Positions 1 to 34,858 of a stretch of 34,858 nucleotides of DNA are shown in pieces. The notes beneath the pieces were generated by a model. That model had not been told where the DNA came from. It searched no databases and saw nothing but the letters and a program-made list of their open reading frames with translations. Every line of letters begins with the position of its first letter. The stretch's first letter is position 1. The position numbers and the translations under genes were made by a program. The DNA comes from a virus: positions 1-34,858 of IMG/VR virus record IMGVR_UViG_3300042691_029420; one strand, written 5' to 3'.

Positions 1-1
1 G

Positions 2-595
2 TCCGACGAAGAAAACAAAATGTCTTCAAAGGATATGAAGTATGTTATTAATTCTATTTTATCCGCTTTAAATTTAGACGAATTAGACGAGGATGATAGA
101 GAACAAATTATAAATAAATTTGAAGGTATTGAAGATGAAGAGTCAATGGCACCTGAAGAAGATATACCTGCCGATGAATCCGGTATGGAAGGAGAAGAAG
201 ATATGCCACCACCTCCTCCACCACCATCAGGTGAAATGGGTGAAATGACCGAAAATGATGGTTATGATGACATTTCTATGATTGCCGATAATTTATTTAA
301 AGAACATAAAGTTGAGCAGATGTTGTATAAGTATTTTACAAAGGGCAAAAACGAAAAAAAGACAGAACGATTAATCAAAGAAGAAAGACAAAGAAAAATA
401 ACAGAAAAAAATAAATTTGTCGCTTCCGAAATTAAAAGATTATCTGAAAGTATTGTTCAAGAAATTTCCGCTAAAAAGTTTATGACTAAATATCCAAAAA
501 TCAAATTTGTTGGAAAATCTAATAAAAAGAACTTAGTTTTTGAAAATTCAGATTTTAAACAATTCAAAATAACACCAAAAGGTGATATTATATGA
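2..595 (+). CDS. Acidic, proline-rich hypothetical protein, probably cut at the left edge
   Basis: I do not recognise a family. The reading frame stays open to the first bases of the window. The first ATG is at 20, but the six codons before it encode SDEENK, which matches the acidic character of the protein, so the true start may lie outside. The N-terminal part is rich in Asp/Glu and carries a run of eight prolines around residue 65. The C-terminal half is basic and helical, and ends in a compact lysine-rich stretch. An acidic N-terminus with a basic tail is common in virion or scaffold-associated phage proteins. The stop overlaps the next start by four bases (ATGA), so the two genes are probably translationally coupled. 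Its place upstream of the terminase suggests a late structural role, which is inference only. Confidence 0.7.
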   Translation, partial: SDEENKMSSKDMKYVINSILSALNLDELDEDDREQIINKFEGIEDEESMAPEEDIPADESGMEGEEDMPPPPPPPSGEMGEMTENDGYDDISMIADNLFKEHKVEQMLYKYFTKGKNEKKTERLIKEERQRKITEKNKFVASEIKRLSESIVQEISAKKFMTKYPKIKFVGKSNKKNLVFENSDFKQFKITPKGDII

Positions 596-1002
596 GTTAT
601 TTGATTTTTGTTAATGGTCTTGGACCGAATTATAAGGGTGACAATATGTATGAATTTATATTTTCATCTGACGTAAAGGATGTGTGGGATGAAAGTTGGG
701 GGGCAAAACCGGCAAATGGATATCCGAAACCTCCGGTTCTAAAATATATAAAAAAGGTCGGAGTTTTGAAAAATACTGAAATAGAACTTGAGTTAATTCA
801 AAATTCGGACTTTTTTAGTTTTATAGATGCCATGGATGATGTAATAGCATTAGCATGGGAAAAAGAAAATGAAGATATTGATTTTTCTCAGACCAAAAGA
901 TTAGTGTTCAGATTTGGTCAAACAGAAAAAGAAATAAAAGATAAATTATATGAACGAGACATTATTCTCGAATTTGAAAAAAACGCAGTTTATGAAATCT
1001 AA
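592..1002 (+). CDS. Conserved-looking hypothetical protein, 136 aa
   Basis: The start overlaps the preceding stop as ATGA and the stop overlaps the next start by 11 bases, so this is the middle of a coupled gene string. The protein looks like a compact mixed alpha/beta domain of normal composition, with aromatic residues spread along it (VWDESWG near residue 32, IALAWEKEN near residue 85) and no signal peptide or membrane segment. No catalytic motif is visible. Unlike its neighbours it has no low-complexity stretch, so it is probably a folded single-domain protein. Position in the late plus-strand block favours a neck, tail or baseplate role, but I cannot assign one. Confidence 0.75.
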   Translation: MSYLIFVNGLGPNYKGDNMYEFIFSSDVKDVWDESWGAKPANGYPKPPVLKYIKKVGVLKNTEIELELIQNSDFFSFIDAMDDVIALAWEKENEDIDFSQTKRLVFRFGQTEKEIKDKLYERDIILEFEKNAVYEI

Positions 1003-1873
1003 TAAGTATTCAGACCTTGTTAAATTCGGATTGAAACCAAAAACACTTATGACTTTATCCGAGTCAGAAATTAATACACTACATAATAATTTAATTGTTA
1101 AAAGACATATTTTGGAACAGTCTTCCCCAATTAAAAAATCCACAACAACTACTACTTATGAATTCAATCCAGGGTCCGCCGGTGTTGTGGGAAATGTTTC
1201 AATAAGTAATTCCGGTGGTAAAACTACTGTCACTCCTGTAAAAGAAATGGAAGTGTCAGAAGAATCGGAAAAAAATGATAAGAATAATCCTTGGGCAATA
1301 TGTCACGCAAAATTGGGACCTAAAAAAACACCAAAATTTGAAAGGTGTGTTAGAGATGTAAAAAAATCTATTAAAGAAGGAAAAAATTATTTTGATGTTT
1401 TATTAGAAAAAAAAGTTGTATCTTTGTTGGAAAAACATATGAGACCTAAAATGACAAAGGGGGACTTATTAAGGTTATTGGAAGAGAAAAAAATGAAAAC
1501 TCCTATTGGTAAAATAGGGTCTTTTGGTGTTAAAGAAGATAAAGATTCTGACACAAAGACCAAAGAACCTAAAACAAAACCAGGAACAAAAGAACCAAAA
1601 GCACCACCAAAACCACGAATAGATCCAAGAAGAAATCCTAATCGTGAGGCTCAACCGGATGAAAGACCTAAGGCAAAAAAAGAAACAAAAGAATCCACAA
1701 CAACCGCACCAACAAAACCTAAAACAAAACCAGGAACAAAAGAACCACCAAAACCACGAATAGATCCAAGAAGAAATCCTAATCGTGAGGCTCAACCGGA
1801 TGAAAGACCTAAGGCGGAAGATGCAAAGAAAAATATAATAGCAGCTATTGAAAAATTATTACCAAATAAATAA
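992..1873 (+). CDS. Hypothetical virion-type protein with Cys module and duplicated Pro/Arg-rich tail
   Basis: The ATG at 992 overlaps the upstream stop by 11 bases. An in-frame ATG at 950 would overlap far more and is less likely. From 992 the protein has 293 residues. Around residues 98-120 there is a WAICHA...KFERCV module with two Cys, resembling short Cys modules in other phage structural proteins. A coiled-coil-like helical stretch follows. The C-terminal third is a low-complexity Lys/Pro/Arg region containing two near-identical copies of a block with core PRIDPRRNPNREAQPDERPK, then a short helix ending in KLLPNK. The disordered basic tail could bind nucleic acid or an acidic partner. 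Function unknown; the late position suggests a virion component. Confidence 0.75.
   Translation: MKSNKYSDLVKFGLKPKTLMTLSESEINTLHNNLIVKRHILEQSSPIKKSTTTTTYEFNPGSAGVVGNVSISNSGGKTTVTPVKEMEVSEESEKNDKNNPWAICHAKLGPKKTPKFERCVRDVKKSIKEGKNYFDVLLEKKVVSLLEKHMRPKMTKGDLLRLLEEKKMKTPIGKIGSFGVKEDKDSDTKTKEPKTKPGTKEPKAPPKPRIDPRRNPNREAQPDERPKAKKETKESTTTAPTKPKTKPGTKEPPKPRIDPRRNPNREAQPDERPKAEDAKKNIIAAIEKLLPNK
1568..1815 (+). repeat. Internal duplication inside the 293-aa gene
   Basis: Two direct copies lie at 1568-1674 and 1718-1815. They are nearly identical at DNA level except for a 9-base in-frame difference (GCACCAAAA-type codons present only in the first copy) and are separated by 43 bases encoding a Lys/Thr linker. 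Each copy encodes the Pro/Arg-rich block of the C-terminal tail. The near-identity at synonymous positions points to a recent duplication. Confidence 0.85.
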
Positions 1874-1879
1874 AAAGTT

Positions 1880-3256
1880 ATGAGCAAATACAGAAAAATT
1901 AAAGAACAAATAGATTACGGAGACTATCCTGAAAGAATGGATCCTAACTTAGAGAGAAAATTGAGAGACCCTCAAGGGATGTATGCACAAAATCCCGCAT
2001 TCAAAAGAGGTGAAAAAGATGTACAAAAAATAATGTCCGCTAGATTTAAGACTGTTGTTGATAATTTGAGAAGAGCAACAGGACAACCAAATTTAAGTAG
2101 CCAACAGGTTAAATCTATGATTTTTTCTCAAATGATGAGTAGCGTGCAAAATGTAATGAGAATTGAATCTAGATATAAAGAACAATTGGAATCTATAGCA
2201 ATTGAACACGGAATAAAACAAGTCCAAATTGATCCTGATGAAGTTGTAATTGAGGCATATCTTAATAGATCACCAATAAATGTATCAAATTTTAGATATA
2301 GAGAAGAAGATAAAGATGTTAAAGATACTGAAGAAGATGATGATAATGATGGATCGGAAGAAGAAAAAATAAAACAAAACTATGGCTCATTTGATATTGA
2401 AGACTTAACAGATGAAGAAGAGTTTGATCTTGAGGTTCATAAAAGAGATATTGTTAATGCATTAATTCAGGGTTCCGCAAAATTAGGTCATTATTTATTT
2501 ATGAAGCCTGAAGTTAAGAGTCAAGTTGACGATATTGATCCTTCTTTATATAGGCAATACCAAATTATTATGGCGGCTAACGATTTTTTGTATTTTAGTA
2601 TGGAAAATATGATTGAAGCAATGAGTGAAACTGGACAAGGTGTTGCTGGTAAGGTTGAATTGGAAAATATTGACTCCGAAGAAAGTGGTGAAGAAAGTGG
2701 TGAAGAAAGTGGTGAAGAAAGTGGTCCCGACACTAAAGTAAAGGCGTATGGTATGATATTTCCAATACTGTGTCACGAAGTTGTAAAAGGATTGGAAGAA
2801 GTACAAGGAAGACATTCGTACAGTGAAAAACCAGGAATGGCGGGTAGAGTTTTAAGAAAAACAGACGTTTTATCAAAAGAACCGATGCAATTAAGAATTG
2901 GGCCTGAATTGGTTACTAAACTTAATATGGCGTTACCCGATGAAGTTTTTGAACCTGAAAATTATGGTTTAATGAGATGGTTTAAAATTATTCTATACAA
3001 AAAACCGGCTAAAGAATTTTTGGAAATTTTTGAAAATTTAATATCCGAAAAAATGGATATTTTAAAGAAAAAATTCGAAGAAATTTTAGAAGAAGCCAGA
3101 GAAAGTAAAAAAGAATACGAAGAATATAGAGAATATGAAAAAAATAAAGGAAGTTATTCATCTGAAACAGATGACGATGATGATAACAACGATGATGATG
3201 ACGATGATGGATTTGACGATCTTTTCAGTGGTTTAGGAATCACAAGAAGTAAATAA
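1880..3256 (+). CDS. Large hypothetical structural protein with acidic low-complexity segments, 458 aa
   Basis: Starts seven bases after the preceding stop, with the A-rich leader AAAAAGTT and no Shine-Dalgarno. Residues 1-140 look helical. An acidic Asp/Glu stretch follows near 145-185. A central helical domain (190-255) leads to four GEES repeats, then a folded-looking region (about 285-400) and a coiled-coil-like segment. The protein ends in a poly-Asp tail followed by DDLFSGLGITRSK. No enzyme motif is visible. It is the last gene before a strong terminator at 3262-3290, and so closes the first plus-strand unit. It may be a virion or assembly protein; I cannot match it to a T4 gene. Confidence 0.75.
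   Translation: MSKYRKIKEQIDYGDYPERMDPNLERKLRDPQGMYAQNPAFKRGEKDVQKIMSARFKTVVDNLRRATGQPNLSSQQVKSMIFSQMMSSVQNVMRIESRYKEQLESIAIEHGIKQVQIDPDEVVIEAYLNRSPINVSNFRYREEDKDVKDTEEDDDNDGSEEEKIKQNYGSFDIEDLTDEEEFDLEVHKRDIVNALIQGSAKLGHYLFMKPEVKSQVDDIDPSLYRQYQIIMAANDFLYFSMENMIEAMSETGQGVAGKVELENIDSEESGEESGEESGEESGPDTKVKAYGMIFPILCHEVVKGLEEVQGRHSYSEKPGMAGRVLRKTDVLSKEPMQLRIGPELVTKLNMALPDEVFEPENYGLMRWFKIILYKKPAKEFLEIFENLISEKMDILKKKFEEILEEARESKKEYEEYREYEKNKGSYSSETDDDDDNNDDDDDDGFDDLFSGLGITRSK
2678..2725 (+). repeat. Four tandem copies of a 12-bp unit
   Basis: GAAGAAAGTGGT is repeated four times perfectly and in frame, encoding EESG four times. It is a coding microsatellite-like expansion inside the 458-aa protein and probably acts as a flexible acidic linker. 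Confidence 0.9.
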
Positions 3257-3261
3257 AAAAG

Positions 3262-3290
3262 TTAAACCCTTCCAAATCGGAAGGGTTTAA
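3262..3290 (+). terminator. Strong hairpin terminator before the terminase gene
   Basis: A perfect 12-bp inverted repeat (TTAAACCCTTCC, then AAATC loop, then GGAAGGGTTTAA) directly follows the 458-aa gene. There is no pure T-run. The sequence runs straight into the TATTTATAT motif at 3291, so one unit ends exactly where the next seems to begin. Confidence 0.8.
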
Positions 3291-3299
3291 TATTTATAT
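3291..3299 (+). promoter_or_regulatory. Late-promoter-like box TATTTATAT upstream of terminase
   Basis: The exact nine-base motif follows the terminator hairpin. TATTTA ends six bases before the ATG at 3303, which is the usual distance between a -10 element and the transcription start. Transcription would therefore begin at or next to the ATG and give a leaderless mRNA. One of about twelve such boxes in the window. Confidence 0.6.
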
Positions 3300-3302
3300 G
3301 AT

Positions 3303-5072
3303 ATGGGATTTACAAAAGAACAATTAATAGTTGAATACACCAAGTGTATTAAGAATACACCTTATGCGTTAAAAACGTATTTACAAACCTACGATAATAC
3401 TGTTTCTCAATACGTTCCTTTAGAACTTTTTCCGGATCAGGAAAGTTTACTTCAGGATTATGAGAATTATAATGAAAACATTGCCTTGAAATATCGTCAG
3501 GCGGGGGTATCAACCGTAACTGCTGCTTGGGTTTCAAAGAAACTGGCTTTTGCACAAAAAAAGAAACCGGAAAAAATATTGATAATTGCGAACAAATTGG
3601 ATACCGCCATTGAGATGGCAAATAAGGTTCGTGCCTTTACTGAACAATGGCCTAAATGGGTTGGAATTGATTTTTCAAAAGAAAAAGATTCACAAAGACA
3701 TTACAAATTAAATAATGGTTGTGAGGTTAAAGCGGTTGCAACATCAAAGGATGCTCTTCGTGGTTATACTCCTACTATTCTTATTTTTGATGAGGCCGCT
3801 TATATTGAGGCTGATAGTGATTTTTGGGCGGCTTGTATGGCCTCTCTTTCTACCGGTGGTAAAGTTATTGTTATTTCAACACCTAACGGATTTGACCCCA
3901 TTTATTACGAAATATACGATCAAGCTCTCAGAACTATGAATGAGTTCAAAATATCTGAGATGTATTGGTTTAAAGATCCAAGATATACCAAAGACCTTAA
4001 ACTTATTAAAGTTGAAGATCTAATACATTACTTCCTTAATAGAGAAGATTATAAAAATATTGATATAATTGATTATTCTGACAAAAAGTTTACCGAAAGA
4101 AATTTTGATGAAATAAAAGCTAAAATTGCACAAGGGTATAAACCAACCTCAACTTGGTTTGAGGGAATGGTTAAAAAGTTAAAATTTGATAAACGTAAGG
4201 TATCTCAAGAGTTGGAGTGTAATTTTTTGGGATCCGGTGATAACGTATTTGACCCGAAACTTCTTCAAGATATTCATCATAATTTCATAAAAGAACCTGA
4301 AAATAAAATGATGGGTGGTTCTTTATGGATGTGGAAGGAACCGAAAGCGGATCACAAATATATTCTTGGTATGGACGTATCAAGAGGAGATTCTGAAGAC
4401 TTTACATCTATCGTTATAATTGATTTTGATGAGAGAGAACAAGTGTTAGAATACTTGGGTAAAGTTCCTCCTGATGTTGCAGCCGAGATTGCTTATAAGT
4501 GGGGGATGATGTACAATGCATTTATAGTTATTGATATCACGGGAGGTATGGGTGTTTCAAGTGCAAGAAAATTACAAGAGTTAGGATATAAAAATTTATA
4601 TATAGACAATATTGAGGCGAATAATCCTTGGAAATATAACGCAAAATTACTTGATAAAATACCCGGGATAAACTTTAATAATAAAAGAGTTCAAATCATC
4701 GCATCTTTCGAAGAAGCCATAAGACACGGATTTAAGATTTATAGTCAAAGATTGTTTAATGAAATGAATACTTTCATTTACATAAATGGAAGACCGGATC
4801 ACCAAAAAGGTCATCACGATGACTTAATTATGGGAATATCAATGGCGATTTATGTTGGGGAAAGCTCATTTTCACAACTTAAAAAAGTAGGGGAACAAAC
4901 AAAAGCAATGCTTGAATCTTGGACAGTTACTTCAAATGAAAATGTATCTAAACAAGTCGCATTTAATCCTGTAATTCCTTCAGGTCCTATGATGGGTAAT
5001 CAAAGATCTTTCACCGAACCATCGAGGAAAGATTATGAAACTTACGGATGGTTATTTGGTGGTAGACGATAG
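3303..5072 (+). CDS. 17: Terminase large subunit, gp17-like packaging ATPase-nuclease
   Basis: This 589-aa protein is close to T4 gp17 in length. It drives ATP-dependent packaging of DNA into the prohead and cuts the concatemer. The N-terminal ATPase has a P-loop region at residues 63-71 (KYRQAGVST), Walker B ILIFDEA at 159-165 and the coupling motif STPNG at 192-196. The C-terminal RNase H-like nuclease has the expected acidic residues: D358 in LGMDVSRGD, D411 in VIDITGG and D506/D507 in HHDDLIMG. The P-loop lacks the usual GK[ST] lysine; K63 at its front may substitute, as in some other terminases with a deviant Walker A. The portal gene follows directly, and the sheath and tube genes that separate the two in T4 are absent here. 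Confidence 0.96.
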   Translation: MGFTKEQLIVEYTKCIKNTPYALKTYLQTYDNTVSQYVPLELFPDQESLLQDYENYNENIALKYRQAGVSTVTAAWVSKKLAFAQKKKPEKILIIANKLDTAIEMANKVRAFTEQWPKWVGIDFSKEKDSQRHYKLNNGCEVKAVATSKDALRGYTPTILIFDEAAYIEADSDFWAACMASLSTGGKVIVISTPNGFDPIYYEIYDQALRTMNEFKISEMYWFKDPRYTKDLKLIKVEDLIHYFLNREDYKNIDIIDYSDKKFTERNFDEIKAKIAQGYKPTSTWFEGMVKKLKFDKRKVSQELECNFLGSGDNVFDPKLLQDIHHNFIKEPENKMMGGSLWMWKEPKADHKYILGMDVSRGDSEDFTSIVIIDFDEREQVLEYLGKVPPDVAAEIAYKWGMMYNAFIVIDITGGMGVSSARKLQELGYKNLYIDNIEANNPWKYNAKLLDKIPGINFNNKRVQIIASFEEAIRHGFKIYSQRLFNEMNTFIYINGRPDHQKGHHDDLIMGISMAIYVGESSFSQLKKVGEQTKAMLESWTVTSNENVSKQVAFNPVIPSGPMMGNQRSFTEPSRKDYETYGWLFGGRR

Positions 5073-5081
5073 TATTTATAA
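5073..5081 (+). promoter_or_regulatory. Late-promoter-like box TATTTATAA upstream of portal
   Basis: Lies directly after the terminase stop codon. TATTTA ends 30 bases before the portal ATG at 5109, leaving a short A/T-rich leader without Shine-Dalgarno. Confidence 0.55.
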
Positions 5082-5108
5082 AAAATCTAATTATATTAAA
5101 TTTAGTAA

Positions 5109-6944
5109 ATGGAGCAGAATAATAAAAATATGACAATTTGGCAACGACTTTCGACAGCGTTTGGTCCAAATTCATTACTGAATCAGGATTACCCAACATT
5201 CAGATATGACAAGAAAGAATTATTAAAAACCACAAACCAACAAGAATACGAAAAACAAAAATTACAAGCGCAACAAACCGTATATCTTGCAAATCAGTGG
5301 ACAAAAATTGAAAATAACTTATACACGCAAGGGGTTTATTTCGAACCAACAAGATTAGCATCCTACTACGATTACGAATCAATGGAATATACTCCCGAAA
5401 TATCTGCAGCTCTGGACATATACGCCGAAGAATCCACAACAACGAGTGAAAATGGATTTGTTCTAAAGATTTATTCTGAATCAAGAAGAATTAAAGGGGT
5501 TTTGGCTGACTTATTCAACAATGTTTTAGACATCAATACAAACCTCGTAATGTGGACAAGAAACACCTGTAAATACGGTGATAACTTTGTTTATTTGAAA
5601 TTAGACCCGGAAAAGGGAGTTGTTGGTTGTGTTCAATTACCAAATATTGAAATTGAAAGGGTTGAAAGAAGTATGAAGGGTAAATCCAATTTAAATCAAC
5701 AAGGTGGTGAAAATGAACAAAAGGCTCTTAAATTCCATTGGAAAGATAAAAATATGGAATTTAACACTTGGGAAATTGCTCACTTTAGATTACTTGGTGA
5801 TGATAGAAAACTTCCCTATGGAACATCAATGCTTGAAAAGGCGAGAAGAATTTGGAAACAACTTTTATTATCCGAAGATGCAATGTTAATTTACAGAACA
5901 TCAAGAGCACCTGAAAGAAGAGTGTTTAAAGTGTTTGTTGGTAATATGGATGATAAGGATGTTGAAGCGTATGTACAACGTGTTGCAAATAAATTCAAAA
6001 GAGACCAAGTAGTTGATTCTAAAACCGGTAATGTTGATTTAAGATTTAATCAAATGGCGGTAGATCAGGATTATTTTATTCCTGTTAGGGATACCGCACA
6101 GGCCTCCCCAATTGAAACTTTAGCGGGTGCTCAAAACCTTTCAGAAATTGCTGATATTGAATATATCCAAAAGAAATTATTAACCGCATTAAGAGTTCCA
6201 AAAGCGTTTTTAGGGTTTGAAGAAGTGGTTGGTGATGGTAAAAATCTTTCATTACAAGATATTCGTTTTGCAAGAACCATTAATAGAATTCAAAAAAGTA
6301 TGTTGTCGGAATTAAATAAAATTGCAATCATACATTTATTTTTACTTGGTTTTGAAGACGAACTTTCAAACTTTGTTCTCACACTTAACAATCCATCAAC
6401 TCAAGCTGATCTTCTTAAAGTTGAAGTATGGAAAGAAAAAATAACACTATATAAAGATGCTGTGGCAATGATAGATGGTATTGCACCTGTTTCACAATCT
6501 TGGGCTAAAAAGAATATTCTTGGATTCTCAGATGAAGAAATTAAGCTTGACATTCAACAACAAAGAATTGAAAAGGCGGTCGCCAAAGAACTTGAAAACA
6601 CACCAAATGTTATTATGAAAACAGGTATATTTGACAACATTGATAAATTATATGGTACTACAACAGGAACTACTGGAGGTGGAACCGCAGTTGAGGGTGG
6701 CGGTGAAGGTGGCGGAGGAGGTGCTGAACCGGCAGGATTAGGAGGTGCCCCTCCTGATATGGGAGGATCTGAACCACCTGGAGGAGAGGCTGGTGGGTTA
6801 ACTCCGGAATCAAAACAAGATAATTTAAACATATTATTAGAGAGTGATGATATGTTATCAGAAGATTCATTTATTGATTTATCAAAAGGAAAAAATTCTT
6901 TAGGATTAATTGAACAAGAATTAGACAAACTTCTAAATAGTTAA
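5109..6944 (+). CDS. 20: Portal vertex protein, gp20-like
   Basis: This 611-aa protein corresponds to T4 gp20, the dodecameric portal at the head vertex through which DNA is packaged and to which the neck attaches. Family-typical features include YTPEISAALDIYAEEST near residue 95, a helix-rich stem and wing region, and the conserved LRVPKAFLGFEE...NLSLQDIRFART segment near 355-390. It is longer than T4 gp20 (524 aa), mainly because of a Gly/Pro-rich disordered tail at about 518-568 followed by an acidic helical C-terminus. Two other in-frame methionines occur only further in; the ATG at 5109 keeps the conserved N-terminus. Placement between terminase and prohead protease supports the call. 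Confidence 0.95.
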   Translation: MEQNNKNMTIWQRLSTAFGPNSLLNQDYPTFRYDKKELLKTTNQQEYEKQKLQAQQTVYLANQWTKIENNLYTQGVYFEPTRLASYYDYESMEYTPEISAALDIYAEESTTTSENGFVLKIYSESRRIKGVLADLFNNVLDINTNLVMWTRNTCKYGDNFVYLKLDPEKGVVGCVQLPNIEIERVERSMKGKSNLNQQGGENEQKALKFHWKDKNMEFNTWEIAHFRLLGDDRKLPYGTSMLEKARRIWKQLLLSEDAMLIYRTSRAPERRVFKVFVGNMDDKDVEAYVQRVANKFKRDQVVDSKTGNVDLRFNQMAVDQDYFIPVRDTAQASPIETLAGAQNLSEIADIEYIQKKLLTALRVPKAFLGFEEVVGDGKNLSLQDIRFARTINRIQKSMLSELNKIAIIHLFLLGFEDELSNFVLTLNNPSTQADLLKVEVWKEKITLYKDAVAMIDGIAPVSQSWAKKNILGFSDEEIKLDIQQQRIEKAVAKELENTPNVIMKTGIFDNIDKLYGTTTGTTGGGTAVEGGGEGGGGGAEPAGLGGAPPDMGGSEPPGGEAGGLTPESKQDNLNILLESDDMLSEDSFIDLSKGKNSLGLIEQELDKLLNS

Positions 6945-6953
6945 TATTTATTA
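6945..6953 (+). promoter_or_regulatory. Late-promoter-like box TATTTATTA
   Basis: A one-mismatch version of the motif begins right after the portal stop. TATTTA ends 16 bases before the ATG at 6967. Confidence 0.5.
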
Positions 6954-6966
6954 TAAAATTAAAACT

Positions 6967-7671
6967 ATGGAATTCGGTTTATTAAAATCTAAAATAGAAA
7001 AAAAGTTAAGTGATTCATATATGAATGAATCATTCAAAAAAGAATTTGCAACTTTCAAAAAGTTAGTATTAGAAAATGAATCTTTAAGTAAAGCATTTCA
7101 CATATACAATGAATTAGGTGAAAAAAAGGGTTATAATGATAGGTTTGCGGAAGATTTTTTAGAAGAATGTGTCGATCTATATAATAGATTGGAAGTTGAA
7201 GAAAAATCAATTTTTTTATTAAATAAATGGGTTAAAAATGTAGTGACCGAAAATAATTATAAAACTATTGACACAGTATTAAACACTAATTCTGTACTAG
7301 TTGAAGAGAGAATTAAATCAAAAAATCAAATTTTAGAAAATCTTAAAAGTAAAAAAGAAGAAAAAAAATCTATTAATATTCCAATAGAAAAAATGGTTGA
7401 GATTGCAAATAAAAACTTGAACAATCATTTATCACAATTATCTGAATCTGAAGTTAAACAAATAAAGAAATACACATCTCTCTCAAAAGATGAATTAAAT
7501 AAAAGATATGAAGTTATTAGTGAAATGGTATTTGAAAAGTTAGAAATACTATCAAAATCATCAGATAATGAAACTAAACAAAAAATTGACGAAACTGTAA
7601 AAAGAATAAAAACTCAAGACATCAATACTTTAAGTTTTATTAAACTTAAATCATTGAATGAAACATTATAG
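6967..7671 (+). CDS. Helical hypothetical protein between portal and protease, 234 aa
   Basis: No family is recognised. Lys/Glu-rich composition and long predicted helices suggest an elongated or coiled-coil protein, without signal peptide or membrane segment. The slot between portal and prohead protease is filled in T4 by the small prohead core proteins gp67 and gp68, so a core or scaffold-associated role is plausible from position alone. It contains several (L/I)-x-E tripeptides, the recognition pattern of T4-type prohead protease, but in such a Glu-rich protein these could be chance. Its 3' end overlaps the convergent bS21 gene by six bases. Confidence 0.8.
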   Translation: MEFGLLKSKIEKKLSDSYMNESFKKEFATFKKLVLENESLSKAFHIYNELGEKKGYNDRFAEDFLEECVDLYNRLEVEEKSIFLLNKWVKNVVTENNYKTIDTVLNTNSVLVEERIKSKNQILENLKSKKEEKKSINIPIEKMVEIANKNLNNHLSQLSESEVKQIKKYTSLSKDELNKRYEVISEMVFEKLEILSKSSDNETKQKIDETVKRIKTQDINTLSFIKLKSLNETL

Positions 7672-7857
7672 TTTACCCGAAATAAATTTCTGTTTGTAAA
7701 TTGCTTTTTTCTTTTGAGTTCTTAATACAACTGACTTTTTTGTATATTCTTTTTTGTCTCGTAAAATCTCGTTTTGCTTGGACTTAATAACTTTTTGTTT
7801 CAGGATTTTAAGTCCTCTCTCCAAATTTATACTTTTATCAAGATTTATTATTATCAT
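7666..7857 (-). CDS. rpsU: Ribosomal protein bS21 homologue, 63 aa
   Basis: Small, very basic protein with the bS21 layout: N-terminal beta strand MIIINL, a helix containing NLERGLKILKQKVIKS, then ILRDKKEYTKKSVVLRTQKK and the final helix KKAIYKQKF. These match the family pattern of ALKRFKRK, a LRRR-YxKPS-like middle, and a C-terminal KxKAIYKQ as found in Bacteroidetes S21. bS21 binds the 30S platform next to the anti-Shine-Dalgarno end of 16S rRNA. Phage-encoded bS21 is known from other viral genomes and is thought to enter host ribosomes. The gene is antisense within the head module, convergent with the 234-aa gene and divergent from the 151-aa gene. A weak TATTTCTAT box lies at 7863-7871. 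The family call is by eye. Confidence 0.82.
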   Translation of the reverse strand: MIIINLDKSINLERGLKILKQKVIKSKQNEILRDKKEYTKKSVVLRTQKKKAIYKQKFISGKL

Positions 7858-7954
7858 ATAATATAGAAATATCTTAATATTATAAAAAGTTTTTGACTAA
7901 CGAATATTATTTTCATATTTTTTCATAAAATAAACTTTATTAACATGAAAATTA

Positions 7955-8410
7955 ATGAAAAAAGGTAAAAACCTTAAAATTGCCGGACATAAGTCCTTCA
8001 AAATTAACTACGGAACTGTCGACTCAAAAAATTTAAAATCCATTTATCTTAACATCCAAACTTGGGCTGAACCAAAAAAAGAAATTTTAACTCCAATTAG
8101 ATCTGTAAATCTACTTTCAAGAGAAATCAAACACACAATTTACAACGTATTAGATAAAAATTTATTCAATGAAAAATTCATTGTTGATCTTGATTTGAGA
8201 TCAAGTGGGATACAATTAGGAAAAAAATCATTTCTAAATTTAGAATGTATTTTATATCCAAAAATAGAAGATGATTTTAAGTCCTATAAATTGAAAAATG
8301 AAATAAAAAAAATATGTGATTCAATAATAAAATATAATTTTTTAAATTCTGAATCTTATAATTTCACACTAACAAAAAAGGATAAAGTGATTACAGAAAT
8401 AAATAATTAA
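7955..8410 (+). CDS. Hypothetical protein in head module, 151 aa
   Basis: No family recognised. It is a basic, compact protein with alternating beta-like stretches (FKINYGTV, SIYLNIQTW, FIVDLDLRSSGIQLG) and a helical C-terminal part. The motif LRSSGIQLGKKSFLNLECILYP in the middle looks like a conserved core. The ATG at 7955 is preferred; an earlier ATG at 7945 is in another frame and closes after a few codons. It lies between portal and protease and is followed by a TATTTATAT box, so it is probably a late protein involved in head assembly or a virion component. This is inference from context. Confidence 0.75.
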   Translation: MKKGKNLKIAGHKSFKINYGTVDSKNLKSIYLNIQTWAEPKKEILTPIRSVNLLSREIKHTIYNVLDKNLFNEKFIVDLDLRSSGIQLGKKSFLNLECILYPKIEDDFKSYKLKNEIKKICDSIIKYNFLNSESYNFTLTKKDKVITEINN

Positions 8411-8420
8411 CTTTTTAATA

Positions 8421-8429
8421 TATTTATAT
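8421..8429 (+). promoter_or_regulatory. Late-promoter-like box TATTTATAT upstream of prohead protease
   Basis: Exact motif between the stop at 8410 and the ATG at 8441. TATTTA ends 14 bases before the start codon. Confidence 0.6.
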
Positions 8430-8440
8430 TAAAAGTTCAA

Positions 8441-9169
8441 ATGAAAATATTAGCACCAAATGAGGTCGGTAAAGGTATTCTTATTGAATACGATGCCGGA
8501 TATGTATCACCAACAGAAAAGCATAATTTAGAATTTTTATCTGAATCTAAAAATTTTTTAGATTATTCAAAACCCTTTGAATTTTATGCTGTTCTACAAA
8601 AGTATAATACACCAAATAGAAACGGAAGAATATACCCGGAAAAGATTCTTAAAAGAGAATCTGAAAACTATAAAAAAATGATTCAAAAAGGGACAGCACT
8701 TTCTGAATTAAATCACCCCGAATCATCTTTAATTGACTTGGATCGTGTATCACATCTCATTACTGATGTATGGTGGGAAGGTAATATTCTTATGGGTAAA
8801 TTGAAATTATTAACCTCACCCGGATTTCACGAAAGAGGTATAATTTCCTGTAAAGGAGACATGGCGGCGAACTATTTAAGACAAGGTGTTACATTAGGAA
8901 TCTCTTCAAGAGGAGTTGGATCACTTGCAAAAAAAGGTGATCAAAATGAAGTACAAGATGATTTTGAATTAATTTGTTTTGACTTAGTTTCATCACCATC
9001 AACCCCTGGCGCTTATTTGTTTTTGAATGCTGAAGATAGAAATAAGTATGAAGAAAATTTAGAAGAAGAAAAACAAATTAAACAAAGTAGAATCACTGAT
9101 ATGGAAACATCCCAATCAAATAAATCATTAGATTTAATGAAAAAATTGGATAGTTTTTTAAATAGGTAG
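8441..9169 (+). CDS. 21: Prohead core protease, gp21-like
   Basis: This 242-aa protein is the size of T4 gp21 (212 aa) plus a short tail. It would be the serine-type maturation protease that cleaves scaffold and capsid proteins inside the prohead, typically after (L/I)-x-E. The signature is clear: TPNRNGRIYP near 57-66, ALSELNHPE with the likely catalytic His92, the core LLTSPGFHERG, and GISSRGVGS at 153-161 with the likely nucleophile Ser155 or Ser156, followed by FDLVSSPSTPGA with D181. The C-terminal tail is charged and probably removed by self-cleavage. It is followed by the DUF4494-like gene and then scaffold and capsid genes, the classical T4 order 21-22-23 with one insertion. Confidence 0.95.
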   Translation: MKILAPNEVGKGILIEYDAGYVSPTEKHNLEFLSESKNFLDYSKPFEFYAVLQKYNTPNRNGRIYPEKILKRESENYKKMIQKGTALSELNHPESSLIDLDRVSHLITDVWWEGNILMGKLKLLTSPGFHERGIISCKGDMAANYLRQGVTLGISSRGVGSLAKKGDQNEVQDDFELICFDLVSSPSTPGAYLFLNAEDRNKYEENLEEEKQIKQSRITDMETSQSNKSLDLMKKLDSFLNR

Positions 9170-9194
9170 TTGACTTATCAAAATACTTTTAAGA

Positions 9195-9203
9195 TATTTA
9201 AAT
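9195..9203 (+). promoter_or_regulatory. Weak late-promoter-like box TATTTAAAT
   Basis: A one-mismatch variant of the motif. TATTTA ends 11 bases before the ATG at 9212. In such A/T-rich DNA a single mismatch copy alone would be weak evidence. Confidence 0.35.
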
Positions 9204-9211
9204 AAAAAATT

Positions 9212-9421
9212 ATGGAAGAAAAGTATTTTGTTGCAAAAATTCAGTATGATCTACCTGATGAAGCCACAGGTAAAATTAAAAAAATAAGAGAAGAAAAATT
9301 AGTTAGAGGGTTTTCTGTTACTGATGTAGAGGCTAAAGTAACTAAAGCTTATGAAAGTTTTAGTCAAGAATGGAGAATCACATCAGTTGCTGAGAGTAAA
9401 ATTGATGAGGTTATTAACTAA
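9212..9421 (+). CDS. DUF4494-like small protein, 69 aa
   Basis: The protein has the layout of DUF4494, a small family I know chiefly from Bacteroidetes genomes: an N-terminal strand KYFVAKIQYD, a polar loop with KIKKIREEKLV, then GFSVTDVEAKVTKAYESF and a last strand WRITSVAESKIDEVI. The match is by pattern and not from a search. Function of the family is unknown. It sits inside the head module between protease and scaffold and is closed by a terminator at 9442-9469. A small host-type domain in this conserved slot could be a captured host gene used in assembly or regulation. Confidence 0.7.
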   Translation: MEEKYFVAKIQYDLPDEATGKIKKIREEKLVRGFSVTDVEAKVTKAYESFSQEWRITSVAESKIDEVIN

Positions 9422-9441
9422 TAACTAAACTATTTTTTAAC

Positions 9442-9469
9442 AAAGGAGAGTCAAAAACTCTCCTTTTTT
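9442..9469 (+). terminator. Rho-independent terminator
   Basis: A 10-bp perfect stem (AAAGGAGAGT, loop CAAAA, ACTCTCCTTT) ends in a six-T run. It closes the unit ending with the DUF4494-like gene, 20 bases after its stop. Confidence 0.9.
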
Positions 9470-9480
9470 ATTTATGGTAA

Positions 9481-9489
9481 TATTTATAT
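9481..9489 (+). promoter_or_regulatory. Distal late-promoter-like box upstream of scaffold
   Basis: Exact TATTTATAT 12 bases after the terminator T-run and about 95 bases before the scaffold ATG. With the second box at 9559 it gives the scaffold-capsid unit two potential promoters. The 9422-9583 gap otherwise holds only the terminator and A/T-rich sequence. Confidence 0.5.
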
Positions 9490-9558
9490 TGTAAATAAAC
9501 GGGAAAATTTGTTGTAATCACAATAAAAATTAAATTGTGCTTTTTCAACAAATAGAAA

Positions 9559-9567
9559 TATTTATAT
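9559..9567 (+). promoter_or_regulatory. Proximal late-promoter-like box upstream of scaffold
   Basis: Exact TATTTATAT; TATTTA ends 19 bases before the ATG at 9584. It presumably drives scaffold and capsid together, since no such box is visible before the capsid gene. Confidence 0.6.
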
Positions 9568-9583
9568 AAAAAATATTTTTTAA

Positions 9584-11050
9584 ATGGCAGAAAAAAAATC
9601 TTTAGTAGAAGAAACATTACTCCAAATGAAAGATTTGGAAAATGTAATTTCTGAAAACGCAAAAGGAATACTTCAATCTACAATGAAAGAAGAAATCGGA
9701 GAATTAGTAAAAGAATCCTTAATGGAACAGGATGATGAGACAGATGTTGAACCGGAAGAAGACGAAATGGATGTGGATGATGAATCAGATGTTGAAGACG
9801 CCGAAGATGATACGGAAGTTGAAGACGAGGTTGAAATTGACACTGATATAGAAGACACAGACATGGAAGATGACTCAGAAGATGATTTTGAAATGGATAA
9901 TGCTATGGGATTATCTGATGAGCCTATCGATTTGACCGGAGCTTCTGATGATGAAATACTCAAAGTTTTCAAAGGTATGGGAGAAGAAGATGGAATTATC
10001 ATTAAAAAAGATGATAATGTAATTAACTTGGAAGATACCGAAGAAGACGTTCATTACAAAATTCAAATGGGAGAATCTGATGAAGATTATTTCTCAGATG
10101 AATATAGTGATGAGGATGAAGGATTTGTAACAGGAGGTGATATGTTCTCCGAAGAATCTGATGACGAAATGGGTGAAGTAGTTTATGAAATTGAAATGGA
10201 CGATGAATTATCTGAAATGGAAGACGATGAATTATCTGAAATGGAAGATGAAGTTGTTTATGAAATTGAAATGGACGAAGAATCCGATGAAGAATTAGAT
10301 GAAATGTCTGATGAAGAATTAGATGAAGAATCTGATGAAGATTATTTAGAAGAAGCTTTCAAAGCGAAAGGTGTAAAGGGTGGAAAACCTAAATTTCAGT
10401 ACAAAAAAACAACAGGAGGATTTAAAGAAAAAATGAAACAAGGTCCTAAATCTGTTGGTACAGGAAGTGCTAAGAAATTTAAATATGGTCAAGGTGAAAA
10501 TGCCGGTGATAAGTTAGGTAAAAATAAAATTGTTAAAAAAATAGAAACTAAAGAAGCTTCAAGAACTTTAGGTGCTGGTAGATATTTCGGTAAGAAAGGT
10601 TTACCAAAACCAAAAGCCGCTCCAAGACATCTTAGAGTCGAATCTCAAGAAGTTGAATTAAATTTACTAAGAGAAAAAAATGAAGAGTATAGAAAAGCTC
10701 TTAATTTATTCAGAGGTAAACTAAATGAAGTTGCTGTTTTCAATTCAAACTTAGCTTACGCAACAAGATTATTCACTGAACACTCCACAACCAAGCAAGA
10801 AAAAATCAACATCTTAAGAAGATTTGATTCTGTTGAAAGCTTAAAAGAGTCAAAATCTCTTTACAAAATAATAAAAGATGAACTTTCATCTCAAAAAACC
10901 AAAAATCCAACAAAGGGATCTATTCAAGAACAAATTGAAAGAACTCCTTCTTCTGGTTCTGCGGTTAGCTTAATTGAGTCAAAAACTTATGAAAATCCTC
11001 AATTTATGAGAATGAAAGATTTGATGGTAAAAATGAACATCAAAAAATAA
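9584..11050 (+). CDS. 22: Prohead scaffold protein, gp22-like
   Basis: This 488-aa protein lies in the T4 gp22 position, just before the capsid gene. It has two distinct parts. Residues 1-265 are extremely Asp/Glu-rich after a short helical start, with tandem repeats of DDELSEME and two copies of VVYEIEMD. Residues 266-350 are basic and Gly/Lys-rich. The part from about 355 is helical, with EVELNLLREKNEEYRKAL then VAVFNSNLAYATRLF, typical of the coiled-coil core of T4-type scaffolds. Many (L/I)-x-E tripeptides (LSE, LDE, LEE, LME) would let the prohead protease cut it into small acidic peptides, as T4 gp22 is. It is longer than T4 gp22 (about 270 aa) because of the acidic arm. The assignment rests on context and composition. 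Confidence 0.85.
   Translation: MAEKKSLVEETLLQMKDLENVISENAKGILQSTMKEEIGELVKESLMEQDDETDVEPEEDEMDVDDESDVEDAEDDTEVEDEVEIDTDIEDTDMEDDSEDDFEMDNAMGLSDEPIDLTGASDDEILKVFKGMGEEDGIIIKKDDNVINLEDTEEDVHYKIQMGESDEDYFSDEYSDEDEGFVTGGDMFSEESDDEMGEVVYEIEMDDELSEMEDDELSEMEDEVVYEIEMDEESDEELDEMSDEELDEESDEDYLEEAFKAKGVKGGKPKFQYKKTTGGFKEKMKQGPKSVGTGSAKKFKYGQGENAGDKLGKNKIVKKIETKEASRTLGAGRYFGKKGLPKPKAAPRHLRVESQEVELNLLREKNEEYRKALNLFRGKLNEVAVFNSNLAYATRLFTEHSTTKQEKINILRRFDSVESLKESKSLYKIIKDELSSQKTKNPTKGSIQEQIERTPSSGSAVSLIESKTYENPQFMRMKDLMVKMNIKK
10199..10249 (+). repeat. 24-bp tandem duplication in the scaffold acidic arm
   Basis: The unit GATGAATTATCTGAAATGGA plus four bases occurs twice head to tail (10202-10225 and 10226-10249), identical except for the final base. 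A second in-frame duplication, GATGAAGAATTAGATGAA, follows at about 10285-10330. Both extend the acidic arm and add LSE or LDE sites. Confidence 0.8.
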
Positions 11051-11074
11051 ACTAAAAATTAAATAAAAAACAAA

Positions 11075-12883
11075 ATGGGTGCATTATTAGAAAGTGGTCT
11101 CGTTGGTAACATTGGTTTAAAACACCTTAAAGTTATTAAAGAAGACACAATTGGAAAATGGGACAAACTAGGATTCTTAGATGGTCTTAGAGGTCACCTT
11201 AAAGAGAACGTTGCTCAGTTATATGAAAACCAAGCATCATTCTTAATTAACGAAGCTTCTTCTACAGATTCTTCTGGTTCTTTTGAAACAGTTGTATTCC
11301 CTATCGTAAGAAGAGTATTCTCTAAACTTTTAGCTAACGATATCGTGTCTGTACAAGCTATGAACTTACCTATCGGTAAATTATTCTACTTCGTTCCTAA
11401 AATTCAGGGATATAGTGGAGGAACTGATACGAGAAGTGGTGAACACAGAGCACCAATCGGATCTCCCGGAAACTATCCTGGTATTAGTGACGCTGGTTAC
11501 ACAGACTCTACAGGTGGTTACAAGAAAAATCTTTATGATTTATTCTATGAAGGTTCTGAACCTACATTAAATCCTGCTGGTTTGTTTGACTATTCAAAAG
11601 GTCAATGGACTGCAATCACTCAACCAACAACAGTTGTAGAATGGAGCAATGGTGATTTAGTTCCAACTAACTCAATCACAGGTGAACAAAGAAAGATCTT
11701 GATCAAAATGTGTGGATTCAATGATACCGGATATGGTAAATTGATCGGACCTGATGGTTCTGAAATGGATACTGAGACATTCCTTTCTGATCTTCACATC
11801 GTAGCAGGAACAGGTTTAACATTAGAAGCTGGTTGTGTTGACACAGCTGCAAGCGCATTACCTTTCAGAGTTGTAACTCAGAAATATGGTAAAGGTATTG
11901 TTAATCCTAACTACAACACACCAACTACAAGTTGGCCTAATACAAGTGGCGGTAAATATACTGATGTTTGTAATGTTGAGGGTTGTATTATCCTTGAAGT
12001 TGACCTTCAATGTCCTGTATGTATAAGCTGCGGACAAAGTTCTCCTGACGGATACAGTGGCGCTACAGTAACAGAAGCATTATCCGGATCTTCTTTCACA
12101 GCTGTTTTCAGAAGATATCAAGAGCTTGAATTTGAAGATAAAATCGGAGAAGTTTCTTTTGATCTTGAATCAGTAACAGTTTCTGTAACTGAAAGAAAAT
12201 TAAGAGCACAATGGTCTCCTGAATTGGCTCAAGACGTTGCGGCTTTCCACAACATCGACGCTGAAGCTGAACTTACAGCATTACTTTCTGAGCAAGTTGC
12301 TGCTGAGATCGATAGAGAAATCTTAAGAGATCTTAGAAAAGGTGCGGCTTGGACTTTAAGATGGGATTACAATGGTTGGAAGAGACTCGGTTCTACAACA
12401 TCTTATACTCAAAAAGATTGGAACCAAACTCTTATCACCGCAATCAACCAAGTTTCTGCACAGATTCACAAATCAACTCTTAGAGGTGGTGCTAACTGGA
12501 TCGTGGTTTCTTCTGAAATCAGTGCAATATTTGATGATCTCGAGTATTTCCACGTTTCAAACGCTTCTCCTGAGCAAGATCAATACAACATGGGTATTGA
12601 AAGAGTTGGTACTTTAGCAGGTAGATACCAAGTTTATCGTGATCCTTACTTCCCACCAAACACAGTATTGATGGGTCACAAAGGTACATCACTTCTTGAC
12701 ACTGGTTACATCTACGCTCCATATGTACCTCTTCAATTAACACCTACAATGTACAATCCGTTCAACTTTACTCCTATCAAGGGTATTATGACGAGATACG
12801 CTAAGAAAATGGTTAACAACAGATTCTACGGACGTATCCAAGTTGATGGTGTTAGAACATTTGATCTTCAAGAGTTGAGATAA
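11075..12883 (+). CDS. 23: Major capsid protein, gp23-like
   Basis: This 602-aa protein forms the hexameric head lattice. The family hallmark is at about 373-417: ERKLRAQWSPELAQD, then HNIDAEAELTALLSEQ and EIDREIL, closely paralleling T4 gp23. Further conserved stretches include NWIVVSSEISAIFDDL and the C-terminal RYAKKMVN...YGRI. A likely maturation cleavage lies after E60 in FLINE-ASST, close to the T4 site at E65, and fits the (L/I)-x-E rule. Compared with T4 gp23 (521 aa) it carries extra sequence between about 125 and 335, including five Cys (299, 304, 313, 316, 319) with the pattern CPVCISC. Codons ending in C (AAC, TTC, ATC) are more frequent than in neighbouring genes, as expected for very high expression. 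The leader is A-rich without Shine-Dalgarno. Confidence 0.97.
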   Translation: MGALLESGLVGNIGLKHLKVIKEDTIGKWDKLGFLDGLRGHLKENVAQLYENQASFLINEASSTDSSGSFETVVFPIVRRVFSKLLANDIVSVQAMNLPIGKLFYFVPKIQGYSGGTDTRSGEHRAPIGSPGNYPGISDAGYTDSTGGYKKNLYDLFYEGSEPTLNPAGLFDYSKGQWTAITQPTTVVEWSNGDLVPTNSITGEQRKILIKMCGFNDTGYGKLIGPDGSEMDTETFLSDLHIVAGTGLTLEAGCVDTAASALPFRVVTQKYGKGIVNPNYNTPTTSWPNTSGGKYTDVCNVEGCIILEVDLQCPVCISCGQSSPDGYSGATVTEALSGSSFTAVFRRYQELEFEDKIGEVSFDLESVTVSVTERKLRAQWSPELAQDVAAFHNIDAEAELTALLSEQVAAEIDREILRDLRKGAAWTLRWDYNGWKRLGSTTSYTQKDWNQTLITAINQVSAQIHKSTLRGGANWIVVSSEISAIFDDLEYFHVSNASPEQDQYNMGIERVGTLAGRYQVYRDPYFPPNTVLMGHKGTSLLDTGYIYAPYVPLQLTPTMYNPFNFTPIKGIMTRYAKKMVNNRFYGRIQVDGVRTFDLQELR

Positions 12884-12902
12884 TCTTCTCTAATCAAATA
12901 AC

Positions 12903-12934
12903 AAAGGAGACAAGAAATTGTCTCCTTTTTTTTT
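12903..12934. terminator. Terminator after the capsid gene, possibly bidirectional
   Basis: An 11-bp perfect stem (AAAGGAGACAA / TTGTCTCCTTT) is capped by a GAAA tetraloop and followed by nine T. It ends the scaffold-capsid unit. The convergent minus-strand gene stops at 12933, so the hairpin may also end that transcript, although the T-run in that direction is poor. Confidence 0.9.
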
Positions 12935-13301
12935 AATATAAAATTTGATTGTGTTTTTTTAGAATTCTGTATCCTAACCCTATACGAGGTTCAATTTGTG
13001 GAATTGAAAATGAGATTAAATCTTTTATCTCAAATAATATTTCATTATTTTCACCTTCCAATTTTACATTATCAAAATATTTGTATCGATTTTTATCAAA
13101 ATCGGATTTAATTTTTGCGAACGATGATTCAAATGAAATTAATTCATCCATCATTTTTTCTAAATGAAGTAAGTGGGGTGATAAAATTTTGTGATGAAAA
13201 TCTTCATCTACTTTCTGTAAATAAGAAAAAAGTAGGTATTCTTTATATTCAGAATCTATAGGAGATTCAACATACCAAGTTAGAGATAATAAGTTTTCCA
13301 T
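12933..13301 (-). CDS. Hypothetical protein, 122 aa
   Basis: No family is recognised. The protein looks helical: an N-terminal segment LSLTWYVESPIDSEYKEYLLF, a long charged middle (HLEKMMDELISFESSFAKIKSDFDKNRYKYF) and the C-terminal motif IEPRIGLGYRILKKH. No transmembrane or signal segment. It has its own TATTTATAT box on the coding strand at 13314-13322, which supports it as a real late gene. The upstream 86-aa gene stops just before this box. Convergent with the capsid gene. Confidence 0.7.
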   Translation of the reverse strand: MENLLSLTWYVESPIDSEYKEYLLFSYLQKVDEDFHHKILSPHLLHLEKMMDELISFESSFAKIKSDFDKNRYKYFDNVKLEGENNEILFEIKDLISFSIPQIEPRIGLGYRILKKHNQILY

Positions 13302-13313
13302 AACTTGCTTTTT

Positions 13314-13322
13314 ATATAAATA
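13314..13322 (-). promoter_or_regulatory. Late-promoter-like box TATTTATAT on minus strand
   Basis: Exact motif in the coding direction of the 122-aa gene. TATTTA ends 15 bases before its ATG at 13301. It abuts the stop of the upstream gene. Confidence 0.6.
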
Positions 13323-13583
13323 TTATTCTTCTTCTATTTGTGTTGTAGGTGAATTAAATGATATTTTTCTTAAAGCTTTAGATAATACTTCTGTCTCAGT
13401 CAAGGTGAATGCATTTCTTTTATATGCTGACTGACACGCTTGAATTAAACAATATAGTGCTTGTTCGTTGTTAAGTTCCGTTATAAACTTATCTAAATCC
13501 TCAATTTTATAATAATTTATTGAGTCAAATAACACACCAATTGGTGATTCTTCACTACCTAATAGTTTATTAATGTCTGACAT
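13323..13583 (-). CDS. Hypothetical protein, 86 aa
   Basis: Unrecognised, mostly helical and acidic. It has a central YLIxACQSAYKRNAF-like stretch (residues about 45-60) followed by TETEVLSKALRKISF, resembling a small helical-bundle protein. It starts 46 bases from the divergent plus-strand gene at 13629. The shared spacer contains one box, which reads TATTTATAA toward the plus gene and TATAAATA (the T4 orientation) toward this gene, so which gene it serves is open. Confidence 0.65.
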   Translation of the reverse strand: MSDINKLLGSEESPIGVLFDSINYYKIEDLDKFITELNNEQALYCLIQACQSAYKRNAFTLTETEVLSKALRKISFNSPTTQIEEE

Positions 13584-13599
13584 AATTAGTTAATTAAGA

Positions 13600-13608
13600 T
13601 ATTTATAA
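13600..13608 (+). promoter_or_regulatory. Late-promoter-like box TATTTATAA in a divergent spacer
   Basis: TATTTA ends 23 bases before the plus-strand ATG at 13629. On the other strand the same bases read TATAAATA, the classical T4 late box, 15 bases before the minus-strand ATG at 13583. Confidence 0.5.
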
Positions 13609-13628
13609 TATAAGTTATTAATTATAGA

Positions 13629-14300
13629 ATGTCCACTAATAAAAAGATTTTCAACGAAGCTACATCTACAGGGGATGTTGGTAATTTCAGAAATCCTTTA
13701 GTCATCGGCACAAGATTTTGGGAAAAAACCGAATTAGAACCATTTATAGATAGTGTTTCAAAATTTCATAACCCCCAACTTGCATACGACAGTTATGATG
13801 GTAAATTAAATGTTAGTAAAAAAAAGGCGAAAGAGATGGAAAAACAATCTGATAAGATGTCAAAGTATATTCAAAAAAATAATAAAAATAACGATGATGA
13901 TGGTAATAATTTAAATGGTGGAAATGGTCCTAAAGTTAAAACTAAATCTTTAAATGAAGATTTGGGTGTATGGTTTGGAACTAAGAAAAAACCTAAAGGT
14001 AGTTCTCAACCAAAAGGTCCGTGGGTTAATATATGTAGAAAAAAAGAGGGTGGAGGTCATCCCCCTTGTGGTAGACCGGAGGCTGAATCAAAAGGTTATC
14101 CAAAATGTAGAGCCGCGGGTGTTGCCGCAAAAATGACAGATGCGCAGAAAAGATCGGCATGTCAACAAAAAAGAAAGGCAGAAAAATCAAATCCAAAAAC
14201 AGGAACCGGAAACAAACCTAAAATGGTTAGTTATAAGCCAAAAAAAGAATCAGTAATAGAAAATTTAATTCAAAAAGTTCTAAATAGGTTGATCGGATAG
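13629..14300 (+). CDS. Virion-type protein with a four-Cys DUF5872/DUF6321-like module, 223 aa
   Basis: The N-terminal part (1-60) contains NFRNPLVIGTRFWEK and HNPQLAYDSYDGKLNVSKKKAKEM. A low-complexity Asn/Gly/Lys linker follows. At about 105-185 is a small module starting LNEDLGVWFG and containing GPWVNICRKK, PPCGRPEA, GYPKCRAAG and RSACQQKRKAEK, with Cys at 136, 147, 160 and 178. I recognise this kind of module from phage and giant-virus proteins (DUF5872 or DUF6321 type; exact family name uncertain). The spacing could bind a metal. The C-terminus is basic, then helical (VIENLIQKVLNRLIG). Function unknown; a DNA-associated head protein is a possibility. Its 3' end overlaps a convergent gene by 21 bases. 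Confidence 0.75.
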   Translation: MSTNKKIFNEATSTGDVGNFRNPLVIGTRFWEKTELEPFIDSVSKFHNPQLAYDSYDGKLNVSKKKAKEMEKQSDKMSKYIQKNNKNNDDDGNNLNGGNGPKVKTKSLNEDLGVWFGTKKKPKGSSQPKGPWVNICRKKEGGGHPPCGRPEAESKGYPKCRAAGVAAKMTDAQKRSACQQKRKAEKSNPKTGTGNKPKMVSYKPKKESVIENLIQKVLNRLIG

Positions 14301-14705
14301 TTTATTTAGTATGTTTTTCAATGAATGTTTTATGTTGGATTCAATTTCTTTTTCTAACTCTATTCTTTTTCTATCAATTTCCTGATCTATTAATTGATTT
14401 ATTTCTGTAAGATACTCATCATTTTCAAAATAAACATTATGACTATAAATGTGATTTATTAGTGTCACCATTCTATTTTCTATAACAATAAACATTTTTT
14501 GATTGTCATTTTTTATGTATCTTTTGTTTGAAATAGGTGCAATCGTCAGTTGAGAATCTTTGAGAGAGATGAGTTTTTTACATATTTCATAACATATTGA
14601 TTCCTCTTCCTCAACCGGTCTTTTCGGATCAAATTTACTTTTCAGATAAAGATATATTTTAAATAATATTTTTGGTATATATCCCACAATTTCATTATTT
14701 TTCAT
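14280..14705 (-). CDS. Hypothetical protein, 141 aa
   Basis: No family recognised. A short N-terminal amphipathic region (IPKILFKIYLYLKSKFDPKR) is followed by a mixed domain (SICYEICKKLISLKDSQLTIAPI, MFIVIENRMVTLINHIYSH) and a charged C-terminal coiled-coil-like helix (IDQEIDRKRIELEKEIE). No clear late box precedes it. It is convergent with the Cys-module gene and divergent from the FKBP gene, in an island of alternating strands, which suggests an accessory gene gained independently. Confidence 0.65.
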   Translation of the reverse strand: MKNNEIVGYIPKILFKIYLYLKSKFDPKRPVEEEESICYEICKKLISLKDSQLTIAPISNKRYIKNDNQKMFIVIENRMVTLINHIYSHNVYFENDEYLTEINQLIDQEIDRKRIELEKEIESNIKHSLKNILNKLSDQPI

Positions 14706-14785
14706 ATTACAAATTTAAAACTTTATTTAGAAAAATAAAACTTGATTGGTTAAAAATTTTATTTTATCTTTATAAAAAATTTATT

Positions 14786-15211
14786 ATGTCAAAAGTTAAA
14801 AATGGAGACACAGTTAGTGTCCACTACACCGGGAAATTAGAGGATGGAACTATTTTTGATAGTTCATTACAAAATGATAGACCCCCTCTTACCGCAACAT
14901 TGGGTCAAGGTCAATTAATCAAAGGTTTTGAAGATGGTTTAATTGATATGGAAGTTGGGGAAAAGAAAACAATCAAAATTGAATCGAAAAATGCTTATGG
15001 CTCACACAGAGAAGAAATGGTTGTTGAAGTTCCAAAAACAAATCTTCCCGCTGATGTTGAGGAAGGTCAAATGCTTCAAGCAATGACTCAGCAAGGACCT
15101 GTAAATGTAAAGGTTGTTGAATTAAAAGAAGATTCCGCAGTTTTGGATGGCAATCATCCTTTGGCAGGTAAAGATCTTATTTTTGATCTTGAACTTGTTC
15201 AGATCGGTTAA
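14786..15211 (+). CDS. FKBP/SlyD-type peptidyl-prolyl cis-trans isomerase
   Basis: This 141-aa protein is a textbook short FKBP of the SlyD type. The FKBP core has VSVHYTGKLEDGTIFDSS at 11-27, LGQGQLIKGFEDGLIDMEVGEKK at 39-61 and a final strand DLIFDLELVQIG. An insert-in-flap domain occupies about 75-122 (MVVEVPKTNLPADVEEGQML then GPVNVKVVELKEDSAVLDGNHPLAGK). It catalyses prolyl isomerisation and acts as a folding chaperone. The His-rich metal-binding tail of cellular SlyD is missing. The start is the ATG at 14786; the frame extends upstream to 14672 without homologous sequence. A poor box (TCTTTATAA) precedes it and a strong terminator follows. Such enzymes are unusual in phages. It could help fold abundant virion proteins or be a host capture. 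Confidence 0.93.
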   Translation: MSKVKNGDTVSVHYTGKLEDGTIFDSSLQNDRPPLTATLGQGQLIKGFEDGLIDMEVGEKKTIKIESKNAYGSHREEMVVEVPKTNLPADVEEGQMLQAMTQQGPVNVKVVELKEDSAVLDGNHPLAGKDLIFDLELVQIG

Positions 15212-15225
15212 TTTAACCAAATTAA

Positions 15226-15252
15226 AAACCCCTCTTTTGAGGGGTTTGTTAT
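15226..15252 (+). terminator. Rho-independent terminator after the FKBP gene
   Basis: A 9-bp perfect stem AAACCCCTC / GAGGGGTTT with a TTTT loop is followed by GTTATTTT. It may also terminate the convergent HNH gene, whose stop lies at its edge. Confidence 0.85.
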
Positions 15253-15734
15253 TTTAATTTAAGTAATTTTAAAAATTCTAACCAAGTATCCAAATCATTT
15301 TCATTTCTACCTATGTTTGCAGAATAACAAGTTAAGACTACATTGTCTTTAACATATCCTTTATTTCTATCTAATCTATCTAATGAGGGTTGTTGGGGGT
15401 TTTTGTGTTTATTTGACGGTATTAAAGGAACCTTGAACCAATAACATAATCCGTTTTGTTTCTCGAACATTTCGTTTATATCTTCTACCGTTAAAGAATT
15501 TTTTATTCCTCTATTTTTCGAATCGTGAATAAGAGTGTTTTGCCACAATCTTATTCTTCTTTCTTTTTGTTTCAACCCTTCTAATTTTCTAAATTGTTCG
15601 CTTTCTCTTTTTTTTCGTTTATAACTTCTTGTTATTTCCAAAACACATTCTTTACATTTAGTTCCTCTCTGAGATTTATAAAAATCATCAGTAGTTTTGG
15701 TTAGTTTACATTTAGAACATATTTTAATATCCAT
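15249..15734 (-). CDS. HNH-type endonuclease with zinc-finger N-terminus, likely free-standing homing enzyme
   Basis: From the ATG at 15734 the protein has 161 residues. It begins with a four-Cys zinc-finger-like element (C6, C9, C27, C30) common in phage and organellar HNH enzymes. It then has a basic helix and, in the C-terminal half, the pattern CYWFKVPLIPS...PSLDRLDRNKGYVKDNVVLTC..NIGRN, the usual SLDRID-KGYxxxNV core of HNH endonucleases. The expected catalytic His is not obvious at its usual place, so activity is uncertain. The start at 15734 is chosen because the late box overlaps the sequence upstream; an in-frame ATG at 15758 would put the box inside the gene. It sits alone between two terminators, typical of a mobile homing gene. 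Confidence 0.85.
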   Translation of the reverse strand: MDIKICSKCKLTKTTDDFYKSQRGTKCKECVLEITRSYKRKKRESEQFRKLEGLKQKERRIRLWQNTLIHDSKNRGIKNSLTVEDINEMFEKQNGLCYWFKVPLIPSNKHKNPQQPSLDRLDRNKGYVKDNVVLTCYSANIGRNENDLDTWLEFLKLLKLK

Positions 15735-15736
15735 AC

Positions 15737-15745
15737 ATATAAATA
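15737..15745 (-). promoter_or_regulatory. Late-promoter-like box TATTTATAT upstream of HNH gene
   Basis: Exact motif on the minus strand. TATTTA ends five bases before the ATG at 15734, so the transcript would be leaderless or nearly so. Confidence 0.55.
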
Positions 15746-15766
15746 TATGGGTATACATAAAAAGAC

Positions 15767-15797
15767 CAAAAAAAAAGGGAAATTAATTTCCCTTTTT
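15767..15797 (-). terminator. Terminator of the minus-strand tail operon
   Basis: Perfect palindrome AAAAAGGGAAA TTAA TTTCCCTTTTT. Read on the minus strand it is followed by a further T-run (the A-run at 15767-15776) and lies three bases after the stop of the 270-aa gene. It separates the tail operon from the HNH gene. Confidence 0.85.
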
Positions 15798-15799
15798 AT

Positions 15800-16612
15800 T
15801 TAACAATACGGTGGGGAACATCTTTTTTTACCATCTAATCCTTTCATACGACCTTGGCAAACTTGTACGGCGAACCCATTTCCATATGCTGAGGGCCAAA
15901 CCTTAAACTTCGCTTTTGCGGCTGCTTTACCTCTTGCACATAATTTAGTTCCCGCTTTTTTACGACCTTCGGTCATCATACCATCATCTGACATAAGATC
16001 AAAGTCAGTTTTTGATTCATTCATTAAAAAATCAAAAACTTGATCTATTGATTCTTTGGCGGTTGCGATATGATCTTGAGCCCAATCGTGACCACTTTCT
16101 AAGACTTGAGATATCATATTTTCATCCATTTCTAATAACAAATCACATTGTCTTTTTATTTGTTCAAGATTTTGGAAAAACATATACCTTTGATTTTCTT
16201 GTTCTTGTAAAACTTTTTTTACAATTCTATAAAGATCGGATTCGTCTAACTTAATGTTTTTCTTCTTAGCTTCCAAATATTTGTCTAATGGTAAATCACT
16301 CTTTTTAATTGGACTATAAGGTTCGGTTTCTTTCCATTTCTCCGCTCTACCACCACCCACTTCAATACCGGGTGTTTTATACATCTTTCTTCTCATTCTA
16401 CTTTGGAATGACTCATCTTCATCATCTGTATCTAAATAACCTTCCGGTGTGTCTAAATCATCGGTATGTCCCATCTCATATGGGTTTTCATATTCGTTTT
16501 CGTCATCGATTGGTTCATCATTTGGATCAAAAGAATACATAAAAGGATCATTAGTTGTAGGATCCTCTTCTTTATAATCGAAATCATAAGGATTAATGGG
16601 TCTTTTCTTCAT
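15800..16612 (-). CDS. Structural-type protein with acidic N-terminus and Cys-rich C-terminal module, 270 aa
   Basis: Residues 1-70 are acidic and low-complexity (Asp/Glu/Tyr/Pro). A linker with GIEVGGGRAEKW follows, then a helical central part (SDLYRIVKKVLQEQENQRYMFFQNLEQIKRQCDLLLEM and EHIATAKESIDQVFDF-like). At the C-terminus a conserved-looking module starts with KLCARGKAAAKAKFKVWPS, continues AYGNGFAVQVCQG and ends in CSPPYC. I recognise the LCARGKAAAK...FKVYPSAYAN pattern from other phage virion-associated proteins; its function is unknown. It is the last gene of the tail operon, starting just after the preceding stop. Role inferred as virion-associated. Confidence 0.75.
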   Translation of the reverse strand: MKKRPINPYDFDYKEEDPTTNDPFMYSFDPNDEPIDDENEYENPYEMGHTDDLDTPEGYLDTDDEDESFQSRMRRKMYKTPGIEVGGGRAEKWKETEPYSPIKKSDLPLDKYLEAKKKNIKLDESDLYRIVKKVLQEQENQRYMFFQNLEQIKRQCDLLLEMDENMISQVLESGHDWAQDHIATAKESIDQVFDFLMNESKTDFDLMSDDGMMTEGRKKAGTKLCARGKAAAKAKFKVWPSAYGNGFAVQVCQGRMKGLDGKKRCSPPYC

Positions 16613-16613
16613 A

Positions 16614-18119
16614 TTATTTCTTATTTACAATTTGGAATTTTATTGTTCTCTTATAAGTATCCACAACACCACTTGTGTTCACTTTTATATCTATAAAATA
16701 TTCATTAGGTAGTTTATCTCTTGTGTCAAAAATGAAGTAGTATTCATTTGTTGTTCTATTCAATTTAGTCCAATCTTGGACTTGAACTTCGGTATTACCT
16801 TCTCTAACAAAAACTCTGTAATATGCATCAACATTCTTAAGTAATTGTTTCGGTGTATACGCCTTTTTAATAACAACACCAACTTTTCTGATATCGGTAT
16901 TTAATATTTTTTCATCTTGTTTGATACCATAAAAATCAAATCCATATATTTCCGGTTCTTTTGATTGAACTCCCAATATAATTTTATTTTTATATGGTTG
17001 TAATGCGAAATCGTTTTCAATATTTTGAAGTGTTTCACCATTTAATTTTATGTTTGACCAGACATCTGTAAATTGACAAGGAGTCTTAAATCCGTTTATA
17101 GGGGGTATATTTACCTCATAAACACCTTTTGTTCTTCTACAAGTAGGTAGATTAGTAAGAGGAGGGATCGGGTCTCCATTAGGGTCTAAAATCGTTACTG
17201 TTGGATTTTGATCCAAGTTAACATAATCACCATTTATGTATGCGAAAAGATATAACTTATTTGGTGAGTTTTCCACAAACAAATTTCTATCATCTTCTAC
17301 TAAATCATTATAAGTTGTTAAAAGATAAGGTTCGTAAAATGTTTGAGTATGTCTTGTAAAGAAAGATACACTATAGTTTGATGTTAATCCTGTTATAGTT
17401 TCAAATTCAGGTCTATATGCGATACCCCAACCTGAAACATCAGTTATTGTTCCATTTAATATACCATTAATTTCATTTGTCATATTGAAATTAATATCTT
17501 CATTCCCCTTATCAAAATGTTGAATATCAACTATGACCAGATCATCATAGTTAACAAATTGTGATTCGTTTTTGTTGTTATAAATTCCATCTTCAGACCA
17601 AAAATCCAAGTTTGTGTTTTGAAACCAGTTGGAAGGTCTATCAGAAACCGGATTATCAATTAGAGGTTCAGTCATTAACTGAACTCCGGCAAAATAATTT
17701 AATGATTTATCCGTATCTGTAAAATCATATCCTACACCTTCATCCCAATGTTGGGGATTACCTGTTGTTCCAGAGGTTTTGGGTATTCTAAATAAAATCA
17801 AATCGAAAGAACTTGATCTTTTTCTTTCATCGGAATTGAATGTGTTTAAAAGTTCGTTATTGAATTTAATTGTGTTTGTCATTGTTAAAGTATGTGTTAA
17901 TCCATCAACGCAACTTGTGCTTATAGTTCCATTTAGAACTTTCTCTAACAATGTTGTAAAATCAATTTGGAAAATAAATCTACTGAATCCTGCAGGTGAA
18001 ATACTTAGTTTATTTGAACCATAAAATATATCTGTAACCGGATTTCGTCCGGTATTAAGTAAACTATCAGAAACGATTGTGTTATTTTTACTAAAATATG
18101 ATCTATGTATTGACATCAT
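16614..18119 (-). CDS. Putative tail/virion structural protein, about 500 aa
   Basis: The protein starts MMSIHRSYFSKNNTIVSDS..NTGRNPVTDIFYGS, an opening I associate with virion structural proteins of uncultured marine T4-like phages. This is from memory. It is rich in beta-type sequence and Asn/Thr/Asp, without signal peptide, and has repeated Ig-like or carbohydrate-binding-like stretches: a middle part with YLFAYINGDYVNLDQNPTVTILDPNGDP and a C-terminal PNEYFIDIKVNTSGVVDTYKRTIKFQI. This suggests a baseplate wedge or fibre-like component. The start is placed at 18119 (or 18116, the next Met). A Met at 18140 would put the promoter box at 18128-18136 inside the coding region. Confidence 0.8.
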   Translation of the reverse strand: MMSIHRSYFSKNNTIVSDSLLNTGRNPVTDIFYGSNKLSISPAGFSRFIFQIDFTTLLEKVLNGTISTSCVDGLTHTLTMTNTIKFNNELLNTFNSDERKRSSSFDLILFRIPKTSGTTGNPQHWDEGVGYDFTDTDKSLNYFAGVQLMTEPLIDNPVSDRPSNWFQNTNLDFWSEDGIYNNKNESQFVNYDDLVIVDIQHFDKGNEDINFNMTNEINGILNGTITDVSGWGIAYRPEFETITGLTSNYSVSFFTRHTQTFYEPYLLTTYNDLVEDDRNLFVENSPNKLYLFAYINGDYVNLDQNPTVTILDPNGDPIPPLTNLPTCRRTKGVYEVNIPPINGFKTPCQFTDVWSNIKLNGETLQNIENDFALQPYKNKIILGVQSKEPEIYGFDFYGIKQDEKILNTDIRKVGVVIKKAYTPKQLLKNVDAYYRVFVREGNTEVQVQDWTKLNRTTNEYYFIFDTRDKLPNEYFIDIKVNTSGVVDTYKRTIKFQIVNKK

Positions 18120-18127
18120 TATTTTAA

Positions 18128-18136
18128 TAATAAATA
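18128..18136 (-). promoter_or_regulatory. Late-promoter-like box TATTTATTA on minus strand
   Basis: One-mismatch motif between the gp5-like gene and the 500-aa structural gene. TATTTA ends 11 bases before the ATG at 18119. It decides against the longer start at 18140. Confidence 0.5.
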
Positions 18137-18143
18137 TCAATAA

Positions 18144-19691
18144 TTAGTTAATTCTGATATTTTTGTTGAGGATTGTATTTCCTGCGTTTTGTAATTCTGA
18201 TAATATTTTAGCGGTAGATGTTCCGTCAGTAGAAATTTTAATTGGAGGTAATCCGGGAAATGCGTGAACATGACTTATCAAGAACCTAATAACTAAGTTC
18301 AAAAATTTAATCAGTTCCTCACCCCTTACAAAAGAATTTGTATTAGGCATGATATTTTCTGCTAATATTTCTTGGCTAATTCCCCTTAATGTGGACTCAT
18401 CTAATATTATTCTTTGCCCATCCGGAATTTGTGATTCGTGAGACAAAAATACTAACCTATCGGCACCAATAACTCCATATGTTGTTGAAACATTATCTCT
18501 TGTGATATCTTTTACATAATCAATTCTTGGTATTGTTTGTTGTCCGGTTTTGTCTTTAAAAAAAATTAATCCAAATCCATCTTTACCCTCTTTTTTAAAT
18601 TTTATTTTATTTGCAATATTACTAACATTCTGATATTCCGGTAAGTCGTTAGACGCTCCCGTGGAAATCCATTTGTATGTTAGTTCTGAAGGTTTGAATA
18701 TTATTGGGTGTGGATTTTCAATTTTTAAAATCGGATAAGGATCAATATTTAATTTTCCTTTATTAGTTTCTTTAATTACTTCATTTATTTTTTTTGTCAC
18801 CTCTTCAGATGATAAATTATCAAACGTTAATTTTGTTATTAAAGATTTATCCGAAATAGAGGAAGAAATTGTTATGTTATTTGTGGTGTTTGCCGAAGTT
18901 TGAGGTAGTCCATATATATAAACTTCTAATCCAAAATTATCTGCCTGATTTTCAGGTCTTAAAATATTCCATTCAATTAAAGTTTTTACGAATTGAACAT
19001 TTTGTTCTAATCTTATTTGTGGATTAGTTCCGTTGAAATTTATCCTATCTCTAAAATTAGATAACTGAACAAAACTTCTTGTCTTTTTTGCACTCACATT
19101 CAAATTTCTGTTGTCAGGAATTGTGGTGCTTTTACCGGATCTTAATACTATATCATTTTCTCTTACAATTATATCACAAGTTCCTCTACCAAGTAAAGCA
19201 CTATCATCAGGTTCAGGAAAAACTCCATTCGTTGTTGATTGATAGTATTCTCCATTTTGAGGGTTTTTAAGGTTTACCGAAGGTTTTAGCAACATATCTT
19301 TAGTTGCGAACATTCTTGACGAGACCGCCTCTTCTCTGAATAAAGTCAAGGGAGATGAAAAAGTCCCTTGAATGTAATATTGTTCACTAAATTTTTTCTC
19401 AGGATTCGGCCAAATAACATTAACAGATTCACCTAATTTGGGTGTTACTTTAACAAATAAAGGTAATAAAGGTAAAAAACAAAATGGATCCATTGCAGTC
19501 CATTTAAACTCAGGTTTTAAATCACCATCTATTTTCGTTTCCACACCGTTATAGGTATTAGGTACGGAATCTAATATTGCACTATTATTTAATCCATCAG
19601 TTGTCGTATCAAAAAAAATCCTAACCCTGTTCAACATTAAAGGGTCTTGAACATCTTTAACTATTCCGGTATATATGTATTTCTTATCCAT
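18144..19691 (-). CDS. Baseplate hub/spike protein with gp5/VgrG-type OB-fold, 515 aa
   Basis: The N-terminus KYIYTGIVKDVQDPLMLNRVRIFF matches the OB-fold opening of T4 gp5 and VgrG-like spike proteins, where GIVxxxxDPxxxGRVRV is characteristic. This is followed by LPLFVKVTPKLGESVNVIWPNPEKKFSEQYYIQG, also typical of that domain. Unlike T4 gp5 no lysozyme domain is evident; the middle region (about 115-440) is unassigned beta-rich sequence with RGTCDIIVRENDIVLRSGK. The C-terminal part contains a helix (EELIKFLNLVIRFLISHVHAFPGLPP) often found at the end of such hub proteins in marine T4-like phages. It probably forms the central spike at the tail tip. The small 67-aa gene upstream abuts it without a gap. 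Confidence 0.82.
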   Translation of the reverse strand: MDKKYIYTGIVKDVQDPLMLNRVRIFFDTTTDGLNNSAILDSVPNTYNGVETKIDGDLKPEFKWTAMDPFCFLPLLPLFVKVTPKLGESVNVIWPNPEKKFSEQYYIQGTFSSPLTLFREEAVSSRMFATKDMLLKPSVNLKNPQNGEYYQSTTNGVFPEPDDSALLGRGTCDIIVRENDIVLRSGKSTTIPDNRNLNVSAKKTRSFVQLSNFRDRINFNGTNPQIRLEQNVQFVKTLIEWNILRPENQADNFGLEVYIYGLPQTSANTTNNITISSSISDKSLITKLTFDNLSSEEVTKKINEVIKETNKGKLNIDPYPILKIENPHPIIFKPSELTYKWISTGASNDLPEYQNVSNIANKIKFKKEGKDGFGLIFFKDKTGQQTIPRIDYVKDITRDNVSTTYGVIGADRLVFLSHESQIPDGQRIILDESTLRGISQEILAENIMPNTNSFVRGEELIKFLNLVIRFLISHVHAFPGLPPIKISTDGTSTAKILSELQNAGNTILNKNIRIN

Positions 19692-19895
19692 TTAACGTTT
19701 CACTCTTTTTTCATATTCTTTTAATACTTTATTATATAAAACTTCTGTTGTATCTAAATGTTTGGTAAGTTTTATAATTGTCATTTTTGTTTGTTCAAAA
19801 TCATTATTCAGATAATCTAAACACAATTGTAATTCTTTGTTTGTACTATCATTAATATTTTTCAATATTTCATTTATTTTATGTCTATCATCCAT
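19692..19895 (-). CDS. Small coiled-coil protein, 67 aa
   Basis: Unrecognised. The whole protein reads as one or two charged helices (INEILKNINDSTNKELQLCLDYL, then FEQTKMTIIKLTKHLDTTEVLYNKVLKEYEKRVKR), suggesting a coiled coil. Its stop codon directly abuts the start of the gp5-like gene and its start is five bases from the upstream gene's stop, so it is a real member of the baseplate operon. A small chaperone or adaptor for hub assembly would fit but is unproven. Confidence 0.7.
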   Translation of the reverse strand: MDDRHKINEILKNINDSTNKELQLCLDYLNNDFEQTKMTIIKLTKHLDTTEVLYNKVLKEYEKRVKR

Positions 19896-19900
19896 TTTTT

Positions 19901-21832
19901 TTACATTTTTTTACCAAAAATCGCACCATTTGGTTTTGTAACCCCTACAGGTGTTTGGGCGAGAGGTTTTATAAAAATTTGAACCTTCCCGTTCTCCGCA
20001 TCTTCTTTTTGGGTTGCGGCAATAGAACCGAATAAACTTGCTAACATAAGATTAGGACTACCATCAGGCATGGGACCTGTCGGTAAACCTAATTTTTGAA
20101 ACTCTTCAATGGCGTTTATTCCCGCTCTAGCAGATGAAAAACCACTTAATAATTCAGAACCTGCTAATAAAAATCCTGGCAACTTCAGTGAAGACCCCAA
20201 AATAGTTAATAATGCCAATATTTCATCAACCACACTTTTACATCTTCTCCAATCATCAACAAATTTTGATACTATTAGTAATATTTCAACTAATTTTAAA
20301 ATTATGGATATTTTCTTTTGTGCGGTTTCCCTTGCAACATCACTCACTATTTCTCTTATTAAGGTTTTAATGTCTTTTTTTATTATTTCAAATAGTTCCT
20401 GAATAAATAAACCACCTATTTTTGACATCACATTTGTTGTATATTTTTTGAATGTTTTAATAAATGTGACAAAATCTTCCACTAAATCAACTCCGGTATT
20501 GGTCAGAAAATTACTTACACCAACTTGTTGGATTGCCTTAATCATTATCATTATAGGTAAAATAACTTTTGGAGACAATAAAGACATCATAATAGCTTTA
20601 GGTAAAGACTCTAAAAAACTTAAATCTAAGTTTAACTCTAAATCAAAATTATTAGGAAACAAAAGTTTCCATCTTTCATCTTCTGAAATTATACTTGTTA
20701 GAGATTCTGCAATGTCCTGTTCTTCTTTTTTTGATGTAGCCTGATTGAATTGTAAAACACCATCTATTATGGCCCTAGAATCTATTGGTAATAGGACATT
20801 CTCACAATCCTCAAACTCCATAACACCATTTTTAATGTTTGTTGTAACTTGATCAATAAATCTTAAATCAATATCTGTAAATTCAAAAAATGACTCATCA
20901 ACTCCGTCTAATTCTGCAACCTTTGAATTACCGGTAACGTCAATTTCTTTTTTAGAGTCAAAACATAAACCTAATATTCTCTGTAGTAAAAGTGCAAATT
21001 TATTTTTCATTTCTATTTCACCAACACCAATGTTCATTTGAAATGAAAACGCCCCTGTGATTAAATCCATCAATTGTAAAAAAAGATTGTTTACATCAAC
21101 AAGTTGAATTGACCTGTAATATTCTACAAAAAAATCAAAAACTTTATTAAAATTATTTGGCGAACCTCCGGCCAATCTTACTCTGAAGAAATCACCTGTT
21201 ATATTACTTGGTGGAATAGAAGTTACATATGCAATATCAAAAAGTTTATTTCCTGAAATACCGATAAAATCAACAGGAACGTTAACTTGTTGTAATCGTG
21301 ACCACAATTCTCTATTCATACTAAATGGAAAACTTTTTGGTTGTGGTGCGGTCTTTTCATACGCCGCAGCCATATTTTCTTCCTCCGGAGATCTCTTCAA
21401 AAGATTTTGAATATCTACGCTTTTTACTTTTATATAAATTGTTAGACCATCTGGAAATGTTTGTTGTTGCGAACAACCAATCGCGTTTACAGATTCCTTA
21501 AAAAGAATTTCTAATAATTTTGGTTGGATATTAAGAGCTGCTTGAATGAATTTTGATTTTATATATCTAATTGTTGCAGAACCATTACCCGAATTAAATT
21601 GTGCGATGTTTAACATTTGGTTCAACTGAGTTTTCACCTCTCGTTGATACCTTTTTTTCTTGTCTTTAAGTTTTTCTACTGATGTTGAAACATTTTTTTT
21701 CGCCTTAGCGAGATTGTCCTTTTGTTCTTGGATTAATTTTTTTCTATCTCTTTTTATTTCTAACCAAGTACGTGAGGCCTTTATTTTACTTTCAACACTT
21801 TCATATGAGTTGTTTAAATCTGTGGACATCAT
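19901..21832 (-). CDS. Large structural protein with amphipathic/hydrophobic helices, 643 aa
   Basis: Begins with a strongly charged coiled coil (about 15-75: TWLEIKRDRKKLIQEQKDNLAKAKK...). The middle domain of mixed composition contains FPFSMNRELWSRLQ and VPVDFIGISG. Residues about 405-570 hold several long hydrophobic or amphipathic helices (AIMMSLLSPKVILPIMIMIKAI, ISIILKLVEILLIVSKF, EILALLTILGSSLKLPGFLLAGSELLSGF). The C-terminus is short and Gly/Pro-rich. The mixture is reminiscent of tail hub or tape-measure proteins, or of virion proteins that enter the membrane during infection. No lytic domain is seen. A start at 21829 is also possible (MM). It overlaps the upstream stop as ATGA. Position next to the gp5-like gene favours a baseplate hub/tail role. 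Confidence 0.8.
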   Translation of the reverse strand: MMSTDLNNSYESVESKIKASRTWLEIKRDRKKLIQEQKDNLAKAKKNVSTSVEKLKDKKKRYQREVKTQLNQMLNIAQFNSGNGSATIRYIKSKFIQAALNIQPKLLEILFKESVNAIGCSQQQTFPDGLTIYIKVKSVDIQNLLKRSPEEENMAAAYEKTAPQPKSFPFSMNRELWSRLQQVNVPVDFIGISGNKLFDIAYVTSIPPSNITGDFFRVRLAGGSPNNFNKVFDFFVEYYRSIQLVDVNNLFLQLMDLITGAFSFQMNIGVGEIEMKNKFALLLQRILGLCFDSKKEIDVTGNSKVAELDGVDESFFEFTDIDLRFIDQVTTNIKNGVMEFEDCENVLLPIDSRAIIDGVLQFNQATSKKEEQDIAESLTSIISEDERWKLLFPNNFDLELNLDLSFLESLPKAIMMSLLSPKVILPIMIMIKAIQQVGVSNFLTNTGVDLVEDFVTFIKTFKKYTTNVMSKIGGLFIQELFEIIKKDIKTLIREIVSDVARETAQKKISIILKLVEILLIVSKFVDDWRRCKSVVDEILALLTILGSSLKLPGFLLAGSELLSGFSSARAGINAIEEFQKLGLPTGPMPDGSPNLMLASLFGSIAATQKEDAENGKVQIFIKPLAQTPVGVTKPNGAIFGKKM

Positions 21833-22191
21833 AGTTTATAATTTTCATTGGATTTATCAACATCTCTTTCAATAATTGATTGCACCAAATCTTGATCCAA
21901 ATCATCCAATGTAAAATCTTCTTGTTCTTTACTATTTTTTTCCCAAATACTAGATTGTAATTTAGATAGTGTTAACTTTTTTTCTACACAATCATTTATG
22001 ATTTTTTGTTGTTCTTTTATAACCGGACCTATTGTCTGCATATCTTCAGGATCTTTCATAAAGGAAAGCATTTTATTCTGAATTCTTATAGCGGTATTTC
22101 TCTGTTCAACAATTTCATTATAAATTTCTTGCATAACAGATAAAATTGAATCTTTTGTAAACTTAATTTCTTTCTTCTTAGGTCTGCTCAT
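21829..22191 (-). CDS. Helical hypothetical protein, first gene of the tail operon, 120 aa
   Basis: No family recognised. A basic N-terminus (SRPKKKEIKFTKDS) is followed by a long helical coiled-coil-like body (ILSVMQEIYNEIVEQRNTAIRIQNKMLSFM, KEQQKIINDCVEKKLTLSKLQSS) and an acidic tail. It is the first gene after a late box only three bases upstream of its ATG. Its stop overlaps the start of the 643-aa gene by four bases, so the two are probably co-translated and may work together in tail assembly. Confidence 0.75.
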   Translation of the reverse strand: MSRPKKKEIKFTKDSILSVMQEIYNEIVEQRNTAIRIQNKMLSFMKDPEDMQTIGPVIKEQQKIINDCVEKKLTLSKLQSSIWEKNSKEQEDFTLDDLDQDLVQSIIERDVDKSNENYKL

Positions 22192-22194
22192 AAA

Positions 22195-22203
22195 TTATAA
22201 ATA
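22195..22203 (-). promoter_or_regulatory. Late-promoter-like box TATTTATAA heading the tail operon
   Basis: Near-exact motif on the minus strand. TATTTA ends six bases before the ATG at 22191, the same spacing as at the terminase gene, implying a leaderless mRNA. It lies directly after the stop of the gp55-like sigma gene. Confidence 0.6.
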
Positions 22204-22210
22204 TTTTGTA

Positions 22211-22966
22211 TTAGTTTTTTAAAACATCACTCAAAATATTGAGATATAATTTTTTATACTTTTTCATTGCACTTCGTATCTCTTTGGTGGTTAAGTTTGT
22301 CATTTCTCTTAAAGATAAAAGAACTATATTTTTGTTAAACTTATTATTGTCGGTTGCCGAAAACATAGTTTCATAGTTTTCAAATATTTCCAATAATGCA
22401 ATACCTAACTTTTTTTCATTATCATTCAATTGATTTTTATCAATGAATAATCTTAAATCACATTTGAAATCATTAATCAAAGTTTCTGTGCTTAATTCAT
22501 CCGATTCAATTTTATATGAAAATCTAACATCCTCTTCTAATGACGCGGATATATCTTCATATGAAATTTTCCTATTCATTTCTTTTTGGTCTTTTATTAT
22601 TTGACCCATCAAATAATTTTTACAAATGGTGCCAAAATAGGAATAGGCCTTTTTTTCTTTAGCTGGTTTGAACTTATCTATCTTTGTCATCAGGAAGGAA
22701 TGTGTATCGGCATGAATTTCTTCAAAATCCATATCTTTCCTGTATAACTTATATCTTCGTATTATTGAAGATATCATTTTATCCAAAGGATCTCTTAAGT
22801 ATTGATTATAAATTTTGTTTCTACCCTCAAATGTATCTTCTAATAAGAACATTCTAACGGCCATTTCTTCTGTTGTATCAAAATAATTTTCTTGTTTTGA
22901 TCTTCTACCTCTTTTTTTTGTTTCATTACTTATAGAAATTCCTGAAGTGATTTCTTCGGATTTCAT
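22211..22966 (-). CDS. 55: Late-transcription sigma factor, gp55-like
   Basis: The 251-aa protein resembles T4 gp55-type sigma factors: IYNQYLRDPLDKMISSIIRRYKLY, then DFEEIHADTHSFLMTKIDKFKPAKEKKAYSYFGTICKNYLMGQIIKDQK is the reduced sigma-70 region 2 (core RNA polymerase binding and -10 recognition). The C-terminal part (EMTNLTTKEIRSAMKKYKKLYLNIL) resembles a helix-turn-helix. In T4, gp55 directs host polymerase to late promoters with the sliding clamp and gp33. The start is the ATG at 22966, which overlaps the previous stop as TAATG; an ATG at 23038 would extend 72 bases into the upstream gene. Its place before the first late box of the tail operon fits. Confidence 0.88.
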   Translation of the reverse strand: MKSEEITSGISISNETKKRGRRSKQENYFDTTEEMAVRMFLLEDTFEGRNKIYNQYLRDPLDKMISSIIRRYKLYRKDMDFEEIHADTHSFLMTKIDKFKPAKEKKAYSYFGTICKNYLMGQIIKDQKEMNRKISYEDISASLEEDVRFSYKIESDELSTETLINDFKCDLRLFIDKNQLNDNEKKLGIALLEIFENYETMFSATDNNKFNKNIVLLSLREMTNLTTKEIRSAMKKYKKLYLNILSDVLKN

Positions 22967-23775
22967 TAAATTTGAGGGATGTAATTTAGTTGTCTCTCGT
23001 CTTTGAAGAAATATTCTTTTTTCGCCGATTCTATCCAAAACTTAACTTCGTTTTCAGTTAATACATCGTCTCCGTTTTTATAATTCCAAAAGATAGATCC
23101 TTCTCTGAGATTGACGTGTTTATACCCTAATCTAGGGATTGTCATAATTTTAACAGAATTAAATGTTAACCTTAATAAAAATTCGTAAATAAATGTCAAT
23201 TTGAAATTGGTTTTGAAACCTCCAAAATCTTCAATAACTTCCTTATTAATAACCATACCAGCTGTTTGGAAATTTTGAAAACTATGGAGAGTGTCATTAG
23301 TTAAATATCCAACTTCCTGACTAAAATTACTTGCAAATGTTGCCTCATTAGTAAATCCTGCGAACATACCTTTATCGTCAACATCAATAACAATAGGTAA
23401 GAAGGCTTTAACCTCTTTATATACTTCCATATATTTTTTTACATTATCAAACCATATGTTAGAATACTCATCGTCAAACTCAAAAAAAGAAACCCATTTT
23501 GATGCTGAATTTTCAATCCCGTAGTTTACTTGTTTGGAAAAATTAGGATCTTGAGTCCATTTAATTTTTTTAACATTAAGAGATCCAAAATCATAATCCT
23601 TTAATTTGTTTTCTAATAATTCTTCATCAGTATGAACGATTACTAGTTCATTTATTTGAACCTTTTGATTAATTAAAGAATCAATTGCCTTTTTGAAATA
23701 ATCATCAAAATCCTTAGCAGTTGCAGTTTTAATTGGTAATATTACAGATACATCAATTTTATTTTCCATTTTCAT
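22966..23775 (-). CDS. Family 2-like glycosyltransferase (GT-A), 269 aa
   Basis: N-terminal strand IDVSVILPIKT, a helix and SLINQKVQINELVIVHTDEE follow the GT2 nucleotide-binding fold. ASKWVSFFEFDDEYS near residue 95 provides the DxD-like metal and sugar-nucleotide motif (FDDE). The acceptor part includes FQTAGMVINKEVIEDFGGF, a pattern common in GT2. It would transfer a sugar from a nucleotide-sugar to an unknown acceptor. The start overlaps the preceding GT-B gene by 17 bases; an in-frame Met two codons later (23769) is an alternative. It is coupled to gp55 by TAATG, so expression precedes late genes. Confidence 0.85.
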   Translation of the reverse strand: MKMENKIDVSVILPIKTATAKDFDDYFKKAIDSLINQKVQINELVIVHTDEELLENKLKDYDFGSLNVKKIKWTQDPNFSKQVNYGIENSASKWVSFFEFDDEYSNIWFDNVKKYMEVYKEVKAFLPIVIDVDDKGMFAGFTNEATFASNFSQEVGYLTNDTLHSFQNFQTAGMVINKEVIEDFGGFKTNFKLTFIYEFLLRLTFNSVKIMTIPRLGYKHVNLREGSIFWNYKNGDDVLTENEVKFWIESAKKEYFFKDERQLNYIPQI

Positions 23776-24823
23776 CGTATTTTAATTTGTTTAATTGTTC
23801 AGTGAATGATTTTTCTCTTGTATTCAAGTAATCAGAAAATAATTCAACAACTTTGTTTTCAAAAATTTCTTTTGTCGGACTATTTTGAATTGTTTTTTCC
23901 ATATTATCATATAATTCTTGGTTAATATTATCTTCTAACCAATTTTGTAAAAAGTCGGCGGTAAAATCAGGAATTTTAATATCTTCATTTACCCATATTC
24001 CATTTTCCGGTGTTAACCAATGAGGGTATAAAGACGGTATTTTACCAATTACCGGAACACCACATTTCATTGATTCTAATGGGAATGTTCCATATCCACT
24101 AGTTTCATCAATCCAAATACTTAAAAAACAATCTTTCAAATAATTTGCAAAATCATTTTCTGATAAACCTCTCATATCTCTAAAGGTCACCCATCTATAT
24201 TGTGGAAATTTAAGATAAAATGATTTTATGAAGTTTATTGTTTTTCTTGGATCTCTTGAATGAACCGCAACGAAAGGTTTTGCAGGATATTTTGATTTTT
24301 CAAAAGATTCTGATATCATCGGTGTTAAAACATCAATAGAAATATTTCTCATTATTGTAGAAATGTATTCTTTTTGGAATTCAGATGTTGTAATACATTT
24401 AAAGAACCCATAATTAACCCATCCAAACCCGGGTTGTAACGTTTCTAACATATGGTCGTATGCCTGACACAATACAATTTTCCCACAAGGAAGATCTTTT
24501 AATTGTTCCATAACATAACCATAAATCTCAGGAATTAAAATAAGATCTTCAGGTGAAACCTCTAAGTTTTGACCCTCGATTGATTTATGGGGTAATTCCA
24601 TATAATCCTCACTTAACCATTCGGCAACTCCTGAGTAATCAGGTTTTTCGTGTAGAATAATTGGATTATATCCATTTTTCAAAAGAGCCAATCCAATTTG
24701 ATACGTGTATCTAACACTCGCCTTTGGATTACCTTTTGTGTCTTGAACAAACAAGTAAATTCTTGCTTTTTTTTCTTTTAAAGTTTCAATTGATTTTTCT
24801 AATTTTTCTATTCTGTTGTCCAT
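23759..24823 (-). CDS. GT-B glycosyltransferase (GT4-like), 354 aa
   Basis: After an N-terminal coiled-coil-like helix (1-20) the protein has the GT-B pattern: KARIYLFVQDTKGNPKASVRYTYQIGLALLKNGY (N-terminal Rossmann domain), GKIVLCQAYDHMLETL in the linker and, in the C-terminal domain, FVAVHSRDPRKT, LSIWIDETSGYGTFPLESMKCGVPVIGK. The last resembles the E-x7-E nucleotide-sugar motif of GT4 enzymes. Acceptor unknown. Located in the tight non-structural operon, it overlaps the GT2 gene and follows a 92-aa unknown gene by four bases. Confidence 0.85.
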   Translation of the reverse strand: MDNRIEKLEKSIETLKEKKARIYLFVQDTKGNPKASVRYTYQIGLALLKNGYNPIILHEKPDYSGVAEWLSEDYMELPHKSIEGQNLEVSPEDLILIPEIYGYVMEQLKDLPCGKIVLCQAYDHMLETLQPGFGWVNYGFFKCITTSEFQKEYISTIMRNISIDVLTPMISESFEKSKYPAKPFVAVHSRDPRKTINFIKSFYLKFPQYRWVTFRDMRGLSENDFANYLKDCFLSIWIDETSGYGTFPLESMKCGVPVIGKIPSLYPHWLTPENGIWVNEDIKIPDFTADFLQNWLEDNINQELYDNMEKTIQNSPTKEIFENKVVELFSDYLNTREKSFTEQLNKLKYDENGK

Positions 24824-24827
24824 ATTA

Positions 24828-25106
24828 TCAATATGATTTTATAATTTTTTTATTTAATAGTGTATTGAACGCCATTCTGAAAGGGATTGAGAGATGTTTT
24901 GCACTTTTAGATCCTAATGATTCGTCTATTTCTTCACCGGTATCCATTAATACTTCTAACATTAATTTTATTGTCTCATATCTCACAATGTTGATATGAT
25001 GTTCATATGTTATACCGGATGAACCATCTACATTTATTAAAACATATTTATCAATTTCGTCCATATCAATAAAATAATGTTCGTTCATAATTTCAATCAT
25101 ACTCAT
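24828..25106 (-). CDS. Hypothetical protein, 92 aa
   Basis: Unrecognised small, mildly acidic protein. The pattern IDKYVLINVDGSSGITYEHHINIVRYETIKLMLEVLMDTGEEIDE suggests a strand-helix fold; the C-terminal LSIPFRMAFNTLLNKKIIKSY is helical. It overlaps the upstream HAD-like gene by one base (TAATG) and is followed after four bases by the GT-B gene, so it is clearly part of the operon. Function cannot be inferred. Confidence 0.7.
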   Translation of the reverse strand: MSMIEIMNEHYFIDMDEIDKYVLINVDGSSGITYEHHINIVRYETIKLMLEVLMDTGEEIDESLGSKSAKHLSIPFRMAFNTLLNKKIIKSY

Positions 25107-25753
25107 TAATTTAGGTTTTTAATTATATTTTTGAACTCCTTAAATGATGAAATTGAGTGTTCCGTTTTAATTTCTTCGTTATATGAAGTTTCAAACTTAA
25201 TAATAAGTTTATTTTTAGGATAATTCAATAATAAGTCAGGATTCGCAGTAAGTAAAATGTCTAATTCATCCCATAATGAATTTTGCGTTGAATTACTAAA
25301 GAATTTTATTTTTTCTAATAAACAACCGAATTTAGAAAGAAAAAATAATGTTGCGGGTTTTGATTTACCTATCTCATCAGACACTATTAACATGTCGTGA
25401 GATTCTCTAAAATCTAAATAGAAATCGTTTAAGTCGTTCATACTTGAAATTTCAGTTGACCCTGCATGACCAAAAATTTGCATAGGGAATTCTCTATACA
25501 TAAAGTCATACAATTCTTCGTCAGATTGAAACGCGAAATGTTTTTTCAAGTTTAAAGAATTTACATCACTTAAGATTTCGTATTTAAATGGTTTTGTTAG
25601 TTGAAGTTCCGTATTACCTGAATTATCTAACTCAAAGGTTTCCACATTTACAAATTCATCTTGATAATTCTCAATCAAATGTTTTTCATAAAGTTGGGTA
25701 AACTTACCGATAGTATCCCTTAAAACTCCATTCACATCAATTGCTATTCTCAT
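25106..25753 (-). CDS. HAD-like hydrolase fold protein, 215 aa
   Basis: Starts MRIAIDVNGVLRDTI, which fits HAD motif I (DxDGTxxD) with the nucleophile D6 but Asn in place of the second Asp. Further HAD-like features are SHDMLIVSDEIGKSKPATLFFL (Ser and Lys motifs II-III) and LWDELDILLTANPDLLL (acidic motif IV). Cellular relatives are nucleotidases, phosphatases or polynucleotide-end enzymes. The D-to-N change at the acid-base position could weaken or alter phosphatase activity. It overlaps phoH by 17 bases and the 92-aa gene by one. A role in nucleotide metabolism is plausible. Confidence 0.75.
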   Translation of the reverse strand: MRIAIDVNGVLRDTIGKFTQLYEKHLIENYQDEFVNVETFELDNSGNTELQLTKPFKYEILSDVNSLNLKKHFAFQSDEELYDFMYREFPMQIFGHAGSTEISSMNDLNDFYLDFRESHDMLIVSDEIGKSKPATLFFLSKFGCLLEKIKFFSNSTQNSLWDELDILLTANPDLLLNYPKNKLIIKFETSYNEEIKTEHSISSFKEFKNIIKNLN

Positions 25754-26489
25754 TGTTTTCGTAATTTTTTAATAGTTTTGATATTAGTGGGTTTCTAACA
25801 ACGTCTTCGTCTTTAAATTGGAAGATGCCAACGTCATCTGTGTTTCTATGTTTTCTTAATGCATCCCACAATCCTGTTTGTGTTCTATCTTTGTGTCTAT
25901 CAAATTGTTCCAAATCACCGGATATGAAAAACTTACTATTAAATCCTATCCTTGTCAATAGTAATTTCATTTGTGAGGGGGTCGCGTTTTGAGCCTCTTC
26001 AAAAATTAGAATAGTGTTATCAATGTTCATACCTCTCATATATGCAAGTGCAAAAACTTCAATAACATCAATTTCTTTCAACTTTTCACGAGCTTCTTTT
26101 CCAATAATTTTATTTAGTAGATAATAGGAGGGGAAAATATAAGGGTCTAATTTTTCTTCAACATTACCGGGAAGAGACCCTAGTTTTTCTTCTGCCTCAA
26201 CTGCCGGCCTTACGATAACTATTTTTTCATATGGGGTTGTTGGATCTGAAAGAAGATCAACAGCCGCTTTCATAGAAATATAACTTTTACCAACACCTGC
26301 AGGTCCTGAACATATGGTTATTTGATTTTTTGTCAAAATATCATAATATATTTTTTGACTTTCTGATAAGAATTTTTCTTTTGTTTTTTTCTTTATGATT
26401 TGTGAAATTAACTCTTTTTTAGTTAGTTTGGGTTTGTATTCACCCACTTCTTCTTTTTTAACCGTTGTTCTTTTTTTTCTTTCTGTCAT
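25737..26489 (-). CDS. phoH: PhoH-family ATPase
   Basis: After a basic N-terminal arm (1-45) the PhoH core is clear: Walker A ICSGPAGVGKSY at about 54-65, VIVRPAVEAEEKLGSLPGNVEEKLDPYI near 90-118 (family hallmark RPxVxxGExLGFLPG), Walker B TILIFEEAQNATPSQMK near 158-174 and FFISGDLEQFDRH. Length is usual for phage PhoH. PhoH is a predicted ATPase/RNA-associated helicase-like protein common in marine phages; its role in infection is unresolved. It is in a dense operon with HAD-like and glycosyltransferase genes. The start at 26489 keeps the basic arm. Confidence 0.95.
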   Translation of the reverse strand: MTERKKRTTVKKEEVGEYKPKLTKKELISQIIKKKTKEKFLSESQKIYYDILTKNQITICSGPAGVGKSYISMKAAVDLLSDPTTPYEKIVIVRPAVEAEEKLGSLPGNVEEKLDPYIFPSYYLLNKIIGKEAREKLKEIDVIEVFALAYMRGMNIDNTILIFEEAQNATPSQMKLLLTRIGFNSKFFISGDLEQFDRHKDRTQTGLWDALRKHRNTDDVGIFQFKDEDVVRNPLISKLLKNYENNENSN

Positions 26490-26498
26490 ATTATTTTT

Positions 26499-27227
26499 TT
26501 AATTTTGAAAAGTAACAGAATCGTATTTTATTTTTCCGTGAGGACTCCAGTCATACGACGTATAGTTATTAGGTAAATGGTAAGACCAACATAATTTACT
26601 TATATTTTTACCATCCAATAAAACATATGGTGTTTTACCTAATGTCCAAATTACGTATGATGCTGCGGTTTCGCGACTATCAGTTTGTATTGCAAAATTT
26701 TCATTTATGGATTCTTTTAACTCTTTTTGAGGTAAAATCCAAAATCCGTGGTATGGGGCGTCCAAATTTACAAATGTTTGATTTTCAAACTTTAACGTTG
26801 GTCTGTTATATTGTAGGTTTACTAAATCTACAATATACAATTCATTATTTTTTTCCTCCAATCTTATAAATGAAGGAACGCTATGAATTTCATATAATTT
26901 TGAAAAATTTTCTATGTAATATAGGAAATTTTCATATGGTAATAGAATATCATCTTCAATATACATAAAATAATCATAATCATTTATTTTATGTAAAATG
27001 TTTTTTCTATGCATCCAAGTTAAATAAAACGGATGACCTAAATTATTATGTTCAATAATAGAAATATTTTTATAATCTGAAAAAAAATCAAATGATTTAT
27101 TTGTATCTATTATAATATCCGTATTAATTTCATATTTTAAAAAATTTTCAACAACTCTCTTCAAAAAAATAATTCTTTCTTCAACAAAATGGAAAGAAAT
27201 ACAAACCAATAATTTTTTATCTTTCAT
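26499..27227 (-). CDS. GT-A-like glycosyltransferase, 242 aa
   Basis: The N-terminal strand LLVCISFHFVEERIIFLKRVVENFL and DIIIDTNKS match a nucleotide-sugar binding fold. DYFMYIEDDILLPYENFLYYIENF near residue 90 supplies an EDD metal motif, as in phage and eukaryote-like GT-A enzymes. The acceptor part has APYHGFWILPQKELKE and SRETAASYVIWTLGKTPYVLLDG. Ten bases separate it from phoH. Acceptor unknown. Codon use and A/T content look like the neighbours. Confidence 0.75.
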   Translation of the reverse strand: MKDKKLLVCISFHFVEERIIFLKRVVENFLKYEINTDIIIDTNKSFDFFSDYKNISIIEHNNLGHPFYLTWMHRKNILHKINDYDYFMYIEDDILLPYENFLYYIENFSKLYEIHSVPSFIRLEEKNNELYIVDLVNLQYNRPTLKFENQTFVNLDAPYHGFWILPQKELKESINENFAIQTDSRETAASYVIWTLGKTPYVLLDGKNISKLCWSYHLPNNYTSYDWSPHGKIKYDSVTFQN

Positions 27228-27236
27228 TTTTTTTTT

Positions 27237-27788
27237 CTATTTTATATGATACCATTGTTGTTTTCCAACAAAACTTAATTTAGGTTTAGTAAAAATTTCA
27301 TCTACCGCTTCCATTACTCCGATCCAACCTTCTGTATAATCGTCACCACATATAATTCCCCCGGGTTTAACTTTAGGTATCCAACTTATAATATCTTTTT
27401 TTACCGATTCATAATCATGAGAAGCGTCTATGTAGACAATATCAAAAAAATTATCATCATAGTTTTTTGATTCAATTATAGAATCATTTTGAATTAATTT
27501 TATATTATTTATAATAGGTTTTAAATTTTTTTTAGTAATGTCTAAATAATTTATACTTTTATCGTGTTCTTCAGAACCCATAAAATGATCTATCGCGTAA
27601 TAATTAAAATTAATTTTTTTATTTATTAATTCAACAACCCATAAAGATGTTCCTCTTCCTTTGTAGACACCAATTTCTGCTATATTAATGTTTGTCTTAT
27701 TTACTAAATTATCTAAAATAGTATTTAGTAATATACCTTGATCTTCAAATGTTGCCCATCCGTCTATTTCTTTGTAAAAATGTTCCAT
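27237..27788 (-). CDS. Class I SAM-dependent methyltransferase (Methyltransf_24-like), 183 aa
   Basis: The SAM-binding motif I is NIAEIGVYKGRGTSLW at about 35-50, followed by NYYAIDHFMGSEEH (motif II) and FFDIVYIDASHDYESVKKDIISWIPKVKPGGIICGDDY (motif III/post-III), a hallmark of the Methyltransf_24/cephalosporin-hydroxylase-like group. GWIGVMEAVDEIF also matches that group. Such enzymes often O-methylate sugars or amino sugars next to glycosyltransferases. Together with its neighbours this suggests methylation of a glycan. The acceptor is unknown. Confidence 0.85.
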   Translation of the reverse strand: MEHFYKEIDGWATFEDQGILLNTILDNLVNKTNINIAEIGVYKGRGTSLWVVELINKKINFNYYAIDHFMGSEEHDKSINYLDITKKNLKPIINNIKLIQNDSIIESKNYDDNFFDIVYIDASHDYESVKKDIISWIPKVKPGGIICGDDYTEGWIGVMEAVDEIFTKPKLSFVGKQQWYHIK

Positions 27789-27797
27789 AAATTTATT

Positions 27798-28379
27798 TTA
27801 TATTTTTGATAGTATTGTTAATCCATTATTGTTAGTTAATTTTTCTAAAACTTTCCATTTTTTTCCTTCATCGGTGTCAAGAAAATCTAAAACGGCATTC
27901 CATAATCCCTGTTTGGTTTGGGGTTTTTCTTTTACAAGGTCACTAGCCCTTTCGTATATTGATTCATCAATATATGCGAATGTTTCGGTATCGTGAAGTA
28001 TTATAAACTTATTAACTTTTTTTGAATGTCTTCGCAATTCTAAACTTAATTGATTGTAAGTATGTAAAGTATCTATGAATAAAAGATCTGTTGGGTCTAT
28101 TTCTATTTTTAAAACGTCTTGGATTTCAAATTTATAATTTATGTTATATTTTTTAGATAAATTAATCACTTCATCTACTTTATTATCTTTTAAGACATCA
28201 TAACTGACTAATTTTTTTGGGTTAGATAATAAAAATGCCCATGTAGAGGTTACCCATCTTACACCCATTTCCGTGATTGTTTCAGAGCTATATGCATATT
28301 CCAATAATTTTGGTAAATGTTCATTAATGTCTGAAGGGGTTGAATGACAAATATTGTAAAAATTTTTAATTTCTTCCAT
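27798..28379 (-). CDS. Divergent SAM methyltransferase (CmcI/Methyltransf_24-like), 193 aa
   Basis: The fold pattern is recognisable: TEMGVRWVTSTWAF is a degenerate glycine motif, KLVSYDVLKD fits motif II, and TDLLFIDTLHTYNQLSLELRRHSKKVNKFIILHDTETF is the family ILHDT signature. GLWNAVLDFLDTDEGKKWKVLEK closes the domain. The glycine-rich loop lacks the usual GxGxG, so SAM binding needs testing. It lies nine bases upstream of the other methyltransferase and is the first gene after a 92-base gap (28380-28471), so it may start a transcription unit. Confidence 0.8.
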   Translation of the reverse strand: MEEIKNFYNICHSTPSDINEHLPKLLEYAYSSETITEMGVRWVTSTWAFLLSNPKKLVSYDVLKDNKVDEVINLSKKYNINYKFEIQDVLKIEIDPTDLLFIDTLHTYNQLSLELRRHSKKVNKFIILHDTETFAYIDESIYERASDLVKEKPQTKQGLWNAVLDFLDTDEGKKWKVLEKLTNNNGLTILSKI

Positions 28380-28471
28380 TTTCTAAGTTTTTTTATAATA
28401 ACAATTTAATATAGATCAACCAATGTGTAAAGTTTTTAATTATATTTTAATAGAAATTAACTGATTGCCGG
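28380..28471. other. Largest gap in the glycosyltransferase block
   Basis: 92 bases without a gene between two minus-strand genes. It is A/T-rich, with TTTACA-N-TTGG-like sequence on the minus strand at about 28425-28432 that might be a host-type promoter. I see no TATTTATA box and no hairpin terminator. A promoter for the downstream methyltransferase gene is possible but unsupported. Confidence 0.3.
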
Positions 28472-29113
28472 TTATGAATTGCACTTTAAATTAAAAATTT
28501 TTTTCATATTTTCAATATCCATTTCTCTATTGTTAGTATTTAATCTGTAATGAAAGTGATCTAATGGAATTACACCATAATGATCCACAACATCAAATCT
28601 TCTTGAATTTACTATTTTTATATTGTAATCGGACAAAAGTTTTCCAACACTAACATCATCAATTAATGAGCAATCTAATTCGTTTTTGTGTTCAATCAAA
28701 AAATCAACTAAATCTCTAGATAAAAAATATCCAGATCCGGAACCGAATGTAATTCCGTTATGATTTCCTATAATGGCGGAGTAAAAATTATTTTTAGGTT
28801 TATCCTCCAAATATTCCTTTAACATTTTTTTATCAACATAAGAACTTGAGTTAGTTCTGAATATATAATCAAAATCAAAATCTCTCAACAATTCGAAACT
28901 TTTAATAGTTTTCATTGTGCAATTATGATATGATTCGGGCTCATCGGTATAAATTTCATTATTTTTTATATAACAACTAGTATCATTCCCGAAAAAATAA
29001 AAAGTATCAACATCTTCATCGTATATTGAATCCCAAGTATTTTTTTGCATTTCTAAAAATTTAGAATAAACACCTCCGTCATGAACAGAAAGAGTTAGTA
29101 TTATTATTTTCAC
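28472..29113 (-). CDS. Galactosyltransferase-like (GT31-type) protein, 213 aa
   Basis: The C-terminal half resembles GT31/Fringe-type enzymes: FGSGSGYFLSRDLVDFLIEH near 120-140 and LIDDVSVGKLLSDY shortly after, equivalent to the GxGYxLS and EDVxxG motifs of beta-1,3-galactosyltransferases. The N-terminal part has VDTFYFFG and FDFDYIFRTNSSSYVDKKML. At the usual DDD/DxD position this reads TNSSSYV, so the metal-binding motif is missing or moved. It starts four bases before the stop of the next gene (ATGA overlap). Acceptor unknown. Confidence 0.7.
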   Translation of the reverse strand: MKIIILTLSVHDGGVYSKFLEMQKNTWDSIYDEDVDTFYFFGNDTSCYIKNNEIYTDEPESYHNCTMKTIKSFELLRDFDFDYIFRTNSSSYVDKKMLKEYLEDKPKNNFYSAIIGNHNGITFGSGSGYFLSRDLVDFLIEHKNELDCSLIDDVSVGKLLSDYNIKIVNSRRFDVVDHYGVIPLDHFHYRLNTNNREMDIENMKKIFNLKCNS

Positions 29114-29829
29114 AATAAATGATTTATTAGTTGGTTTATTTCGTTATTAAACTGACTATATGGTCTAAGAGAATGGCAATCTATATAATGTTGTTGTTTT
29201 AATAATTCTACATCATATCTCCATATTGCTCTATCTATTCTTTTATCGGCAAGTCCTGACGACCATCCCCTTTTTAATTTAACTATTTTAGATTGATCGT
29301 GAAATTGATTTATTTTTTTACCAAAATATAATTCATCGGTATCCCATCCATTATTCAAACTTAATAATTTTAAACAATAATCTTCAAATGACGTATCTAA
29401 ATCCAATATTTCACTAAAATATTTACCTTTGGATGCATTATAACAAATAGGAAATCTGTCTGAACCTCCGTACGCATCTGAACTAAATATTAAAAAACTT
29501 TCATTGTCGTATTGATCAATATTTTTTGTAAAATACTCTTTTGATAAAGGTAACATATCAATATCTGATGTTAAACAAACTTCATTTTGGTAGTATTTTG
29601 TAATAAACATTCTGGAAATTTGAGATTGAAATCCGGTATTAACACCTTCTATTTTCTTTATTTTATGAATAATATAATCTCCGTGATCAATTTTTTCATC
29701 TTTATCGCAAATATCAACCAAAATCGGTTTTATACCTATAAGGTTTATCCATAAATTTTTTACAATTTCCCAAAATTCGTAATATAGAGGATTTTCATTA
29801 GTGCTAACTATAGCTAAATCAATTTTCAT
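29110..29829 (-). CDS. GT-A-like glycosyltransferase with DxD, 239 aa
   Basis: The N-terminal strand KIDLAIVSTNENPLYYEFWEIVKNLW and GIKPILVDI are of the nucleotide-sugar type. NEVCLTSDIDMLPLSKEYF near residue 85 supplies a DID motif, typical of GT-A enzymes such as glycogenin-like families. LIFSSDAYGG, NGWDTDELYFGKKI and RGWSSGLADKRIDRAIWRYD probably form the acceptor side. Both ends overlap neighbouring genes by four bases (ATGA), so it is firmly coupled. A sugar-transfer role is inferred from fold-like motifs only. Confidence 0.75.
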   Translation of the reverse strand: MKIDLAIVSTNENPLYYEFWEIVKNLWINLIGIKPILVDICDKDEKIDHGDYIIHKIKKIEGVNTGFQSQISRMFITKYYQNEVCLTSDIDMLPLSKEYFTKNIDQYDNESFLIFSSDAYGGSDRFPICYNASKGKYFSEILDLDTSFEDYCLKLLSLNNGWDTDELYFGKKINQFHDQSKIVKLKRGWSSGLADKRIDRAIWRYDVELLKQQHYIDCHSLRPYSQFNNEINQLINHLL

Positions 29830-30485
29830 AAAACATTTAAATAATCGTTTCCGACAGGTTTATTAAATTCATCAATTCTATCTCCAACAAATCTACCATA
29901 TTCCCTTTTAATTGGAAATGGTTTTTTTTCAAAAAATTCATCGTGGGTAAATTTATCGTTTTCAAAAATTGAATATATTGTTTTTAGAAACGCTTGGTCA
30001 TTACCATATTTTTTTTCTTTTGATAAAGACGAGTTATAGATCATTTGTTTTACAGGAATAATACCTGATTTAATTCCCCACATTCCTCCAAGTATACCCA
30101 AGGAATTATTCCCATATGGTATTCTATGGGCTGGATGATCTCTCATAACGTGTAATGATTTGCCAGAATTGATCCATTCATCCACGGCCAATTTTTCTCT
30201 CAAAGTTATTCTTGAATCAGAATCTCTGAATATTGCATATTCTGAGTCCGGTAAACTTTCCGCCAAAAATCTCCAAAACATACCATATAAATTTTCCGAT
30301 GTGATGTCAATTACTTTAACGTCTAAATTTTGTAATTTAGAAATAGTTTCAATGGGAACTGTATTATCGTAATAAACGACCATTTGCCAATCGGGATAAA
30401 TTTCTTTCCATAACTCGGCGTTTCTGATTGCACCAACATTATATATTGGTTTATCGCCCCATAAACTAAAACTCAAATATTTCAT
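29826..30485 (-). CDS. GT-A-like glycosyltransferase with DSD motif, 219 aa
   Basis: Starts KYLSFSLWGDKPIYNVGAIRNAELWKEIYPDW, a pattern I recognise from small glycosyltransferase-like proteins of phages and giant viruses. EYAIFRDSDSRITLREKLAVDEWI near residue 85 has the metal-binding DSD. It continues SLHVMRDHPAH, LGGMWGIKSG and KYGNDQAFLKTIY (an acceptor/catalytic acid region with NDQ). The gene overlaps its upstream neighbour by one base and its downstream neighbour by four. Acceptor unknown. Confidence 0.8.
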   Translation of the reverse strand: MKYLSFSLWGDKPIYNVGAIRNAELWKEIYPDWQMVVYYDNTVPIETISKLQNLDVKVIDITSENLYGMFWRFLAESLPDSEYAIFRDSDSRITLREKLAVDEWINSGKSLHVMRDHPAHRIPYGNNSLGILGGMWGIKSGIIPVKQMIYNSSLSKEKKYGNDQAFLKTIYSIFENDKFTHDEFFEKKPFPIKREYGRFVGDRIDEFNKPVGNDYLNVL

Positions 30486-31906
30486 TATGTTTGGAGTAAT
30501 TTTTGAAATGATTTATCAAAATCAACTTTATGAGGTTGTGTATTATGTGAGTTGAGTTGGTGATGTTGTATCAAACCTCTTGTAAGTGCAATTTTTTTAT
30601 TTTTAAGTAAATAAAAAAACGAAATTGATCTTTCAAATGAATGTCCACAATAGGTATCATCTTTCATATAGTCAATCAAGGGTTCAAACCAAATCATATA
30701 TTCTTCAAAAACTTGTTTTTCGAAGGTGGTGTTACTTGTACTTGACCACAACATTTCAGGATTAGATTTGATGATGTTATTTAAATTTCTTTCAAAATCT
30801 ATTTTATAAGTATCTTTTATTGCGTGAAATAATTTATCGACTAACTTTCTTTCACGAATATACTGACTATGTGTTGCAGGAAAAGGGACATACCCAACCA
30901 TTTGCCAATCATCATAAATTAATTTGCTTTGAATTTGAGGTAAATTTTCATTTATTACGATATCATATTCAAATAGGTTAACAAATTTTTTTGTGATTAA
31001 ATTATTCTTCCAAAGAAGATACCATCCGGTAAATGCCGTAAACAAAGGATAATCCTCTAAATTTTTTTCATAGTTTCTGGCGATAATTACATTTTGTAAG
31101 TTTTCTATTTGATCTGTCGGTCTATTACCTAAGAAAACGTATTTATAATCTTTGAAATTTTTGAATTTTTGAACCAATTCAAATTCTGTGATAATTTTTT
31201 GGTCATGAGTAAATATAAAAGTTTCGCAGTCTTGATCAATCTTTGTAATATCAACAGGAAGTGAATTCTGATATTTTTCAGCAAACATTTTTCTATTGTT
31301 TTCCCATATCTCATTTGTTTGTCCTATAGAAAGATGAGTGACTCTATTATTGAAGGTTACACCAATTTTAACACCATCCAAATAATTTGGTAAACAAAAT
31401 CCTAAATCATAAAAATGAAATCCTTGAATTGATTCGTCAAACTTATGTTTAATTTTTGTTTTATCAAAACTGATAAACAACCCATCAACAATTATGGTTT
31501 CTTCAATTTTATCGTTAAGATCTTTTGAATAAGTTGATGTCCACTTTTTTCCTTCGTGTTTGTGATTTACAATTCCATACATTGTTTGTGGAACTTTCCA
31601 CCATTGACCGGATTTATCCAAATATTTTGTTCCCGCTAAACCTAAAATACCATATTCCGGATTTTTATTGAAACTTTTTAATAGTTTTTCACCCCAGTTT
31701 TTTGTATCAAATTCCAAATCATCGTGGCACAATACAACAATATCATATTTGGATTCATCAATTATTTCATTATAAACTTGAGATAATGATTTTTCTCCAT
31801 TATTAATTTTTTCAATAATTTGAACTTCTTTATACATACAAGTTTTTTGTAGGTAATCTCTGTATTCAGGATTTGAAGTTCTTGTGCTATAACCAATTGT
31901 TATCAT
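30485..31906 (-). CDS. Two-domain glycosyltransferase (GT2-like plus DUF4422-like), 473 aa
   Basis: The N-terminal domain (about 1-220) is GT2-like: IGYSTRTSNPEYRDYL, KSLSQVYNEIIDESKYDIVVLCHDDLEF with HDD as metal motif, and IVDGLFISFDKTK. The second part (about 230-473) holds WYLLWKNNL, YDIVINENLPQIQSK, TYCGHSFERSISFFYLLKN, where GHSFERSxxxxYL resembles DUF4422-type sugar transferases. The fusion may add two successive sugars. It overlaps the dut gene by four bases at its start and the DSD-type gene by one at its end. Confidence 0.8.
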   Translation of the reverse strand: MITIGYSTRTSNPEYRDYLQKTCMYKEVQIIEKINNGEKSLSQVYNEIIDESKYDIVVLCHDDLEFDTKNWGEKLLKSFNKNPEYGILGLAGTKYLDKSGQWWKVPQTMYGIVNHKHEGKKWTSTYSKDLNDKIEETIIVDGLFISFDKTKIKHKFDESIQGFHFYDLGFCLPNYLDGVKIGVTFNNRVTHLSIGQTNEIWENNRKMFAEKYQNSLPVDITKIDQDCETFIFTHDQKIITEFELVQKFKNFKDYKYVFLGNRPTDQIENLQNVIIARNYEKNLEDYPLFTAFTGWYLLWKNNLITKKFVNLFEYDIVINENLPQIQSKLIYDDWQMVGYVPFPATHSQYIRERKLVDKLFHAIKDTYKIDFERNLNNIIKSNPEMLWSSTSNTTFEKQVFEEYMIWFEPLIDYMKDDTYCGHSFERSISFFYLLKNKKIALTRGLIQHHQLNSHNTQPHKVDFDKSFQKLLQT

Positions 31907-32487
31907 AAATTTAAATTTTGAATTCCTGTTGATCCAAACCCATTCTCACCCCTGTCTTTATCATCAATAGAATCTACTTTTACTAAACTAACCCAACTTC
32001 CATTAACCACCGGACACAACACCGCTTGAGCAATTTTCATTCCTTTGTTAATTACAACTTTATTTTTACTTGTATTGAATAAAATAACTTTAATTTCACC
32101 ATTATATCCGGAGTCTATTGTTCCGGGAGTATTCAACACTGTTAACCCTAAATTTAACGCCAAACCACTTTTTGGTCTAATTTGTATTTCATTTCCATCA
32201 GGAACATCAAATTTTAAACCTGTGGGAACTAAACATCTATCTAAAGATTCTAACTCAATATCAATTGTTGAGTATAGATCAAATCCCGAATCGGATGGAT
32301 AGTTGTATTCAGGTTCAACCGAATCCTCTGAAATCATTTCAAATCTTAATTCTTTAGTAGGGTGATAGTTTTCAAAATCTTGTTCCATAGCGTCTATGTC
32401 TACACCTAAATTTTTTAACATATCATTTATTTTTTCTTGAGAGAATTCTTCATTCTCAAAAAATTTGTAAACATCTTCATTTTTCAT
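31903..32487 (-). CDS. dut: dUTPase (deoxyuridine triphosphatase)
   Basis: All five trimeric dUTPase motifs are visible: SDSGFDLYS (I), RPKSGLA (II), NTPGTIDSGYNGEIKV (III), GMKIAQAVL (IV) and RGENGFGSTG (V), so the enzyme should hydrolyse dUTP to dUMP and limit uracil in phage DNA. The 194-aa length exceeds the usual 145-150 because of an N-terminal helical extension of about 45 residues (NEDVYKFFENEEFSQEKI...), absent in standard dUTPases, of unknown role. It starts right after the exonuclease stop and overlaps the two-domain glycosyltransferase gene. Confidence 0.95.
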   Translation of the reverse strand: MKNEDVYKFFENEEFSQEKINDMLKNLGVDIDAMEQDFENYHPTKELRFEMISEDSVEPEYNYPSDSGFDLYSTIDIELESLDRCLVPTGLKFDVPDGNEIQIRPKSGLALNLGLTVLNTPGTIDSGYNGEIKVILFNTSKNKVVINKGMKIAQAVLCPVVNGSWVSLVKVDSIDDKDRGENGFGSTGIQNLNL

Positions 32488-32488
32488 A

Positions 32489-33190
32489 TTACTCTAAATT
32501 TTTAAGTTTTTTAATTATGTGTATTAACACTTCAACATCTTTTTCGCAGTATTCTGTGATTTCTTTTAATTTGTTTTCTTCCCAATATGCGTTATGAACT
32601 TTATCCCCGGTAACTTCACCATCTTTAGGTGTTGGTATGTCAAGTGTTGAACATAATAAATCCAATGATCCTATTGAGGTGTAAGCCCCATATTGCCATA
32701 TTTCTTTCGTATCAATCGCTTTAATCTCCCAAGGTTTTGTGTCGTATGAAGGTAGAATGGATGGTGGCATAAATCCGTTTATAATCATACGTTTTGCTAG
32801 CATTGGTATGTCAAAGTTTTTTAGATTATGACCACAAAGATGGAAATCTAATTTACCACATCTATCCAGTAGTTTTTGACAATCTTTTAACAATTGTTTT
32901 TCATCATCACCGGAGAATGTTTGTTTTTTTATCTCATCTTTATCTGTAACAAATGCAACGCTAACACAAACTATTTTTGAAAACTCAGGAACAAGAGCCG
33001 CCCTTTTAACAAAAATTTCATCTAAAGACAATTCTGAATCTTCAGGAAATCTTTTTTGAAACCAATCAATATATTTCAAAAATTGTTCTGCAACTTTTGG
33101 ATTATTTTTTTTACAATCTTCGTAGTTTTTGCAACCACCAACAGTTTCAATGTCTAAAAATAAAATTTTTGTTAAAGGAATCTTAATCAT
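32489..33190 (-). CDS. 3'-5' exonuclease, DEDD type (PolB-like exonuclease)
   Basis: A stand-alone DnaQ-fold exonuclease. ExoI motif LFLDIETVGG near residue 10, exoII LCGHNLKNFDIPMLAKRM near 118-135 and exoIII ITEYCEKDVEVLIHII near 215-228 (YxxxD, DEDDy subtype). The central LPSYDTKPWEIKAIDTKEIWQYGAYTSIGSLDLL matches the predicted 3'-5' exonuclease related to the PolB exonuclease domain. It may proofread or degrade DNA ends during replication. One base separates it from dut and five bases from the GT4-like gene, which ties nucleotide metabolism to the glycosyltransferase operon. Confidence 0.9.
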   Translation of the reverse strand: MIKIPLTKILFLDIETVGGCKNYEDCKKNNPKVAEQFLKYIDWFQKRFPEDSELSLDEIFVKRAALVPEFSKIVCVSVAFVTDKDEIKKQTFSGDDEKQLLKDCQKLLDRCGKLDFHLCGHNLKNFDIPMLAKRMIINGFMPPSILPSYDTKPWEIKAIDTKEIWQYGAYTSIGSLDLLCSTLDIPTPKDGEVTGDKVHNAYWEENKLKEITEYCEKDVEVLIHIIKKLKNLE

Positions 33191-33195
33191 TTAAT

Positions 33196-34410
33196 TTATT
33201 TTACAAGTGAACGATACCATTCAGCTCTATCTTTGGTTACTTTATTAAGATCATATGTGTCTTTAACTGTTTCATATAATCTTTCACCCATATCGGTTAT
33301 TAAGTTAGGATTCTTCACCAACTTTTCAATATACTTCGCCCAATCCGAGTGATTTCTGTTTTCGTCAACCAATAAAGCGTTTCCGTCCACAAAATTACCA
33401 TTTTTTAAGCAATGTGTCAAATCTATTGTGTAAGGACCTATGTTTGAGGCAATCAATGCTTTTTTATAGAACCCAGCCTCAATCACTTTTAATTGGGATT
33501 TCATTCTATTAAAAATGTGATTTTTGATTGGTGACAAAGATATATCAAACTTAGAATAATTTTTAGCGTATGAAGTTACTGGTCTTGTCCAAACTCTTAA
33601 ATAATTTGTTTTTTCAGCACCATCATATTCTTCTTCTTTAAATTTTTTCAAATACTTGATGTAATCTTCAGATAATCCGTAATAATTGTCTGTGACTATT
33701 TGTTCATAATTGGCCCAAACTGTTTCTTCAGGTTTGATTGGTCTTTGTTTTTGTTCGCCTGTTTGTTGATTTATTTCAGTCACAGTCCCTCTTGTATCAA
33801 ACCCACATAATACAAATTGAAGTTTATCTCTCAATGAACTTATTTTTGACATTGAAGGTTTCATAAGTTCCAAATCGTGCAAATGAGAAGACCCCCCTAA
33901 CCATCCAACTCTAATAAGATCACTTTGTGTTGTAGGTTCCTTAAATTGAGATTCGTTAGGGTTTATTGCATTTGGAAAAATGAAAACACTTTTATTGAAT
34001 TTTGATATTTCATCAGCAAATAATGTGGTTGTTGTTGTAACAAATTCCGCCTCTTTAAGATTGGCAACAATCTTTTCGTTTATTTTATTTATTCTTATTA
34101 TATCGTGAATTGGATGTTCTTTTGTTGGAAGCCAATAGTCATCAATGTCAACAATGGCCTTTATACCTTGACTTTTAAACCAATTTAAAATGTTTGGTGT
34201 GTTTTCATAGGTATGTCCAATATTTCTGTGAATGTGAACTATTTGATAGTTCTTCCAATAATTTGGGTCATTTAATTTTGGTTCGTAATCAATATCTACG
34301 TGAAATTCATCGGGATACATATTTTGTAAGAATATGTGGGGATCTACGGAGCGAAATTTACCAACTCCTGTTCTGTCTGATGGTAAAACTAATACATTAA
34401 TTTTTGTCAT
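33196..34410 (-). CDS. GT4-like glycosyltransferase (GT-B), 404 aa
   Basis: The N-terminal Rossmann part has INVLVLPSDRTGVGKFRSVDPHIFLQ and YQIVHIHRNIGH, then IKAIVDIDDYWLP and EFVTTTTTLFADEISKFNKSVFIFPNAINP, a pattern common in GT4 enzymes. The C-terminal domain begins IRVGWLGGSSHLHDLE and has SKFDISLSPIKNHIFNRMKSQLKVIEAGFYKKALIASNIGPY, where LKxxExGxxKxPxIxS is the nucleotide-sugar site. The DIDDYW stretch is typical of related phage and bacterial GT4 proteins. Upstream lies a 45-base A/T-rich gap with no recognised promoter. Confidence 0.87.
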   Translation of the reverse strand: MTKINVLVLPSDRTGVGKFRSVDPHIFLQNMYPDEFHVDIDYEPKLNDPNYWKNYQIVHIHRNIGHTYENTPNILNWFKSQGIKAIVDIDDYWLPTKEHPIHDIIRINKINEKIVANLKEAEFVTTTTTLFADEISKFNKSVFIFPNAINPNESQFKEPTTQSDLIRVGWLGGSSHLHDLELMKPSMSKISSLRDKLQFVLCGFDTRGTVTEINQQTGEQKQRPIKPEETVWANYEQIVTDNYYGLSEDYIKYLKKFKEEEYDGAEKTNYLRVWTRPVTSYAKNYSKFDISLSPIKNHIFNRMKSQLKVIEAGFYKKALIASNIGPYTIDLTHCLKNGNFVDGNALLVDENRNHSDWAKYIEKLVKNPNLITDMGERLYETVKDTYDLNKVTKDRAEWYRSLVK

Positions 34411-34455
34411 TCTTTTTTTATTAAGAATAACAAATTTTTGATATTAAAGAAATAA

Positions 34456-34858
34456 TTAGGAAACTTTTTTTATTTTTGTGATCTTACCTTCAAATACATG
34501 TTGACCAACTCTCAATGATAATACTTCATTTGTTTTTGAAGTTGATTCACTAATTAAACCATTTTCTTTTAATACTTCTTGAACAACCTCTTTTAATAAC
34601 TTTCTTAAATCAGAATTATTATTTAAGTTATTAGTCTTTGACTCTGTAGTGGTTATTTTTTTTGCAGGCTCAAAATTAGGTTTACTTGTTCCCATTAATC
34701 TAGATGCTTTTTCAATTAATTCATCCGACAATACTGATCCGGAATTAACTAATGGGTTAGTTGCAGCTATTGGATTTTCAATCATCAATTTTTTTATTTC
34801 ATCAGGTAATTTGGATTTCATTATTGAATCACTTGTCACCTGTTGGTTGGTGTTTCTT
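34456..34858 (-). CDS. Hypothetical protein, 5' end beyond the window
   Basis: The frame is open to the right edge. The first usable start codon in view is a GTG at 34839 and the first ATG is at 34821, but residues upstream are also open (RNTNQQ), so the gene is probably cut. The visible part has KLPDEIKKLMIENPI near the start, VLSDELIEKASRLMG, an Asn/Thr/Lys linker, a helix DLRKLLKEVVQEVLKENG and a final strand VGQHVFEGKITKIKKVS. I recognise the overall style from T4-like marine phage proteins of unknown function. No enzyme motif is visible. Confidence 0.65.
   Translation of the reverse strand, partial: RNTNQQVTSDSIMKSKLPDEIKKLMIENPIAATNPLVNSGSVLSDELIEKASRLMGTSKPNFEPAKKITTTESKTNNLNNNSDLRKLLKEVVQEVLKENGLISESTSKTNEVLSLRVGQHVFEGKITKIKKVS

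Follow-up and report, generated by a model that had tools for sequence, protein, structure and literature searches.

A phage gene for ribosomal protein bS21 lacks the feedback Shine-Dalgarno sequence that most related bacteria use

Introduction

Genes for ribosomal protein bS21 in viruses have been known for some time. Chen et al. 2022 (ISME Commun., PMC9723584) described them in freshwater Bacteroidetes jumbo myophages with genomes of 293 to 331 kb. In these phages, bS21 is encoded on the reverse strand and flanked by two hypothetical genes, within the region that runs from the terminase large subunit (TerL) through portal and protease to the major capsid protein (MCP). The article also reports an aromatic residue 54 (Tyr54), a divergent helix 1, which it places over the mRNA path, and late transcription of bS21; it puts forward the hypothesis of preferential phage translation and mentions encapsidation of bS21 as possible. 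In another host phylum, the likewise phage-borne bS21 of pelagiphage HTVC008M was incorporated into E. coli ribosomes, which were then ~5% active in vitro (Mizuno et al. 2019, PMC6375957).

Another close system is the host gene rpsU of Flavobacteriales, as described for Flavobacterium johnsoniae. In McNutt et al. 2023 (PMC9976891), bS21 of this bacterium is autoregulated: ribosomes without bS21 expose the anti-Shine-Dalgarno (anti-SD) and translate rpsU via an extended Shine-Dalgarno (SD) sequence. Such ribosomes thus prefer rpsU, and they translate SD-less mRNA less well.

Here, we analysed a 34,858-base IMG/VR fragment (the window, meaning this whole stretch of DNA), in which an initial annotation had recognized a reverse-strand bS21 gene and proposed a takeover of translation. 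Gene order, reverse strand, Tyr54, late transcription and the takeover idea are not new, all of them being found in Chen et al. (PMC9723584). The real addition is that phage bS21 genes lack the feedback SD that most related bacteria use, an absence of which we found no mention for phages in the passages searched of Chen et al. 2022 and McNutt et al. 2023. We also count among the new points a phage-specific helix-1 motif and two clades nested among bS21 carriers that have apparently lost the gene.

Results

The 63-aa product of the reverse-strand ORF, MIIINLDKSINLERGLKILKQKVIKSKQNEILRDKKEYTKKSVVLRTQKKKAIYKQKFISGKL, is a genuine bS21 under selection. The Pfam profile Ribosomal_S21 (PF01165) matched residues 4 to 56 (profile 2-54/55) with 27.1 bits (E 3.5e-6), a marginal pass of its gathering cut-off of 27 bits. 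The NCBIfam equivalog model TIGR00030 gave only 15.5 bits against a cut-off of 28.95, and we therefore consider the window bS21 divergent. When PDB chains were searched with phmmer, the top matches were bS21 proteins of Bacteroidota ribosomes, including F. johnsoniae 7jil, and they aligned end to end. The KKAIYKQ stretch with Tyr54 is found as well, in good agreement with the Bacteroidetes type assigned initially. The rRNA-contact residues R46, K51, A52 and Y54 are all in place, Y54 being the aromatic residue that packs on the anti-SD. A search of the window for a second bS21 found none. A chance ORF is excluded, since the gene occupies the same place and strand in relatives and is under purifying selection among phage copies (median pairwise dN/dS 0.146, none above 1).

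The gene sits inside a T4-like head module, on the opposite strand, as had been annotated; the gene order is TerL, portal, 234-aa gene, bS21 (reverse), 151-aa gene, protease, probable scaffold and MCP (Table 1). The 234-aa gene and bS21 are arranged tail-to-tail and overlap by 6 nt at the stop codon of the former, while bS21 and the 151-aa gene diverge head-to-head with 97 nt between them. "Antisense" thus means opposite strand here, the coding overlap being just 6 nt. This orientation is not unique to bS21, because three more reverse-strand genes lie beyond the capsid gene (12933-13301, 13323-13583 and 14280-14705). Neither is the location new, as the initial annotation had supposed: the phages of Chen et al. 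(PMC9723584) have the same arrangement and the same Tyr54 and divergent helix 1, and FKBP, PhoH, dUTPase and sugar-related genes occur in both, although the window is a fragment far shorter than the genomes of that group. A PHROG search with the acidic 488-aa protein gave no match, and a tRNA scan found none.

Table 1. Positions of the head-module genes, promoter-like elements and candidate sigma factor in the window
Feature	Position	Strand	Basis or remark
Terminase large subunit (TerL)	3303..5072	+	phrog_2, E 5e-41
Portal protein	5109..6944	+	phrog_213, E 1e-69
TATTTATT, late-promoter-like element of 234-aa gene	6945..6952	+	14 nt before ATG
234-aa conserved gene	6967..7671	+	alignment; preceded by a TATTTATA-type element in 93/93 loci
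bS21 gene, 63 aa	7666..7857	-	stop codon 7666-7668; PF01165, PDB bS21 matches, dN/dS
TATTTCTA, promoter-like element of bS21	7864..7871	-	ends 6 nt before ATG; conserved GATATTTGTA-type element
TTTG-N20-TATTTTTT, Bacteroidota-type -33/-7 promoter of 151-aa gene	7892..7923	+	family statistics vs shuffles
151-aa conserved neighbour	7955..8410	+	positional match to "bS21_CN" of Chen et al.
Head maturation protease	8441..9169	+	phrog_207, E 1e-44
Acidic 488-aa protein, probable scaffold	9584..11050	+	position only; kept in relatives
Major capsid protein (MCP)	11075..12883	+	phrog_138, E 1.5e-64
Possible late sigma factor, 255 aa	22211..22978	-	phrog_234 "late sigma transcription factor" (T4-type), E 0.0017, weak

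All 13 closest IMG/VR relatives, taken from 20 loci retrieved with the bS21 protein, carry bS21 at the identical position on the reverse strand. Using the portal and 151-aa proteins as queries extended the family to 94 non-redundant loci in which the 234-aa gene, the 151-aa gene and the protease are present; bS21 is present at that position in 77 of them and absent in 17. The latter form two clades, each nested within bS21 carriers, and at least two changes are forced by the tree. Since the tree is unrooted, this count alone cannot tell gain from loss; one gain followed by two losses is apparently the simplest history. We looked for a bS21 moved elsewhere in 12 records of bS21-less phages, one of 261 kb and most of them fragments, and found none. 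Because both sister clades without bS21 retain the same head genes and spacing, bS21 is dispensable, and these clades represent natural controls. One bS21-carrying relative (L014) sits on a 192-kb contig. In a distant phage group (L016, L017, L019-L021), bS21 is co-directional with the head genes, between protease and capsid, and has a basic N-terminal extension.

The 151-aa gene is present in every bS21-carrying locus of the lineage. It is also kept in both bS21-less clades, and the idea that it is an obligate partner of bS21 was therefore rejected. In this it differs from the two bS21-less outgroups of Chen et al. (PMC9723584), where it was undetected. The AlphaFold2 model of the protein has a pLDDT of 90. 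Compared with the PDB by Foldseek, its fold gave a best E of 0.027 and nothing convincing; VIA gave Z values of up to 7.9, which are common according to the tool notes. The sole structural match was one uncharacterised myovirus protein (TM 0.80).

Comparison of the 76 phage bS21 genes revealed that R46 is invariant and K51 and A52 nearly so, and that residue 54 is aromatic in all. Helix 1 carries a motif of its own, namely, V/I23 (76/76), I24 (72/76), K/R27 (74/76) and Q28 (68/76), at sites where Flavobacteriales hosts have otherwise near-invariant F23, D24, G27 and T28. Judged from these alignments, phage bS21 retains the rRNA-holding end, while changes recur consistently in the helix that lies over the mRNA path.

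For each leader, SD strength was scored as the energy of its best pairing to the 3' tail of the 16S rRNA, and extended SD pairing below -13 kcal/mol was taken as the mark of an autoregulated rpsU. All 80 chromosomal rpsU genes of Flavobacteriales type that were sampled ranged from -17.5 to -20.7 kcal/mol, whereas the median of the 76 phage bS21 genes was -0.5 kcal/mol. A caveat is that the 80 had been selected for their resemblance to two bS21 sequences from Bacteroidota (F. johnsoniae 7jil and 9i5v). The window bS21 leader likewise gave -0.5 kcal/mol and lacks the extended SD of autoregulated rpsU. The phage gene thus shares the protein family and the anti-SD-holding residues with Flavobacteriales rpsU, but the latter is autoregulated through its extended SD (PMC9976891), while the former has no SD and a late-type promoter next to its ATG. 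Of the chromosomal bS21 genes closest to that of the window (41 to 46% identity), L306-L313 and L315 lay between -12.9 and -17.6 kcal/mol, the one exception in the group being a second bS21 copy. Across the whole phylum, 32 sampled loci, of which two were phage or duplicate entries and almost all were chromosomal, had a median of -12.7 kcal/mol and included several genes without a strong SD. Other, unrelated phage lineages with a different bS21 (L295-L304), several of them of Bacteroidota type, had no SD (-2.5 to +2.0 kcal/mol); a moderate SD is kept in L018 (= L261; -11.2 kcal/mol) and L305 (-13.0 kcal/mol), which both look unrelated.

On two-copy chromosomes, the bS21 copy adjoining a XerC-like gene has an SD and the other copy does not. 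Second SD-less copies away from the XerC-like neighbour were seen in L314/L316 (G133), L318 (G327), L320 (G103) and L322 (G382). Like the phage genes, those of L314, L318, L320 and L322 have no SD; L314 also has the phage residues V23, K27 and Q28, and the other three have K27. They differ in lying outside a head module and in having other neighbours, the L314 copy adjoining an NYN-LOTUS protein and a sigma-70 factor. An IMG/VR contig (L294) whose SD-less bS21 adjoins genes for XerC and a type I restriction subunit is probably chromosomal; it was first counted as viral and then excluded as probably bacterial.

A GATATTTGTA-type element was found no more than 8 nt from the ATG in 45 of the 76 phage bS21 genes, compared to 2.5% in shuffles. 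If transcription starts 4 to 5 nt past this element, as it does past the promoter element in F. johnsoniae (PMC6847099), the bS21 mRNA may be leaderless or nearly so. We rejected GTCAAA as the -33 box of bS21, since its other strand (TTTGAC) belongs to the promoter of the neighbouring 151-aa gene and remains when bS21 is absent. TTTG-N19..21-TAHHTTT precedes the 151-aa gene in 74% of loci with and 94% of loci without bS21 (0.5% in shuffles), the spacer being almost always 20.

TATTTATA-type elements occur at the 234-aa gene, protease and scaffold in 82 to 100% of loci, versus 7 to 14% in shuffles. Because of this prevalence, and because the window encodes a weak homolog of late sigma factors, these elements look like late promoters, and it is possible that the 255-aa protein reads them. 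As annotated initially, the late genes have no SD sequences. Leaderless mRNAs are possible for some of them: at TerL, the median gap between element and ATG is 4 nt, akin to bS21, and this spacing suggests that the TerL mRNA may be leaderless as well, while gaps of ~12 to 28 nt at the 234-aa gene, protease, scaffold and portal predict leaders of roughly 7 to 22 nt. A coupling between bS21 and leaderless late mRNAs, which had been proposed as new, was rejected as stated, since the presence or absence of bS21 makes little difference to the gaps at the 234-aa gene, protease and scaffold. TerL is the exception, with the motif in 63% of 38 loci with bS21 and in 0 of 6 without, the latter being a small sample.

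Discussion

We consider it probable (about 0.6) that an unregulated, late-expressed phage bS21 enters host ribosomes and keeps them replete for SD-less phage mRNA. A T4-like phage that infects Bacteroidota would make its own bS21 late in infection, driven by a late-type promoter of its own. The protein would then exchange into host 30S subunits and keep host ribosomes replete once host transcription stops, and replete 30S subunits would still be able to translate SD-less phage mRNA. Since the phage bS21 message does not depend on a free anti-SD, its translation would continue even when the ribosomes are full. The replete state would also damp translation of host rpsU, so that the host copy would be replaced more readily. 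A bolder version, which we hold only tentatively and doubt more than we believe, is that repeated capture of SD-less bS21 by Bacteroidota phages amounts to a one-way switch that locks the ribosome pool into the phage form: replete ribosomes would make phage bS21, the pool would be filled, and the ribosomes with a free anti-SD that rpsU needs would vanish.

Anti-SD occlusion alone, the takeover step suggested initially, cannot favour phage mRNA, because the host's own bS21 occludes it as well and most of the host's mRNAs have no SD either. The phage-specific helix-1 residues might also bias mRNA choice. Chen et al. and the initial annotation went further and envisaged specialised ribosomes that, owing to the altered helix 1, prefer phage late mRNAs. 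The phage-specific motif that replaces near-invariant host residues, the placement of helix 1 over the mRNA path (PMC9723584) and the late expression of bS21 are all in agreement with this, but we found no feature of phage mRNAs that could be selected: the late genes vary in spacing and are without an SD, the spacing at the 234-aa gene, protease and scaffold is much alike in relatives without bS21, and host mRNAs are likewise SD-less. We thus regard such a preference as rather unlikely. The ~5% activity of ribosomes with pelagiphage bS21 (PMC6375957) could instead point to a host shut-off, in which phage bS21 would poison or slow the initiation of host translation in general. That assay used a foreign host, however, and late timing coincides with the peak of the phage's own need for translation, while purifying selection on ribosome-contact residues favours a functional part; a general shut-off therefore seems improbable to us. 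Hardly credible, in our opinion, is an extra-ribosomal role such as RNA binding or packaging into the virion with the head module. The protein is small and basic, its gene is embedded among head genes, and encapsidation is called possible by Chen et al. (PMC9723584), yet the phage copies keep the residues for holding the 16S tail, other phages carry bS21 in different gene contexts, and the head genes remain without bS21 in two clades.

Some points also speak against our preferred reading of a phage bS21 that keeps host ribosomes replete. The only phage bS21 tested in vitro almost abolished translation (PMC6375957), and the protein could be an inhibitor. Two sister clades manage without bS21. 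The simplest alternative is that the phage merely captured the ORF and placed it behind its own promoter; the loss of the SD may reflect no more than this, since phage genes are without SD anyway. Moreover, some chromosomal rpsU genes of Bacteroidota, which may include that of the host, are also without a strong SD. Phage bS21 as a kind is published; the missing autoregulatory SD makes its function testable, and inexpensively so in F. johnsoniae, for which rpsU-gfp reporters and mutants of bS21 are already available.

Other features of the window

On the reverse strand, 22966-34410 encodes PhoH, dUTPase and an exonuclease, as well as a methyltransferase and several glycosyltransferase-like proteins. 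Upstream of the head module, a forward-strand gene at 950-1873 encodes a 307-aa protein with the stretch PRIDPRRNPNREAQPDERPKA in two copies. It is followed by a forward-strand ORF (1880-3256) for an acidic 458-aa protein with tandem ESGE repeats (2600-2740), which shows ~31% identity in relatives, compared to 80 to 90% for its neighbours.
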